NCBI RefSeq assembly: GCF_900499075.1
Contig: NZ_UIHC01000018.1
Location: forward strand, 1 to 57,693
Direction of reading: 5' to 3'
Length of the DNA stretch: 57,693 bases
From: Roseinatronobacter ekhonensis
GTDB taxonomy: Bacteria; Pseudomonadota; Alphaproteobacteria; Rhodobacterales; Rhodobacteraceae
Shown in pieces: positions 1 through 57,693 of this stretch. The notes under the pieces are model-generated. The model had not been told where the DNA came from. It ran no database searches and saw nothing but the letters and a program-made list of their open reading frames with translations. Every line of letters starts with the position of its first letter. Position 1 is the stretch's first letter. Both the position numbers and the translations under genes were made by a program.

Positions 1-55
1 CGCAAGCCTCAAGCTCGAGGCGGGCTGGTGAGGAAAGAAAGTCAGGGCGGATCAT
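1..55 (-). mobile_element. Possible 5' end of an IS630-type transposase gene, cut by the window edge
   Basis: On the minus strand an ATG at 53-55 opens a frame that stays open to the left edge: 18 codons starting MIRPDFL and ending RLELEAC. From memory the ending resembles the start of a group of IS630-family transposases found in Rhodobacterales, but 18 residues are too few for proof and no clear Shine-Dalgarno sequence precedes it. The right edge of the window also cuts an IS630-type gene, which makes the reading more plausible. Bases 56-139 hold no gene I can support; an IS terminal repeat could lie there. Confidence 0.3.
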
Positions 56-139
56 AAGCAATAGCTGAATCGTTCCAAACCCAGCAGTCAAGTCAACAAA
101 TTCGGCTTCTGCAGGACTCGGAGTATATTTGTAAAATTC

Positions 140-886
140 TTGCTTGGTGGCTTTGCCTTATATGCAGCTTTTGTAGCAGCACTTGCATTTTTCCAACATT
201 CCTTAGTGTTTCCACGGCAGATGGTGGCCCCGCCGCCAGCACTGCCTGCACAGACCGAGCGGCTGGACCTGACCCGCCCCGATGGCAGCATATTGCGGGG
301 TGTGCGCATTGCCGGGCGTGACCCGTCGCGACCAACACTGTTGGGGTTTCCCGGCAATGCCTGGAATGCAGAGGCGATGGCGCTGTTCCTGCACCAGATC
401 GCGCCGCGGCATACTGTGGTGGTTTACCACTACCGTGGCTATTCCCCGTCCACCGGCACCCCTTCCGCCGCGGCGCTGATGTCCGATGGGCTGGCCATTC
501 GTGACAGCTTGCAAGGTCCGGTGATCGCGGTCGGGTTCAGTATTGGCAGCGGGGTTGCCGCCCATGTGGCCGGTGCCCGACCACTAGAGCATGTGATCCT
601 TGCAACACCGTTCGACAGTCTGCGACATGTAGCGGCAAGCACGCTGCCCTATGTCCCGGTGCGGTGGCTGTTTGCGCATGAGATTGACGCAAAGGCGGCG
701 CTGCAAAACAGCGCAGCACCGCTAACCTTGATAATTGCAAACAACGATGAAGTGATCCCGAACGCCCGCTCCGGCGCATTGGCAGCTTCGCAGTCGGACG
801 CGGATGTTATCCGGCTGGAGGCCGGCCACAACGATATCTACAACACACCCGGTTTCGTCCCCGCGATGCGCAGTGCGCTACGTTGA
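140..886 (+). CDS. Membrane-anchored alpha/beta hydrolase
   Basis: A 248-residue protein. It starts with a hydrophobic segment (about residues 3-18), likely a signal anchor, followed by an alpha/beta-hydrolase domain. The nucleophile elbow is GFSIGSG (Ser near residue 135), and a C-terminal GHND holds the likely catalytic His. The substrate is unknown; this layout is common in FrsA/BEM46-like serine hydrolases that act at the inner membrane. The start is uncertain: the only usable codon is the TTG at 140, with no well-spaced Shine-Dalgarno sequence. The frame is open upstream to a TAG at 62-64, and the codons just before the TTG read VKF, which would give a typical positive N-region. An IS insertion to the left may have removed the natural start. 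Its last 9 bases overlap the convergent zapA. Confidence 0.8.
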   Translation: MLGGFALYAAFVAALAFFQHSLVFPRQMVAPPPALPAQTERLDLTRPDGSILRGVRIAGRDPSRPTLLGFPGNAWNAEAMALFLHQIAPRHTVVVYHYRGYSPSTGTPSAAALMSDGLAIRDSLQGPVIAVGFSIGSGVAAHVAGARPLEHVILATPFDSLRHVAASTLPYVPVRWLFAHEIDAKAALQNSAAPLTLIIANNDEVIPNARSGALAASQSDADVIRLEAGHNDIYNTPGFVPAMRSALR

Positions 887-1261
887 ACGGCTTTCCATAT
901 CTTCGGCGACTGCCTCGGCACGCGCGGCGAGTTCCGCCAGCCCGTCCGTCAGATCTTGCGGTACAACCGGCACTTCAACCTTCTGGGCCGGGCGGGCGTG
1001 CAAGCGCGAGATTTCCTCGCGCATGGATTCGATCTGCGCCTCGGCATCTTTCAACTTGTCCTCGACCGCCGCCGTCTTGTCGGCCAGCATCAGCCCAGAC
1101 ATCAGCAACATACGTTCGGCGGGCACACGCCCGATCTGGTTCAAGAGCGTGCGCGCCTCTGTGTCCAGCATCGCTGCGGCCGCCAGCAGGAATTGCTCTT
1201 CCCCCGGCTGGCACGCGACCGCAAATTCCTTGTGACCGATCGTAATCGTTTGTTCAGGCAT
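878..1261 (-). CDS. zapA: Cell division protein ZapA
   Basis: A 127-residue ZapA homolog. ZapA binds FtsZ and cross-links its filaments at the division site. The N-terminal half carries the typical pattern: ITIGHKEFAVAC, then a long helix with LLAAAAMLD and RMLLMSGLMLAD. The C-terminal half is a coiled coil rich in Glu and Ala, which in the family mediates dimerisation and tetramerisation. The start is taken at the ATG at 1261 (MPEQ) because it overlaps the stop of the upstream coiled-coil gene by 8 bases, which indicates translational coupling; an in-frame ATG 15 bases upstream is the alternative. ZapA next to a coiled-coil gene and transketolase is an order I associate with Rhodobacterales. 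Confidence 0.88.
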   Translation of the reverse strand: MPEQTITIGHKEFAVACQPGEEQFLLAAAAMLDTEARTLLNQIGRVPAERMLLMSGLMLADKTAAVEDKLKDAEAQIESMREEISRLHARPAQKVEVPVVPQDLTDGLAELAARAEAVAEDMESRST

Positions 1262-1751
1262 CACGCTCTCCCGCACCCATGAGCGGCTTCAATTCGCCCA
1301 AGACATCTTCCATTTCAGCCAGCTCCGAGGCGCGTTCGGCGCGCAGCGCTTCCAGTTCCGCAACCAGCGAACGGTTGATCGCGCTGGGTTCGATCACCTG
1401 GGCCTCATGCCCCTCGCGCAGCTGTCGGTTTGCCTCTATCAGCTTGGAGTTGGCTTTCTTCAGGCGCAACATCTCCAGGCTTTGCAAGTCAAGCTGTTCC
1501 GTCATCCGCGCCAGCCGCCGCTCCATCGACGCGACGGAACTGTCCTGCCGCTGGCGCACGGCATTCACGCGTTCGGTCAGTTGCGCGGTTTTCGCGCGCT
1601 CCGCCTCCAGCTCTGCTTGCAGGCGGGCAGCGTCTGGGTCGGCCTCGACCACGGGGGCGGTTTGCGCTGGCTTGGCCAATTTATCCGCCGCTGACGATAT
1701 GCGGTCCAGCGCACGCGACAAGCGGGTTTCGATCTGTTTTACGTCCGTCAT
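1254..1751 (-). CDS. Coiled-coil protein of unknown function upstream of zapA
   Basis: A 165-residue cytoplasmic protein with no signal peptide or membrane segment. Almost the whole length from about residue 45 on is predicted coiled coil: charged heptad-like sequence with many Glu, Arg, Leu and Gln residues. I do not recognise a named domain. The chosen start is the ATG at 1749-1751 (MTDVKQIE); a much longer open frame runs further upstream but crosses the region before transketolase and lacks a plausible start. It is translationally coupled to zapA, so a role with ZapA or the division apparatus is a reasonable inference but not demonstrated. Bases 1752-1979, upstream of it and of tkt, should hold divergent promoters; I could not assign them. 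Confidence 0.75.
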   Translation of the reverse strand: MTDVKQIETRLSRALDRISSAADKLAKPAQTAPVVEADPDAARLQAELEAERAKTAQLTERVNAVRQRQDSSVASMERRLARMTEQLDLQSLEMLRLKKANSKLIEANRQLREGHEAQVIEPSAINRSLVAELEALRAERASELAEMEDVLGELKPLMGAGERDA

Positions 1752-1979
1752 GTCGGCTCTTTCCAATTGGGCGCTTTCACATGGCCGAATCATTCCATGC
1801 AGGGTATGGCAACCCACGCCGTGCAAACCTACCCCCAAAATAACGGCTTTCCAACCTTGGGGCGTTTTGGACCATGGCACATGGCTTGCGTTGCTTGCAC
1901 AACAAGCCATAAGCCCTATGATCGCCCCGCGGTATGCTACCGCTAACATCGCCTTTTTCCAGATCGAGGAAGACCAGAC

Positions 1980-3998
1980 GTGGATATCGCTGCCCTGAAA
2001 ACCGCCAATCCCGACCATTGGATGAAAGCCACCGCGATTCGCGCTTTGGCTATGGATGCCGTGCAGGCTGCAAATTCGGGCCATCCAGGCATGCCGATGG
2101 GCATGGCCGATGTCGCGACCGTGTTGTTCGAAAAGCACCTGAAATTCGACGCCAGTGCGCCCGACTGGGCGGACCGCGACCGGTTCATACTGTCGGCAGG
2201 ACACGGCTCCATGCTGATCTACGCGCTGCTGTATCTGACTGGCTACAAGCAGATGACGCTAGAGCAGATCAAGAATTTCCGCCAATGGGGCGCGATCACG
2301 GCGGGCCACCCGGAATACGGCCATGTCGAGGGCGTGGAGACTACGACAGGCCCCTTGGGCCAGGGCATTTCCAACGCCGTGGGCTTTGCCATGGCAGAAG
2401 AGAAATTGCGCGCGGAATTCGGCCCGAAAGTGGTCGATCATTACACCTATGTCATCGCCGGTGACGGCTGCCTGATGGAGGGCATCAGCCACGAGGCGAT
2501 CGGACTGGCCGGCCATCAGAAGCTGGGCCGCCTTATCGTGATGTGGGACAACAACGACATTACCATCGACGGCTCCGTCAGCCTGTCAGACCGCACCGAC
2601 CAACGCGCGCGTTTCGCCGCCGCCGGGTGGAAAGTTCTGGCCTGCGACGGGCATGACGCGGCAGATATCGACCGCGCCCTGACCGAAGCGAAAGGTTCCG
2701 ACCAGCCCGTGCTGATCGACTGCAAAACCGTCATCGGCTTTGGCAGCCCTGCAAAAGCAGGCACGGCGGGCGCGCATGGCGCGCCGCTTGGCGATGCTGA
2801 AATCGCGACGACCAAAGCAATCTATGGCTGGGAGTACGGCCCGTTCGAGGTGCCCGCCGATGTGCTGGACGCATGGCGCGCCATCGGGGCGCGCGGGGCA
2901 AAGGCGCATGAAGACTGGAACACCCGCTTCGCAGCGCTCTCGGGCACCAAGCAGGCCGAATTCACGCGCCGTATGGCAGGCCAAGCGCCGAAGAAGCTGG
3001 AAAGCGCCATCCGCGCTTTCAAAAAGCAGATCGCGGAAAGCGCACCCAAGGTCGCAACGCGCAAATCCTCGGAAATGGTGCTGGAGGTGGTCAATACCGT
3101 CTGCCCCGAAACCATCGGCGGTTCTGCCGATTTGACCGGGTCGAACAATACCAAGACCGCCGGTCTGGGTGTGTTTTCATTCGAGGACCGCAAGGGCCGC
3201 TATGTCTATTACGGCATCCGTGAACACGGCATGGCTGCGGCCATGAACGGCCTGTCGCTGCATGGCGGGCTGAAGCCTTATGGCGGCACCTTCATGTGCT
3301 TCACCGATTACGCGCGCGGGGCAATGCGTCTCTCGGCGCTGATGGGGGTGCCTGCGACCTATGTGATGACCCACGATTCCATTGGTCTGGGCGAGGACGG
3401 ACCGACCCACCAGCCGGTTGAACATCTGGCCATGCTGCGCGCCACGCCCAATATGAACGTGTTCCGCCCCTGCGACACGGTCGAAACCGCCGAGGCGTGG
3501 GAACTCGCGCTCACCAGTGAACGCACACCTTCAGTGCTGGCGCTGACACGGCAAGGCCTGCCCACCTACCGCACCGAACACAAGGTCAAGAACCTGACGG
3601 CCCAAGGCGGCTATGTGCTGGCCGATGCCGACGGCAAACGCCAGGCGATTCTGATGGCCACCGGGTCCGAAGTGGAAATCGCGATGCAGGCGCGCGATCT
3701 GTTGCAGGCCGAAGGGATCGGCACGCGCGTCGTCTCCATGCCCTGCTGGGAGTTGTTCGAAGAGCAGCCCGACGCCTACCGCCGCAAGGTTCTGCCCGCC
3801 GGTCCGGTGCGCGTGGCCGTGGAAGCGGCCATTCGCTTCGGCTGGGATCGCTGGCTGTTCGGCGAGCGCGGACGGCGCGAGAAGTCGGGCTTTGTCGGCA
3901 TGCATGATTTCGGCGCGTCGGCCCCAGCGCCCACGCTGTACAAAGAACTTGGTATCACCGCAGAGGCCGTGGCAGACAAGTTGAAATCCCTGCTCTGA
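1980..3998 (+). CDS. tkt: Transketolase
   Basis: A 672-residue, full-length transketolase. It transfers two-carbon ketol units in the pentose phosphate pathway, and in the Calvin cycle where one is present, using thiamine diphosphate and a divalent metal. Visible marks are the N-terminal HPGMPMG region, the thiamine-binding GDGCLMEG near residue 160 with the following NN (DNNDITID), and the pyrimidine-domain segment [11 protein letters not shown] near residue 415. The start is a GTG at 1980 preceded by a good GAGGA Shine-Dalgarno sequence. The gene is single, faces away from the zapA pair, and ends in a strong hairpin shared with convergent ispG. Confidence 0.95.
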
Positions 3999-4048
3999 CC
4001 TTGCGGGGGCACGCGCGTCAGCGCGTCCCCGCCCGTGGCATAGACTTA

Positions 4049-4077
4049 AAAGGGCGGCCCGCAGGGCCGCCCTTTTT
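4049..4077. terminator. Bidirectional rho-independent terminator between tkt and ispG
   Basis: AAGGGCGGCCC and GGGCCGCCCTT form an almost perfect GC-rich stem around a short GCA loop, with an A run on the left and a T run on the right. The symmetry lets it end transcription of tkt on the plus strand and of ispG on the minus strand. Confidence 0.88.
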
Positions 4078-4100
4078 CCGTTTGGTCACACATGGTCCCG

Positions 4101-5234
4101 CTATTCGGCGGCTTCCGCCTTTGCGCGCTCGGACTCGATCTCGGCAGCCTTCTGTTCGACCTGTTCGACAATATGTTCGACCATCTGCTCATTGCTCAGC
4201 TTGTGGCTTTGCTTGCCTGCCAGATACACCATGCCGGACCCAGCCCCGCCGCCAGTAAAACCAACATCGGTCATCAGCGCCTCGCCCGGCCCGTTCACCA
4301 CGCAGCCTATGATCGACAGGCTCATCGGTGTTTTGATATGGGCCAGCCGTTCTTCCAGAATCGTGACGGTCTTGATCACGTCGAACCCCTGCCTTGCGCA
4401 AGACGGGCAAGAGATGATGTTCACACCCCGATGCCGCAGGCCCAGCGATTTCAGGATCTCGTAGCCGATCTTGACCTCTTCCACCGGGTCGGCAGACAGC
4501 GACACGCGGATCGTGTCACCGATCCCCATCCATAGCAGATTGCCAAGACCGATGGCTGATTTTACCGTGCCGGAAATCATGCCGCCCGCTTCGGTAATCC
4601 CAAGGTGAATCGGCGCATCCGTTGCCTCTGCCAGCCCCATATAGGCCGCCGACGCTAGGAACACGTCCGACGCTTTCACGCTGATCTTGAACTCGTGAAA
4701 ATCATTATCCTGCAGGATGCGGATATGGTCGAGGCCGCTCTCTATCATCGCGTCTGGGCACGGCTCGCCATATTTCTCCAGCAAATGCCGTTCCAACGAT
4801 CCGGCGTTCACGCCGATACGGATGGAACAGCCATGGTCGCGCGCGGCTTTGATCACCTCGCGGACACGCGTTGCGTCCCCGATATTGCCGGGATTGATCC
4901 GCAGGCAGGCTGCGCCCGCCTCTGCCGCCTCGATCGCGCGTTTATAGTGGAAATGGATGTCCGCCACGATCGGCACCAGGCTTTCGCGGCACACCTCGCG
5001 CAGCGCGCGGCTGGCATCCGTATCCGGCACCGACACGCGGACAATATCCGCGCCCGCCTCGGCGCAGTCCAGAACCTGCTTGATCGTGGCCTTTGCGTCG
5101 CCGGAATCGGTGTTGGTCATGGTTTGAACGCTGATCGGCGCATCCCCTCCGACCGGCACCGACCCGACCATGATCTGGCGGGATTTGCGGCGCTCGATGT
5201 TGCGCCACGGGCGGATATGGTTGTGGTCCATCAT
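4101..5234 (-). CDS. ispG: 4-hydroxy-3-methylbut-2-enyl diphosphate synthase (IspG/GcpE)
   Basis: A 377-residue IspG, which converts MEcPP to HMBPP in the penultimate step of the MEP isoprenoid pathway and carries a [4Fe-4S] cluster. The N-terminal TIM-barrel domain shows VQTMTNTDT-like sequence ([11 protein letters not shown]) and the C-terminal domain holds the cluster ligands ISCPSC near residue 270 and the family signature [10 protein letters not shown] near residue 315. The start is the first of two tandem ATG codons at 5232-5234 or the second at 5229-5231 (MDHNHIRPW); longer upstream readings add an unconserved, Arg-rich stretch. It follows the RodZ-like gene on the same strand after 98 bases, the same pairing as rodZ-ispG in enterobacteria. 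Confidence 0.95.
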
Positions 5235-5332
5235 GCAAACCTTGTGCGTTGCGGGCTTCGTGCGAAACATAAACCAAGAGGGGCGCTGCGACAAGCAACG
5301 CCCCCTTTACACATCATATCTTGGAGCGGAAT

Positions 5333-6547
5333 TTACGGCTGCACTTCCGCGACGTTCACGAAGCTGCGCAGGTCTTCGTCACCGCTCAGATCGGCAGTGG
5401 CAAAGCTCTCGGTCACGGCCTCTGGCGTCAGTGCAATCTGGTCCACGACCTGTGCGCCGGGTGCCGTCGGCCCAAAGGGCTGCCCGTCTACCATCAGGTA
5501 GACCGACCCGGAATTCCCGGCGCGCAGGGTCGCCGCAGGTTCCGTTTGCGGCACGGCATACCGCTCGCCCGCATCCAGAACTTTTTCAAACAGGACCGTG
5601 CCGTCCGCAGCGCGCACGCGAATCCAACTTGGGCGTACGGCCAGAACTTCGACCTGTGCGGGGCCATCTTGACGCACCTGCACGTTGGGCGCATCGCCAT
5701 TGGCTTCGTTCAGTGCCAGATCAATGGCCGAGCCGATATCATCCGCCGAAGACGGGGTTTCGGGTTCCGGCCGGATTGCACCAATCGGCCCATCCCGCGC
5801 GACCATGATCGGCGCTTCCAACGCTTCAGGCTGGTAGGTGCGGACAACGCCTTGCGCAGTCTCTCGCGGCAATCGTGTGTTCGACTCCACATCGTTTGCC
5901 GACGGCGTGATCGCGCTGGCATCTGCGCGGTCCATGCGCGGCGCTGCGCCGGTGATCACTGGGTCAAGATCCGCCATAACCTCTGGAGGTTGATCGGCGG
6001 GGGCAAGTTGCACGCGCTGCACCTCTTTGAGGACGGTCCAGCCACCAAAACCCAGCCCGATCACAAGGCCAAGCACAACGGCCACTGACCCGATCGCGCC
6101 AACATCCAGCCTGCGCCAGAATGGGTCAGGATCATCTGCCAAGCGCGTGCGAGACAGCAGTCCTTGCGAAAATTCACCGCCCGTTACCGGTTCCGCGCGC
6201 GGCTTGCTGGGCTGGCTCCGGTCCAGATCGGAATTGATCGAGAAATTGGTTTCCGCGCAGAACTGCTTGTAGCACCAATCCGGGTCCAGCCCCAGATAGC
6301 GTGCGTAAGACCGCACATAGCCCGCGATGAAACTCGGCGCCTCGAACGCCGAAAGATCGCCACTTTCAATAGCGGCGATATACGTTGCACGAATATGCAG
6401 CTCTCGCTGCACATCCAGAAGCGACTTGCCCATAGTCGCCCGCTCGCCACGGATGATGTCACCCAGCCGAACCTCGAAATCATCGAAGCCTGCTGGCTGG
6501 AACCCACCTTCCGGGTCTGTCTTGGGTTTACTGCCAAACCAGTTCAT
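5333..6547 (-). CDS. RodZ-like HTH-transmembrane protein with C-terminal DUF4115 domain
   Basis: A 404-residue protein. An XRE-type helix-turn-helix domain lies near residues 25-90 (LGDIIRGERATMGKSL, then the typical IRATYIAAIESGDLSAF), followed by a linker, a single transmembrane segment near residues 170-190 (GSVAVVLGLVIGLGFGG), a long Pro/Glu/Asp-rich periplasmic linker and a C-terminal beta-rich domain of DUF4115 type (WIRVRAADGTVLFEKVLDAGE). RodZ links MreB to the cell wall elongation machinery. The start at 6547 (MNWFGSKP) is backed by an AGGGCGG Shine-Dalgarno sequence. Upstream in-frame starts exist but are poorer. Its position before ispG is the conserved one. Confidence 0.85.
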   Translation of the reverse strand: MNWFGSKPKTDPEGGFQPAGFDDFEVRLGDIIRGERATMGKSLLDVQRELHIRATYIAAIESGDLSAFEAPSFIAGYVRSYARYLGLDPDWCYKQFCAETNFSINSDLDRSQPSKPRAEPVTGGEFSQGLLSRTRLADDPDPFWRRLDVGAIGSVAVVLGLVIGLGFGGWTVLKEVQRVQLAPADQPPEVMADLDPVITGAAPRMDRADASAITPSANDVESNTRLPRETAQGVVRTYQPEALEAPIMVARDGPIGAIRPEPETPSSADDIGSAIDLALNEANGDAPNVQVRQDGPAQVEVLAVRPSWIRVRAADGTVLFEKVLDAGERYAVPQTEPAATLRAGNSGSVYLMVDGQPFGPTAPGAQVVDQIALTPEAVTESFATADLSGDEDLRSFVNVAEVQP

Positions 6548-6669
6548 TGCCCGCCCTTTAACCGATAGTCTGCCCATTAGCGCCAAAATGACCATAAATC
6601 CGGCCTCTTACGTGCCGTTATTGAGATCACTATACGGGTTTTCACTTCGATTTGAAGCGTTAACAAACG

Positions 6670-7893
6670 TCAGGCAGACATTTCGGCACGATTTAGCGCA
6701 CAATGCGACCACAAACCGTCCATCGCGTGCACAAGACGGTCAATCATCTTGCTGTCATGAACAGGGGACGGGGTGAACCGCAAGCGTTCCGTGCCGCGCG
6801 GGACGGTCGGAAAGTTGATGGGTTGCACATAAATTCCGTAATCCGTCAGCAACATATCGGAAATTGCCTTGCAATGCACAGGGTCGCCCACATGAACCGG
6901 CACGATATGACTGCCATGGTCGATGATCGGCAGCCCCAACCCGCGCAGACGCAATTTCAGAATGCGCGCGTGGTCTTGCTGTTTGTGACGCAGATGCTGC
7001 GCGGTTTTCAGATACTCGACCGACGCCGCAGCCCCCGCCGCCACAGCGGGCGGCAGCGATGTCGTGAAGATGAAGCCCGGCGCATAAGACCTTATGGCGT
7101 CGCACATTTTGGCAGATGCCGCGATGTAGCCGCCCATCACACCATATGCTTTTGCCAAGGTGCCATTGATGATGTCGATCCGGTGCATAAGCCCATCACG
7201 CTCTGCCACACCGGCGCCGCGCGGGCCATACATGCCAACGGCGTGAACCTCGTCAATGTAGGTCAGCGCGCCGAATTCATCGGCCAGATCGCAAATCGCC
7301 TCTATCGGGCCAAAATCGCCATCCATCGAATAGATGGATTCGAACGCGATCAGCTTGGGGGCTTCGGGATCGTCGGCGGCCAACAATTCGCGCAAATGCG
7401 CGACGTCGTTGTGCCGGAAAATCCGCTTCGCGCCGCCATTTCGGCGCACGCCTTCGATCATCGAAGCATGGTTCAATGCGTCTGAATAGATAATCAGACC
7501 GGGAAACAGTTTGGGCAGTGTCGAGAGCGTCGCATCATTCGCGATATAGGCCGAGGTGAAGAGCAACGCCGCCTGTTTCTGGTGCAGATCGGCGAGCGAC
7601 GCTTCCAGACGCTTGTGATAGGCGGTTGTGCCCGAGATATTGCGCGTTCCACCAGAACCCGCACCCGTCGCGTCGAGCGCTTCGTGCATCGCCGCCAGAA
7701 CGACCGGGTTTTGCCCCATCCCAAGATAATCGTTGCCGCACCAGACAGTTATGTCCTGCTTTTCGCCATCGGGACGGCTCCAAACAGCTTTGGGGAACTG
7801 GTCCTTCTGCCGCTCGATGTCGATGAATGTTCGATAACGCCCCTCGACATGAAGTTGGTTAAGGGCGGCATCAATTGCGGTCTCGAACTTCAC
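6670..7893 (-). CDS. hemA: 5-aminolevulinate synthase
   Basis: A 407-residue ALAS, the first enzyme of the C4 (Shemin) route to haem, bacteriochlorophyll and corrinoids. It condenses glycine with succinyl-CoA using PLP. The PLP lysine is K248 in [13 protein letters not shown], and [11 protein letters not shown] carries the Asp and His that contact the cofactor. Length and sequence match the Rhodobacter enzymes closely. The start is a GTG at 7891-7893 after a GGGAG Shine-Dalgarno sequence. It is transcribed alone, with a class II FNR-type promoter upstream, so expression should rise when oxygen falls. Its presence with cobS/cobT fits an organism with a large tetrapyrrole demand. Confidence 0.97.
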
Positions 7894-7967
7894 TACCCAC
7901 TCCCTGGCATCAGCTTGGTATATTCGCTTTTATAGATATTCTTGATTCTTGCAAACCAAATTACCCT

Positions 7968-8015
7968 TGTGCCTATTTTGCACGCAGATCGCGAATATGG
8001 TTTGATCTAGATCAA
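7968..8015 (-). promoter_or_regulatory. hemA promoter with a perfect FNR/FnrL box
   Basis: TTGATCTAGATCAA at 8002-8015 is an exact match to the FNR consensus TTGAT-N4-ATCAA and is itself fully palindromic. A -10-like hexamer on the minus strand, CAAAAT at 7980-7975, predicts a start near 7968, which places the box centre at about -40.5, the position expected for class II activation. A second AT-rich promoter-like stretch closer to the gene (about 7925-7960, minus strand TATAAAA) could be a second hemA promoter. The inverted repeat GTGC-N7-GCAC at 7969-7983 overlaps the predicted start. Confidence 0.8.
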
Positions 8016-8064
8016 TTCCAGCCGAATGCACAATAACCGAGCCCGCGCCGAATCGTCGCGCGTG

Positions 8065-8460
8065 TTATTCTGCGTTTATTTCCAATGCGATAACGCATTC
8101 ATCACCGCCGCTACGCGCCGCGTCACACCCCTCGCGGGCCGACGTTATAGCGGTCGGCAGGTCCGACATATCGGCTACCGCAACCGCAGATTCCGCCAAT
8201 AATCCATCGGCGACCAAACCATCTGCCGGGGCAAGCGCCATGGCCGCGAAGCGCGCGCCCTCGGGGACGAACAGCGACAGCGCATCGCGATTCTGGCCGA
8301 CCAAGCGCAGCATTGCCAACCCCTCATCCGACAAAAACGGATGCAGATAGAGCGTGATCTGTGCCCCTTCCAGCGTGTAGGTTTCTGTCTGCACCTCTTG
8401 CGCCTGAACCGCACCGGCGATCGCGGTTGCCGCGCCCAAGACCGCTACCCATTTCCACAT
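8065..8460 (-). CDS. Small exported protein of unknown function upstream of hemA
   Basis: A 131-residue protein with a clear signal peptide (charged MWK, hydrophobic core, cleavage likely after AVQA near residue 20), so it should be periplasmic. The mature part has no named domain I recognise and contains two Cys residues near the C-terminus (EGCDAAR and DECVIAL) that could form a disulfide. From memory, homologs beside hemA in Rhodobacterales sometimes carry a misleading 5-aminolevulinic-acid-synthase label; nothing in this sequence supports an enzyme. It reads in the same direction as hemA, but the FNR-type promoter lies between them, so hemA can be transcribed independently. Confidence 0.7.
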   Translation of the reverse strand: MWKWVAVLGAATAIAGAVQAQEVQTETYTLEGAQITLYLHPFLSDEGLAMLRLVGQNRDALSLFVPEGARFAAMALAPADGLVADGLLAESAVAVADMSDLPTAITSAREGCDAARSGGDECVIALEINAE

Positions 8461-8579
8461 CTCTGGTTACTCCATCTCTCGAATCCGGCTTTCGCGTGGC
8501 GTTATAGCCTGTATGGCAGGTCTGGACACCCCCACGGCAGGTGTTACGCTTCGTCAAACCCTCGTCAGCGGAGCCTGAA

Positions 8580-9965
8580 ATGACCGACCCCCTCGACCCA
8601 GTTCTGTCCCGAATCGATGCCGACCTTCCACAGGCACTCGACCGGCTGTCGGATTTGCTGCGGATCCCGTCTATCTCGACCGATCCGGCGCATACCCCCG
8701 ATGTTGAGGCCGCCGCAGACTGGCTGGTCAAGGACTTGACGGCAATGGGTTTTTCGGCCCGCAAAGACCCGACAACCGGCCATCCCATGGTGGTCGCGAC
8801 GGGCGGCGCAGAGGATGGCCCGCACCTGCTGTTTTACGGACATTATGACGTGCAACCGGTGGACCCGCTGCACCTGTGGGACCGCGACCCGTTCGACGCC
8901 CAGGTTCAGGACACGCCGCGCGGAAAAGTGATCCGCGCGCGTGGCGCGTCCGATGACAAGGGCCAGTTGATGACGTTCCTGGAAGCCTGCCGCGCATGGC
9001 TGGCCGAACACGGCAGTCTACCGGTAAAGCTGACGTTTTTTCTTGAAGGGGAAGAAGAAAGCGGCTCGCCCTCTTTGGTGCCTTACATGAAGCAGAACGC
9101 CGAACAGCTAAAGGCGGATGTCGCGCTGATCTGCGACACCGGGATGTACGACGCCGAAACCCCGGCCATCACGACCATGTTGCGCGGGCTGCTGGGCGAG
9201 GAAATCACCATTCACGCCGCCGACCGCGATCTGCATTCGGGCATGTTCGGGGGGGCTGCGATGAACCCGGCGCGCGTGCTGGCGCGCATTTCGTCGGATT
9301 TGCATGACGATCAAGGCCGCGTGACGGTGCCGGGGTTTTACGATGACGTGCCCGACCTGCCCGCCGATATTCGGGCACAATGGGCAGAGTTGGGATTTGA
9401 TGCCGAAGCGTTTTTGGGACAGGTGGGCTTGCGCCTGCCCGCGGGCGAACAGGACCGCAGCGCGCTGGAAATGATCTGGGCGCGCCCGACCTGCGAAATC
9501 AACGGGATGATTTCGGGCTATACCGGCGCGGGGTTCAAGACCGTGTTGCCAGCACAGGCCAGTGCCAAGATCAGCTTTCGGCTGGTGGGACAGCAAGACC
9601 CGCACAAACTGCGTGAGAGTTTCCGCGATTTCGTGCGCGCGCGGGTGCCCGCCGATTGTCGCGTGGAATTTGCCGAGCATGGCGCCTCGCCCGCGTCGGT
9701 CATGTCCACCGATCATCCGGCGTTTGAGGCGGCGCGCCAAGCGCTCAGCGCGGAATGGCCCAAACCTGCCGCGTTCGTCGGCTCCGGCGGGTCCATCCCG
9801 ATTGCGGGGTATTTCAAGTCCATTCTGGAGATGGACTCGATGTTGATCGGCTTCGCCAAGGAAGATGACGCCATACACTCGCCAAATGAAAAGTATGACC
9901 TTGACAGCTTCCATCGTGGAATCCGGTCTTGGGCGCGGATCATTGACGCGATTTCAAAGGCTTGA
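8580..9965 (+). CDS. M20 family metallopeptidase (dipeptidase-like)
   Basis: A 461-residue zinc peptidase of the M20/M25/M40 family. Metal-site motifs are in order: FYGHYDVQP with H88 and D90, GASDDKGQ with D125, the catalytic and metal glutamates EGEEESGS at 156-163, and CDTGMYD near residue 195. The inserted lid/dimerisation domain (GMFGG, about residue 220 on) has the arrangement of CNDP-type dipeptidases. There is no signal peptide, so it is cytoplasmic and probably degrades short peptides. The start is the ATG at 8580 behind a GGAG sequence; an upstream GTG adds 13 unconserved residues. The P450 gene begins two bases after its stop, so the two are likely cotranscribed. Confidence 0.9.
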   Translation: MTDPLDPVLSRIDADLPQALDRLSDLLRIPSISTDPAHTPDVEAAADWLVKDLTAMGFSARKDPTTGHPMVVATGGAEDGPHLLFYGHYDVQPVDPLHLWDRDPFDAQVQDTPRGKVIRARGASDDKGQLMTFLEACRAWLAEHGSLPVKLTFFLEGEEESGSPSLVPYMKQNAEQLKADVALICDTGMYDAETPAITTMLRGLLGEEITIHAADRDLHSGMFGGAAMNPARVLARISSDLHDDQGRVTVPGFYDDVPDLPADIRAQWAELGFDAEAFLGQVGLRLPAGEQDRSALEMIWARPTCEINGMISGYTGAGFKTVLPAQASAKISFRLVGQQDPHKLRESFRDFVRARVPADCRVEFAEHGASPASVMSTDHPAFEAARQALSAEWPKPAAFVGSGGSIPIAGYFKSILEMDSMLIGFAKEDDAIHSPNEKYDLDSFHRGIRSWARIIDAISKA

Positions 9966-9967
9966 GC

Positions 9968-11149
9968 ATGTGGCTGAATGCGCTGCCGGTGTTTCATCAA
10001 AACCCGGCAGATGTTCGATTTGTGCAAGACCCCTACCCGGCCTATGACCGTATGCGCGGCCTTGGACCGTTGGTGTATTGGCAAGACTACAGCCTGCCCT
10101 GCACCACCGGTTTTGCCGCCACGAATGCGGTGCTGCGCGACCGCCGCTTCGGACGGGTGCCGTTGGACCCTCCTGCGATCCCACCGCACCTGACCCCGTT
10201 TTACGCGGTCGAGGCGCATTCGATGCTGGAGCTGGAACCCCCGCGCCACACCCGTTTGCGCGGGTTGGTGCTACGGGCCTTTACGTCGCGCCGGATTGCG
10301 GCGCTTGGTCCGCAGATCGAAACGTTGGCGCATGAGTTGATAGATGCGCTGCCAAATCACGAGTTCGATCTGATCGACCAGTTCGCCCAACCCCTTCCCG
10401 TCATCATCATCGCACGGCTGTTGGGTGTGCCGGAAAGCATGGCCCCCGATCTGTTGCGCTGGTCAAATGCGATGGTGGGCATGTATCAGGCCGGACGCAG
10501 CCGCGCGATGGAAGAGGCCGCCGCCACAGCGGCCACGGAATTCGCCACGTTTCTGCGCGGCTATATCGACGCGCGGCGCAACAGCCCGGCGGATGACCTG
10601 ATCACCCATCTGATCGCGGCGGAAGAGGATGGACAGACGCTCTCCACTGACGAGATGATCGCCACCTGTATCCTGCTGTTGAACGCAGGGCACGAGGCGA
10701 CGGTGCACAGCCTTGGTCTGGCGGTGAAAACCCTGCTGGAGCATGACCTGTGGCCTGCCCCCGTGACCGATGCGCTGGTAGAAGAATGCTTGCGTTTTGA
10801 CCCCGCGCTGCACCTGTTCACCCGTTGGGCCTATGACGACATAGACGTGATGGGCGTGACCGTGCCGCGCGGTGCGCAGATCGCCTGCCTGCTGGGCGCG
10901 GCGAACCGCTGCCCGCGCCACTGGGATAACGCCCATCGCTTCGAACCGACCCGCCCTGCCAAAGCGCATTCGGGCTTTGGTGCAGGGCTGCATTTCTGCC
11001 TTGGCGCGCCGCTTGCGCGGCTGGAATTGCGCTACGCATTGCACGCGCTTTGCGCCCGATTGCCCCGTCTTGCCTTGGCGGAACCGCCGCGGATGGCGAA
11101 TATCTACCATTTTCACGGTTTGGAACGGCTGATGCTACGGGCCGGATAG
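9968..11149 (+). CDS. Cytochrome P450
   Basis: A 393-residue soluble bacterial class I P450. The heme loop FGAGLHFCLG at 337-346 gives the thiolate ligand C344, the K-helix ExxR is E273-R276, and the I-helix oxygen-activation segment reads AGHEAT at 240-245, with Glu where many P450s have Asp. The substrate cannot be told from sequence. No ferredoxin or ferredoxin reductase gene is nearby, so electrons must come from shared partners. It starts two bases after the M20 peptidase stop; the ATG at 9968 is preferred over a TTG inside that stop region. cobS follows after 107 bases. Confidence 0.93.
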   Translation: MWLNALPVFHQNPADVRFVQDPYPAYDRMRGLGPLVYWQDYSLPCTTGFAATNAVLRDRRFGRVPLDPPAIPPHLTPFYAVEAHSMLELEPPRHTRLRGLVLRAFTSRRIAALGPQIETLAHELIDALPNHEFDLIDQFAQPLPVIIIARLLGVPESMAPDLLRWSNAMVGMYQAGRSRAMEEAAATAATEFATFLRGYIDARRNSPADDLITHLIAAEEDGQTLSTDEMIATCILLLNAGHEATVHSLGLAVKTLLEHDLWPAPVTDALVEECLRFDPALHLFTRWAYDDIDVMGVTVPRGAQIACLLGAANRCPRHWDNAHRFEPTRPAKAHSGFGAGLHFCLGAPLARLELRYALHALCARLPRLALAEPPRMANIYHFHGLERLMLRAG

Positions 11150-11256
11150 TGCCTTTCCCTTGAACCTTCGCGGCATATGTTTCACACAAGCGCGAACCCG
11201 TGGCGCAGCAAACACCTCCGCGACCACGCAGCCACACCAACGCAGGACGAATAGGC

Positions 11257-12228
11257 ATGACAGATCTCAGCAGGCCCACCGAAGACATCTCTGTGCGCGA
11301 CGTGTTCGGGATAGACAGTGACATGACCGTCAAGGGCTTTGCAGAGGCCGGCGACCGCGTGCCTGCGATGGACCCGACCTACAAATTCGACCCCGACACG
11401 ACCTTGGCCATTCTGGCAGGCTTTGCCTATAACCGGCGCGTCATGGTGCAGGGTTATCACGGCACGGGCAAATCCACCCATATCGAGCAGGTGGCCGCGC
11501 GCTTGAATTGGCCATCTGTGCGGGTGAACCTTGACAGCCATATCAGCCGGATCGACCTGATCGGCAAAGACGCGATCAAGCTGCGCGACGGGGTGCAGGT
11601 CACCGAATTTCAGGACGGGATTCTGCCATGGGCGCTGCGCAACCCCGTGGCGATTGTGTTCGACGAGTATGACGCGGGCCGTCCCGACGTCATGTTCGTG
11701 ATCCAGCGCGTGCTGGAGCATGACGGCAAGCTGACCCTGCTGGACCAGAACGAGATCATCACGCCGCACCCGTGTTTTCGTCTGTTCGCGACAGCCAATA
11801 CCGTGGGCTTGGGCGACACGACGGGCCTGTATCACGGCACGCAGCAGATAAACCAGGCACAAATGGATCGCTGGTCGCTGGTCGCGACGCTGAACTACCT
11901 GAGCCACGATGCAGAGGTCGCGATCGTTCTGTCGAAGAACCCTGCCTATAACACGGCGGCCGGCCGCAAAGAAATCAGCCAGATGGTGACGGTTGCGGAT
12001 ATGACCCGCACGGCATTCATGAATGGCGATTTATCCACCGTGATGTCGCCGCGCACGGTCATCAACTGGGCCGAGAATACGCGGATTTTCCGGTCGGTCG
12101 GCTACGCGTTCCGACTGTCGTTCATGAACAAATGCGACGAGCTGGAGCGCCAGACAGTCGCCGAGTTCTACCAACGGTGCTTTGACGAGGAACTGCCTGA
12201 ATCGGCGGCCAGCATGTCACTGGGATGA
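11257..12228 (+). CDS. cobS: Aerobic cobaltochelatase subunit CobS
   Basis: A 323-residue AAA+ ATPase, the CobS subunit of the CobNST complex that inserts cobalt into hydrogenobyrinic acid a,c-diamide in the oxygen-dependent B12 pathway. The Walker A motif is GYHGTGKST near residues 66-74 and Walker B is IVFDEYD near 132-138; the N-terminal segment matches the CobS extension before the ATPase core. The start is the ATG at 11257 (MTDLSRP) preceded by a GGAC/AGG-like sequence; longer frames upstream are not conserved. Its stop overlaps the next gene by ATGA. I see no cobalamin riboswitch upstream. cobT lies 2.2 kb downstream. Confidence 0.95.
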
Positions 12229-12668
12229 GGTATGCGGCGCTGCTGTCGATGGTGGTGTTGACGGGCTGCGTCGCGCCACAGCCGGGCACCGATACGGGCC
12301 CGCGGGCGGAAACGACCGCGTTCGAAGAGGCGGGGTGCCGCATTCGCCGGGTTGTGGATGGCGACACGATCAGCATTTTCTGTCCGGACACGGGGTCGCG
12401 AAATTTGCGCCTGACTGGATATGACACGCCCGAAACCTACAAGCCGAAATGCCGGTCGGAGCGGGCGCGCGGCGAAGCGGCAAGCCGCCGCCTGACAGCG
12501 CTGGTGCGCCAAGCGCGCAGCGTGGACGTGCGGTTCAGCGGGACGGACCGCTACGGGCGGCTGCTGGGCCGCCTGTACCTTGACCGGACCGATATCGCAC
12601 GGCTGATGGTGTCCGAAGGACATGCGGTGCCGTATAATGGCGGCCGACGGCGGAATTGGTGTGCCTGA
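12225..12668 (+). CDS. Thermonuclease (SNase)-like lipoprotein
   Basis: A 147-residue protein with a lipoprotein signal (lipobox LTGC, modified Cys near residue 15) and a staphylococcal-nuclease-fold domain. The catalytic pattern is kept: the metal-site Asp in VVDGDT, Arg-Asp-Glu in RLTGYDTPE, and the second Arg in DRYGRLLGR. It should be a calcium-dependent phosphodiesterase attached to a membrane facing the periplasm or the outside; the family is also often involved in unknown roles. It begins inside the cobS stop codon (ATGA), so it is translationally coupled to a B12 gene with no obvious functional link. Confidence 0.82.
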
Positions 12669-12790
12669 AAGATGTGATCGCGTCATGCTGTCACTCTAGG
12701 ACGAACCCGTTTCTATATAGTTAACGCAGTGAACCGGACTTCACATAAAGCTGAACGGCTTTGCTGGCCGGAACATGCTAAGACACCGGT

Positions 12791-13168
12791 ATGGTGGTCC
12801 GATCCTCTCTCCTGTTGTGGCTTGTCGCCGCAATGCCGATTGCCGCAGCCCCGGCAGACGTGGTTGCGGTAAAAATTGACCGCAACGCGGATGGCAGCTT
12901 CCACGTGTCAGTTACCATCGCATCCGACGAGACGGGGTGGGACAAATACGCCGACAAATGGCAAGTTCTGGACCCGGATGGCGCAATTCTTGGCACGCGC
13001 ATTTTGCACCACCCGCATGTCAACGAGCAACCCTTTACCCGTGCACTGCCCGCTTTGCAGATACCGTCCAGCGTGACGGAAATCCGCGTGCGCGCGCATG
13101 ACAGCGTAGAGGGGTTTGGCGGCGCTGAACGTGTCGTGCCGGTCCCCCAAGCGATTGCCGATCAATAA
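12791..13168 (+). CDS. Small secreted protein of unknown function
   Basis: A 125-residue protein with a signal peptide (hydrophobic LLLWLVAAMPIAAAPA, cleavage near residue 20-22). The mature part is about 100 residues, beta-rich in appearance, with a conserved-looking core DKWQVLDPDGAILGTRIL and HPHVNEQPFTR. The pattern suggests a single immunoglobulin-like or similar beta-sandwich fold, which is an inference from composition only. The start is the ATG at 12791. It sits alone between the nuclease-like lipoprotein and the TbpB-like lipoprotein; 122 bases upstream and 91 downstream have no recognised element. Confidence 0.72.
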   Translation: MVVRSSLLLWLVAAMPIAAAPADVVAVKIDRNADGSFHVSVTIASDETGWDKYADKWQVLDPDGAILGTRILHHPHVNEQPFTRALPALQIPSSVTEIRVRAHDSVEGFGGAERVVPVPQAIADQ

Positions 13169-13259
13169 ACAATTCCCATATTTGGCCTTAATTCATTCCT
13201 AACGCGGCCACAAAGAGCCAGCATACCCAGTGCAATCGGATTTATCAGGATTGCCCGCT

Positions 13260-14174
13260 ATGCTTATTCGTTTGTCCTCACTCGTTTGCACTGTCGCACT
13301 ATTGTCTGCCTGTTCTGACGGTTCTTTGGCGCCAACATCGGACCCGTCTGTCACCGGGGGCAGTGAGCCAAACACGCTTCCCCAATCGGGTCAGGGGAAT
13401 TCCGGTGGCGTTGTGTCCGGCAGTGGCAGGCCGGCCGCAGGTGTCGAGGCGACCATGCGTTACAATGGCGAGACCAGACGTGTCAGCGGGGCGCGGGTCG
13501 ATTTTCACAATGGCGATCTGACTGGTGTTTCGGTCACATGTTCGCGTGCTGGCGGCGGTGCGGTCGTTCCCGAATGTGATGTTGTGAATGCTGACAGCGC
13601 TTGGCTGGTAAACGAGTTGAGCGGTCGCTACGCCTATGCGGGGTCTTTTGCAATCAACGGTCACGGGCCCGAAGGCGATCAGGACAGCTTCGTCACGATC
13701 CATTCCGGTCCGGGCATGAACCCTGACGAGAGTGTGACACTGCCCGGCGAAAGCGTTGGCTATCGCGGCAGTTATCAGGCCGGAAGCAATGTGATTCGCG
13801 ACGGGGTCCAGTATGATGGAACTGCGAGAGGTCGTGTCGACATGACCGCTGATTTCACATCCGGCGCATTGTCGGCCGATTTTGGCGGGTTTATTTTGGA
13901 TGCCGAAGATGGTGCATATGTACGTATCGAGGCCGGCTTTGAGGGTGCGGTTATCGGCCCGGACGGCCGCTTCTACAATAGTGACGGCACTGTGTTTTCC
14001 TATGACGGCACCCAGGCTTGGGGCGAACTTGACGGAGCGTTCTACGGGCCGAATGCCGAAGAAGCCGCTGGCACATTCGGCTTCGGCAATGCCTCGGGCG
14101 GGATGACCGGCATCATGCTGGGCTGCACAGAGTACAATCAGGGCAACTGCGTGGCCCCCTCCCCGCGCTTCTGA
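13260..14174 (+). CDS. TbpB-like surface lipoprotein
   Basis: A 304-residue lipoprotein. The ATG at 13260 gives a standard lipoprotein signal with lipobox LLSAC (Cys18), followed by a low-complexity Ser/Gly/Thr/Pro linker. The C-terminal region has the repeated beta-strand pattern of transferrin-binding-protein-B-like barrels, including the near-signature GAFYGPNAEEAAGTFGF about 30 residues from the end. Families with this motif include TbpB, HpuA-like and other Slam-dependent surface lipoproteins that bind host or metal-carrier ligands. A disulfide is possible in the C-terminal GCTEYNQGNC. Its ligand is unknown; the place between cobS and cobT suggests, but does not prove, a link to corrinoid or metal capture. 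Bases 14175-14388 hold no recognised gene. Confidence 0.72.
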   Translation: MLIRLSSLVCTVALLSACSDGSLAPTSDPSVTGGSEPNTLPQSGQGNSGGVVSGSGRPAAGVEATMRYNGETRRVSGARVDFHNGDLTGVSVTCSRAGGGAVVPECDVVNADSAWLVNELSGRYAYAGSFAINGHGPEGDQDSFVTIHSGPGMNPDESVTLPGESVGYRGSYQAGSNVIRDGVQYDGTARGRVDMTADFTSGALSADFGGFILDAEDGAYVRIEAGFEGAVIGPDGRFYNSDGTVFSYDGTQAWGELDGAFYGPNAEEAAGTFGFGNASGGMTGIMLGCTEYNQGNCVAPSPRF

Positions 14175-14388
14175 GCAATGGCCGGCGCGCGGTAGCGAAC
14201 CGTAACCTCCCCGCGCGCTGCGATGCTTCACACCAATACGGGTTTAGGTCCTCGATCAGCCGCTCGCACGAGTTTGCGATTGGCGTGTTCCTGACCTGCG
14301 CTTGTGCGATCCGGCGGCGAGCCGCCTTTCCTTTCGGGGGCCGCTGGTCTATTTGTCATGCATATCCAATCCGCAAGACCGGTGACGT

Positions 14389-16263
14389 ATGAGCAAGCCT
14401 TCCGACAATCCGGCAGACCCGTTCAAAAAGGCGCTGTCGGACACCGCCCGCACCATGGCGGATGCCCGCGAGATGACAGTCAGCTATTCGGTGGACCCGC
14501 CCGGCCTGAGCGGCGAGGCGATGCGCCTGCCGCAGATCACCCGACGCATGACCCGCGACGAGGTGCTTCTGGCGCGCGGCACCGCCGACAGCCTTGCGCT
14601 GCGCCACCGCTACCACAACACCGCGACCCACGCGCGTTACATGCCGCAGGGGGACATGGCGCGCGAGCTGTATCAGGCTATGGAAGATGCGCGCTGCGAA
14701 GCCGTGGGCGCGCGGTATATGCCCGGCACCGCTGGTAATATCGACGCACGGATCGGCCATGACGCCAGCCGCAAAGGTTATGCGCAGATTCGCGACCGCC
14801 AAGATGCCCCCCTGCCCGTGGCCGCCAGTTATATGATCCGAGAGATGGCGACGGGGCGGGACCTGCCCGACGGCGCCGACCATGTGCTGGACCTGTGGCG
14901 CGGCTTTATAGAGGAGCGCGCGGGCGGCACGCTGGAAGGGCTGGAGGACGTGCTGGCCGATCAGGGTGCATTCGCCCGGTTTACCCGCCGCATGATCGAG
15001 GATCTGGGCTTTGGCGATCAGTTGGGCGATGACCCCGACGACACCGGCGACGAAGATGAGGGCACCGAGGACGACAGCGAAGACCAGTCCGAGGAACCTG
15101 AAAACCCCGACAGCCAAGGCGACGATGACAGCGCCGAGGATGACAGCTCTGACGAGGATGGCCAGTCGCAAGACGCGGCCCAAGCCGATCTGGCGGTGGA
15201 TGAGGATGGCGAAGACGAGATGTCGGACGAGGCCGAAATGCCCGAGGGCGAGGCCCCGATGGACCCGCCGCCTCCGCCACCGCATTCGGAGGCAAGTGCA
15301 GACTACAAGGTGTTTACCACCGCCAATGACGAGGAAATACGCGCCGAGGACTTGGCCGAACCCGCCGAGTTGGAACGCCTGCGCGCCTATCTGGACCAGC
15401 AGTTGGAGCCGCTGAAAGGCGCCGTGTCCCGGCTGGCCAACAAGCTGCAACGCCGCTTGCAGGCGCAACAGAACCGATCATGGCTGTTCGACCTGGAAGA
15501 AGGCACGCTTGATGCCGGGCGGCTGGCGCGCGTGGTGGCCAACCCGACCACGCCACTGTCGTTCAAGCAGGAAAAAGACACCGAATTCCGCGACACGGTG
15601 GTGACACTGCTTCTGGACAATTCGGGGTCCATGCGCGGGCGACCGATTTCCATCGCCGCGATTTGCGCCGATGTGCTGGCCCGGACGCTGGAGCGGTGCA
15701 ATGTGAAGGTGGAAATCCTCGGCTTTACCACCCGCGCGTGGAAGGGCGGGATGTCGCGTGAAGCGTGGCTGAATGACGGGCGTAGCCTGCAACCCGGACG
15801 CCTGAACGATCTGCGCCACATCATCTACAAACACGCGGATGCACCATGGCGGCGCGTGCGCCCCAATCTGGGGCTGATGATGAAGGAAGGCTTGCTGAAG
15901 GAAAACATCGACGGCGAGGCGCTCGAATGGGCGCACCGGCGCATGGTCGGACGTCCCGAGGCGCGCAAGATCCTGATGGTCATTTCCGATGGTGCCCCGG
16001 TCGATGACAGCACTCTGTCAGTCAACCCCGCAAACTATCTGGAACGCCACCTGCGCGACGTGATCGCCATGGTCGAGAAGCGCCGCGCTGTCGAGTTGCT
16101 GGCCATCGGGATCGGCCATGATGTGACGCGTTATTACGACCGCGCGGTTACGATTACAGATGTCGAACAACTGGCAGGCGCCATGACAGAACAACTCGCG
16201 GCACTGTTTGACCAAGACCCGCGCGCCCGCGCCCGGTTTTCAGGTATCCGGCGCGCAAGCTGA
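14389..16263 (+). CDS. cobT: Aerobic cobaltochelatase subunit CobT
   Basis: A 624-residue CobT, the partner of CobS in the chaperone-like complex that drives CobN-dependent cobalt insertion. The order of parts is typical: an N-terminal domain that binds CobS, a long strongly acidic linker (about residues 215-295, nearly all Asp, Glu, Ser and Gly) and a C-terminal von Willebrand factor A domain whose MIDAS motif DNSGS is near residue 410. The start is the ATG at 14389 (MSKPSDNP). It is separated from cobS by three exported-protein genes, and CobN is not in the window. The 256 bases after it, up to the tRNA, hold nothing I can identify. Confidence 0.95.
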
Positions 16264-16519
16264 CCGAGGTGGGATGACGAACGACCTTGGCGTATCGGGG
16301 GTGTGACGATACGCTGCGACCCGCTTTGCCGCAGTGTTCACCCTGCGTGCACGAGGTCGTTAACCTGCGTATGGATCAGGGACACAGCACACCGAACGAC
16401 CGACGGCGCACCGGGCTGTCAACAAGGCGTGCCCCCTCCAGACCTACGTCCCTTAGATAGCCACACACAGATACACTCCGCGTCCCCGTCAAAGGCCAGT
16501 ATTTCACAAAAATGAGAAA

Positions 16520-16596
16520 TGGCGCACCCATCAGGATTCGAACCTGAGGCCTCTGCCTTCGGAGGGCAGCGCTCTATCCAGCTGAGCTATGGGTGC
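16520..16596 (-). tRNA. tRNA-Arg (anticodon CCG)
   Basis: A 77-base tRNA on the minus strand. The acceptor stem GCACCCA/TGGGTGC is perfect, with discriminator G and encoded CCA at 16522-16520. The D arm has AGCTCAGCTGGATAGAGC, the anticodon stem is CTGCC/GGCAG around the loop CTCCGAA (anticodon CCG, Arg), and the T arm contains GGTTCGAATCC. It lies 46 bases downstream of sufS on the same strand. Confidence 0.97.
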
Positions 16597-16642
16597 CTTG
16601 GGCGCCGGTATAGGCGTGCGGCCCGTGCGATGCAACGGGGTT

Positions 16643-17866
16643 TCATGCGAAAAGATCGTGACACAGCTCCAACCCGTCGATCAGGGCGTCCACCTCTTCG
16701 CGGGTGTTATACATGGCAAATGACGCGCGGCAGGTTGCAGTCAGGTCCATATGCTCCATCAGCGGGCCGCAGCAATGCTGGCCTGCGCGCACGGCAATGC
16801 CCTTCTGGTCCAGCACGGTCGAGATATCGTGCGCATGCGCGGCCCCGTCCAGCACAAAGCTGAAAATCGCGCCCTTTCCGGGTGCGTTGCCCTGCACACT
16901 AATCCAGTTCAGACCGGCCAGCCGGGTTTGCGCGTAGTCACGCAACGCCGCTTCATGCGCCGCGATATTGTCCAGCCCCACGCCCACCATGTAGTCGATG
17001 GCCACGCCCAGTCCGATCTGCTGAACAATGCCAGGAGTGCCTGCTTCGAACTTGTGGGGCGGGTCGTTATACACCACGCCGTCGCGCGTCACCTCTCGGA
17101 TCATGTCGCCACCGCCCATGAAGGGGCGCATTTCGGCCTGACGGGCGCGGCTGATATAAATCGCGCCCGAAGCCGACGGCCCGTAAAGCTTGTGCCCCGT
17201 GACCGCGTAGAAATCGCAGCCCAAGGCCTGCACATCCACCGGCATGTGCACGGCGGCTTGCGACCCGTCCACCAGCACCGGAACGCCCTTGGCGCGCGCG
17301 CCCGCGCAGATGGCGGCCACATCAACCACGGTGCCGAGCACGTTGGACATATGCGTCACCGCAACCAGCTTGGTCCGCGGGCCGATCGCGTCGATCATCG
17401 CTTGCGGGTCAAGGCTGCCATCGGCGGCTGTGTCCACCCATTTGATGACCACGCCCTGACGCTCACGCAGGAAATGCCACGGCACGATATTGGCGTGATG
17501 CTCCATGATCGACAGGACAATCTCGTCCCCCGGCTCCAACCGGGGCATGGCCCAGCCATAGGCCACAAGGTTGATGCCCATTGTCGTGCCGGTGGTGTAC
17601 AGGATTTCATCCTCATGCCCGGCATTCAGAAAGCGCTGCAACTTGCCGCGCACGCCCTCGTATTTGTCAGTCGCAAGGTTCGAAAGGTAATGCAGGCCGC
17701 GATGAACATTGGCGTATTCTTCGGCATAGCCGCGCGTGACCGCATCGATCACGGCGCGCGGTTTTTGCGAAGAGGCGCCATTGTCCAGGTAAACCAGCGG
17801 TTTGCCGTTCACCTCGCGCGACAGGATCGGGAAATCGGCACGGATTTTGGCGATATCCAGCATCAT
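16643..17866 (-). CDS. sufS: Cysteine desulfurase SufS
   Basis: A 407-residue group II cysteine desulfurase. It frees sulfur from cysteine as a persulfide for Fe-S cluster assembly. The PLP lysine is K226 in TGHKLYGP, and the active-site cysteine is C365 in GQHCCGPL. The family signature RAGQHC matches SufS rather than IscS. SufS enzymes usually need SufE or SufU to take up sulfur; neither is in the window. The start is the first of two tandem ATGs: 17866 gives an ATGA overlap with the upstream YIP1 family gene. It is the last gene of the suf operon. Confidence 0.95.
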
Positions 17867-18438
17867 TGCATTCCTTGTGGCCCAAGGCCCAACACCGACA
17901 GCACGATGGCAAGCACCACCGCAAGGCCGAAAAATGAAAATACGGTGCCCACGACGACCTTCAGCGCAGACGTGAACCCATGTAGCGCCATGGTAAAGTT
18001 CACCAGAAGCCATATGAACACCGCCAGGGCGAGCATCGTTGCGAAACCGAAAAGCGGCGGCACCAGAACCATCGCGACAAGCTGTAGGATCTGAACGGCA
18101 ATCATCACGAATTGCAGCCATGCCAGCAGCAAAAGCGCATCGGGAAAAGTGCCTTTGCCGCCCGCAAGCCGCCCGATGCCTTGCACCGCAACGACCAGCC
18201 CCAGCAATATCATGGTCTGGAACACGGCCATGAAGATCATGCTGCCGCCGAAGCCGCCTTCACCGAGCACAAGGATGGACATTTGCCCGACCAGCACGGA
18301 CAGCACCACCACGATCACGAAGCCCAGCCAGCGCGCATCATCGGGCGGGTTCATCGCCATGATCCGGGCCGCCGTGGCGCGCGGAGCAGTCAATGTCTCG
18401 CGCATCAGCGCAGTGACGGTTGCCAATGTCAGATCCAT
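17863..18438 (-). CDS. YIP1 family membrane protein (copy 2)
   Basis: A 191-residue inner-membrane protein with about five hydrophobic segments after an N-terminal amphipathic region that contains TLATVTALMRETLTAPR. This layout is the Yip1 domain pattern. Bacterial members have no agreed function. It lies between its paralog and sufS with a 4-base overlap into sufS and a 9-base gap from the paralog, so it must be part of the suf transcript. Both paralogs share the start pattern of a charged helix ending in P-R just before the first membrane segment, which suggests an old tandem duplication. Confidence 0.82.
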   Translation of the reverse strand: MDLTLATVTALMRETLTAPRATAARIMAMNPPDDARWLGFVIVVVLSVLVGQMSILVLGEGGFGGSMIFMAVFQTMILLGLVVAVQGIGRLAGGKGTFPDALLLLAWLQFVMIAVQILQLVAMVLVPPLFGFATMLALAVFIWLLVNFTMALHGFTSALKVVVGTVFSFFGLAVVLAIVLSVLGLGPQGMQ

Positions 18439-18447
18439 CGCCCTCTC

Positions 18448-18939
18448 CTAGCCCTTTGCAACCGCGCGCACGGCGGAAACGCTTTTGACCAGAATGTAAA
18501 CGAAGGCGACCGCCACCACAAACCCGAAGCCCTGCGACACAGGGCCCGATCCCAGAAAGGCCGCAAGCCCGCCCTGCAACAGCATCAGCGGTGTAACCGC
18601 CAGCAGCGACCAGAAAAATGCCAAACGCACCAAAAGCCCCGGAACGGGACGGCCCGACAGGCGCAGGCCCGCCTGTAGCAGCCCGGCAAGCGCGTAGAGC
18701 ACCAGGGGCAGCAGGAACATGATCCCGAACATAGCGCCGCCCATTCGCTGTTCGAACGTGACCGATGGATCAATCGTCGCGGCGCGCGACAGGCCCGGCC
18801 ATTGCGCGACAAATATCAGGCCGCATGCCAACACGGCAAAGAACATCACTTGCGGTTCACGCAAATCCCCAAGGGCCAACCCGCGCACGACCCGCGCGGG
18901 ATCGCGGTAGCTGCGGATGATATTCTGCGTCAAGGACAT
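18448..18939 (-). CDS. YIP1 family membrane protein (copy 1)
   Basis: A 163-residue membrane protein with about four or five hydrophobic segments. The N-terminus MSLTQNIIRSYRDPARVVR resembles that of the neighbouring copy. The start is taken at the ATG at 18939; a GTG at 18951 is in frame but is too close to the only Shine-Dalgarno sequence (AGGAG). That AGGAG is supplied by the intergenic repeat that separates this gene from sufD. The function is unknown. Placement between sufD and sufS suggests either a membrane link for Fe-S assembly or simple cotranscription. Confidence 0.8.
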   Translation of the reverse strand: MSLTQNIIRSYRDPARVVRGLALGDLREPQVMFFAVLACGLIFVAQWPGLSRAATIDPSVTFEQRMGGAMFGIMFLLPLVLYALAGLLQAGLRLSGRPVPGLLVRLAFFWSLLAVTPLMLLQGGLAAFLGSGPVSQGFGFVVAVAFVYILVKSVSAVRAVAKG

Positions 18940-18947
18940 CGCGCCGC

Positions 18948-19020
18948 ACACTCCTGCTTCATCTTGCCAAAAATACTCTGGGGGAGTCGCGCGCAGCGCG
19001 ACGGGGGCAACGCCCCCAGC
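18948..19020 (-). repeat. Dispersed intergenic hairpin repeat, copy 1
   Basis: This element fills the gap between sufD and the first YIP1 family gene. Seen on the plus strand it contains CTGGGGGAG, the perfect stem GTCGCGC-gca-GCGCGAC, and GGGGGCAACGCCCCCAG. A second copy at 23984-24052 shares the same order of blocks, the AAATA tract and a trailing CTTCAT/TCCTGC box that reads as a Shine-Dalgarno sequence on the minus strand. I recall similar elements as common in Rhodobacterales genomes. Confidence 0.75.
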
Positions 19021-19026
19021 CCCGCA

Positions 19027-20319
19027 TCATTTATGGCGCTGAAGCCAGGCTTCAAGCCGGTCGCGCAGATCGCCAGCCAGATCCAGATCCGCAATCTCGT
19101 CCAGTGCTTCCGCCAGAAAGGCCAGAACCAGCAGCATCTTTGCCTCATTCTCTGGGATGCCGCGCGCGCGCATGTAATACAGTTGCGTCGCGTCGATTTC
19201 GCCAGAGGTAGAGCCGTGGCTGCATTTCACGTCATCGGCGTAAATTTCCAGCTCCGGTTTGGCCAGAAACTGCGCATCCTCGTCCAGCAGTAGCGCTTGG
19301 CTGATCTGGTAGCCGTCGGTTTTCTGTGCCAGCCGGTCGACCAGGATTTTCCCTTGGAAAACTCCGACAGCGCCGTGACGCAGCACTTTCTTATAGACCT
19401 GACGGCTTTCGCATCCCGGTGCGTTATGCGCCACGAACACGGTATCATCGGCGTGAAAAGCCCCGTCTCCGACGCTGGCGCCGGCCAGATGGGCAGAACC
19501 ATCGGCACCGTCCAGCCAGACCTGAGCCTCGTTGCGAGTCAATGCGCCATTCACCGTCAAGGTAAAGCTTTTAAGCTGCGCCGCCGCGCCCAGTTGCGCA
19601 AAGATATGCGCCGCACCCAGCCGTGCGTGATCGCGCCCTTGGCTGCGGATGTGATGTAGCGTTGCGCCCTCGGCAAGCTCCGCCTCGATCACCGTGTTGG
19701 AGCGTGCGGCAAGCGGTCCGTTTTCCAGAACCGTCACCTCTGCCCCGGCCTCGACCCGGATCACGTGATGCAGCATGGCATCCGCGCCGGTGTCGCTACG
19801 CTGGTAGATCAACGAGATGGGCTTGGCCGGTGTCGCCGTCACGCGGATCAGCACGCCTTGCGTGGCATAGGCGGTGTTGAAGCTTGCCAAGGGCCGGTCC
19901 ACGGGCGATTGTCCGCGCGCTTCCAAAGCGCCGAACAGGTCGCGCGCCCAGTGCAGGTCGGCCTTGGCCGCATCTTGCAGCAGTTCAATCTCGACCCCGT
20001 CCAGCGCTAATGCGTCGGACGCGGCGGGATCGAACACGCCATCCGTGAACACCAGTTTCAAACGGTCGAAACTGTCAAAGACCGGCGCTTCGCCACCCAT
20101 ATCGAGCAGGTCGGCATCCGGTGCGCCCGCGTCGATCAGGCTGCGCGGGTCGGTGAATTTCCAATACTCGTCGCGTTTCAGCGGCGCGCCCATGTCGGAC
20201 CAGCGGGCCAGCGCGCCCTCGCGCGCTTTTGTCACCCATGCGCCGCCCGTCGGCAAGGGGCGCGCCAGCTCTGCCGCGCGCGCTTGCTTTTGCGCTTTCA
20301 GCTTCGCTCTTGGCATCAT
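19027..20319 (-). CDS. sufD: Fe-S assembly scaffold protein SufD
   Basis: A 430-residue SufD, which forms the SufBC2D scaffold with SufB and SufC for building Fe-S clusters. The C-terminal core matches the SufB/SufD beta-helix family, with KCSHGSTSGEID near residue 370 containing the family His and the Cys used at the SufB/SufD interface, and the helical end typical of SufC binding (ARGIPENEAKMLLVLAFLAE). The start at 20319 is the first of two tandem ATGs and overlaps the sufC stop by ATGA, so the two are translationally coupled. Confidence 0.94.
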   Translation of the reverse strand: MMPRAKLKAQKQARAAELARPLPTGGAWVTKAREGALARWSDMGAPLKRDEYWKFTDPRSLIDAGAPDADLLDMGGEAPVFDSFDRLKLVFTDGVFDPAASDALALDGVEIELLQDAAKADLHWARDLFGALEARGQSPVDRPLASFNTAYATQGVLIRVTATPAKPISLIYQRSDTGADAMLHHVIRVEAGAEVTVLENGPLAARSNTVIEAELAEGATLHHIRSQGRDHARLGAAHIFAQLGAAAQLKSFTLTVNGALTRNEAQVWLDGADGSAHLAGASVGDGAFHADDTVFVAHNAPGCESRQVYKKVLRHGAVGVFQGKILVDRLAQKTDGYQISQALLLDEDAQFLAKPELEIYADDVKCSHGSTSGEIDATQLYYMRARGIPENEAKMLLVLAFLAEALDEIADLDLAGDLRDRLEAWLQRHK

Positions 20320-21077
20320 GCGTTTGCCTCCGCCAGCAGGTCTGCATAGCCGTTATGTTCAACTTCCAGCGCCAGTTCGGGGCCGCCGGTTTTAATGATC
20401 CGGCCTTCCGACATGATATGCACCACATCGGGTTTGATATGATCCAGCAGGCGCTGGTAGTGGGTGATCACAAGGAAAGAACGCCCAGCATCGCGCAGCG
20501 CGTTCACGCCGTCACTCACCAGTTTCATCGCGTCCACGTCCAGACCCGAGTCGGTTTCATCCAAGATGCACATCTTGGGTTCCAGCATCGCCATTTGCAG
20601 GATCTCGTTGCGCTTCTTCTCACCGCCCGAGAAGCCGACATTGACCGGGCGTTTCAGCATATCGGCGTCGATCTGCAATTCCTTGGCTTTCGCGCGCACA
20701 ACTTTCAGAAACTCACCCGCCGACAGCTCTTCCTGCCCGCGCGCCTTGCGCTGGGCGTTCACGGCAGTGCGCATGAAGGTCATGTTGCCCACGCCGGGAA
20801 TTTCGACAGGGTATTGGAACGCCAGAAACAGGCCCGCTGCCGCGCGCTCTTCGGGTTCCATGTCCAACAGGTCGGCATCGTCCAGCGTGGCGCTGCCGCC
20901 GGTCACTTCGTAGCCGTCGCGGCCCGACAGGACATAAGACAGTGTCGATTTGCCCGACCCGTTCGGCCCCATGATGGCATGCACTTCACCGGGGTTGATG
21001 GTCAGCGACAGACCCTTGAGGATTTTCACCTCGGAATCGTCCTCGAGCTCGCAATGCAGGTTTTCGATGTTCAGCAT
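20316..21077 (-). CDS. sufC: Fe-S assembly ATPase SufC
   Basis: A 253-residue cytosolic ABC-type ATPase that powers the SufBC2D scaffold. Motifs in order are Walker A GPNGSGKST at 37-45, ABC signature SGGEKKR near residue 150, Walker B with the SufC-specific ILDETDSGLD, and the H-loop VITHYQRLL. It has no transmembrane partner. It follows the YbjQ family gene after 13 bases and overlaps sufD. The length is normal. Confidence 0.96.
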   Translation of the reverse strand: MLNIENLHCELEDDSEVKILKGLSLTINPGEVHAIMGPNGSGKSTLSYVLSGRDGYEVTGGSATLDDADLLDMEPEERAAAGLFLAFQYPVEIPGVGNMTFMRTAVNAQRKARGQEELSAGEFLKVVRAKAKELQIDADMLKRPVNVGFSGGEKKRNEILQMAMLEPKMCILDETDSGLDVDAMKLVSDGVNALRDAGRSFLVITHYQRLLDHIKPDVVHIMSEGRIIKTGGPELALEVEHNGYADLLAEANA

Positions 21078-21090
21078 GGTTTCCGTTCCC

Positions 21091-21405
21091 TCAGTCTATT
21101 GTCACGGCGGTTCCAGAGATCGACACCATCAGCATCGAATCCCCCACCACCTCATAATCCAGATCAACGCCGACAACGGCATTTGCGCCCAATGCGCGGG
21201 CGCGCTCTTCCAATTCGCGGCTGGCCTCGGTGCGGGCGTCGGAAAGCTTCGACTCGTAAACGCCAGAACGCCCGCCGATCACATCGGTAATCGAGGCCAT
21301 GATGTCGCGCACAAAGTTCGACCCCATGATGACCTCGCCAACGACCAGCCCGTGATAGGCTGTGATGCGATGGCCTTCGATGGATTGGGTGGTGGTGACG
21401 ATCAC
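21091..21405 (-). CDS. YbjQ (UPF0145) family protein inside the suf operon
   Basis: A 104-residue protein covering the whole YbjQ/UPF0145 domain: it begins with [14 protein letters not shown], continues with [16 protein letters not shown] and ends with [13 protein letters not shown]. The family forms small pentameric beta barrels in solved structures and has been described as putative heavy-metal binding, with no established role. There are no Cys residues, so a thiolate metal site is excluded. Its ATG overlaps the sufB stop by 4 bases and sufC follows after 13 bases. It sits where an accessory Fe-S factor would be expected. Confidence 0.88.
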
Positions 21406-22907
21406 CCCACCGACCCTTCCAGCGAGATCGCCACAAGCGCCTGCGCTTCCATGGCGAATTCCATCGGCAGTTCTTGCAGAACTTCCTTGCAGAAGCCGTT
21501 GACCACAAGTGCCACCGCCTCTTCCTCGTCCATGCCGCGTTGGCGGCAGTAGAAAAGCTGGTCGTCATCCACCTTGGACGTGGTCGCCTCATGCTCCACG
21601 CGCGAAGATGCGTTCTTCACCTCGATATACGGCACGGTATGCGCGCCGCACAGATCACCGATCAGCAAGCTGTCGCATTGCGTGTAGTTACGGCTGTCGC
21701 GCGCTTTGGGGTGCATGGACACCAACCCGCGATAGGTGTTCTGCGCGTGGCCCGCCGAAATGCCCTTCGACACGATGCGCGATTTTGTGCGCTTGCCCAG
21801 ATGCACCATCTTGGTGCCGGTGTCGGCCTGCTGCCAGTTATTGGCGATGGCGATGGAATAGAACTCGCCCTGCGTGTCGTCGCCGCGCAGAATGCAGGAC
21901 GGGTATTTCCAAGTGATTGCAGAGCCGGTTTCGACCTGCGTCCACATAACCTTGGCGCGATCCTCGCGGCAATCGGCGCGCTTGGTGACGAAGTTATAGA
22001 TGCCGCCCTTGCCGTCCTCGTCGCCCGGGAACCAGTTCTGGACAGTGGAATACTTCACCTCTGCATCTTCCAGCACGACAATTTCCACCACGGCGGCATG
22101 AAGCTGCGCGGTGTCGCGCTTGGGGGCGGTGCAGCCTTCCAGATAGCTGACCGACGCGCCCTTTTCGGCGACGATCAGCGTGCGCTCGAACTGGCCAGTG
22201 TTCTCGGCGTTGATGCGGAAATAGGTCGACAGCTCCATCGGGCATTTCACGCCCGCCGGAATGTAGACAAAGCTGCCATCGCTGAATACGGCAGAGTTGA
22301 GCGCGGCGAAATAGTTGTCATTCTGCGGCACGACGCTGCCCAGATACTTTTTCACCAGTTCGGGGTGGTCCTGAACAGCCTCGGAAATCGAGCAGAAGAT
22401 CACACCCGCATCGGCCAGTTCCTTTTTGAAGGTCGTGCCAACACTGACGGAATCGAACACGGCATCGACCGCCACTTTGCGCTCTTCCGCGCCCTCGACC
22501 CCGGCCAGAACCATCTGTTCTTTCAGCGGAATGCCCAGCTTGGCATAGGTTTCCAACAGCTTGGGGTCGACCTCATCCAAGGATTTCGGCTTTTCCTCCA
22601 TGGACTTGGGCTTGGCGTAATAATACTGCTCCTGGTAGTCGATCATGGGAATGTTCAGCATGGCCCAGTCGGGGCTTTCCATGGTCAGCCAGCGGCGATA
22701 GGCATCCAGCCGCCAATCCAGCAACCACTCGGGCTCGCCGTTCTTTTCCGAGATCAGGCGCACGATGTCTTCGTTCAGGCCCTTGGGCGCGAACTCCATC
22801 TCGATATCGGTGTTCCAGCCGTGCTTATAGGTGCCGGCCATGGATTGCACGGTTTCGACCGTCTCGCGGTCCACGCCGTCACGCACTTCGGTATCCAATG
22901 CAGCCAT
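21402..22907 (-). CDS. sufB: Fe-S assembly scaffold protein SufB
   Basis: A 501-residue SufB, the main scaffold on which clusters are built from SufS-derived sulfur. It has the long N-terminal helical region, the beta-helix core and the C-terminal SufC-binding helices ([19 protein letters not shown]). Conserved cysteines include the one in LEGCTAP and another in [18 protein letters not shown]. The start is the ATG at 22907 (MAALDTEV); longer frames run into the preceding gene. It follows the cysteine desulfurase gene after 26 bases. Confidence 0.96.
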
Positions 22908-22933
22908 GTCTTTCCCCTTTTCCTGTCGCGCTG

Positions 22934-23980
22934 TCAGGCCGCGCGCGCCTCGAACCGCCGATATTGTTTCAGCCATGCCTCGGCCAAGCGCAGCACGTCC
23001 TGTTCGGCAACACCCGGCCCGAGCGAAACGCGGATCGCGCCCTGCGCGGTCGCCGCGTCATAGCCCATCGCGCCAAGCACATCAGACCGCCGCGCCTTGC
23101 CCGACGCGCAGGCCGACCCGGCAGAGATCGCGAAGCCTGCAAGGTCCATCTGCATGACCTGCGTTTCGCCTTTCCAGCCGGGTGTGGCCAAGCACAATGT
23201 GTTGGGCAAACGAATATTGCCTTTCCCGACAGAAATAGTCATATCGGCGGCAGCGTCCAGAGTTTTTTCTAGAATATTTCTAATTTCAGAAACGCGGTCC
23301 CAGACCCCAGCGGCCAGATCGCGCTGTGCAGCCTCTGCCGCAGCGCCGAAACCGGCAATCCCGATCAGGTTTTCGGTGCCCGCGCGGCGGCCCATTTCCT
23401 GCCCGCCACCGCGGATTTGCGCGGCAAGCTCGGTGCCTTGACGGATCACCAGCGCGCCGATGCCTTTCGGCCCGCCCAGCTTGTGGGCCGACACGAACCC
23501 CATTTCGACACCCAACCAGTTGAACGCAAAAGGGATCTTGCCAAAACCCTGCGTCAGATCGCTCACCGCCAGCCCCGCTGGCAGTTCCTGCACGATCCCG
23601 GTTTCCGAATTGGCCAGTTGCAAGCAGGCGCGCGCTGGGTCGGGCACGACAACGCCGCCATCGGCGCCAACCGTCAAGGCCCCGTCGGTCCATGCCCGCA
23701 CCGCGTCATGCTCGACCGGCGCGGCACTCAGATCACGCCCGGCAAGCGCGAGCGCCGCGGCTTCGGTCGCGCCGGATGTGAACACAATATCCGCCCCTTC
23801 GGCCCCGAGAGCCCGTGCCACCTGCGCGCGGGCGCGCTCGACCAAACCACGCGCCGCGCGCCCTTCTGCGTGCACCGAAGACGGATTGCCGACCAACTCC
23901 ATCGCCGCCGCCATCGCGGCGCGTGCCTCGCTCCGCAGGGGCGCGGTCGCGTTCCAATCGAGATAGACCCGCTCGCCCAA
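22934..23980 (-). CDS. Cysteine desulfurase, IscS/NifS type
   Basis: A 348-residue group I cysteine desulfurase, separate from SufS. The PLP lysine is K167 ([10 protein letters not shown]) and the mobile-loop catalytic cysteine is C291 ([15 protein letters not shown]). It is shorter than E. coli IscS (about 404 residues), lacking the long C-terminal tail that in IscS contacts IscU. The start is a TTG at 23978-23980, backed by an AAGGAG sequence at a normal distance; no ATG fits this frame. It is the second gene of the operon after iscR. Having two different desulfurases in one operon suggests one serves Suf and the other a second sulfur acceptor, or that they are partly redundant. Confidence 0.9.
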
Positions 23981-23983
23981 AGC

Positions 23984-24052
23984 CCTGCTCCTTCATCCTT
24001 GCCTAAATATCCCGGGGGAGGCGCGCGTCAGCGCGGCGGGGGCAGCGCCCCC
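23984..24052 (-). repeat. Dispersed intergenic hairpin repeat, copy 2
   Basis: This element lies between iscR and the cysteine desulfurase gene. It shares with copy 1 (18948-19020) the blocks AAATA, GGGGGAG, GCGCG-loop-GCGCG and GGGGGCAGCGCCCCC in the same order and spacing. Its left end touches the iscR stop codon, and its right end provides the AAGGAG Shine-Dalgarno sequence of the next gene. It could weaken read-through, protect the iscR mRNA or tune translation downstream. Confidence 0.75.
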
Positions 24053-24510
24053 TACTCGTCCACAACCTGAAACAAGGTTGGTACGGCGGGGCACGGCGTC
24101 AACGCGTTTCCGGCAACATCCGACAGCCGCGCCTGATGCAGGAACACATAGACATGTGCCGACAGCCCCTCCCACAAGCGGTTGGTCAGCGATTGCGCCC
24201 GCGACCCCGTCACAGCACCTTTGGCACCGGCGCCCTTGTCCATTGCGCTGACGGTTTCTTCCACCGCTTCCAGTATATCCGACACCCGGATCGCGTCGGG
24301 CGCGCGCGCCAGCCGGTAGCCCCCACCCGGACCGCGCACCGAGGCCACAAGCCCTGCGCGCCGCAGCTTGACAAAAAGCTGCTCCAGATAGGCAAGCGAC
24401 ACGTTTTGCCGCTCCGCAATCTCGCCCAGCGAGACAAGCTGTCCGTCGGGCGCCAGCGCCAGATCCACCAGCGCGATCATCGCATAGCGCCCTTTGGTCG
24501 AGAGTTTCAT
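24052..24510 (-). CDS. iscR: Rrf2 family regulator IscR without the cysteine triad
   Basis: A 152-residue Rrf2 regulator at the head of the suf operon. It starts with the IscR-type MKLSTKGRYAM winged helix; the recognition region is SLAYLEQLFVKLRRAGLVASVRG, followed by the wing PGGGYRL. Canonical IscR binds [2Fe-2S] through three Cys in residues 92-104. Here that loop (residues 88-108, DKGAGAKGAVTGSRAQS) has no Cys; the only Cys is C140 in LTPCPAV. From memory, the Rhodobacter IscR has only one Cys and still senses iron through a cluster, so this is likely the same unusual type. It should repress its own operon. Confidence 0.9.
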   Translation of the reverse strand: MKLSTKGRYAMIALVDLALAPDGQLVSLGEIAERQNVSLAYLEQLFVKLRRAGLVASVRGPGGGYRLARAPDAIRVSDILEAVEETVSAMDKGAGAKGAVTGSRAQSLTNRLWEGLSAHVYVFLHQARLSDVAGNALTPCPAVPTLFQVVDE

Positions 24511-24655
24511 TGCACCATTCCCCGCAATGCGCCGAAATCCGCGCGTGGCTGCCTATCCGGTTGACGTTTGACAGCCCCGGCCCTAAAGCTGCATGGCCGC
24601 CATGGCCGGGTGTCGCCCGGCACATCACCGGCCAGAATATCATCCATCTCTAGAA

Positions 24656-24693
24656 ATTAGAATGGCTCTAAAATACCTGAATGCGAAAGTCAA
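24656..24693 (-). promoter_or_regulatory. suf operon promoter with an Irr-type (ICE) box over the -10
   Basis: On the minus strand TTGACT at 24693-24688 is a good -35. After 17 bases, 24670-24665 gives the -10 position, read as TAGAGC. The 17-base element ATTAGAA-TGG-CTCTAAA at 24656-24672 covers the -10; it differs at two positions from the iron control element TTTAGAA-N3-TTCTAAA that I recall for the haem-dependent regulator Irr. Binding here would block RNA polymerase, so the operon should be repressed when Irr is active in low iron, beside control by IscR. The rest of 24511-24797 has no gene. Confidence 0.62.
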
Positions 24694-24797
24694 GAATGCA
24701 CCCGCACGGCCTGTCACATCCTCTGGAAGCGTTTTTTGACCCTGCATCAACCGGCATCGCTGCCATGACACCTGTTTTCCCCGCATAAGGCTTCCAC

Positions 24798-25457
24798 ATG
24801 CCAGAGATCATTTTCGCCGGCCCCGAAGGCCGTCTGGAAGGCCGCTTCCACCCGCAACGCAAGGTCGATGCGCCGATTGCCATCGTGCTGCATCCGCACC
24901 CGCAATTCGGCGGGACGATGAACAACAAGGTGGTCTACAACCTGCATTACGCCTTCTACCAGATGGGCTTTTCGGTGTTGCGCTTCAATTTTCGCGGCGT
25001 CGGCCGGTCGCAAGGCGAATACGATCAGGGCATTGGCGAGTTGTCCGATGCGGCCGCAGCGCTCGACTATGTTCAGGCGCAAAGCCAGAATGCACGCCAT
25101 TGCTGGGTTGCAGGGTTCAGCTTCGGCGCGTGGATCGGGATGCAACTGCTGATGCGCCGGCCCGACATTACCGGCTTCGTGTCGGTCTCTCCGCCCGCCA
25201 ACCTGTATGATTTCAGCTTTCTTGCACCCTGCCCCGCCTCTGGCCTGATCATCAACGGCACTGCGGACCGCGTGGCGCCGCCACGCGACACCCGCACATT
25301 GGTCAGCAAGCTGAAAGAGCAGCGCGGGATCACCATCACCCATGATGAGGTCGAAGGCGCGGATCACTTCTTCCAGAACGAAGAACACCATATGCAACCC
25401 ATGCTGACGACGGTAACAGACTATGTCACCCGCCGCCTGACAGAAGGCAGCCGCTGA
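24798..25457 (+). CDS. Alpha/beta hydrolase, dienelactone-hydrolase-like
   Basis: A 219-residue cytoplasmic hydrolase. It has the oxyanion-side motif LHPHPQFGGTMNN typical of this subgroup, the nucleophile elbow GFSFGAW (Ser near residue 112), the acid segment INGTADRVAPP and the C-terminal catalytic His in GADHFF. This group, close to CocE/NonD-like and Atu1826-type hydrolases, has no agreed substrate. The ATG at 24798 opens the gene. The SMR transporter gene follows after 9 bases and the YitT gene 3 bases after that, so the three form a plausible operon. Confidence 0.88.
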   Translation: MPEIIFAGPEGRLEGRFHPQRKVDAPIAIVLHPHPQFGGTMNNKVVYNLHYAFYQMGFSVLRFNFRGVGRSQGEYDQGIGELSDAAAALDYVQAQSQNARHCWVAGFSFGAWIGMQLLMRRPDITGFVSVSPPANLYDFSFLAPCPASGLIINGTADRVAPPRDTRTLVSKLKEQRGITITHDEVEGADHFFQNEEHHMQPMLTTVTDYVTRRLTEGSR

Positions 25458-25466
25458 GGCGTATTC

Positions 25467-25790
25467 ATGCACTGGTTGTATCTGGGCATCGCGATCTTGT
25501 TCGAGACCTTGGGCACAACGCTTCTCAAGGCCAGCGACGGGATGACCCGCGCCCTGCCCGGCATCAGCGCATTCGCGGCCTACGCACTGTCGTTCTGGCT
25601 GTTGTCACTGGCGTTGCGCGTGGTGCCTGTAGGGGTGGCCTATGCGATCTGGGCGGGGCTGGGCATTTGCCTGATCGCAGCCATCGGCTGGCTGGCCTTC
25701 GGACAAAAGCTGGACGCGCCCGCCCTGCTGGGCATTGCGTTGATCCTGTCGGGCATTCTGGTCATCAACCTGTTCAGCGCTAAAATCTAG
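25467..25790 (+). CDS. Small multidrug resistance (SMR) family transporter
   Basis: A 107-residue four-helix protein of the SMR family, which works as a dual-topology dimer that exchanges protons for cationic or guanidinium substrates. The essential membrane Glu is in ILFETLG (residue 13, equivalent to Glu14 of EmrE), and the TM3 signature VAYAIWAGLGI is complete. Whether it is a drug exporter (EmrE/SugE-like) or a guanidinium exporter cannot be decided by eye. It follows the hydrolase by 9 bases and the YitT gene begins 3 bases after its stop. Confidence 0.92.
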   Translation: MHWLYLGIAILFETLGTTLLKASDGMTRALPGISAFAAYALSFWLLSLALRVVPVGVAYAIWAGLGICLIAAIGWLAFGQKLDAPALLGIALILSGILVINLFSAKI

Positions 25791-25793
25791 AAT

Positions 25794-26396
25794 ATGGCTG
25801 AGACGCCCCATCACACGCTGTTCGAGGACACCCAAGGCTTGCTTGTGGGCAGCGCGCTTTGTGGCTTCGGCATTCATATTCTGGCCAGCGCGGGGTTGGT
25901 CACAGGCCAAACGGCCGGGCTGGCGGTGCTGTTATCCTATGCCACGGGCCTTAGCTTTGGCGCGATATTCTTCGTCATTAACCTGCCGTTTTATTGGCTG
26001 GCCTACCGCCATCTGGGCCGCGCCTTTACCGTCAAGACCTTTGCCGCCGTCGTCTTGGTGTCGGGCTTTGCCGAGTTTGCCGCGAGGTTGGTGCAGATCA
26101 TGCCCGCCCACCCGGCAGTCGCTGCGGTTTTGTTCGGCACGGTCACGGGCGCGGGGCTGCTGGCGATTTTTCGTCACCGCGCCAGTTTGGGCGGTGTGGG
26201 CATACTGGCCTTTTACCTGCAAGAGCGGATGGGCTGGCGCGCGGGCTGGGTTCAACTGGGCTTTGATTTGGTGCTTTTTGCCTGCGCGCTGGCCTTGTTG
26301 GCACCGGATAAAGTGCTCTGGTCACTACTTGGGGCGGTCATTCTGAATACGATCATCGGCATCAACCACAGGCGCGACCGCTACATCGCAACGTGA
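25794..26396 (+). CDS. YitT family membrane protein (short form)
   Basis: A 200-residue protein with about five or six transmembrane segments. GFGIHILASAGLVTGQTAGLAVL and SFGAIFFVINLPFYWLA are typical of the YitT/DUF161 membrane domain. The usual cytoplasmic C-terminal DUF2179 domain of Gram-positive members is absent, giving a short form common in proteobacteria. The function of the family is unknown. It is the last gene of the three-gene unit; 132 bases without recognised signals separate it from typA. Confidence 0.85.
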   Translation: MAETPHHTLFEDTQGLLVGSALCGFGIHILASAGLVTGQTAGLAVLLSYATGLSFGAIFFVINLPFYWLAYRHLGRAFTVKTFAAVVLVSGFAEFAARLVQIMPAHPAVAAVLFGTVTGAGLLAIFRHRASLGGVGILAFYLQERMGWRAGWVQLGFDLVLFACALALLAPDKVLWSLLGAVILNTIIGINHRRDRYIAT

Positions 26397-26528
26397 CATT
26401 ATCCGCTGCCGTGCGGCCCGGAACCCGTCACCGTTTTGGGCGACGTTTTGCTGTGCGACATTACAGGGCTGGCCAGAGGCCCCACAATCGGCTAATGCGG
26501 CGGCGCAGCACAAAAAGGCACTTCTGTT

Positions 26529-28349
26529 ATGGACCTTCGCAATATCGCGATTATCGCCCACGTTGACCACGGCAAGACCACGCTGGTTGATGAGCTTCTG
26601 AAACAATCCGGCACCTATCGTGACAATCAGGCCACGACGGAACGCGCGATGGACAGCAACGATCTGGAACGCGAACGCGGGATAACCATCCTTGCGAAAG
26701 CAACCTCGGTCGAGTGGAAAGATACGCGTATCAACATCGTCGACACGCCCGGCCACGCCGATTTCGGCGGCGAGGTGGAGCGCATCTTGTCGATGGTCGA
26801 TGGCGTGGTGTTGCTGGTCGATGCCGCTGAAGGGCCGATGCCGCAAACCAAATTTGTGACCTCCAAGGCGCTGGCTTTGGGCCTGCGCCCGATCGTGCTG
26901 CTCAACAAGGTCGACAAGCCTGCCGCCGATGCCGACAACGCGCTGGACCTGGTGTTCGACCTGTTCGCCAATCTGGGTGCAACCGATGAACAGCTTGATT
27001 TCCCTGTGCTTTATGCATCCGGTATCAATGGCTGGGCCGATGTGGAACTGGACGGACCGCGCAAGGACATGTCGGCGCTTTTCGATCTGGTCGTGCAGCA
27101 TGTGCCCGCGCCCAAACAGGTCCAAGAGCGTGCCGCCTCTTTCCGTATGCTGGCGACGACACTGTCCGCAGACCCCTATCTGGGTCGCATCCTGACCGGC
27201 CGTGTCGAAGCGGGCACCCTGAAGCCGGGCGAAACCATCAAGGCCCTGTCGCGCGACGGCACCAAGATTGAACAATTCCGCTGCACCAAGGTGCTCGCGT
27301 TTCGCGGGCTGGGGCAGCAACCCATCGACTCCGCAGAAGCGGGCGACATTGTCACCATTGCGGGCATGGCCAAAGCCACCGTGGCCGATACGCTCTGCGC
27401 GCTGGATGTGGATACCGCGCTTCCCGCGCAGCCCATCGACCCGCCAACCATCTCTGTGACCTTCGGGATCAATGATTCGCCGCTGGCCGGTCGCGACGGG
27501 TCCAAGGTTCAGTCGCGGGTGATCCGCGAGCGCCTGATGCGCGAAGCCGAAGTGAACGTCGCCATCAAGATCAGCGATACCCCAAGCGGCGAAGCGTTCG
27601 ATGTTGCGGGACGTGGCGAATTGCAGATGGGCGTTTTGATCGAAAACATGCGCCGCGAAGGGTTCGAGCTGTCGATCTCGCGGCCCCGCGTGCTGCTCCG
27701 TGACGAGGATGGTCAACGACTGGAACCCATCGAAGAGGTCACGATCGATGTGGATGACGACTATACCGGCACCGTGATCGAAAAACTGACCGGCCCGCGC
27801 CGTGGCGACCTGGCCGAAATGAAGCCTGCGGGCGTGGGCAAAACGCGGATCATCGCACATGTGCCGTCCCGTGGGTTGATCGGATATCACGGCGAATTCC
27901 TGACCGACACGCGCGGCACCGGCGTTCTGAACCGCGTGTTCCACGAATGGGCACCCTACAAGGGTCCGATTCCGGGGCGTCGCCAGGGCGTGCTGATTTC
28001 GATGGAAGACGGCACTGCCGTGGCCTTTGCACTGTGGAACCTTGAAGATCGCGGCAAGATGTTCATAAACCCGCAGGAACCGGTGTATCAGGGCATGATC
28101 ATTGGCGAGCACAGCCGCGACAACGATCTGGAAGTGAACCCTCTGAAGGGCAAGAAGCTGACCAACGTGCGCGCATCGGGCACGGATGACGCGGTCAAGC
28201 TGACCCCGGCGACACTGATGTCGCTGGAACAGGCGATTTCCTATATCGACGACGACGAGTTGGTCGAGGTGACGCCCAACGCAATCCGTCTGCGCAAGCG
28301 GTTCCTTGACCCGCATGAGCGCAAACGCCAGTCACGCGCAAGCGCATAG
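26529..28349 (+). CDS. typA: Ribosome-associated GTPase TypA/BipA
   Basis: A 606-residue translational GTPase of the EF-G family. It binds the ribosome and assists assembly of the 50S subunit, especially under cold or other stress. G1 is AHVDHGKT at 10-17, the switch I region includes ERERGITI, G3 is DTPGHADF and G4 is NKVD. The C-terminal TypA-specific domain follows the EF-G-like domains III and V. The start is the ATG at 26529 ([13 protein letters not shown]). It is transcribed alone and ends in a clear hairpin terminator. Confidence 0.97.
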
Positions 28350-28375
28350 GCGACGGCGCCCCACCACTGCACGAC

Positions 28376-28413
28376 AAACGCGCGAAAGTGTCCGCCATTT
28401 TCGCGCGTTTTTT
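28376..28413. terminator. Rho-independent terminator between typA and the DUF4344 gene
   Basis: AAACGCGCGAAA and TTTCGCGCGTTT form a perfect 12-base stem around a loop of 11 bases, followed by a T run on the plus strand. The A run on the left side lets it also stop the convergent DUF4344 gene. Confidence 0.92.
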
Positions 28414-28447
28414 ATTGTGGATGCTGAGCTAGATACGCAAATCTGCC

Positions 28448-29182
28448 CTAGTCCAGAACCGCGGCCAACTCACGCAGATACGGCTCGAACTCAGAGCAGA
28501 AAACGATTTCAACCGCTTCAGGGTCGTAGAACGCATTCGCCTCTCCGCAATCGCGGATCGCGACGGCAAGCGGGCGGGCAAGTTGCATGCCGTCATTCAA
28601 GAGCGTGATCTCTGCTGCGATGATGTCTGCCGCGAAACCGGACCCTTCAATGAAACTGATCGCCGCGCCGTCGCTGCGCGCTTCCATGTCGTCCAGAATA
28701 GTGCCCCAACTCTCGGCGGCCATATCGTGTTCTTCGGGGCAATAGTCGGCACGATCCTCGGGCAACTCCATATCCGCCGCGAAATCGTCGCGCATGTCGG
28801 GGTTTCCACCGTAAAACAGGCACACGGTGTTGTAGAACCGTTGCTCATCGGGGCCATGGACGCCCCACCATGCAATATCGAACCCTTCGGCATCGCGCAT
28901 CAGCGCTTCGCCCCAGAACCCCAAAGAGACATCATAGGCCAGTTCAAGCGCGGCCTCTTCCTCGAAAAACCAGTCGATAAACAGGATCGAGAAGACATCC
29001 GCCGCGTCTTCTTCCTGCCCGAAGATCGGCACGCTCTCTATGTCGATCACGGCATGGCCAAGTTCGTGGTAAAATATCCCGAGGATATTGGCCTCTACAA
29101 ACGCGTCCTCATCCGTCTGCGCGGTGGCCGCAAATGCCTGAGCGGCGCTCAGGATCGCCACAAACACCCCAAATTTTTGCAT
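28448..29182 (-). CDS. Exported DUF4344 metallopeptidase-like protein
   Basis: A 244-residue protein with a signal peptide (MQKFGVFVAILSAAQAFAATAQ). The mature part has the zinc-protease motif HELGH near residue 40 followed by an acidic segment, the pattern of the DUF4344 group of putative metallopeptidases. It is unusually acidic and has four Cys that may form disulfides (C-terminal part DCGEAN and IVFCSEF among them). It is probably periplasmic. No partner is nearby. The 81 bases upstream, up to the RibD-type gene, contain a weak inverted repeat but no clear terminator or promoter. Confidence 0.83.
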   Translation of the reverse strand: MQKFGVFVAILSAAQAFAATAQTDEDAFVEANILGIFYHELGHAVIDIESVPIFGQEEDAADVFSILFIDWFFEEEAALELAYDVSLGFWGEALMRDAEGFDIAWWGVHGPDEQRFYNTVCLFYGGNPDMRDDFAADMELPEDRADYCPEEHDMAAESWGTILDDMEARSDGAAISFIEGSGFAADIIAAEITLLNDGMQLARPLAVAIRDCGEANAFYDPEAVEIVFCSEFEPYLRELAAVLD

Positions 29183-29263
29183 GTTGGTCCCACCCGCTGG
29201 ATGCGCCTAGGGTATCGCGAATCGGGGATCACACAAGCACACAAATCGTAGCGGGTGCGGGCT

Positions 29264-30112
29264 TCAGCCGCGCGCTGTCACACTCGCACCAGCGCCAGAA
29301 ACGGCAGCGCTGTGCCAGTTGCCGTGGCGGGCTTGTGCAGCCTCGGTCAAAGCGCAGTTGAACAGAATATCGGACCCGATATCGAACACTTCTGTCGTCG
29401 GGCGCGGCGCATCCGCCAGAGCAGCAACCTGCGTAAGCCGATTAAACCCTTGCGGGCCGCCCCCGATCAGCAAGGGCGCGACCGCGACATGCAGATGCGA
29501 CAGCAGCCCGGCCTCGAAAAAGCGCGATACCGTAATCCCGCCACCTTCGACCAGAACCGTTCGCAGCCCCGTTGCATGCAGCGCGGCAAGTATCTGGCGC
29601 GGAGCAAGAGTGCCGTCGCTTTCGCTGGGCAGGCGCACCACCTCTACACCGTCGGGACGGGCGCGGGCGACCGTCTGAACCACGATCCGCCGCGCCCCGT
29701 CGTCGCGCAGCGCAGGCGCGTCGTCGGGCAGCCTGCCGCGCGGGTCAATGATGACGCGCGCGGGGTTATGGCCGGGACACAGACGCACGGTCAGACGTGG
29801 TGTGTCATGCAGCGCGGTGCGCACACCGATCACAACCGCATCGACCAAGGCGCGCAGGCGGTGCAGATGGCACAGCCCGTCAGGACCAGAGACATCGCGC
29901 GCATCGCCCGTTTCGGTCGCGATACGCCCGTCCAGCGACTGCCCGATCTGGGCAATCGTGACTGCGCCCATGTCGCGACGGGCCAACGGAGCGTAGATTT
30001 CCAGCGCCGCACGTTCGCCGGCCGACCAGTCGCCGCAACAGGCACAGCCATGGCCTGCGCGGATGTCCAGTATGCGCTGCCAGACGCGGGCGGTGACATC
30101 AGCCCTGTTCAT
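29264..30112 (-). CDS. RibD C-terminal (DHFR-fold) reductase
   Basis: A 282-residue protein. Residues about 50-260 form a RibD_C domain: IAQIGQSLDGRIAT, DAVVIGVRTALHDTPRLTVR, RVIIDPRGRLP and the NADPH-site VLVEGGGITVS. RibD_C enzymes reduce aminopyrimidine ribityl compounds of the riboflavin pathway, and related ones reduce pterins. The deaminase domain of RibD is absent. In its place is a 45-residue N-terminal piece with a Cys cluster (GHGCACCGDW) that I do not recognise. It is the last gene of a four-gene operon with a methyltransferase, a PTPS-fold protein and an MDR dehydrogenase, and starts inside the methyltransferase stop (ATGA). It is far from the riboflavin genes at 48-50 kb. Confidence 0.85.
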   Translation of the reverse strand: MNRADVTARVWQRILDIRAGHGCACCGDWSAGERAALEIYAPLARRDMGAVTIAQIGQSLDGRIATETGDARDVSGPDGLCHLHRLRALVDAVVIGVRTALHDTPRLTVRLCPGHNPARVIIDPRGRLPDDAPALRDDGARRIVVQTVARARPDGVEVVRLPSESDGTLAPRQILAALHATGLRTVLVEGGGITVSRFFEAGLLSHLHVAVAPLLIGGGPQGFNRLTQVAALADAPRPTTEVFDIGSDILFNCALTEAAQARHGNWHSAAVSGAGASVTARG

Positions 30113-30897
30113 AAGGTGTCCTTTCCGGTCGCGGCGTTGGTTTCGGGCGGCAGTGCCAGCAAATCGATATGGCCGATGCGCGCTTGCGTGTTTGGCAGTG
30201 CAGTCATCCGCGCGCTCAGCCAGCTATCCGCCGCGTCATGCCCAGCGCGAGTGGCGGCCGCGGCGATGCCGTGCAACAATTCCGCCTGCAACGCATCATC
30301 TCTGGGACCAAGCTGCCAAGGGCTCTCGGCCAACATTACACGATAGCCCGCCGCGGCCAGCCTGTCGCGCGCGCGCAACGCACCCGCCGGGCCAAGAGCG
30401 GGACCAAAGCCTTTGTCGCTACTCTGGTCGCGGTTAAAGGCCAGCGTTACGCTATGATCCGCATCATTCGCGGGGGTCCATGACATGGCGCCGTCATAGC
30501 TGAGCGCGGCGTAAAGCGGCAGTCTGTGCTGCACCAGACGCATGACCAACGCGTCCAGCCACGCGTTCGACACCAGATCCAGCAGCGCAGACGCGGTCAC
30601 CAGCCCGGCCCCTGCCAAGGGCAACGCGTCCAGATCGGTCAGGTCTGCCTGCACGGTGCGCACCCGTCCGCCCATGCGCGGGGTCAGCGCCAGCAACGCG
30701 GCGTCATTGTCCACCAACGTCCAGCCCGTGTCGTCAGGCACGACATCGGCCATGGCCCGCAGGGTTGCCCCTGTGCCTGCCCCCAGATCGACAATCATGC
30801 TGCCAGCCGTAGCCCCGGCCTGCGCCAGTAGCGCAGGGTCACGGGCCGCACGGTCGGCGGATGCACGCAAGGCCAGCCAGTCGGGCGCAAATCCCAT
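30109..30897 (-). CDS. Class I SAM-dependent methyltransferase
   Basis: A 262-residue methyltransferase. The SAM-binding motif I is VDLGAGTG at 36-43, motif II is VDNDAALL and the post-motif region TASALLDLVSNAW is intact. The substrate is unknown. Its position between the PTPS-fold gene (gap 3 bases) and the RibD-type reductase (4-base overlap) suggests a small pterin-like or aminopyrimidine molecule, but this is an inference from neighbours. The start at 30897 is an ATG (MGFAPDWLAL). Confidence 0.85.
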   Translation of the reverse strand: MGFAPDWLALRASADRAARDPALLAQAGATAGSMIVDLGAGTGATLRAMADVVPDDTGWTLVDNDAALLALTPRMGGRVRTVQADLTDLDALPLAGAGLVTASALLDLVSNAWLDALVMRLVQHRLPLYAALSYDGAMSWTPANDADHSVTLAFNRDQSSDKGFGPALGPAGALRARDRLAAAGYRVMLAESPWQLGPRDDALQAELLHGIAAAATRAGHDAADSWLSARMTALPNTQARIGHIDLLALPPETNAATGKDTL

Positions 30898-30900
30898 GGG

Positions 30901-31296
30901 TTACACCTGCCCCTCATACCAGGCACGGGCGGTATGGCTCTCATGTAGCAAAATGCGCAGCCGTTTCACGCGCCCTTCGTCCTTCAGAAAACCGGACGAA
31001 ATCCTAGCCTGCATCGCGTCGAAGATGTGTTTGCACAAGAATTCGGTGGTCGTGAACTTTGCCTTGAACTCCGGCACCTCGTCCAGATTCTGGTAGCGCA
31101 ACGGCTGTAGCACCTCGGCCAAGGCCTCTGTTGCAAGGCCGATATCCACCACCAGCCCGTGCGCGTCGATATCTTCGGTATAGAACGCGGCATCGACCGT
31201 GAAGGTCGCACCATGCATCCCCTGCGCCGGTCCAAAGACCGGCGACGGCAATGAGTGGGCAATCATGATATGGTCGCGAACTTCGACAGCGAACAT
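30901..31296 (-). CDS. PTPS/QueD-fold protein lacking the catalytic triad
   Basis: A 131-residue T-fold protein of the 6-pyruvoyl-tetrahydropterin synthase / 6-carboxytetrahydropterin synthase group. The start is the ATG at 31296 (MFAVEVRDH). Two of three zinc His are kept (H14 and H28), but the HGH motif reads HGA, so the third ligand is A30. The catalytic Cys is replaced by A24, and the LDHxxLN motif reads LRYQNLD, so the catalytic Asp and His are also lost. The pterin-anchoring Glu is kept in LLHESHTARAWY (E119), as is the helix start TTTEFL. It may bind a pterin-like base without doing the PTPS reaction. It belongs to the four-gene operon and is probably cytoplasmic. Confidence 0.85.
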   Translation of the reverse strand: MFAVEVRDHIMIAHSLPSPVFGPAQGMHGATFTVDAAFYTEDIDAHGLVVDIGLATEALAEVLQPLRYQNLDEVPEFKAKFTTTEFLCKHIFDAMQARISSGFLKDEGRVKRLRILLHESHTARAWYEGQV

Positions 31297-31314
31297 GGGC
31301 GGTCCTTTCAAGGG

Positions 31315-32274
31315 TTACGAGTAGCGGATGCGGTGGCACAAGGTGGCCGGATCAGCGACAATGGCGGCGTAGTCCTGCGGCAGATCCTCGAATGCCGTTT
31401 CGCCAGAGATGAGCGCATCCAAAATAGGATCGAGCAGCAGATCGAGCGCCTTGGCCAGACGACGGCGATAGTCCCAACGCGGCAGACGGTCAGGCGGCAA
31501 TGCGCCGACCTGCGAACTGACAAGGCGCAATCGTTGGCTGTGAAACCGCCCGCCCAGTGGCAACGCAACAGGCGACGTGCCGTGCCAGCTCGCTTCTACC
31601 ACGGTTGCGCCCGGCCCTGCATTCTCCAAAGCCAGTGCCAGCCCATCGCCAGAGGCGGACGCATTCACAATTGCGTCATACGGCCCCGTCAGCGCGTCGG
31701 GCGCGGCAAAGGCAGCGCCCATTTTGGCAGCAAGCCCGGCGCGCGCCGGGTCCAGATCGGTCAGCGTGACCTCGGTGCCGGGCATCCTTGCGGCCAGATA
31801 AGCCACAAGCGCGCCGACCACCCCAGCCCCAATCACCGCCACACGGTCGCCGGCAGAAATGCCACTGTCCCAAACCACGTTCAACGCAGTTTCCATATTC
31901 GCGCCCAGCACCGCGCGCGCGGGCGGCAAACCGGGCGGCAACGGGATGACACTTTCGTCCGGCAGGCGGAACCGGTCTTGATGCGGAAACAGCGCAAAAA
32001 CCATGTCGCCCTGCTGCGGCCCGTCCATGCGCTCTGCGACGGCGCTATAGCCGTATTTTACCGGAAAGGAAAACTCACCCTCTTGGAAAGGCGCGCGCAT
32101 GCGGCCTTGTTCCGAAGACGGCACGTTCCCCGCCAGCACAAGCCGTTCCGTGCCACGGCTGATCGCGCTGTAGCAGGTGCGAAACAGCGCCCCGGTGCCA
32201 CTGGCGGCGGGAGCAAGGCAAGCAATTCCGGGCGCTGTAATCCAAAGCGCGCGGGCGGTGTCATGATCTGTCAT
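31315..32274 (-). CDS. MDR superfamily (zinc-binding alcohol dehydrogenase-like) oxidoreductase
   Basis: A 319-residue medium-chain dehydrogenase/reductase. The N-terminal segment YSAISRGTERLVLAGNVP resembles the SGIS-GTE stretch of BchC-type and related dehydrogenases, and the NAD(P)-binding Rossmann motif is VIGAGVVGAL near residue 147. The usual catalytic and structural zinc cysteines are not evident. It starts the minus-strand operon with the PTPS-fold, methyltransferase and RibD-type genes, 18 bases before the PTPS start. Divergent to it is the FkbM methyltransferase; the 146 bases between them hold both promoters, which I could not define. Confidence 0.85.
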   Translation of the reverse strand: MTDHDTARALWITAPGIACLAPAASGTGALFRTCYSAISRGTERLVLAGNVPSSEQGRMRAPFQEGEFSFPVKYGYSAVAERMDGPQQGDMVFALFPHQDRFRLPDESVIPLPPGLPPARAVLGANMETALNVVWDSGISAGDRVAVIGAGVVGALVAYLAARMPGTEVTLTDLDPARAGLAAKMGAAFAAPDALTGPYDAIVNASASGDGLALALENAGPGATVVEASWHGTSPVALPLGGRFHSQRLRLVSSQVGALPPDRLPRWDYRRRLAKALDLLLDPILDALISGETAFEDLPQDYAAIVADPATLCHRIRYS

Positions 32275-32420
32275 ATCCTGCGGTATGGTCGTAGCCTTCC
32301 TTCGTCGGCACAGTTAGGGCATTGCCCCGCCAAGGCAAAGCATTGCACGAAAACAACAGCCTAACGGCTGGACAATCAGGGGGCTGTGCTAGCTCATACC
32401 CAAAGCAATCAGGGGCAGAC

Positions 32421-33194
32421 ATGGGTATCAGCAGTTTTCTGGGCGTCGTGCGGTCGGTGGTGATCTATTACAACCCTGTGCTGATGCACCGGAACCAGCG
32501 GCTTTATAGCGGACTTGTCCAAAAGGGTGATCTGGTTTTTGACGTGGGTGCGCATGTTGGCACACGCGCACGGGTGTTGCGGCGTCTGGGCGCGCGCGTA
32601 ATCGCGTTCGAGCCGCAACCGGTCTTTGCGCGCTTCCTGCGCTGGACCTTGCCGCGCAGCGTCACACTGGTCGAAGCTGCCCTTGGCCAGACCGAGAGCC
32701 GCGCCCAGATGGCCGTATCGCGACGGCATCCAACCGTGTCATCGTTGCGCGACAGCCTGCCGGACGAGGCCCGCGCCATGCCCGGATTTGAGCATGTCCG
32801 CTGGGACGGGCGCGCCGAAGTGGCCGTGACCACGCTCGATGCGATGATCGCGCGCCACGGGCGGCCCGACTACATCAAGATCGATGTAGAGGGCTACGAA
32901 GCAGAGGTTTTGTCGGGGTTGACCCAGCCGGTGAGCCTTGTGTCGTTCGAATACCTGCCCGGCCTACCCGCGCCAAGCGCTGCCGTGATCGACCGCTTAT
33001 GCGCCCTTGGCGCTTACACGTTCAACGTGGTCCGCGGCGAGAACGCGGGGTTCGAGTGGACCGACTGGCAAGACGCCGAAGCCTTGCGCGCATGGCTGGC
33101 AGATCAGGCCCCTGATAGCGGGTCGGGCGATGTCTATGCGCGGCTTGAGCCAGCACCCGCCGCCACAGGCGCGGGACCGTCGCAAGCGGCCTAA
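32421..33194 (+). CDS. FkbM family methyltransferase
   Basis: A 257-residue SAM-dependent methyltransferase of the FkbM family, which usually methylates hydroxyls of sugars or polyketides. Motif I is VFDVGAHVGT, followed by FEPQPVFARFL, and the family-typical KIDVEGYEAEVLSGL is complete. The start is the ATG at 32421 (MGISSFLG); a longer frame upstream covers the intergenic region. It stands alone between two minus-strand operons. A hairpin of 7 base pairs follows at 33203-33236 but has no T run. A sugar substrate would suit the glucan genes downstream. Confidence 0.86.
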   Translation: MGISSFLGVVRSVVIYYNPVLMHRNQRLYSGLVQKGDLVFDVGAHVGTRARVLRRLGARVIAFEPQPVFARFLRWTLPRSVTLVEAALGQTESRAQMAVSRRHPTVSSLRDSLPDEARAMPGFEHVRWDGRAEVAVTTLDAMIARHGRPDYIKIDVEGYEAEVLSGLTQPVSLVSFEYLPGLPAPSAAVIDRLCALGAYTFNVVRGENAGFEWTDWQDAEALRAWLADQAPDSGSGDVYARLEPAPAATGAGPSQAA

Positions 33195-33227
33195 AGCGCA
33201 AGGCGCCCTTAGGGTGTTTCGGGCCTT

Positions 33228-34019
33228 TCAGGGCGCGCGCAACACCTGCGCAATTGCGTCGAACAGGGCCGGGGTCGCGGTCAGGACGGTGCCGGTGTCT
33301 TCGGGCCGAGTGCCCGGCACCAACCCGTCCACCACCGCGCCCGCCTCGCCCAGCAACACAAGCCCGGCGGCAATATCCCATGGCTGCAAGCGGCGTTCCC
33401 AGAACCCGTCCAGCCGACCGCAGGCGACATAGGCCAGATCCAGCGCCGCCGCCCCCATGCGCCGCACCCCGGCGCAATGCGGCATGAGCCGCGCAATATC
33501 GGCGGCATGATCGTCGATATACGCCATGGTGCCAAAGGGAATGCCGGTGCCAAACAGGGCGTCGCGCATCAGCGGTGTCGGCGCGGGTGCTATAGACTGT
33601 CCGTTCAGCCAGGCACCGCCCCCTGCCAGCGCGCAAAAACACTCATCGCGCGTAGGATCATAGACCACGCCCAAGACGCGGGTGCCTGCTTCCTCCAACG
33701 CGATGGACACAGCCCAATGCCCGATGCCGCGCAGGTAATTCGTCGTCCCGTCCAGCGGGTCAACGATCCAGACGCGCTGCGCACCCTTGGTGGCGCTTCC
33801 GGTTTCCTCGCCCAGCCAGTGATCGTCGGGGCCGCACAGGCGGTGCCGCAACAGGGCTTCTGCGCGCAGATCAGCTTGCGACACGAAATCGCCCGCTCTT
33901 TTAGAGGATGGCGCAAGGCTGTCTTGCCCCGAAAGCAGCGCCTTTAGTAGTGCGCCCGCGTCGCGCGCAGCTGCAACCGTCTCGGTCAAGGCGGCCTTGT
34001 AAGGGTGGGTCCCGGTCAT
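33228..34019 (-). CDS. Inositol monophosphatase family protein
   Basis: A 263-residue magnesium-dependent phosphatase of the IMPase/FBPase superfamily. The metal site residues are visible: GEETG (E71-E72 region), DPLDGTTN at 87-94 and WDIAAG near residue 213. Members act on inositol phosphates, histidinol phosphate, PAP or similar compounds, so the true substrate is open. The start at 34019 overlaps the upstream flippase-like gene by ATGA. It is the last gene of a four-gene coupled operon that begins with a CDP-alcohol phosphatidyltransferase; together these could make or recycle a phospholipid head group. Confidence 0.9.
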   Translation of the reverse strand: MTGTHPYKAALTETVAAARDAGALLKALLSGQDSLAPSSKRAGDFVSQADLRAEALLRHRLCGPDDHWLGEETGSATKGAQRVWIVDPLDGTTNYLRGIGHWAVSIALEEAGTRVLGVVYDPTRDECFCALAGGGAWLNGQSIAPAPTPLMRDALFGTGIPFGTMAYIDDHAADIARLMPHCAGVRRMGAAALDLAYVACGRLDGFWERRLQPWDIAAGLVLLGEAGAVVDGLVPGTRPEDTGTVLTATPALFDAIAQVLRAP

Positions 34020-34900
34020 AATGCGCGCATCCTGCTGCGGCGGGCGGCGAGCATGCGCGCGGCGAGCGGCACAAGTCCGGTCAATGCCGCCGCTATGGCC
34101 ACAAGCCCGAAGGCGATACTGGCTGCAACGGCATCGGTCGGGGCGGTTCCGGCCATCGGCCACAGGCCCGCCGCCAACCCTTCGCGCAGACCCCAGCCAT
34201 TGACCGTCAGGGGCACAAGCATGGACAGCAAGGTCAAGGGAATGACAAAGAGCGTCTGCGCCGCGCCCATGCTCAGGCCGACAGCACAGGCCGCTGCCCA
34301 AAAGCCAAACAGATTGCAGGCGACAATCGCCGTGCTCAGACCGATCTGCGCACGCAACTTCGGCCCCCATGCGCGCCACGCCAGCGCACGCCAGCGTGCG
34401 GGCGTCAGGCGCACAAGAGCCAGCGCAAGCAACGCCGCGCCCGCCAGAAGCGCCAGCGCAATGGCCCACGCTGCCTGCCGTGTGGCCAGCCACCACGCAA
34501 GCCCCGCAAGCGCTGCGGCCGCGAGGGCGATTTGCCCCGCAATCCGCTCAATCACCACAGAGGCGGCGGCAGGCCGCCAGCCGCCCATCGCTCCGCGTGC
34601 GCGCGCCGTGCGCCCCAGATCGCCCAGCACACCACCGGGCAACAGCGTATTGCCCAGAACCGACATATGGTATTCCCCCAGCGCCCAGCCGGTAGACACC
34701 GGCGTGCCGAGCGCCCGTGCGGTGATCTGCCAGCGCAGCGCAGACAGCCAGATTTGCAGCACCAGCGCCGCGATCGCAAGCGCCACCCAGCCCGCATGCA
34801 GTGTGGCAAGGCGCGCCGCAAGATCGGCCGGACCTGCCAGCCAGATCACGCCAGACAGCACCGCCAGCGTGGCAATGGCCCGCAACGCGCGCGCGGTCAT
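34016..34900 (-). CDS. Flippase-like integral membrane protein (UPF0104/LPG synthase TM domain family)
   Basis: A 294-residue protein with about seven or eight transmembrane helices. The family signature is visible in LGNTLLPGGVLGDLGRTARA (near residue 85-105) and the later LSMLVPLTVNGWGLREG. The family includes the membrane part of lysylphosphatidylglycerol synthase and YbhN/AglD-type proteins involved in moving or modifying lipids. The catalytic domain of MprF is absent. It overlaps both neighbours by 4 bases (OpgB-like gene upstream, IMPase downstream), so it belongs to the same lipid or glycan modification operon. Confidence 0.85.
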   Translation of the reverse strand: MTARALRAIATLAVLSGVIWLAGPADLAARLATLHAGWVALAIAALVLQIWLSALRWQITARALGTPVSTGWALGEYHMSVLGNTLLPGGVLGDLGRTARARGAMGGWRPAAASVVIERIAGQIALAAAALAGLAWWLATRQAAWAIALALLAGAALLALALVRLTPARWRALAWRAWGPKLRAQIGLSTAIVACNLFGFWAAACAVGLSMGAAQTLFVIPLTLLSMLVPLTVNGWGLREGLAAGLWPMAGTAPTDAVAASIAFGLVAIAAALTGLVPLAARMLAARRSRMRAL

Positions 34901-36561
34901 GGTGCGCGCCCCTGTGGTGTGTACGCACTGGCTTGGGTGTCCGGCCCGGCGCTTGCGCCGCTTCCCAGCCGCGTCAACAGCAGGTCGCGCAGCGCATCCA
35001 TGGGGGTGGACGGGCTGGCAGGGTCGGGCAGCATACCCTCTGCCCAGCCCAACCCGTCGAACAGGGATACCAAGTCGGGCGGGCCGATCAGGTGCAGCGG
35101 CACGTCGTAATCCTCAGTGCCGGATACAAACCGCGCGGGTTCGTGATCGCCCAATACAAGGATCAGCGGCGCTTTGTCAGGATCGCCACCTTGGCGCGCC
35201 GCCCAAGCGCCGACGGTGCGCAAGCTGTAGTCAATCGCCTGACGGAACTGGTCGCGCACGCGGTCATGATCGCGCCAGACCACTTCGGGCGGGTCGCCCG
35301 ACAACGCCCATTGGTCAAAGATGCGACCGTCGCCCACCGCGTCCCATGGCACCATTTCGGGCACCGGAACCCACGGCGCGTGTGACGACACCAAAACAAC
35401 CTGCGCCACAAGGGGCGCACGGTCGCGACGCGACAATTCCAGCCGCTCGAACGCGGTCAGGGTAAACTGGTCCGGCATCGTCACCCAGTTGAAAGGCTGG
35501 CCGCGATAGCCCAGATCCGGCGCATTATAGATCGCGTCGAACCCGAAATAGGCACCCTCGGGCCATGGCAGAACATGGGCAGGCATGATCGCCACGCTGC
35601 GCCGTCCGGCTTGCTGGGCAAAATGAAACAGGGTGCGGCGGGGGCTGGCCAGCAAGGCGCGGTAGCGCGATTGGGTGTCCAGCCACATGCCGGATGCCAC
35701 CGACCCGTGCGACAGCCAGCTTTGACCACCGACCATGGGCGCACGCGCCCAGCCAGAGCGCATGGCCAGCCCCGTATCCGCGATTGACTGCTGTGCCGTT
35801 CGTAGCGTGCTGGTATGGGTTGCCGCGTATAGCGGGTTTTCATAGCTGGATCGACCGTAGCTTTCGACATAGATCAGGATCAGGTCGCGACCGCCTAACC
35901 TGTCAAACAGGGGCGTTTGCCCGCGCATCGGGTCTGCCATCGCCGCCGCTTGAAACCGCGCCAGATCGACGCGCGCGGCAATCGCCTGCTCGACACGTTC
36001 CAGCCCGACCCGGGCGGTAAAGGCAGCACCGGGCGGACGTAAGTTTTCGGGCAAGACCCAAACGCCGCGCGCCGCACCGATCTCTGCCACAGGCGGGATC
36101 AACAACAGCGGCACCAACGCCAGCGCCACAGGACGGGCCAGCCTTGGAACGGGCAGGCCTGCCAGCACGCCGGTCGCCCACCAAAGCGCGTAGCCGAGGG
36201 CCAACAATCCCAAAAGCCCCGCAGCCAAGGCCAGTCCCGCTAGCCCAGTGCCCAGCGTGCCTTTCGCCAACATCCAGCCCGCAGGGGCAAGATGGTAGTC
36301 GACCATCAGGTTGAAGCCACGGTTGAACGCGGTGAAGGTCGCGAAATCGGCCAGCTTCAAGACGGCAACGGCCCATAGCACAGCGACCAGCGCAATGCGC
36401 AACGCTGTGCCCGCCCAGCTTCGTCCCAGCGCAATAAGGGTCGCCACGATCACCGGCAGCTCCAGCGGAAAAACCGCCAGCGCGCCCCATGTCATCGCCT
36501 GCGGGTGGTTGGGCTGGATCAGCACCAGATACAGCAGGGCAAGTGCTACGACAGGTTTCAT
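34897..36561 (-). CDS. OpgB/LtaS-like phosphoglycerol transferase (alkaline phosphatase superfamily)
   Basis: A 554-residue membrane enzyme. About five transmembrane helices occupy residues 1-160; the periplasmic catalytic domain follows. LILIYVESYGRSS (E233) is the first metal-site motif, GGQSWLSHG around 279-286 is where the family has its Ser/Thr nucleophile, and LVLGDHEP near residue 470 gives the second metal site. This is the layout of OpgB (phosphoglycerol transfer onto periplasmic glucans) and LtaS. The start is the ATG at 36561, which overlaps the upstream gene by ATGA; longer in-frame readings into the next gene are shadows. With opgH and opgG opposite, glucan decoration is the best guess. 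Confidence 0.85.
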   Translation of the reverse strand: MKPVVALALLYLVLIQPNHPQAMTWGALAVFPLELPVIVATLIALGRSWAGTALRIALVAVLWAVAVLKLADFATFTAFNRGFNLMVDYHLAPAGWMLAKGTLGTGLAGLALAAGLLGLLALGYALWWATGVLAGLPVPRLARPVALALVPLLLIPPVAEIGAARGVWVLPENLRPPGAAFTARVGLERVEQAIAARVDLARFQAAAMADPMRGQTPLFDRLGGRDLILIYVESYGRSSYENPLYAATHTSTLRTAQQSIADTGLAMRSGWARAPMVGGQSWLSHGSVASGMWLDTQSRYRALLASPRRTLFHFAQQAGRRSVAIMPAHVLPWPEGAYFGFDAIYNAPDLGYRGQPFNWVTMPDQFTLTAFERLELSRRDRAPLVAQVVLVSSHAPWVPVPEMVPWDAVGDGRIFDQWALSGDPPEVVWRDHDRVRDQFRQAIDYSLRTVGAWAARQGGDPDKAPLILVLGDHEPARFVSGTEDYDVPLHLIGPPDLVSLFDGLGWAEGMLPDPASPSTPMDALRDLLLTRLGSGASAGPDTQASAYTPQGRAP

Positions 36562-37322
36562 GCAAGCGCGCCCGCTTGGCGGCGCAACGCCTGAATATCG
36601 CGAAGGAACGACCCAAGCACGACCAAAAGGATTGCAGCGCCCAGCCAGTAGGACAGCGGTGCGCTCAGGACCGGCAACAGCAACGCGACCTGTCCACCCA
36701 TCTGCACCCCCGCCACAACGCGGCGGCGCTGCGAGGGCGCAAGGGGCGCATGTAACCACGGCCAGACCCGGCCCGCGATCAGAAAAGCCGGTCGCAACAG
36801 GCCCAGCAGCAAGAACCACGGGCCGACCTTGGCCATGGCCACCGCAAGTGCAGCCATCACCAACGCAAAGGCCACGTCGGTTTCGACATCCAGCCGCGCG
36901 CCAAAGCGCGACGACAGCCCAGTGCGTCGCGCAGCCCAGCCATCGACACCGTCGAGGCCGAGGATCACCGCCGCAAGCGCAACCAGCGGGTAGCCAAGCG
37001 CGCCCAGCGCATCCGGCACCGCCAGCAGTCCCGCAAGTGCGGCAATGGCCGCGCCGCGCAACAATGTCACCATGTTGCACAGGCCCAACCGGGCGTGCGG
37101 ATAGGCAGAGCGTTGGAAGCCGAGCAAGACGAGCGCGCTGGCGGGACATATCACGCAGGCTGTCAAAGCCGCCGCCGCCAGCGCTTGGTCAGCGCCCGCA
37201 TGGCTGGCCAGGGCAAACGCGCCCACAACCGCCGACGGCAATGCGACCGCCACGACCACCCAGGCCTGACGCTGGGCGTGCGGGGAAACGGCGATGTCTG
37301 CGGTGGCGAATAATTTGTCCAT
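36558..37322 (-). CDS. CDP-alcohol phosphatidyltransferase
   Basis: A 254-residue integral membrane enzyme. The signature DG-x2-AR-x8-G-x3-D-x3-D is present exactly: D127, G128, A131, R132, G141, D145 and D149, preceded by the family NxxTxxR segment (LCNMVTLLRG). Such enzymes transfer a phosphatidyl group from CDP-diacylglycerol to glycerol phosphate, serine, inositol phosphate or similar. The acceptor is not evident. It is the first gene of the minus-strand operon; the 134-base gap to the divergent cytochrome b561 gene holds both promoters. An acceptor tied to the IMPase product (for example inositol phosphate) is possible. Confidence 0.9.
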   Translation of the reverse strand: MDKLFATADIAVSPHAQRQAWVVVAVALPSAVVGAFALASHAGADQALAAAALTACVICPASALVLLGFQRSAYPHARLGLCNMVTLLRGAAIAALAGLLAVPDALGALGYPLVALAAVILGLDGVDGWAARRTGLSSRFGARLDVETDVAFALVMAALAVAMAKVGPWFLLLGLLRPAFLIAGRVWPWLHAPLAPSQRRRVVAGVQMGGQVALLLPVLSAPLSYWLGAAILLVVLGSFLRDIQALRRQAGALA

Positions 37323-37456
37323 CTGCGATTATTTAGCACATTACCACGGGGATCAATCCCGACACCGCTTGATCACGCGACTTTGCCTTTGCGCGATCCG
37401 CCCTAGCTAATACTAAGGATCGACTATTCGACGACGTAACGCAGCAAGAGGCCGCA

Positions 37457-38020
37457 ATGACCCCCGCTGACACTATGCCGACCCGCTATCCCGCGCTGAC
37501 CCGCGCCCTGCACTGGATTGTCGCGGCGCTGGTGATCGCGACCATCCCCGCCGGGGTGCTCATGCTGCAACCCGACATGCCGCGCGGCCTGCGCGATACA
37601 TTGTTCATTCTGCACAAGAATGGCGGCGTGATTATCCTTGCTTTGGTCTTGCTACGATTGGTCTGGCGCGTGCTTTACCCCGCGCCGCCATTACCATCGA
37701 GCTTGTCGCCGCTTCAGGCCCAAGTCGCGCGCGGCGCACATTTCGGGCTCTATGCCTTGCTGCTGGTCATGGCTGTTAGCGGGTATATCCGTGTGCGAGC
37801 GGGCGGCTTTCCGATAGAGATGCTGGATGCAATCGGCCTGCCGGGCTTCGTGCCGCGGTCCGACTCTCTGGCCGACACCGCGAAATGGGTTCATGCAACG
37901 GCGCGTTATGCGTTGATTGCGCTGATCCTTGCACATGTGGGCGCAGCCCTACATCATCTGCGCAAGCGCGACGGAGTATTCGCCCGCATCTGGCCGCCTT
38001 TGGGACGTGGCCGGGCATGA
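37457..38020 (+). CDS. Cytochrome b561 family protein
   Basis: A 187-residue four-helix membrane cytochrome of the CybB/b561 type. Heme-ligand histidines are visible in ALHW (H19), ILHKNGG, GAHFGLY and the last helix LILAHVGAALHH. CybB oxidises ubiquinol and can pass electrons to superoxide; many paralogs have unknown partners. The start is the ATG at 37457 with an AAGAGG sequence before it. It heads a plus-strand operon whose next gene, the OpgH fusion, begins inside its stop codon (ATGA). A role in the glucan pathway is unclear. Confidence 0.88.
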   Translation: MTPADTMPTRYPALTRALHWIVAALVIATIPAGVLMLQPDMPRGLRDTLFILHKNGGVIILALVLLRLVWRVLYPAPPLPSSLSPLQAQVARGAHFGLYALLLVMAVSGYIRVRAGGFPIEMLDAIGLPGFVPRSDSLADTAKWVHATARYALIALILAHVGAALHHLRKRDGVFARIWPPLGRGRA

Positions 38021-40434
38021 GCCGCGCGGCGTGGCCGCTTTTTGCGGCATTGGGTCTTGCAGGCGGGCTTGCATCGCTATTCTGGGCGGGGATTGACCAC
38101 GCCACCACAACGCCCGCCTTGGCGGTCTTGGTTCTGGTGCTCTTCACGCTGAACGCGCTGGCATTGGCGGCGGCAGGGGTGACAGCTGTCATGGGATTGC
38201 GCGGCGCGCAACCGCGACCGGCGCAAAACGGCCCACCCCCAGACCGCTGTGCTATTCTTTGGCTGATCTGCGGAGAGCCGCCAGAGCCGCTGGCACAACG
38301 CGCGGACATGCTGGCCCGGACCTTGCGCTTGCGTCCCGAGGGGGCTCGCACGCAAATTTTCATCCTGTCGGACACAACCGACCCGGTGGCCGTTGCGACC
38401 GAACGCGCCTTGTTCGGCGCTATTTCCGGCGTGGTCTACCGAAACCGCACAGCGCCGCAGGGGCGAAAGCCCGGCAACCTGAGCGATTGGCTCGCGCAAT
38501 ATGGCGGACAGTTCGACACGATGCTTGTGCTCGACTCCGATAGCGGGTTCTGCGCGCGCAAACTGGCACGGATGCGCCGCATCATCGCGCATGACCCTGC
38601 CTTGGGATTGCTGCAAGCCGGGATCGCGCTGCGCCCCGGAAGCAGCAGGCTGGCCCGCCTGCAACGGTTGTCTGCGCGCCTGACAGGCCCCGTTTTCACC
38701 CACGGGCTGGCGCGGTTAAGCGGGGCATGTGCAAACTATTGGGGTCATAACGCACTGTTGCGCGTGGACGCCTATCGCAGCGTAGCGGCCCTGCCCGACC
38801 TGCCCGGTCGTGCGCCGTTTGGCGGGCCTGTGCTGAGCCATGATTTCATCGAAGCCGCCAATCTGCGCGCGGCGGGATGGGACATCCGCATCCTGCCCGA
38901 CACGCGCGGCAGCTTCGAGGACGCCCCCGAAACCACCGCGACCCATACCCGCCGCGACCGTCGCTGGGCGCAGGGCAATCTGCAACATTTGCGCCTGATT
39001 GGCGGGCGCGGGCTGCATATGGGCAGCCGTTTGCATCTGCTGGCAGGAATACACTCCTATCTGTCGGCCCCGGTCTGGCTGGCTCTGGTTGTTCTGCTGG
39101 GGTCCGGCGCGGTCCATGCAAGGCTGGAAGCGGTGATAGCCTTGGCTGCCACGCTGGCGCTATTGCTTGTGCCGAAACTGGCGGGGCTCGTGCGGTTGCG
39201 CGGGCACTTGGCGCGCAAATCAGGATTGGTGATGCGCGCCTTTGCGGCGGAACTGGCGGTTTCGACCGTGATCGCCCCGATCTGGATGCTGCAACGCTCG
39301 GGCCATGTGGCGTCGGTGCTGGCAGGGCGCGACACCGGCTGGCACCCTTCAGGCAGCCGGGGCGCAGGCGCACGGCACCGGGGCCGAGGCGCGCAATCGG
39401 CCGGCCTTGTGATCCTGCTGGCAGTCATGGGGCCGCAAGCATGGCTCGCCTCTGGCGCAAGTGCAGCGCTCTCCGGAGCGATGGTGCTGCCGGTGGTCGG
39501 ACCCTTGATGCTGGCCCCGTGGCTGCTGGCTTGGCTGGATGCGCCCGCGCGCCCAAACCGTGTAGCGCAATATTACGACGCAAGCACAAAGCGATTTCTG
39601 GCCGTCGGCGGCAGCGGTGCGGCGCTGGCCATCCACCGCCCGCTTTGGGCGGACGGGATCGCGACGTCGGAACAGGCCGCAGGCCATGTCAACACGCTGA
39701 TCGGGCAGGCTGCAATGCAGGCGACGGGGCATGCGCCGCGCCATGTCTGCGATCTGGGCTGCGGCGTGGGCGGCACCGTGTTTCATTTGGCCCGACTGTG
39801 GCCGCAGACGCGGTTTTCCGGTCTGACACTCAGCGGCGAACAGGTCCGGCTGGCGCGCACCTATGCCGAGTGGCATGGGTTGGCGGACCGTTGTCATTTT
39901 CTGCAAGCCGATTTCACCCGCCAACCCAACCTGCTGACCAAGGCCGATATGGCCATCGCCGTGGAAAGCCATGTCCACGCCCCAAGCGCCAAGGCATTTT
40001 TGCAGGCCGCATTGGCGCATCTGGCACCGGGTGGTGTACTGGTGCTGGTCGATGACATGCTGTCTGACACGCGCACACTGGCCCCAACAGATGCGCGGTT
40101 GATCGACAGTTTCCGCAAGGGCTGGCGGCTGGGTCATGTCACGCCTTGTGACAGCATCGTTGCGCAGGCCGAGGGACTGGGCTACGCGACCGTCGCCCGG
40201 ACCGACCTGAGCCAGCATCTGCATCTGACCCGTTTGCGCGACCGCGCCCTGCGGGTCGTTGGTCCGGTGGTGGAATGGCTGGGGCTGGACCGACACGCGC
40301 TGTTTGCCAATATGGTCGGCGGCAACGCACTGACCGAAAGCTACCGACGCGGGCTGATGCGCTACACGTTGCTGGTGCTGCGTGCGCCAGAAGCGGTGCC
40401 CCTGCCGCGCGGGATCGCGGACACGGCGGCATGA
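38017..40434 (+). CDS. OpgH-like glucan glucosyltransferase fused to a C-terminal SAM methyltransferase
   Basis: An 805-residue fusion. Residues 1-500 are an OpgH/MdoH-type GT2 membrane glucosyltransferase: two N-terminal helices, the DSDSG donor site at 173-177, GHNALLRVDAY near 243, the catalytic HDF at 275-277 and RRDRRWAQGNLQH at 312-324, then further membrane helices. From about residue 515 (RVAQYYDAST) a class I methyltransferase follows, with motif I DLGCGVGG at 579-586 and the WADGI segment typical of tocopherol-/sarcosine-type methyltransferases. OpgH builds the beta-1,2-linked backbone of periplasmic glucans from UDP-glucose at the inner membrane. The start at 38017 overlaps the cytochrome b561 stop, and opgG overlaps its own. 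Such a fusion is unusual. Confidence 0.88.
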   Translation: MSRAAWPLFAALGLAGGLASLFWAGIDHATTTPALAVLVLVLFTLNALALAAAGVTAVMGLRGAQPRPAQNGPPPDRCAILWLICGEPPEPLAQRADMLARTLRLRPEGARTQIFILSDTTDPVAVATERALFGAISGVVYRNRTAPQGRKPGNLSDWLAQYGGQFDTMLVLDSDSGFCARKLARMRRIIAHDPALGLLQAGIALRPGSSRLARLQRLSARLTGPVFTHGLARLSGACANYWGHNALLRVDAYRSVAALPDLPGRAPFGGPVLSHDFIEAANLRAAGWDIRILPDTRGSFEDAPETTATHTRRDRRWAQGNLQHLRLIGGRGLHMGSRLHLLAGIHSYLSAPVWLALVVLLGSGAVHARLEAVIALAATLALLLVPKLAGLVRLRGHLARKSGLVMRAFAAELAVSTVIAPIWMLQRSGHVASVLAGRDTGWHPSGSRGAGARHRGRGAQSAGLVILLAVMGPQAWLASGASAALSGAMVLPVVGPLMLAPWLLAWLDAPARPNRVAQYYDASTKRFLAVGGSGAALAIHRPLWADGIATSEQAAGHVNTLIGQAAMQATGHAPRHVCDLGCGVGGTVFHLARLWPQTRFSGLTLSGEQVRLARTYAEWHGLADRCHFLQADFTRQPNLLTKADMAIAVESHVHAPSAKAFLQAALAHLAPGGVLVLVDDMLSDTRTLAPTDARLIDSFRKGWRLGHVTPCDSIVAQAEGLGYATVARTDLSQHLHLTRLRDRALRVVGPVVEWLGLDRHALFANMVGGNALTESYRRGLMRYTLLVLRAPEAVPLPRGIADTAA

Positions 40435-41957
40435 AGCGGCGCGACTTTCTGGGCGGTGTCGGCTTGTTTGGCCTTGTGCCCGTGCGGCTGGCCGGCGATG
40501 CGCCTGCCGCGCCCGAAGCGCTGGTGGCGACCGCGCGCGCTATCGCGGACCGGCCATACGAGCCGCCGCAAACCGCACTGCACCCGCCCTTCGACAGCAC
40601 GACCTATGACAGCTATCGCGGGATTCGCCCGCGCGCAGGCGTGAGCGGTGATCTGGCGCTTGGCACGCAGTATCGTGCGGACCTGTTGCCGCCGGGCTGG
40701 TTGTTTCGTGACCCTGTCGCGATAGACCTGCCGGGGCATGACACGCGCTTTTCACCTCGGATGTATCACTACGATCCGCGCTACTTCAGCGGTCAGGATA
40801 TTCCTGAAACCGCGGGCGATATGGGGTTTTCAGGGCTGCGTCTGCGCACCACGCTTAATGCTTCGGACCGTTGGGACGATGTGCTGGTGCTGCAAGGTGC
40901 CAGCTATTTCCGCGCGCTCGCCCGCGACACGGTCTATGGCCTGTCGGCGCGCGCGCTATCGCTTGGCACGGGGGGCGCCGGGCCCGAAGAATTCCCGCGG
41001 TTCACCCGAATTGTGGTGTTCAACGCCGATGAGAGCCTGCATTTCGGCTGCCTTGTCGACAGCCCAAGTGCCAGCGCCGCACTCATAGCCCGGCTGCACC
41101 CCGGTACGCGGACCACGCTGGACTGCGCGCTACATCTGTTCCCGCGCGTGCCGATAGCTGATGCAGGCATCGCGCCGCTGACCTCGATGTTCCAGCACAA
41201 TGACATGGGCCCGGCGCGGATAGACGATTTCCGGCCCGCCGTGCATGACAGCGACGCGCTGGTGATCGACAACCACGCGGGCGAGCGGTTGTGGCGACCC
41301 CTGGCAAACCCGGCACGGGTGCAGATGTCGGCCTTCGCGGACAACACGCCGCGCGGGTTCGGGCTGGTTCAGACCCCGACAGAGTTTGCCCGTTTCCGCG
41401 ATCAGGAAGGCGCGTATCACCGCCGCCCCTCGGCTTGGGTTACGCCCAATGGCGATTGGGGCGCAGGCGCGGTCATGTTGCTGGAAATCCCGACAGAGAA
41501 CGAATTTGCCGACAATATCGTTGCCTTCTGGCGGCCCGACCGGGTGCTTGACCCCGGCGCCCACCGCTTCGACTACATGCTGGAAGTGACGCGCCCCGGC
41601 CCCGCGCCGCTGCCCGCAAGGCCGGAGCCGCTCTGGCCCGCGCGCAGCGCTTCCGGGATAGAGCCGAATACGGGCAACGGGCGGCTTTTCGTGATCGACT
41701 ACAGCGCGCGGTCGCCGCTGCCTGCGATGGATGGTGCAACGCTGGACATATCCGACCCCGCGCAAGGCCGTATTGCCGGACAGGCGCTATACCCGCTTTC
41801 CGAAGGGCAGGCAACGTGGCGTGCGAGTTTCATATTTACCCCCGCGCCGGACCAGCAGGTCGCGGAACTGCGGTTGCGCCTGCGCGCGACGGATGGCACG
41901 CCGCTGGCACCGGTCTGGCTGCACCGCTGGACCCGAACGGCGCAAGGAGGCATCTGA
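40431..41957 (+). CDS. opgG: Periplasmic glucan biosynthesis protein OpgG/OpgD
   Basis: A 508-residue protein of the OpgG/OpgD family needed for making osmoregulated periplasmic glucans; OpgG/OpgD shape or branch the chain in the periplasm. The N-terminus MKRRDFLGG is a Tat-type twin-arginine signal, as in OpgD. Family segments include FSPRMYHYDPRYF, GFSGLRLRTTLN, GASYFRALARDTVYGLSARALS and the late FADNIVAFWRP. The start at 40431 overlaps the stop of the opgH fusion (ATGA); the GT4 gene starts in its own stop. Together they form a coupled operon. Confidence 0.92.
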   Translation: MKRRDFLGGVGLFGLVPVRLAGDAPAAPEALVATARAIADRPYEPPQTALHPPFDSTTYDSYRGIRPRAGVSGDLALGTQYRADLLPPGWLFRDPVAIDLPGHDTRFSPRMYHYDPRYFSGQDIPETAGDMGFSGLRLRTTLNASDRWDDVLVLQGASYFRALARDTVYGLSARALSLGTGGAGPEEFPRFTRIVVFNADESLHFGCLVDSPSASAALIARLHPGTRTTLDCALHLFPRVPIADAGIAPLTSMFQHNDMGPARIDDFRPAVHDSDALVIDNHAGERLWRPLANPARVQMSAFADNTPRGFGLVQTPTEFARFRDQEGAYHRRPSAWVTPNGDWGAGAVMLLEIPTENEFADNIVAFWRPDRVLDPGAHRFDYMLEVTRPGPAPLPARPEPLWPARSASGIEPNTGNGRLFVIDYSARSPLPAMDGATLDISDPAQGRIAGQALYPLSEGQATWRASFIFTPAPDQQVAELRLRLRATDGTPLAPVWLHRWTRTAQGGI

Positions 41958-43006
41958 TGCAACTGGCTTTTGCCATTCCGGGCGATCCCGATGCCCGCAC
42001 CGGCGGCACGCTCTATGACCGCCAAGTGATTGATGCGCTGCGAGTGCAGGGGCATGACGTGACGATGGTCGCGCTGCCGGGCAACTGGCCGCACCCCAAT
42101 GCATCCGACACGGTACAGGCGCTTGCCCGTATTGATGCCCTGCCCGGCAATTGCCCCGTGATCATTGACGGTCTGGCCTTTGGCGCTTTGGCGCCGGATG
42201 CCGTGACGCAATTATCGCGGCCCGTCATTGCCATGGTCCACCACCCGCTGGCGCTGGAACCGGGGCTGACGGCGGCAGAGGCGCAGGGGCTGTTTGACCG
42301 CGAACGCAGCAACCTTGCCCATGCCGCGCAGATTGTCGTGCCATCAGCCCATGTCGGCGGGCTGCTGACCGCGCGCTTTGGTGTGGCCAGTGACCGCGTG
42401 CATGTGGCCCATCCGGGGTTTACCCCTGCCGCACCAGCCGCCGTTTCCGCCGCTTTGGACGGGCCTCCACTGATTCTGTCGGTCGGGCTGATCTGCCACC
42501 GCAAAGGGCATGACGTTTTGCTGCGTGCACTCGGTCGGGTGGCCGGTCTGGACTGGCGCGCGGTGATCGTTGGTCGCAAACATGATGCCGCACATGTCAT
42601 GGAACTGGAACGCCTGTGCGCCGATCTGGACCTTGGCACACGCGTCACATTCGCCGGGGAATTATCCGCCCCAGACCTTGCCACGCTTTATACCCGCGCG
42701 CGGGTCTTCGCGCTGGCCACCCGCTATGAGGGCTACGGAATGGTCCTGTCAGAGGCGCAGCAATACGGCCTGCCCGTTGTGTCTTGCGACACCGGCGCAG
42801 TCCCAGAGGCGCTGGACGGCAGCGGCTTGCTTGCCCCGCCAGACAACCCGGACGCCTTTGCCGCCCATTTGCATGCGGTTCTGACGAACGAACCGCTTCA
42901 CGCGACGCTTGCCGCCAAAAGCCGCGCGCGTGCGGCCAGTCTGCCCACATGGGATGACGCCGCACGGGTCATGGCGGGGGCGGCACAAAACGCGGTGTCG
43001 CGCTAA
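41957..43006 (+). CDS. GT4 family glycosyltransferase
   Basis: A 349-residue GT-B-fold retaining glycosyltransferase. It begins with FAIPGDPDARTGGTLYDRQVIDAL, has the mid-domain LSVGLICHRKGHDVLL and ends with the nucleotide-sugar motif RYEGYGMVLSEAQQYGLPVV, where the Glu residues hold the donor sugar. No membrane segment is seen, so it acts at the cytoplasmic face. The acceptor may be a lipid or a glucan intermediate. The ATG at 41957 shares one base with the opgG stop. Its end overlaps the convergent FAD oxidoreductase by 4 bases. Confidence 0.9.
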   Translation: MQLAFAIPGDPDARTGGTLYDRQVIDALRVQGHDVTMVALPGNWPHPNASDTVQALARIDALPGNCPVIIDGLAFGALAPDAVTQLSRPVIAMVHHPLALEPGLTAAEAQGLFDRERSNLAHAAQIVVPSAHVGGLLTARFGVASDRVHVAHPGFTPAAPAAVSAALDGPPLILSVGLICHRKGHDVLLRALGRVAGLDWRAVIVGRKHDAAHVMELERLCADLDLGTRVTFAGELSAPDLATLYTRARVFALATRYEGYGMVLSEAQQYGLPVVSCDTGAVPEALDGSGLLAPPDNPDAFAAHLHAVLTNEPLHATLAAKSRARAASLPTWDDAARVMAGAAQNAVSR

Positions 43007-44031
43007 AACCCGAACCCCTCGGGCACGCGGTTGCGGCTCTCCAGCACCAGATCGGCCATGATCTGCGCCAGCGCGGGGGCCATGGCGAAGCCGATCTTGA
43101 AGCCGCCGTTGAACACAAAATGCCCCGCGCGGTCCGGCCATGCGCCCATCAGCGGCGCGCGGGATTTGGCACGCGGGCGCACTCCGGCCCAGCGTGCCAT
43201 GACGGGCGCGCCGGCCAGTTGCGGGCACGCGGCTAGCGCGCGCGCGTGCAACGCATCGCATTGCGCATCGGTCGTGTCGGGCGCGTCAAAATCACGCTCG
43301 CTGGTGGACCCTATGGCAACCGTGCCATCGGCATGGGGCACGATGTGCAACCCGTCGGCAAAGACCTGCGGGACATCGGGCGCGGCATGGGCCAGCAACA
43401 GCGATTGCCCCTTCACGCCGCTGCCTATGGTTCGGCCCAGATCGTGCGACACTGCGGCCAACCCTTCATAGCCGGTGGCCCAGATGACCGTACCGCCCGT
43501 GGGCTGGTCGCCCTGCTCGACCGTCACACCCTGCGCTGCCAAGGCCGCGACCAGTGCGGCAACGGCGCGGCGCGGGTGCAGCCGCGCGGTCAGCGTGTCG
43601 AGCACCACGAAGCCCGAGGGCGCATCAAGCACCAAGCCCGGTGCCTGTGCCACGGGCAGCACGCGCCATTCGGCAAAGCCTTGCCACAGCGCGCGGGCGG
43701 ACACTTCGCGCAGCCGCGCCAGGTCGACCGCCCCCTCGGCCAAAGGCTGCACGCGGCCCGTGCGTGCATAGCCCGGATCGCCGCCGCCACGCGCCGCCAC
43801 ATCGGCCCAATAGCTTTCGGCCATGCGCAGCGCATCGAATTGCATGGCTTTCTTGGGGTTCCAGTTTTCCGGCACATGCGGGGCGAGTGCGCCGACAATC
43901 CCGCCGCTGGATCCCGCTCCCGGCGCGCGCTTTTCGATCACCCGCACGCGCGCCCCGCGATCCGCACAGGCCAGCGCCACGGTCAGGCCGAAAACGCCCG
44001 CACCCATCACGCATATATCGGCCATTGTCAT
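43003..44031 (-). CDS. FAD-dependent oxidoreductase, probably an MnmC1-type tRNA enzyme
   Basis: A 342-residue DAAO/glycine-oxidase-fold protein. The N-terminal dinucleotide motif is ICVMGAGVFGLTVALACADRG, followed by EKRAPGAGSSGGIVGALAPHVPE, and the C-terminal FAD segment is FVFNGGFKIGFAMAP. In many gammaproteobacteria an enzyme of this kind is the C-terminal half of MnmC, which removes carboxymethyl from cmnm5(s2)U34 of tRNA before methylation. Here it faces the separately encoded mnmD across only 54 bases, so it is likely the missing MnmC1 partner. Other amino-acid oxidase roles remain possible. The start is ATG at 44031 or the in-frame ATG at 44025. Confidence 0.75.
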   Translation of the reverse strand: MTMADICVMGAGVFGLTVALACADRGARVRVIEKRAPGAGSSGGIVGALAPHVPENWNPKKAMQFDALRMAESYWADVAARGGGDPGYARTGRVQPLAEGAVDLARLREVSARALWQGFAEWRVLPVAQAPGLVLDAPSGFVVLDTLTARLHPRRAVAALVAALAAQGVTVEQGDQPTGGTVIWATGYEGLAAVSHDLGRTIGSGVKGQSLLLAHAAPDVPQVFADGLHIVPHADGTVAIGSTSERDFDAPDTTDAQCDALHARALAACPQLAGAPVMARWAGVRPRAKSRAPLMGAWPDRAGHFVFNGGFKIGFAMAPALAQIMADLVLESRNRVPEGFGF

Positions 44032-44085
44032 TTTCCACCATCCCCGCCATGAGGTTACTGAACATGTAACATAAAGCAGCCGCCG

Positions 44086-44742
44086 ATGCAGGACCAGAGC
44101 GCGCAGATAGATTGGCAGGACGGCGACATCCCCGTCGCCCGACGGTTCAACGACCCATATTTCTCGCTGGCTGACGGTCTGGCGGAAACGCGGCACGTGT
44201 TCTTGGCAGGCAATGACCTGCCAGCGCGCGCAGCGCCCGGATTTGCGATAGCCGAACTTGGGTTTGGAACAGGGCTGAACCTGCTGGCAACGGTGGCCGC
44301 GCTGCGCGACGGCCCGGTTCATTTCACCAGTTTCGAAGCCTTCCCCATGACCGCGCCCGACATGGCGCGCGCGCTTGCGCTATTCCCAGAGCTGGACGCG
44401 GGCGGTCTGCTGGACGCATGGGCCAGCGGCGCGCGCAGCTTCACCATTGGCGCGGTGAATGTGCAGGTCATCATCGGCGATATACGCGAAACCCTGCCCG
44501 CATGGCAGGGGCGCGCAGATGCATGGTTTCTGGACGGGTTCGCCCCGGCCAAGAACCCCGAAATGTGGACCCCGGAAATAATGCAAGAAGTGGCCCGCCA
44601 CACCAATCCGGGCGGCACATTCGCCACCTACACCGCTGCGGGCGCTGTCCGCCGCGCGTTGTCGGATGCAGGCTTTGCCGTGACCCGCGTGCCGGGGTTC
44701 GGTCGCAAGCGGCACATGAGCACGGGGCGCCTGTCGTGGTAG
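44086..44742 (+). CDS. mnmD: tRNA (5-methylaminomethyl-2-thiouridine)(34) methyltransferase MnmD
   Basis: A 218-residue stand-alone MnmD (MnmC N-terminal domain type). It methylates nm5(s2)U34 in tRNA wobble position using SAM. Family segments are DPYFSLADGLAETRHVFLAGNDLP, the SAM site ELGFGTGLN and the catalytic region DGFAPAKNPEMWT. The start is the ATG at 44086. The divergent FAD oxidoreductase is its probable partner. The DMT transporter frame starts just before its stop, so the two are coupled. Confidence 0.93.
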   Translation: MQDQSAQIDWQDGDIPVARRFNDPYFSLADGLAETRHVFLAGNDLPARAAPGFAIAELGFGTGLNLLATVAALRDGPVHFTSFEAFPMTAPDMARALALFPELDAGGLLDAWASGARSFTIGAVNVQVIIGDIRETLPAWQGRADAWFLDGFAPAKNPEMWTPEIMQEVARHTNPGGTFATYTAAGAVRRALSDAGFAVTRVPGFGRKRHMSTGRLSW

Positions 44743-45614
44743 AGCAGAATACCACGCGCGGCATCTGGCTGATGGTCGCTGTGGCGTTGATTTTCGCGCT
44801 GCAAGACGCGTTTTCGCGGCATCTGGCGGGCGAATACAACGTGCTGATGATCATCATGATCCGGTATTGGTTCTTCGGGGCTTTCGTGATCGCGGTGGCG
44901 GCGCGCAAGGCGGGCGGTCTGCGCAAGGCAGCGGCCACGAAACAGCCCTTCGTGCAGGTTTTTCGCGGGCTGATACTGGCGGCAGAGGTCTGTGTTATGG
45001 TCACGGCCTTTGTGCTTTTGGGGCTGACAGAGGCGCATGCGGTTTTTGCCGTCTACCCGCTGCTGATTGCCGCGCTCTCTGGCCCTGTACTGGGCGAAAA
45101 AGTGGGCTGGCGGCGGTGGGCAGCGATTGGTATCGGCTTTGTGGGCGTGCTGATCATCTTGGCGCCGGGCTATGGCGTGTTCCAGATCGAAGCGCTTGTG
45201 CCATTGCTGGCGGCGACCATGTTCGCGCTCTACGGGTTGCTCACGCGCTATGTGGGGCGCTCAGACAGCGCTGCGGTCAGCTTTTTCTGGACCGGCACGG
45301 TCGGGGCCGTGGCCATGACCGCCGTCGGTATCTGGTTCTGGGAGCCGATGGCGCCGGGCGACTGGATTTGGATGGGCGCGCTGTGCGTGTGTTCCGCCTT
45401 CAGCCATTTTCTGCTGATCCGCGCTTATGAACTGGCAGAGGCCAGCGCCGTGCAGCCTTTTGCCTATCTGCAACTGCCTTTCGCGACGGGCTTGGGCATG
45501 ATGCTCTTTGATGAGACGTTGCGCCTGAATGTCGGGATCGGTGCTGCGGTGGTGGTTGGCGCGGGGCTGTTTACGCTGTGGCGCGCGCGGCAGGTGAAGC
45601 AAACCGCGCGCTAG
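44736..45614 (+). CDS. DMT superfamily (EamA) transporter
   Basis: A 292-residue integral membrane protein with ten predicted helices arranged as two EamA repeats. The first repeat begins GIWLMVAVALIFALQDAFSRHLAG and the second contains FALYGLLTRYVGRSD; LGLTEAHAVFAVYPLLIAALSGPVLGEKVGWRRW is typical of the family. Members export amino acids, purines or other small metabolites; the cargo here is unknown. The start is taken as GTG at 44736, which overlaps the mnmD stop by 7 bases; an ATG at 44772 is the alternative but would cut into the first helix. Confidence 0.87.
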   Translation: MVEQNTTRGIWLMVAVALIFALQDAFSRHLAGEYNVLMIIMIRYWFFGAFVIAVAARKAGGLRKAAATKQPFVQVFRGLILAAEVCVMVTAFVLLGLTEAHAVFAVYPLLIAALSGPVLGEKVGWRRWAAIGIGFVGVLIILAPGYGVFQIEALVPLLAATMFALYGLLTRYVGRSDSAAVSFFWTGTVGAVAMTAVGIWFWEPMAPGDWIWMGALCVCSAFSHFLLIRAYELAEASAVQPFAYLQLPFATGLGMMLFDETLRLNVGIGAAVVVGAGLFTLWRARQVKQTAR

Positions 45615-45651
45615 AAAGTCGAGCAAAGGCGCTGCCCGCCGATGGCGAGCA

Positions 45652-46095
45652 TCACACCGCGACTTGATCCAGATACGCGCCGTAGCCTTCGCCCTCCATC
45701 TCGTCGCGCGGGATGAACCGCAGCGAGGCCGAGTTGATGCAATAGCGCAAACCACCTCTGTCGCGCGGCCCGTCATTGAACACATGGCCCAAATGGCTGT
45801 CACCATGCTTCGAGCGCACCTCGACACGGCGCATGCCCAAGCTGTCATCGGCCAATTCGGTCACGTGGTCATGCACGAGCGGCTTGGTGAAACTGGGCCA
45901 GCCGCAACCCGATTCGAACTTGTCAGAGGACGCGAATAACGGTTCCCCCGAGACGATATCGACATAAATTCCCGCGCGCTTTTCGTCGTTATATACGCCC
46001 GTCCAGGGCCGCTCTGTGCCGTTTTCCTGCGTGACGCGGTATTGCTCCGGCGTCAGCGTCTCAATCACTTCGGGGCGGCGTTCGTAGTCGGGCAT
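45652..46095 (-). CDS. msrB: Peptide-methionine (R)-S-oxide reductase MsrB
   Basis: A 147-residue MsrB, which reduces methionine-R-sulfoxide in proteins. The catalytic Cys is C119 in [11 protein letters not shown], and the resolving Cys is C64 in SGCGWPSF. These are the only cysteines, so the CxxC pairs that bind zinc in other MsrB proteins are absent, as in Cys-only forms. There is no signal peptide, so it is cytoplasmic. The start is ATG at 46095 because GGAG lies 6 bases upstream; an ATG at 46107 overlaps that GGAG. It converges with the DMT gene. Confidence 0.93.
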
Positions 46096-46215
46096 GGCAT
46101 TCTCCATCTGCTACACCAGAGTTAGTCCACGACGCGCCCGGCGCAAGGGTCTGGATTTCCCGCCAAGGCTGGTGCATAAGGCGGGCAATGCCAGAAACGC
46201 CGATAGAGGTGGCCC

Positions 46216-46590
46216 ATGAAATTCCTGCTGCGCTTGCTGACCTGGTGGAACTCCTCCACCCTGAACACCGCCTTCTTCACGTGGCGCAAGGGCGAAAAGG
46301 TGGGCGAGGACGATCAGGGCAATGTGTTCTACCAGACCCGCGACAAGAAAAAACGCTGGGTCATTTATAACGGCGAATCCGAGGCCAGCCGCGTGGCCCC
46401 CGAATGGCATGGCTGGCTGCACCGCACATGGGACGAGCCGCCGACCGACAAGCCCTTGGCGCATAAACCGTGGGAAAAGCCGCATCAGGAAAACCTGACC
46501 GGCACCGCACTTGCTTATGCGCCCGCAGGCTCTATCCGCCGTGTTAAGCCCGCGGAGCGTAGCGATTACGAGGCATGGACCCCGGAATAA
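46216..46590 (+). CDS. NDUFA12-family complex I accessory protein
   Basis: A 124-residue homolog of the mitochondrial complex I subunit NDUFA12 (B17.2). The characteristic segments are [31 protein letters not shown], then RRWVIYNGE-like sequence ([25 protein letters not shown]) and the C-terminal [18 protein letters not shown]. In alphaproteobacteria this is one of the accessory subunits of NADH:ubiquinone oxidoreductase, acting at the hydrophilic arm. Genes for core complex I are not nearby. The DUF2155 gene follows after 5 bases, an order that I remember as common in this order. Confidence 0.93.
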
Positions 46591-46595
46591 CCGCT

Positions 46596-46982
46596 ATGCG
46601 CCAGATTGTTTTCGCAAGCGCAGTCGCCATGCTGGCAACCGCAGCGACCGCGCAGGACATCGCGATCCCCGGCCAACCTGAGCGCGTGCTCAGCGCCGAC
46701 GGTGCCGTGTTGCGCGGGTTGGACAAGGTGGCAGGCACCAGCCGCGATATTCGGCTTATGAATGGCCAGAGCGACATGATCGGGCATTTGCAGGTCACGC
46801 TGACCGAGTGCCGCTATCCCGAAGACAACCCGGCGGGCGAGGCCTATGCGTGGATAGAGGTGCAAGACACCCGCGCGACCACGGCGCTGTTCGCCGGTTG
46901 GATGATCGCGTCCAGCCCGGCGCTGAGCGCGCTGGATCATGCGCGCTATGACCTGTGGGTTCTGAGCTGCATCACCTCGTAA
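46596..46982 (+). CDS. Exported DUF2155 protein
   Basis: A 128-residue secreted protein with a signal peptide (MRQIVFASAVAMLATAATAQ) and a single DUF2155 domain whose end WMIASSPALSALDHARYDLWVLSC is typical. The mature domain contains two Cys, TECRYP and LSCITS, likely joined by a disulfide. The function is unknown. The start is the ATG at 46596; an upstream ATG lies within the previous gene. Its last 37 bases overlap the convergent aat gene, so transcripts from the two genes are complementary over that stretch. Confidence 0.85.
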   Translation: MRQIVFASAVAMLATAATAQDIAIPGQPERVLSADGAVLRGLDKVAGTSRDIRLMNGQSDMIGHLQVTLTECRYPEDNPAGEAYAWIEVQDTRATTALFAGWMIASSPALSALDHARYDLWVLSCITS

Positions 46983-47584
46983 GCAGAGGGCAGCGGGCAG
47001 GCGGTCATATCGGCCTTGACCTTCAACGCCTGCGCCAGACGTTGACGGTATTCCATGCGCGGCATTTCCACGCCCCCCAGACTGGCCAGATGGTCATTCA
47101 GATACTGCGTGTCGAACAGCACGAAACCGCAACGGCGCAGATGCGCGACCAGATAGGCCAGCGCGACCTTGGAGGCATTCGGCTGGTGCGAGAACATGCT
47201 CTCGCCGCAAAACGCCCCGCCGATTGCCAGCCCATAGATGCCGCCGATAAGGGCGTCACCGTTCCACACTTCCAGCGAATGCGCCTGCCCCGAGCGGTGT
47301 AGCGCGGTGAACAAATCGGTGATTTCCGCATTTATCCATGTTGTGTCGCGTCCGGCGCAGCCGTCGATCACACCCTCGAAATCGGTGTTCAGGCTTACAC
47401 GCCACGGCATGTCCCGGATATGCCGCGACAGCGAGCGCGACAGGTGGAACCCGTCAAGCGGAATAATCCCACGCTGCACAGGGTCGAACCAATACAGCGT
47501 GCGCCCGTCCCGGCTTTCGGCCATCGGGAACGTGCCCAACCGGTAGGCTTCGAGCAGCATCCGCGGGGTCAGGCGCAAATCCAT
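46946..47584 (-). CDS. aat: Leucyl/phenylalanyl-tRNA--protein transferase
   Basis: A 212-residue Aat. It adds Leu or Phe to proteins with N-terminal Arg or Lys to mark them for ClpS-ClpAP degradation. Family segments are GTFPMAESRDGRTLYWFDPVQRGIIPL, GCAGRDTTWINAEI, HSLEVWNGDALIGGIYGLAIGGAFCGESMFSH and FDTQYLNDHLASLG. The start is ATG at 47584 (MDLRLTPRM). It lies 6 bases downstream of nusB in the same direction and overlaps the DUF2155 gene by 37 bases at its end. Confidence 0.95.
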   Translation of the reverse strand: MDLRLTPRMLLEAYRLGTFPMAESRDGRTLYWFDPVQRGIIPLDGFHLSRSLSRHIRDMPWRVSLNTDFEGVIDGCAGRDTTWINAEITDLFTALHRSGQAHSLEVWNGDALIGGIYGLAIGGAFCGESMFSHQPNASKVALAYLVAHLRRCGFVLFDTQYLNDHLASLGGVEMPRMEYRQRLAQALKVKADMTACPLPSAYEVMQLRTHRS

Positions 47585-47590
47585 GGCAGG

Positions 47591-48058
47591 CTAGAACTCG
47601 TCGGGGCGCACCTCGTGCGCCATGTGGTCCAGAACTGCGTTGACGAACTTCTGCTCGCGCGAGTCCGGGAAGAAATCCCCCGCCAGCCCGACATACTCGC
47701 TGAGGATGATGCGCGCATCGCGCTCTGTCGTCAGCAATTCGGCACCCGCCGCGCGAAACAGCGCGCGCAATGTCGGATCAATGCGGGCGATGGGCCATTT
47801 CGCCACCAATGCGCGGTCGGTCAACTGGTCGATAGCGCCCTGACGTTCGACCGCGGCTTCGACCACGCGGCGAAAAAAGGCCAAATCCGCCTCTGCCCAT
47901 GTTTCCGCCTCGGTCTCTGCGCCAATACGGTGATGCACGAACTCATGCAGGACCGTGCCGATCGGACTGTCCGACGCCTCCATCTGGAACAGCGCCTGCA
48001 CGGCATAGAACCGCGCGGCGCTGCGCAGGGCGCGGCGGGCTTTGGAATCGAGCTTCAT
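47591..48058 (-). CDS. nusB: Transcription antitermination factor NusB
   Basis: A 155-residue NusB, which binds boxA RNA with NusE (S10) and supports rRNA antitermination. It starts MKLDSKARRALRSAARFYAVQALFQME, has the helical NusB fold throughout and ends with EQKFVNAVLDHMAHEVRP. The start at 48058 overlaps the ribH stop by 4 bases. ribB-ribH-nusB is a widely conserved order. Confidence 0.95.
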   Translation of the reverse strand: MKLDSKARRALRSAARFYAVQALFQMEASDSPIGTVLHEFVHHRIGAETEAETWAEADLAFFRRVVEAAVERQGAIDQLTDRALVAKWPIARIDPTLRALFRAAGAELLTTERDARIILSEYVGLAGDFFPDSREQKFVNAVLDHMAHEVRPDEF

Positions 48059-48597
48059 GCCGTGGTCCCGCCGGATGCGATCTGGGTTTCGTCGCTGTGC
48101 GGCAGAAACCCGATATTGCGTTTCGCCCCACCCCAGCGCCGGCCCAGCGCGATCAGATGCAGCGCCGCCGCCGCTGCGCCGCCGCCCTTGTTCTGGCCTG
48201 CTGCCTCGGCGCGGGCTTCGGCCTGCGCGCGGTTTTCCACTGTCAGAATACCGTTTCCAATGCACGCGCCTTGCAGCCCGAGCAGTGTGATCGCGCGCGA
48301 GCTGTCATTGCACACCGTGTCATAATGCGTGGTTTCGCCACGGATGACACAACCCAGCGCCACGAACCCATCGAAATGGGCCATACGAAAGGCTTGGCCA
48401 ATTGCCGTCGGAATCTCCAGCGCGCCTGGGACGTCGATCATGTCATGCGTGCCACCCGCCGCCTCTATCTCGGCACGGGCACCGGCAACCAACTGGTCGG
48501 CAATGTCCTTGTAATAGGGCGCGACGACGATCAAAAGTTTCGGCGCACGCTCGAAGGACGGACGCGGCAGGGTATAGTGGGTCTCGTGTCCGGCCAT
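48055..48597 (-). CDS. ribH: 6,7-dimethyl-8-ribityllumazine synthase
   Basis: A 180-residue lumazine synthase, which joins 5-amino-6-ribitylaminouracil with dihydroxybutanone phosphate. The substrate-binding segments VVAPYYKDIADQL, VPGALEIPTAI, ALGCVIRGETTHYD and GNGILTVEN are present. The length is slightly longer than E. coli RibE because of the C-terminal tail GRRWGGAKRNIGFLPHSDE. The start is ATG at 48597, one base after the ribB stop region, and the stop overlaps nusB. Confidence 0.96.
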   Translation of the reverse strand: MAGHETHYTLPRPSFERAPKLLIVVAPYYKDIADQLVAGARAEIEAAGGTHDMIDVPGALEIPTAIGQAFRMAHFDGFVALGCVIRGETTHYDTVCNDSSRAITLLGLQGACIGNGILTVENRAQAEARAEAAGQNKGGGAAAAALHLIALGRRWGGAKRNIGFLPHSDETQIASGGTTA

Positions 48598-48598
48598 G

Positions 48599-49726
48599 TC
48601 AGGCACCTTTCCGCGACGGAATCTTGCGCGTGCCGACAATCGACAGCCCGTAGCCTTCCAGCCCAACGACGCGCGGGGTTTTCGAATTCGTCAGCAAAAC
48701 CAGTTCATGCAGGCCAAGCGACGACAGGATCTGTGCACCAAGCCCATATTGACGCAAGGTCTGGGGTGACGCATCGGACATTGCCATTTTCATATCGGTG
48801 TCGCGCAAGAGCACAAGCACACCGCGACCCTCTTGGCCGATCAGGTCCATTGCGTCGGAAAACTCTGCCGCCCGGCCCGGCCCGCCGGTTCCAACAAGAT
48901 CCAGCAGCGGGTCGAATGCATGCATGCGCACCATCACCGGCTCTGGCGTGGAAATATCGCCTTTGATCAGCACGACATGTTCGGCACCCTGCGTCGTGTC
49001 AGAGTAGACGCGCATTTGCCAATCACCGCCGAATTCCGAAGTGATGGTCTGCTCTGACATAACCCGCACAAGGTTGTCGTGGCGGCGGCGATACGCGATC
49101 AGGTCGGCGATTGTGCCGATCTTGATGCCATGTTTTTGCGCAAAGGCCACCAGATCGGGCAGGCGCGCCATATCGCCGTCTTCTTTCATGATCTCGCAGA
49201 TCACGCCCGACGGGTTCAGACCTGCCAGTCGCGAAATATCGACCGCAGCCTCGGTATGTCCGGCGCGCACCAGCACACCACCATCGCGCGCGCGAAGCGG
49301 AAATACATGGCCCGGCGTGGCAATATCCGCAGCGCCCTTTTCGGTGTCTATCGCCACGGCGACTGTGCGCGCGCGGTCGTAAGCGGATATGCCGGTAGAG
49401 ACACCCTCGCGCGCCTCTATCGACACGGTGAAGGCGGTTTCGTGCCGCGACGAATTGCTGGATGCCATGAGCGGCAATCCAAGCTGGTCGATCCGGTCGC
49501 TCGGCAGGGTCAGGCAGATCAACCCTTTGCCATGGGTGGCCATGAAATTGATGACCTCGGGCGTTGCCATCTGTGCGGGGATCACAAGATCGCCCTCATT
49601 CTCGCGGTCTTCATGGTCCACCAGAATGAACATGCGGCCCTTGCGCGCCTCTTCGATGATCTCCTCGGTCGATGAGATGGCATCGCGCCAGCTTTGTTCC
49701 ACGTCGCCGGGCTTCTCAAATTGCAT
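48599..49726 (-). CDS. ribB: 3,4-dihydroxy-2-butanone-4-phosphate synthase with a degenerate GTP cyclohydrolase II domain
   Basis: A 375-residue RibBA-type protein. The N-terminal half is an intact RibB (DHBP synthase): VDHEDRENEGD at 37-46, MATHGKGLICLTL, TAFTVSIEAREGVSTGISAYDRARTV and GHVFPLRARDGGVLVRAGHTEAAVD. The C-terminal half has the general fold of GTP cyclohydrolase II (DTTQGAEHVVLIKGDIS, QYGLGAQILSSLGL) but the zinc-binding Cys cluster normally following R-x-H is missing; the equivalent part reads MRMHAFDPLLDLVG. So only the RibB reaction is expected, and an active GTP cyclohydrolase II must be elsewhere. The start is ATG at 49726. No FMN riboswitch was seen upstream. Confidence 0.92.
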   Translation of the reverse strand: MQFEKPGDVEQSWRDAISSTEEIIEEARKGRMFILVDHEDRENEGDLVIPAQMATPEVINFMATHGKGLICLTLPSDRIDQLGLPLMASSNSSRHETAFTVSIEAREGVSTGISAYDRARTVAVAIDTEKGAADIATPGHVFPLRARDGGVLVRAGHTEAAVDISRLAGLNPSGVICEIMKEDGDMARLPDLVAFAQKHGIKIGTIADLIAYRRRHDNLVRVMSEQTITSEFGGDWQMRVYSDTTQGAEHVVLIKGDISTPEPVMVRMHAFDPLLDLVGTGGPGRAAEFSDAMDLIGQEGRGVLVLLRDTDMKMAMSDASPQTLRQYGLGAQILSSLGLHELVLLTNSKTPRVVGLEGYGLSIVGTRKIPSRKGA

Positions 49727-49912
49727 ATCGCGAGGTTCCTTTTGTGCCTTGCACGCCAGATAGCCCAAAGGCGGCCCTTGGAAAAGGGGCCTTTCGGACC
49801 AATCGCGGCACTGGACCGACACATTCGGTTAACACCGCGCGCGGACCGTTCAGCGGGCCTTTGCGCGAAGCTGGCAGAAATGGGCTGCCACGCCATGCAG
49901 GAGCACGCCGCC

Positions 49913-50512
49913 ATGACCCGCGTTGAACAGCTTGCCCAAGAGATCGTCGCCCGCGAAGGCGGTTTCGTCAATGACCCTGATGATCCGGGGGGGGCGACCA
50001 ATTTCGGTGTGACCATCCACACCCTGCGCCGCCTGCGCCCCGGTCAGAAAGTGGGCGTCGCGGAGGTGCGCGCCCTGACCCGCGATGACGCCGTCGCGAT
50101 CTATCTGGAGCACTACTTCGCCCGGCCTCGCATTGGCGAGTTGCCGCAGCCGCTTTGGCCGACGGTGTTCGACATGTATGTGAATGCGGGCGGCAATGCG
50201 GTGCGCATACTGCAACGCCTGTTGGTGCAGATGGGGCTGGATGTCGCGGTGGATGGGGCGATCGGGCCGCAAACGATTGCGGCCGCACATCGCGCCTACG
50301 ACATGGCACCGACTCATCTGGTCGATGCCTATGGCATCGCCCGCCGCGATTACTACTACCGTTTGGCCGACCAGCGCCCCGCAAGCCGCAAATTCGCGCG
50401 CAGGCGCGATGGCGGCAAGGGCGGCTGGATCGCGCGGGCGGAAGAATTCATCTCGCCGCGCTACCACCTGACCGACGCGCAACATCGCGCCCGCGTTGGG
50501 GCTTGGGCATGA
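49913..50512 (+). CDS. GH108-type endolysin (N-acetylmuramidase)
   Basis: A 199-residue peptidoglycan hydrolase of the GH108/ZliS type. The catalytic Glu is E15 in REGGFVNDPDDPGGATNFGVT, and the C-terminal part contains the matching peptidoglycan-binding region (LVDAYGIARRDYYYRL). There is no signal peptide, so export would need the neighbouring holin. The start at 49913 has a GGAG sequence 8 bases upstream. The holin gene starts within its stop (ATGA). The pair corresponds in order to the endolysin-holin unit that releases gene transfer agent particles in Rhodobacter. The region 49727-49912 holds the ribB start and no other clear signal. Confidence 0.88.
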   Translation: MTRVEQLAQEIVAREGGFVNDPDDPGGATNFGVTIHTLRRLRPGQKVGVAEVRALTRDDAVAIYLEHYFARPRIGELPQPLWPTVFDMYVNAGGNAVRILQRLLVQMGLDVAVDGAIGPQTIAAAHRAYDMAPTHLVDAYGIARRDYYYRLADQRPASRKFARRRDGGKGGWIARAEEFISPRYHLTDAQHRARVGAWA

Positions 50513-51009
50513 TCCGTTCGCTATTCGGGGCGCTTTTCGGGTCCGCAGGCGCAGCAGGTGCGCTTGGCAAGGGCGTGACGCGTGTTGCGGAAGTGTTTCG
50601 CCCCAATGCGACGCGCGCGATGGAGTTGGGATACGATGCCTATGCCGCTGCGCATGCCAGCCATCTGGCCGAATTTCAGCATGCGCGCGCCGGCTGGTTC
50701 GACAGCTTTGTCAACGGACTGAACCGCCTGCCGCGCCCGATGCTGGCCTTGGGCACGCTGGGGCTGTTTGTCTATGCCATGGCCGACCCCAACGGGTTTG
50801 CGCACCGGATGCAGGCGCTGGCCACCGTTCCCGAACCCCTGTGGTGGCTGCTTGGCGCGGTGGTGGCGTTCTATTTCGGCGCACGCGAGGCGCATCATGC
50901 GCGACTGGGAAAATTCACGCCGCCGCCTGCTCCACCGGCATCGGTCGCGGCCCAAGGCCCGCTGCCGAACCCTGCCCTATCGGACTGGCGCGCGGCTCAG
51001 GACCCCTGA
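50509..51009 (+). CDS. GTA-type holin family protein
   Basis: A 166-residue protein with two or three hydrophobic segments in the middle (PMLALGTLGLFVYAMAD and LWWLLGAVVAFYFGAREAHHAR) and a Pro-rich C-terminal tail. This matches the GTA_holin_3TM type seen beside GH108 endolysins in Rhodobacterales. It would form pores that let the endolysin reach the cell wall. It overlaps the endolysin stop by 4 bases, and its last 13 bases overlap the convergent DUF3775 gene. No structural GTA or phage genes are in the window. Confidence 0.82.
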   Translation: MIRSLFGALFGSAGAAGALGKGVTRVAEVFRPNATRAMELGYDAYAAAHASHLAEFQHARAGWFDSFVNGLNRLPRPMLALGTLGLFVYAMADPNGFAHRMQALATVPEPLWWLLGAVVAFYFGAREAHHARLGKFTPPPAPPASVAAQGPLPNPALSDWRAAQDP

Positions 51010-51326
51010 CGCAGGAAATCTTCTTCCTCGCCCGTCGGGTCCAAGCCAAGCTCCTCCAGACCGTTTTCAAGATTCTCGGCCAGATGCGGCATGCCCATCA
51101 AGTAATCGGCGGTCGGTGTCGTCGCTTCCGCTTCGGCGGTGGCAACGGCTTCGGCGTATTCCTCGGCCTCGAACGCACCGCGCCCGATCCATGCCACTGC
51201 TGTCAGGCTCGATTGCTCGTCGGCATTCAGCGCATCGATGAACGCATGCAATTCGCCCGTTCCCGCCGCGCCTTCGCGTGCGAGATATAGGATATGAACA
51301 ATCTTGCGCGGGCTGATTGCAAGCAT
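50997..51326 (-). CDS. DUF3775 family protein
   Basis: A 109-residue cytoplasmic protein. It begins MLAISPRKIVHILYLAREG and has a compact core (LTAVAWIGRGAFEAEEYAEAVATA, YLMGMPHLAENLENGLEELG), which fits the DUF3775 family of unknown function, followed by a very acidic C-terminus. There are no membrane or signal sequences. It is transcribed alone on the minus strand and overlaps the holin end. Its promoter would lie in 51327-51508, where I recognise no motif. Confidence 0.8.
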   Translation of the reverse strand: MLAISPRKIVHILYLAREGAAGTGELHAFIDALNADEQSSLTAVAWIGRGAFEAEEYAEAVATAEAEATTPTADYLMGMPHLAENLENGLEELGLDPTGEEEDFLRQGS

Positions 51327-51508
51327 GGCATCCTCCGTCAGTTATGTTGCGATGGTGGCCGATTCACAAGCGCCATGCAATCGCAAACGCTATTCCAAGG
51401 CTGCCATGCTGCCGCGCATTTTCCATGCCCGCGCCTTATCTGCGCCGGATTCAAAGCCGATACAGACACCCTAGTGAGGACAATGGCAGTCGAAGGAGCG
51501 CACGGAAC

Positions 51509-51631
51509 ATGCCCTATGATACTCAAAATCGCTGGGTCCACGGCGTTCTGGCCCAGGCCGAACAGACCTTGCCCGACCTGCCATGGTCGCGTCGCGCCAA
51601 ACGGGCACGACGGCTGGCTGTGGCGCGCTGA
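51509..51631 (+). CDS. Putative 40-residue protein
   Basis: A short frame: ATG at 51509, stop at 51629-51631. It is preceded by GGAG with 10 bases spacing. The product starts MPYDTQNRWVHGVLAQAEQ, contains LPDLPWSRRAKR and is strongly basic at its end. The W/R-rich pattern resembles tiny conserved proteins I associate with Rhodobacterales, but I cannot check that. It lies alone in the gap between the DUF3775 gene and the acpS terminator. Confidence 0.45.
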   Translation: MPYDTQNRWVHGVLAQAEQTLPDLPWSRRAKRARRLAVAR

Positions 51632-51679
51632 TCTTGCGGGTTCATTTCGCCCAGACACGGGCAAACGGATTTAACGAGT

Positions 51680-51695
51680 AATTTGACGTCAAATT
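51680..51695. promoter_or_regulatory. Perfect 16-base palindrome, possible operator
   Basis: AATTTGACGTCAAATT reads the same on both strands. It lies in the gap between the 40-residue ORF and the terminator hairpin. AT-rich flanks and full symmetry are typical of a dimeric regulator site, but no promoter is obvious beside it. Confidence 0.45.
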
Positions 51696-51708
51696 TGAGT
51701 GTGAATAC

Positions 51709-51738
51709 CAAGGGCGTCCCGTTTGCGGGGCGCCCTTG
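51709..51738. terminator. Convergent terminator hairpin downstream of acpS
   Basis: CAAGGGCGTCCCG and CGGGGCGCCCTTG form a 13-base-pair stem with one G-T pair around TTTG. The T run is weak (TTGTTG on the plus strand), so efficiency is uncertain. It would end the minus-strand acpS operon and any plus-strand transcript from the small ORF. Confidence 0.7.
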
Positions 51739-51751
51739 TTGATGGTGAACC

Positions 51752-52150
51752 CTATTCGGGACGCGCCTCTATCACAACGAACGCCTGCGCCCATGGGTGG
51801 TCATCGGTGATGGTGACATGGATCACCGCGCGATGGTCCGGTGGGGTCATGGCGCGCAGCCGGTCCTCTGCCCAGCCGGTCACATGCATCACGGGCTGGC
51901 CGCTGGACAGGTTTGTCACCCACATGTCCCGCCATGCGATGCCCATGGACAACCCAGTCCCGAGCGCCTTGGAGCACGCTTCTTTCGCCGCCCAGCGCTT
52001 GGCGTACACGGCAGGGGCGTCGCCTTGGCGGGCCGCGCGGGCCAGTTCGGCCTCTGTGAACACCCGATGGCGAAAGCGGTCGCCAAAACGGGCCAGGGTG
52101 CCCGCGATCCGGTCGATATTGGCCAGATCGCTACCGATCCCCAAGATCAT
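51752..52150 (-). CDS. acpS: Holo-[acyl-carrier-protein] synthase
   Basis: A 132-residue AcpS, which transfers 4'-phosphopantetheine from CoA to acyl carrier protein. The metal-binding Asp is in [12 protein letters not shown] and the second signature is [14 protein letters not shown]. The start is ATG at 52150 (MILGIGSD). It lies 7 bases after pdxJ. In related genomes lepB, rnc and era usually come next; here a terminator and unrelated genes follow. Confidence 0.95.
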
Positions 52151-52157
52151 GACAGCA

Positions 52158-52916
52158 TCACTCGCGCGCAAGGTCCATCAGGCGGCGCATCTCGCGCAGC
52201 GCCCCGTCAAGGCCGACGAAAACGGCCTCGCCGATCAGGAAATGGCCGATATTCAGTTCCACCAGTTCTGGAATTGCCGCGATCGGGCCGACATTGTCAA
52301 AATTCAGACCGTGGCCGGCATGCACTTCCATTCCCAATTCATCGGCCAGTGCCGCGCCCACGAACAGGCGGCGCAATTCGGCATCGCGCGCGGCGATGTC
52401 GCCAGCTTCGAAATGTTCGCAATAGGCACCGGTGTGCAATTCGACAACATGCGCACCGACGCGTGCGGCGGCCTCTAGCTGCGCTTCGTCGGCGGCAATG
52501 AACAGCGAGACGCGGCATCCGGCGTCGCGCAAGGGCGCGATGAAATCCCGCAGACGGCCCTCGTCGCCCGCAACCTCCAGCCCGCCTTCGGTGGTGCGTT
52601 CCTCGCGGCGTTCGGGCACGATGCAGACCGCCTCGGGCCGGTGGGCCAGCGCGATGCGGCCCATTTCCTCGGTCGCGGCCAGTTCCAGATTGATCGGGAT
52701 ACCAACCGCTTTCTGGATCGCGGGCAGATCGGCATCGCGGATGTGCCGCCGATCCTCGCGCAGGTGCAGCGTTATGCCGTCCGCACCCGACATTTGCGCA
52801 AGCTGCGCGGCGCGCACGGGATCTGGCATGCGCCCGCCGCGCGCGTTGCGCAAGGTTGCCACATGGTCGATATTCACGCCAAGACGCAAAAGACTGTTGG
52901 ATGCGGTCGCGCTCAT
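52158..52916 (-). CDS. pdxJ: Pyridoxine 5'-phosphate synthase
   Basis: A 252-residue PdxJ, the TIM-barrel enzyme that condenses 1-deoxyxylulose 5-phosphate with amino-acetone phosphate to give pyridoxine 5'-phosphate. Segments are [68 protein letters not shown] and [12 protein letters not shown]. Of two tandem ATGs the second (52916) is preferred, since GAGGG is then 5 bases upstream. acpS follows after 7 bases. Confidence 0.96.
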
Positions 52917-52979
52917 CATTTCCCTCGAACTGCTTGTGAGTAACATATGCTTGAGGAGCGCGAACGCAATGGGGCGTTC

Positions 52980-53621
52980 TCAATTCCCGCGACTGGTCTG
53001 CTGCGCGGCTTGGCGCGCGCGTTCGAACCGTTTTTGCAGCTTGCGTTGCCGACGCGCCCGATAGGCCCGGATGATCGGCAATGACACGAAATACGCGCCG
53101 ACCGCCACGCCGCTGCCGACGATGCTGCCCCCAAGCATATAAGGCAGGAACACCTCTGAAAAAAACGCGTGGGATTGATCCCAACTTGCCGATGCGGGCG
53201 TGAAAACCGCTTCGACGTTTGCGCTTATTTCAGACCAGGCGCTTTTGAAACCATGGATAACCCGTCCGGGTGTGGCCATATGCCCCTGCCCCAGAATAAG
53301 GCTGCCGGTTTCCATTGCGCTGACAAGGATGAGCGGGAAGGTGAAGGGGTTGCCGAAGAAAGTGCCCAGTAGGGCCGCAAGAATATTGCCGCGCAACACC
53401 CATGCGAGGGCCGCCGCCGACAGGAAATGGAGCCCGAACAGCGGCAGGAACGACACCATAACCCCGGCAGCAATCCCCTTCGCGATACGCTCGGGGCTGT
53501 CGGGCAATCGGCGCAGGCGGTGCCAGACATAGCTGCCCGCACGCTGCCAACCCCCATCGGGGTAGGCCATATTCTTCAACCACTGAAGAAGCGAGCGAGG
53601 GCTGCGACGTTTGAAAACCAC
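52980..53621 (-). CDS. DUF2062 membrane protein
   Basis: A 213-residue protein with about three or four transmembrane segments. The DUF2062 region runs from SPERIAKGIAAGVMVSFLPLFGLHFL through GNILAALLGTFFGNPFTFPLI, a motif-rich block conserved across the family. The basic tail after the last helix is cytoplasmic. The function is unknown; the family is often next to pdxJ or glycosyltransferases. It lies 38 bases downstream of rel and 63 bases upstream of pdxJ on the same strand. Confidence 0.88.
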   Translation of the reverse strand: MVFKRRSPRSLLQWLKNMAYPDGGWQRAGSYVWHRLRRLPDSPERIAKGIAAGVMVSFLPLFGLHFLSAAALAWVLRGNILAALLGTFFGNPFTFPLILVSAMETGSLILGQGHMATPGRVIHGFKSAWSEISANVEAVFTPASASWDQSHAFFSEVFLPYMLGGSIVGSGVAVGAYFVSLPIIRAYRARRQRKLQKRFERARQAAQQTSRGN

Positions 53622-53659
53622 CCGGAAACCCTTGGTTTCGCGCCCGGTGGGGAGCGCGT

Positions 53660-55777
53660 TTACGGTCGTTTCGAAGGATCGCGCACTCTGGCGATCTGTG
53701 CAACCGCCGTTTCGGCCTCTAACGCGGTCATGACCTGATGCAGGTGCGACACACCGCGCAATTCGACCATGACGCGCAGCAAGAAGAAATCGGGTTTCCT
53801 GTCCAGAAAACGCAGGTCGGAAATATTCGCCTTATGCTCGCCGATCAGGCTGCAAACGCGGCCCAAGACGCCTGCATCGTTCGAAATGGTCAATTCCAGC
53901 GTAACATCATAAACAGGCGGGTGCGTGCCGTCCTGCCAGCGCAATTCGATCCAGCGGTCGGGTTGTTCATCGAATTCGGCAAGCGCATCGCAGTCCATGC
54001 TATGGGCCACGATACCCTTGCCACGATAGGTGATGCCGACAATCCGCTCGCCCGGCAAAGGCTGGCAACAGGCGGCGCGCCGAAAGGACTGGTCGGCGGC
54101 CAATCCGACCACGGGGCGCGCGGCATCGACTTCGGGCTCGAACGGGACGCCTTCGGGGTATAGCGCGCCGACGACCTTGCGCGCGCTGATTTCGGCAGAC
54201 CCGACCTGCGCGCGCAATTCGCTGTCAGAGGCCACGCCCAACATACGCGCAGCGGTCGCGATGGCCTTGCCAGTCATTTCGCGACCAATCGCCTCGAACG
54301 CCGCGCGCAGCAGTTCCGTGCCAAGGCGCACGAACCGCTCGCGGTCTTCGTCGCGCAAGGACCGCCGGATCGCGGATTTCGCACGCCCCGTCACCACAAG
54401 ATCGATCCAGCTTGCCTGCGGGCGCTGCCCTTCTGCGGTGATGATGACGACCGACTGCCCGTTGCGCAGCCGCGTCCAGAGCGGCACGCGCAACCCGTCC
54501 ACCTTGGCGGACACGCATTTATCCCCGATCCGGGTGTGAATGGCATAGGCGAAATCCAACGGCGTCGCCCCACGCGGAAGCTGGATCACATCGCCCTTGG
54601 GCGAGAAGCAGAACACCTGATCGGAATACATCTCCAGTTTGACATGTTCCAGGAACGCGCCGTGGTCTTCTTCGTTCTGCAAGCCTTCGGTTAGGGTTGC
54701 GATCCAGCGCGCGGGGTCTACCGCAAAGGGGTTTTCACTACGCGCGCCATCGCGATACGCCCAATGCGCGGCCACACCCGCTTCGGCGACCTCGTGCATC
54801 TCGCGCGTGCGGATCTGGATTTCCACGCGTTTGCCATCGCGACCCGACACCGTGGTATGAATGGACCTGTAGCCGTTCGATTTGGGCTGGCTGATATAAT
54901 CTTTGAACCGCCCCGGCACCGCGCGCCAGCGCTGGTGCATGATCCCCAGCACCTTGTAGCACTCCGCCACGTCATCCGTGATGATGCGAAAGCCGTAAAT
55001 GTCCGATAGCCGCGAAAATGCGAGGTCCTTTTCCTGCATCTTGCGCCAGATGGAATAGGGTTTCTTGGCGCGCCCGTAAACATCGGCGGGCATCCCTGCG
55101 CGGTCCAGTTCCGAGCGGATGTCATTGCTGATGCGGTGAACCACATCGCCCGCTTCGCGCTGAAGCGTGATGAACCGGCGCAGGATGGAATTGCGCGCCT
55201 CTGGGTTCAGCACGCGGAAAGACAGGTCTTCCAACTCCTCGCGCATCCATTGCATGCCCATGCGGCCCGCGAGCGGCGCATAGATATCCATCGTCTCGCG
55301 CGCTTTCTGTGCCTGCTTTTCGGGCCGCATGGACCGGATGGTGCGCATATTGTGCAAGCGGTCGGCCAGTTTGACCAATATCACCCGCAAGTCGCGCGAC
55401 ATCGCGATCAGAAGCTTGCGGAAATTCTCGGCCTGTTTGGCTTCGGATGACGACAGTTGCAGGTTTGTCAGCTTGGTGACACCGTCCACCAGCTCCACGA
55501 TTTCCGTGCCGAACAGGCGTTCCACTTCCGAATAGGTGGATTTGGTGTCTTCGATCGTGTCGTGCAACAGCGCCGTAATCAGCGTGGCATCATCCAGCCG
55601 CATTTCGGTCAGGATGGTCGCCACGGCAACGGGATGGGTGAAATACGGCTCACCGGAATGGCGGAACTGGCCCTCGTGCATGGCCTCGCCATAGGCCCAA
55701 GCCCTGCGCACAAGATCTTGATTGCAACCGGGATTATAGTTGTGAATCAGGGCGATCAGATCATCTACGGCGATCAC
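53660..55777 (-). CDS. Bifunctional (p)ppGpp synthetase/hydrolase of the RelA/SpoT family
   Basis: A 705-residue long RSH protein. The HD hydrolase domain is intact (H49, LLHDTIED with H72-D73, LADRLHNMRTI), the synthetase domain includes YGRAKKPYSIWRKMQEKDLAF and the ppGpp-binding DIYGFRII, then the TGS domain (VIQLPRGATPLDFAYAIHTRIGDKC) and a C-terminal ACT domain (LTISNDAGVLGRVCSLIGEHKANI). A single such gene usually performs both reactions in alphaproteobacteria. The start is probably the GTG at 55777, 5 bases after AAGAGG; a GTG at 55783 is in frame but overlaps that sequence. rpoZ is immediately upstream. Confidence 0.95.
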   Translation of the reverse strand: MIAVDDLIALIHNYNPGCNQDLVRRAWAYGEAMHEGQFRHSGEPYFTHPVAVATILTEMRLDDATLITALLHDTIEDTKSTYSEVERLFGTEIVELVDGVTKLTNLQLSSSEAKQAENFRKLLIAMSRDLRVILVKLADRLHNMRTIRSMRPEKQAQKARETMDIYAPLAGRMGMQWMREELEDLSFRVLNPEARNSILRRFITLQREAGDVVHRISNDIRSELDRAGMPADVYGRAKKPYSIWRKMQEKDLAFSRLSDIYGFRIITDDVAECYKVLGIMHQRWRAVPGRFKDYISQPKSNGYRSIHTTVSGRDGKRVEIQIRTREMHEVAEAGVAAHWAYRDGARSENPFAVDPARWIATLTEGLQNEEDHGAFLEHVKLEMYSDQVFCFSPKGDVIQLPRGATPLDFAYAIHTRIGDKCVSAKVDGLRVPLWTRLRNGQSVVIITAEGQRPQASWIDLVVTGRAKSAIRRSLRDEDRERFVRLGTELLRAAFEAIGREMTGKAIATAARMLGVASDSELRAQVGSAEISARKVVGALYPEGVPFEPEVDAARPVVGLAADQSFRRAACCQPLPGERIVGITYRGKGIVAHSMDCDALAEFDEQPDRWIELRWQDGTHPPVYDVTLELTISNDAGVLGRVCSLIGEHKANISDLRFLDRKPDFFLLRVMVELRGVSHLHQVMTALEAETAVAQIARVRDPSKRP

Positions 55778-55819
55778 CGGCACCTCTTGCGGCGGGTCAG
55801 GAACGGGGGGCTTTGTGCC

Positions 55820-56182
55820 CTACCCGTTTTGCTGGCTGTGAACTTCCATCAGGGCGCGCAACATCTGCTCTTCGCTCATGTCGCCCTCGGCAGGTTTATC
55901 GTCGGACGAGGCCCCCATAAGCAGTGACATATCGTCATCTTCTGGCAGATCGACCTCGATCTGGGTCTGCAAGCTTTCGATCAGCCGTTCGCGCAAATCA
56001 TCGGCGGCTTGGGTTTCTTCCTCGATCTCGCGCAGGGCAACAACCGGGTTTTTGTCATTGTCGCGATCTACGGTCAGCGGCCCGCCAGCGGCGATTTCGC
56101 GCGCACGGTGCGCGGCCAGTGCAACCAGTTCAAACCGGTTCGGAACCTTGTCAACGCAGTCTTCAACGGTTACACGTGCCAT
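55820..56182 (-). CDS. rpoZ: DNA-directed RNA polymerase omega subunit
   Basis: A 120-residue omega subunit. It begins [30 protein letters not shown], the conserved core that wraps the beta-prime C-terminus, followed by [11 protein letters not shown] and an acidic tail. The start is ATG at 56182. rpoZ followed by rel is the usual order; omega also takes part in one ppGpp-binding site on RNA polymerase in gammaproteobacteria. Confidence 0.95.
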
Positions 56183-56254
56183 GGGTGCACTCCATCTCAA
56201 TCAGGGCAGGAACCGGCGTTCTACTGCCCAAGAGCGCGCAATACAAGGCCCGAA

Positions 56255-56836
56255 TCATGACTCGATCGGCCAGATTTCGGCCAATTCCCGCGGGTCCAGC
56301 GCAGCATGCATCTGCCGCACGCTCTGGCCCAGCACCGGATGCACCCAATCGGGCGCGACATCCATAAGCGGAACCAGAACGAAGCCACGATCCTGCATGC
56401 GGGGGTGTGGCAGGACCAACCGGTCGGGCACAAGGCGGGCCTGTGCATGCACGTCCAGCCCGGCCCAATGCTGAAAGCCTGCCAAATCGGGTAAAACATG
56501 CTGGCCATGCGCGATAAGGTCGATGTCGATCACCCGCGCACCCCAGCGGACGCCGCGCTCGCGCCCCATCGTCGCTTCGACTGCGTGAAGGGCGTGCAAA
56601 GTCTGTTCAGGATCAAGCCGGGTTTCGCAAAGCATGGCTGCATTCACAAAATCCGGCCCCGCGCCGGGCGGAAAACAAGGGGTGCGAAACAGCCGACTTT
56701 GTGATATTATCTTAACTGTTGTTTCAGCCAAATTGGCTATGGCTGCCCTGACCTGTCCTAACGGGCTATCCATTTGCCCCGTCAGATTTGCCCCTATGGC
56801 CACCAACACCGAATTGCATCCTGTCACATTCGCCAC
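56255..56836 (-). CDS. folK: 2-amino-4-hydroxy-6-hydroxymethyldihydropteridine diphosphokinase
   Basis: A 193-residue HPPK, which transfers pyrophosphate from ATP to the pterin precursor in folate synthesis. The motif pattern is AIGANL at the N-terminus, YxT-like SRLFRTPCFPPGAGPDFVNAAM, the metal site DIDLI preceded by RWGARVI, and LVLPHPRMQDRGFVLVPLMDV. The start is GTG at 56836 (MANVTGCNS), with AGAGG seven bases upstream; a much longer open frame upstream is antisense to the NYN-domain gene. rpoZ begins 72 bases downstream. Confidence 0.92.
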   Translation of the reverse strand: MANVTGCNSVLVAIGANLTGQMDSPLGQVRAAIANLAETTVKIISQSRLFRTPCFPPGAGPDFVNAAMLCETRLDPEQTLHALHAVEATMGRERGVRWGARVIDIDLIAHGQHVLPDLAGFQHWAGLDVHAQARLVPDRLVLPHPRMQDRGFVLVPLMDVAPDWVHPVLGQSVRQMHAALDPRELAEIWPIES

Positions 56837-56941
56837 GATAATCCTCTTATGAATGTGCCACTGAGCAGAAGCTAACGTCAGGTTGAGTCGTTGCAGGCAA
56901 ACCACACGGCGACCTTGGCACGCCACCCTAAGGATATAGAC

Positions 56942-57514
56942 ATGTTTTACAAGGACGAGCGCCTCGCGCTCTTTATAGACGGTTCCAACCTTTACGCTGC
57001 CGGCAAGGCGCTTGGGTTTGATATAGACTACAAGCTGCTGCGGCAGGAATTCATGCGCCGTGGCAAGTTGCTGCGCGCGTTCTACTACACCGCCCTGCTG
57101 GAAAACGACGAATATTCGCCCATCCGCCCACTGGTCGACTGGCTGCATTATAACGGCTATAGCATGGTGACGAAGGCGGCCAAGGAATACACCGACTCGA
57201 TGGGCCGCCGGAAGGTCAAGGGCAACATGGATATCGAACTGGCCGTGGACGCGATGGAACTCGCCCCGCGTCTGGATCATGCAGTACTGTTTTCCGGCGA
57301 TGGCGATTTCCGCCCACTGGTCGAATCGCTCCAGCGTCAGGGCGTTCGGGTGTCGGTCGTGTCCACCATCCGCAGCCAACCGCCCATGATTGCCGATGAA
57401 CTGCGCCGTCAGGCCGACAATTTCATCGAACTCGACGAGTTGCGCGATGTCATCGGGCGTCCGCCGCGCGAACCGCGCTATGAGCAAGCGGGCGAGCGCG
57501 CCGACGCGGAGTGA
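56942..57514 (+). CDS. NYN-domain (LabA/DUF88) protein
   Basis: A 190-residue protein with a PIN-like NYN domain. The acidic metal-site residues are visible: FIDGSNLY, KGNMDIELAVDAMEL and LFSGDGDFRPLV. Such domains are putative RNases or RNA-binding modules of the LabA family; no target is known. The start is ATG at 56942 (MFYKDERLAL). It is divergent to folK (105 bases apart) and ends in a clear hairpin terminator. Confidence 0.92.
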   Translation: MFYKDERLALFIDGSNLYAAGKALGFDIDYKLLRQEFMRRGKLLRAFYYTALLENDEYSPIRPLVDWLHYNGYSMVTKAAKEYTDSMGRRKVKGNMDIELAVDAMELAPRLDHAVLFSGDGDFRPLVESLQRQGVRVSVVSTIRSQPPMIADELRRQADNFIELDELRDVIGRPPREPRYEQAGERADAE

Positions 57515-57531
57515 TCGCACCGACCAAACCC

Positions 57532-57561
57532 GAAAAGGCCCGACACCGCGCGGGTCTTTTC
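57532..57561 (+). terminator. Rho-independent terminator of the NYN-domain gene
   Basis: GAAAAGGCCCG and CGGGTCTTTTC form an 11-base-pair stem with one G-T pair around an 8-base loop. The right arm provides the T run. It lies 18 bases after the stop codon. Confidence 0.85.
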
Positions 57562-57581
57562 ATGTCTAGAGCGCGTCTGGT

Positions 57582-57693
57582 TCAATCAGTTTCATATCCA
57601 GCGGCCTTGAAGAAGTTGTAGCATTCGTCAGGGGTGAACAGGTTACAAACATGACCGACCGCCTTCCATAATTCGTCATATGTCCGTGCAGCG
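57582..57693 (-). mobile_element. 3' end of an IS630-family transposase gene, cut by the window edge
   Basis: The minus strand encodes the last 36 residues of a protein ending at the TGA 57582-57584: an ARTYDELWKAVGHVCNLF segment followed by TPDECYNFFKAAGYETD. This end is typical of the DDE transposases of the IS630 family. The 5' part lies beyond the window. The IS end should be close to the stop codon: TA at 57567-57568 followed by GAGCGCGTCTGG is a candidate boundary, since IS630 elements insert at TA. Whether it belongs to the same element type as the left edge is unknown. Confidence 0.75.

Follow-up and report, generated by a model that had tools for sequence, protein, structure and literature searches.

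The locus at positions 33228-43006 raises the question of why genes for periplasmic glucan synthesis stand back to back with genes for lipid head-group chemistry, and whether they form one system. We addressed it in a window of 57,693 nucleotides, the whole stretch of DNA analyzed here, from the draft genome of Roseinatronobacter ekhonensis. The eight genes form two divergent operons separated by 134 bases (37323-37456), a region with one sigma-70-like match (9/12, - strand), the sole one in 37200-37600, where shuffling gives 0.1 expected. The - strand operon encodes a CDP-alcohol phosphatidyltransferase (CAP, 36558-37322), an OpgB/LtaS-like head-group transferase (OPGB, 34897-36561), a flippase-like LPG_synthase_TM protein (FLP, 34016-34900; PF03706, 111.5 bits), and an IMPase-family phosphatase (33228-34019; PF00459 Inositol_P, 179.5 bits). 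The + strand operon encodes a cytochrome b561 (37457-38020; PF01292, 93.7 bits), OpgH fused to a C-terminal SAM methyltransferase (38017-40434), OpgG (MdoG, 40431-41957), and a GT4 glycosyltransferase (41957-43006; PF00534 Glycos_transf_1, 103.7 bits). Internal junctions are 4-base overlaps throughout, save the single base shared by OpgG and GT4. The coordinates thus bear out the layout described in an earlier note on this DNA.

The OpgH and OpgG assignments of that note are also genuine: OpgH meets the curated MdoH model NF003962 (406 bits, cut-off 328) and OpgG, which reaches 425 bits against PF04349 (cut-off 25), is the sole match to this family in the host genome. The methyltransferase part of the fusion (about 39637-40431; Methyltransf_25) is rare. 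The fusion recurs in genome G237 and 14 named loci, and among the 244 Rhodobacterales genomes searched only G000, G237, and G125, where it is standalone, have strong matches to the methyltransferase part. Found in so few genomes, the fusion was rejected as the key to the system. The idea that the eight genes are one fixed set does not survive either, as OpgH of the local type adjoins OPGB in 12 of the 52 loci of our neighborhood sample and is absent from the other 40 stretches (in two of them, L060 and L067, the OpgH present is of a more distant type). The eight genes are part of a larger system, not a natural unit. Judged by the refuting condition of the earlier note, the two operons are independent in gene order, but not in co-occurrence: strong OpgH matches are present in 51/51 Rhodobacterales genomes with OPGB versus 105/193 others (p 7e-12, a value that ignores shared ancestry), and the arrangement in which b561-OpgH-OpgG diverges from CAP-OPGB recurs across loci.

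The structure model of OPGB (pLDDT 90.8) has N-terminal helices followed by a sulfatase-superfamily fold, which fits a membrane-anchored periplasmic domain of the alkaline-phosphatase superfamily. Its best Foldseek matches are LtaP (E 8e-10) and LtaS, with MCR-1 and GacH among the first 17 and sulfatases from the 19th; the structural similarity is of moderate strength (TM about 0.4 of query, 0.5 of target). The protein falls below the Pfam Sulfatase cut-off (20 bits vs 25) and matches no NCBIfam model. Residues E233, S281, H394, D472, and H473, the putative nucleophile and metal-ligand positions, do not vary in alignments of 32 and 28 sequences. As modeled, OPGB shares its fold with the LtaS/GacH/MCR kind of phospholipid head-group transferase. 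Previously described as an OpgB homolog, it keeps the head-group transferase part of that description but loses the homology in sequence, since a 32-sequence profile gave no significant match to E. coli OpgB, b4359 (hhalign probability 0.7%, E 0.078). CAP has a clear match to PF01066, CDP-OH_P_transf (50.2 bits, cut-off 22), and invariant residues of the CDP-AP motif (D-x2-D-G-x2-A-R-x8-G-x3-D-x3-D) in 20 aligned sequences, while all its matches to NCBIfam subtypes are far under cut-off. CAP and OPGB are near-constant partners across loci, and are fused in frame in one genome (G192).

These genes might simply serve the ordinary phosphoglycerol decoration of OPG, with CAP as a dedicated PGP synthase, the IMPase as PGP phosphatase, OPGB as OpgB, and the neighbors unrelated. 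CAP does belong to the PgsA family, as one of five CDP-alcohol phosphatidyltransferase genes of the host genome, and a passage in PMC3818809 describes the transfer of phosphoglycerol from phosphatidylglycerol to OPG by E. coli OpgB. However, such a reading has to contend with the lack of a significant profile match to E. coli OpgB and with an IMPase that tracks a reductase gene, RIBD, rather than CAP, and it leaves the make-or-import pattern described below without explanation. We regard it as very improbable.

The neighboring genes suggest another function. A conserved - strand operon (29264-32274), absent from the earlier note, adjoins the locus and encodes a zinc-type alcohol dehydrogenase (ADH, 31315-32274; ADH_zinc_N and BchC matches, both weak), its recurrent partner, a divergent PTPS-like protein of the SCO6650 family (30901-31296; PF01242, 82.9 bits), a SAM methyltransferase (MT15, 30109-30897; Methyltransf_25, 27.1 bits), and a RibD C-terminal-type reductase (RIBD, 29264-30112; PF01872, 120 bits). 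Another recurrent neighbor that had not been listed is an FkbM-family methyltransferase on the + strand (32421-33194, start inferred; PF05050, 64 bits). In five named loci it separates CAP from OPGB, and RIBD and FkbM lie inside the CAP-OPGB operon in five, e.g. that of Rhodobaculum. MT15 has orthologs in 23/244 Rhodobacterales genomes and no match among PDB sequences at E 0.001. The PTPS-like protein of the window is below the curated QueD cut-off (36 bits vs 89.25), and the motif FGPAQ-x2-HGAT, found in 15/15 aligned sequences, is without the catalytic Cys and the third zinc His that mark QueD and 6-pyruvoyl tetrahydropterin synthase. From these families, the operon would probably build a GTP-derived heteroaromatic, hereafter compound X, a putative small molecule that is either made by this pathway or imported.

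Accordingly named "make" and "import", the two states are defined by the presence of the RIBD/PTPS/ADH/MT15 pathway or of an ABC importer with a thiamin-pyrimidine-like binding protein (SBP). The 51 OPGB genomes divide into 19 with make only, 27 with import only, 1 with both, and 4 with neither (Fisher p 3e-9, ignoring shared ancestry). Over the 244 genomes, the cross-tabulation of OPGB with MT15 or SBP gives 47/4/7/186 (p 7e-38, again ignoring shared ancestry). Supported branches of the OPGB tree require import to have changed no fewer than 6 times and make no fewer than 7; independent pairs on such branches are only 7, with a median p of 0.06 in a sign test. A set of 80 named loci has 13 make, 18 import, and 0 both, and within its stretches longer than 21 kb, 15 loci show neither, including Bosea and Kaistia, whose stretches have only OPGB and CAP. 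The coupling of OPGB to the X pathway or the importer is thus well supported. An extra GTP cyclohydrolase II lies within the cluster in 16/20 make genomes and 0/27 import-only ones. A Tyr directly precedes its QEGRG motif in 26/26 Rhodobacterales copies read, and other Proteobacterial cluster copies have the same Tyr, then Leu or Met; the idea of a changed product of these copies is therefore unsupported. The Streptomyces copy has a different sequence around the motif. The SBP of the importer belongs to PF09084 (NMT1/THI5, 131 bits), and its best 20 Foldseek matches are all thiamin-binding, formylaminopyrimidine-binding, or Thi5 chains. The four genomes with neither have no GT4 within the fetched stretch. 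A MalE/MalF-type sugar importer (c26, c21) occurs near OPGB in these four and also in the make-type G237, and is a candidate third supply route.

The phosphatase and the GT4 follow this pattern as well. The IMPase mostly accompanies the X pathway, occurring with RIBD/PTPS even where lipid genes are not near, and is found in 0/29 of the sampled importer loci (among the named loci, L126, of the import type, has an IMPase match about 2 kb away). GT4 is present in 47/47 OPGB genomes with pathway or importer. We thus assign both, from family and neighborhood, to compound X rather than to lipid synthesis; the company of the RIBD cluster also disfavors the IMPase as a phosphatidyl-phosphate phosphatase. 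The earlier proposal of a dedicated lipid donor survives in outline, through the fold of OPGB and its partner CAP, but not its use of phosphatase and GT4 as inositol-lipid enzymes. That the donor is a glycosylated inositol-type phospholipid could draw on membership in the IMPase family and on the solved relatives of GT4, Tll1590 first and then PimB' and MshA, the latter two acting on inositol compounds. Yet the IMPase scores 168.7 bits against the 332 demanded by the inositol monophosphatase equivalog NF008027 and is missing from the 29 sampled importer loci, and inositol-1-phosphate synthase (PF01658) is without a match in the draft genome, so that this version is hardly credible.

We propose, at slightly less than an even chance, that the locus belongs to an envelope-decoration system of make-or-import type, which places X, via a dedicated phospholipid, on an envelope acceptor. 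RIBD, the PTPS-like protein, ADH, MT15, and the IMPase would convert GTP into X, usually with the dedicated GTP cyclohydrolase II, and relatives lacking these genes would take up X or a precursor by the NMT1/THI5-type transporter. X would be glycosylated by GT4 and probably methylated by FkbM; CAP would join the alcohol to CDP-diacylglycerol, FLP would flip the resulting phospholipid, and OPGB would transfer the phospho head group onto an acceptor in the periplasm. The order of the glycosylation, coupling, and flipping steps is inferred. Several observations weigh against the proposal: the OPGB genomes and named loci with neither make nor import, the IMPase match near importer locus L126, the small number of independent pairs, and the moderate fold similarity. 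In Rhodobacterales the OpgH/OpgG glucan is the leading candidate acceptor, though we hold this only tentatively.

Genomes with partial sets bear on the acceptor. In a sample of 349 genomes outside Rhodobacterales, PTPS occurs in 20, including 10/10 with OPGB. Loci from Streptomyces, Microbacterium, Agrobacterium, and Rhizobium plasmids carry CAP together with the X pathway and GT4, plus a gene or match of the flippase-like type, with OpgH and OpgG absent from the stretch; in Streptomyces and on the Microbacterium plasmid, CAP lies beside ADH-PTPS-GT4-MT. Because the stretches from Streptomyces and Agrobacterium combine lipid genes with a lack of opgGH, the glucan is probably not the acceptor everywhere. 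These loci, and LtaP/LtaS as nearest folds of OPGB, would also suit a glycosyl-X phospholipid, or an LtaS-like polymer of its head group, that is itself the envelope component, with OPG genes co-located through a response to shared envelope stress and glucan no longer the acceptor. The ubiquity of strong OpgH in Rhodobacterales genomes with OPGB, the recurrent divergent layout, and the fact that OpgH adjoins the X pathway even where OPGB is absent speak against this alternative, which we consider unlikely but serious. As to the last observation, 7/10 OPGB-negative PTPS genomes outside Rhodobacterales have ADH-PTPS-GT4-MT15 in direct divergence from OpgH and no lipid genes there, and OpgH is beside the X cluster in 3/3 within the order. 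Likewise, importer and GT4 adjoin OpgH in 3/4 OPGB-negative SBP genomes. In a group of such loci (flavour B: L096-L098, L193, L201-L206, L209), CAP, OPGB, and flippase are absent from the stretch, and X is therefore independent of the lipid route there, which also counts against the decoration proposal. Glycosyl-X might then prime or terminate the OpgH glucan, or leave with it, CAP-FLP-OPGB being a second export route. We find this quite improbable, given the 40/52 OPGB stretches that lack local-type OpgH (L060 and L067 having the distant type) and two Actinobacterial cassettes with no OpgH near.

Returning to decoration through a dedicated phospholipid, its broadest form holds that in two phyla a lipid-borne, GTP-derived glycoconjugate of pterin or aminopyrimidine type reaches the outer side of the membrane through a flippase and a transferase resembling LtaS. 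In Rhodobacterales its destination would be periplasmic glucans, where it may be a redox-active group that the co-transcribed cytochrome b561 services, and roughly half of the lineages would have lost synthesis and scavenge from neighbors. Taken as a whole, this is rather doubtful. If confirmed, the predicted envelope substituent would represent a new kind of envelope chemistry, and the make-or-import split suggests that envelope decoration may rely on a metabolite exchanged among bacteria. Both the orphan PTPS family of SCO6650 and OPGB, mostly annotated as "sulfatase" in plasmid records, gain a genomic setting. A search of open-licence PMC literature found no description of this gene set, which is weak evidence of absence.

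Among known systems, the E. coli OPG pathway (OpgH, OpgG, OpgB, OpgC, OpgE) is the obvious comparison. OpgH and OpgG are here members of the same families, and the two share the principle of a periplasmic enzyme, anchored in the membrane, that transfers head groups from phospholipids, which a passage in PMC3818809 describes and which we propose for OPGB. In contrast, OPGB is no OpgB by sequence and is accompanied by a phosphatidyltransferase of its own, by FLP, and by a GTP-derived pathway or importer, and the OpgH here has a methyltransferase attached. Pterin glycosides and the periplasmic pterin signaling of PruA-PruR-DcpA involve released pterins, whereas X is a prediction from genes; a passage in a 2026 review (PMC13259868) states that bacteria release pterins by an unknown route across the inner membrane, and the lipid route is a candidate answer for a pterin-like molecule. 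ThiY, Thi5, and thiamin SBP (3ix1, 4h6d, 4nmy) share fold and sequence family with the importer's SBP, at 16-19% identity, but the latter is linked to envelope genes. The LtaS, LtaP, GacH, and MCR-EptC transferases share the fold of OPGB at 11-16% identity, with Ser in OPGB at the presumed nucleophile position, which is Thr in LtaS. Finally, SCO6650 of Streptomyces coelicolor (3d7j) belongs to the same family as the PTPS of the window (E 4e-49), with the altered motif FGPAQ-HGAT in both. Activities of SCO6650 and SCO6655 have reportedly been described by the Bandarian group. SCO6650 is "uncharacterized" in its PDB entry; here its relatives form part of a conserved cassette that also holds GT4, together with CAP or OpgH.

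The eight genes lie where the earlier note had placed them (33228-43006), with overlaps as it described and with the 134-base region (37323-37456) from which IMPase, FLP (a flippase-like LPG_synthase_TM protein), OPGB (an OpgB/LtaS-like head-group transferase) and CAP (a CDP-alcohol phosphatidyltransferase) on the reverse strand diverge from b561, OpgH-methyltransferase, OpgG and GT4 on the forward strand. Pfam and NCBIfam confirmed their families. The genome (G000; 3.9 Mb in 196 contigs) has one OpgG match and five CDP-OH_P_transf matches. We searched 244 genomes of Rhodobacterales for OPGB and 52 matched at E 0.001; leaving out G143 (E 8e-4, about 110 residues) gives 51 genomes and 52 loci, whose genes were mapped by tblastn in stretches of up to 20 kb. 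The natural neighbourhood exceeds eight genes. Its recurrent order opens with the pathway operon for a proposed GTP-derived compound, X, namely RIBD (RibD-type reductase), MT15 (methyltransferase), PTPS (PTPS-like protein), ADH and optionally RIBA (GTP cyclohydrolase II), continues with FkbM, IMPase, GT4, an NMT1/THI5-type ABC importer (PERM-ATPA-SBP), FLP, OPGB and CAP, and has b561 (or YceI), OpgH and OpgG divergent from the CAP side. This order is complete in none of the 52 loci. OpgH of the local type adjoins in 12, seven further loci have OpgG without OpgH, and L060 and L067 carry a more distant OpgH type within the stretch. The window follows the recurrent order, but its GT4 is placed behind OpgG and the importer is absent. 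Its G+C is 0.65-0.68 at 32000-44000 vs about 0.57-0.65 elsewhere in the window, which could reflect an island history separate from the surroundings. In L036, L037, L039-L043, L045, L046 and L179-L181, b561 is replaced beside CAP by a gene judged YceI-like by eye, or this gene adjoins OpgH, and an endonuclease/exonuclease/phosphatase-family gene (c9) is another common neighbour.

The pathway and the importer mark two states, make and import. MT15 orthologs (at least 127 bits; next match 29) occur in 23 of the 244 genomes, and SBP orthologs (at least 467 bits; next match 198) in 32. The 51 OPGB genomes comprise 19 with MT15 only, 27 with SBP only, one with both (G174) and four with neither (G058, G201, G205, G229). 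Across all 244, OPGB and either marker coincide in 47 genomes, OPGB stands alone in 4, a marker alone in 7, and 186 have neither. Among named loci, taken as the best 80 OPGB-profile matches and partly from the same genomes, the pathway is present in 13, the importer in 18, and no locus has both; the remaining 49 have neither in the available DNA, many being on short contigs and 15 on stretches >21 kb, and four of these 49 have RIBD alone (L129, L131, L139, L141). Close relatives differ in state: Roseibaca domitiana is of the make type, Rhabdonatronobacter sediminivivens carries the importer as an insertion between OpgG and GT4, and Marivita shows both make (L151, L157) and import (L149, L166, L173). 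Supported branches of the OPGB tree (52 rows) require at least six import-state and at least seven make-state changes. Since shared ancestry leaves only seven comparisons of pairs on separate branches, co-occurrence p-values are of limited weight; in none of these seven do importer and pathway change in the same direction (median p 0.06). A MalE/MalF-type sugar ABC transporter (c26, c21; type assigned by eye) is a recurrent neighbour of FLP and OPGB in loci lacking the NMT1-type importer (L060, L061, L062, L067, L068; named loci L127, L130, L135, L136, L143, L159, L161, L168), and is perhaps a third supply route. In G081 (L058, L095), the OPGB match is split into two parts, of which one contains two stops, and may be a decaying or divergent copy; elsewhere, a CAP match and RIBA lie with the PTPS cluster.

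Several genes can be assigned to the pathway. RIBD clusters lie apart from OPGB in eight make-type genomes (G188, G050, G054, G163, G022, G168, G174, G113), all with IMPase inside the cluster. Counting both stretches and G174, IMPase accompanies the RIBD cluster in 16 of 20 make genomes; it was not seen in the stretches of G125 and G081, and those of G040 and G053 are too short. The tblastn-mapped stretches of the 29 importer loci in the sample contain no IMPase, with one counter-case among the named importer loci, L126, where an IMPase match of 215 bits stands about 2 kb away from the importer. GT4 lies within the OPGB locus or X cluster in all 47 make-or-import OPGB genomes and is absent from the stretches of the four genomes with neither. 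In all 54 genomes tested there is a RibA with a full score as well as a weaker match that resembles RibBA, both labels being taken from the scores. An additional in-cluster GTP cyclohydrolase II occurs in 16/20 OPGB make genomes (not G000, G176, G188 or G192) vs 0/27 import-only genomes, split rows being counted once; the pathway therefore probably starts from GTP. RIBD matches RibD_C (120 bits), followed by an archaeal diaminopyrimidine reductase model below cut-off. Neither the catalytic Cys nor the third zinc His is present in any of 15 sequences of the PTPS-like protein, which groups with SCO6650, a protein that keeps pterin-binding residues but is not known to have PTPS activity. The window also holds a RibBA-like gene (48599-49822) whose cyclohydrolase match is weak and split, and the genome's full-scoring RibA lies on a different contig.

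Two outlets accompany the pathway and GT4, namely CAP-FLP-OPGB or OpgH, both present in the window and several relatives. Among 349 genomes of the phylum, PTPS occurs in 22, OPGB in 16 and both in 12, the four OPGB genomes without PTPS (G007, G009, G013, G014) all being of importer type. Outside the order, all 10 OPGB genomes have PTPS, and we mapped the stretches around PTPS in all 20 PTPS genomes. The ten stretches with OPGB include CAP in nine (not L211); OpgG is present in L214, L215, L217 and L219 and OpgH in L217 and L219, neither of these two adjoining ADH. The ten without OPGB have OpgH divergent from ADH in seven (L201-L206, L209); L207, L208 and L210 have neither OpgH nor CAP in the stretch. 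Methylosinus represents the OpgH form of the cassette. Within the order, OpgH adjoins the cluster in all three MT15 genomes without OPGB, one of which also has an OpgC-like gene (read by eye), and three of the four OPGB-negative SBP genomes have importer and GT4 beside OpgH; the stretch of the fourth, G212, begins at a contig end and has no GT4 or OpgH. Plasmid records gave 20 PTPS and 28 OPGB matches. Rhizobium and Agrobacterium plasmids carry CAP, OPGB, FLP and the cassette together; on a Thiodictyon plasmid the cassette is accompanied by CAP and by an incomplete OPGB match, and a Microbacterium plasmid has CAP-ADH-PTPS-GT4-MT-FLP with RibD. In Streptomyces fungicidicus, CAP adjoins ADH-PTPS-GT4-MT, accompanied by ribA, a creatininase-family gene and a flippase-like match, and the OPGB homolog is about 290 kb away on the same replicon. 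Two other Streptomyces records (three of six viewed) have a PTPS homolog without cassette, and one unannotated Arthrobacter record has ADH, PTPS and GT4 matches.

The OPGB model is of good quality (pLDDT 90.8), and its Foldseek rows 1-17 include LtaP, LtaS-type proteins, 3lxq, MCR-1 and GacH, followed by sulfatases (TM about 0.4 of query, 0.5 of target). From this fold, OPGB is predicted to work like a phospholipid head-group transferase; we do not class it as OpgB because its sequence comparison with E. coli OpgB was not significant. All of the 20 CAP sequences aligned retain the residues of the CDP-AP motif, and the CAP profile weakly matches cholinephosphotransferase and PS synthase. CAP and OPGB are naturally fused in G192 (L040 8069-10480), where the two matches are joined in frame as one gene without an intervening stop. 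In L129, L131, L139, L141 and L148, FkbM separates CAP from OPGB and RIBD follows OPGB directly, all on one strand. The OpgH-methyltransferase fusion reads as one uninterrupted frame in G237 and in 14 of the 15 named loci with both domains; in the fifteenth, the domains are in different frames. Solved relatives of this methyltransferase include MitM (the best) and a D-glucose O-methyltransferase, so it might act on either the glucan or X.

In the simplest model, X would be glycosylated by GT4, the product would become the head group of a dedicated phospholipid, and this lipid would be flipped across the membrane and its head group transferred to glucan. The OpgH-only outlet, and Actinobacterial loci without OpgH nearby, call for caution and leave room for rival readings. 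Strong OpgH (E below 1e-40) occurs in every one of the 51 Rhodobacterales genomes with OPGB vs 156/244 overall (59 whose matches were weaker and 29 lacking a match were counted as without), which favours glucan as the acceptor in this order. No description of this gene set was found in the open-access papers covered by our searches, among them PMC3818809, PMC11389396 and PMC13259868.

Outside Rhodobacterales, a creatininase-family gene is part of the cassette (L188 16645-17436; L210, L213-L215). This family includes ArfB, the formylaminopyrimidine deformylase, and an ArfB-like role would match a GTP cyclohydrolase II homolog whose reaction ends with the formylamino product. SBP is strongly conserved (mean column identity 82%, 15 sequences). 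By sequence, the solved structures nearest to it are 4nmy (with thiamin bound, according to its title), ThiY (formylaminopyrimidine) and Thi5, the last ranking behind 3qsl in one of the searches, with only 16-19% identity; with the SBP model (pLDDT 85.6), Foldseek rows 1-20 are of the 4nmy, ThiY and Thi5 kinds, followed by 3qsl, PqqT and TauA. At this low identity, our leading guess for the SBP ligand is an aminopyrimidine-like compound, in agreement with a GTP cyclohydrolase II pathway.
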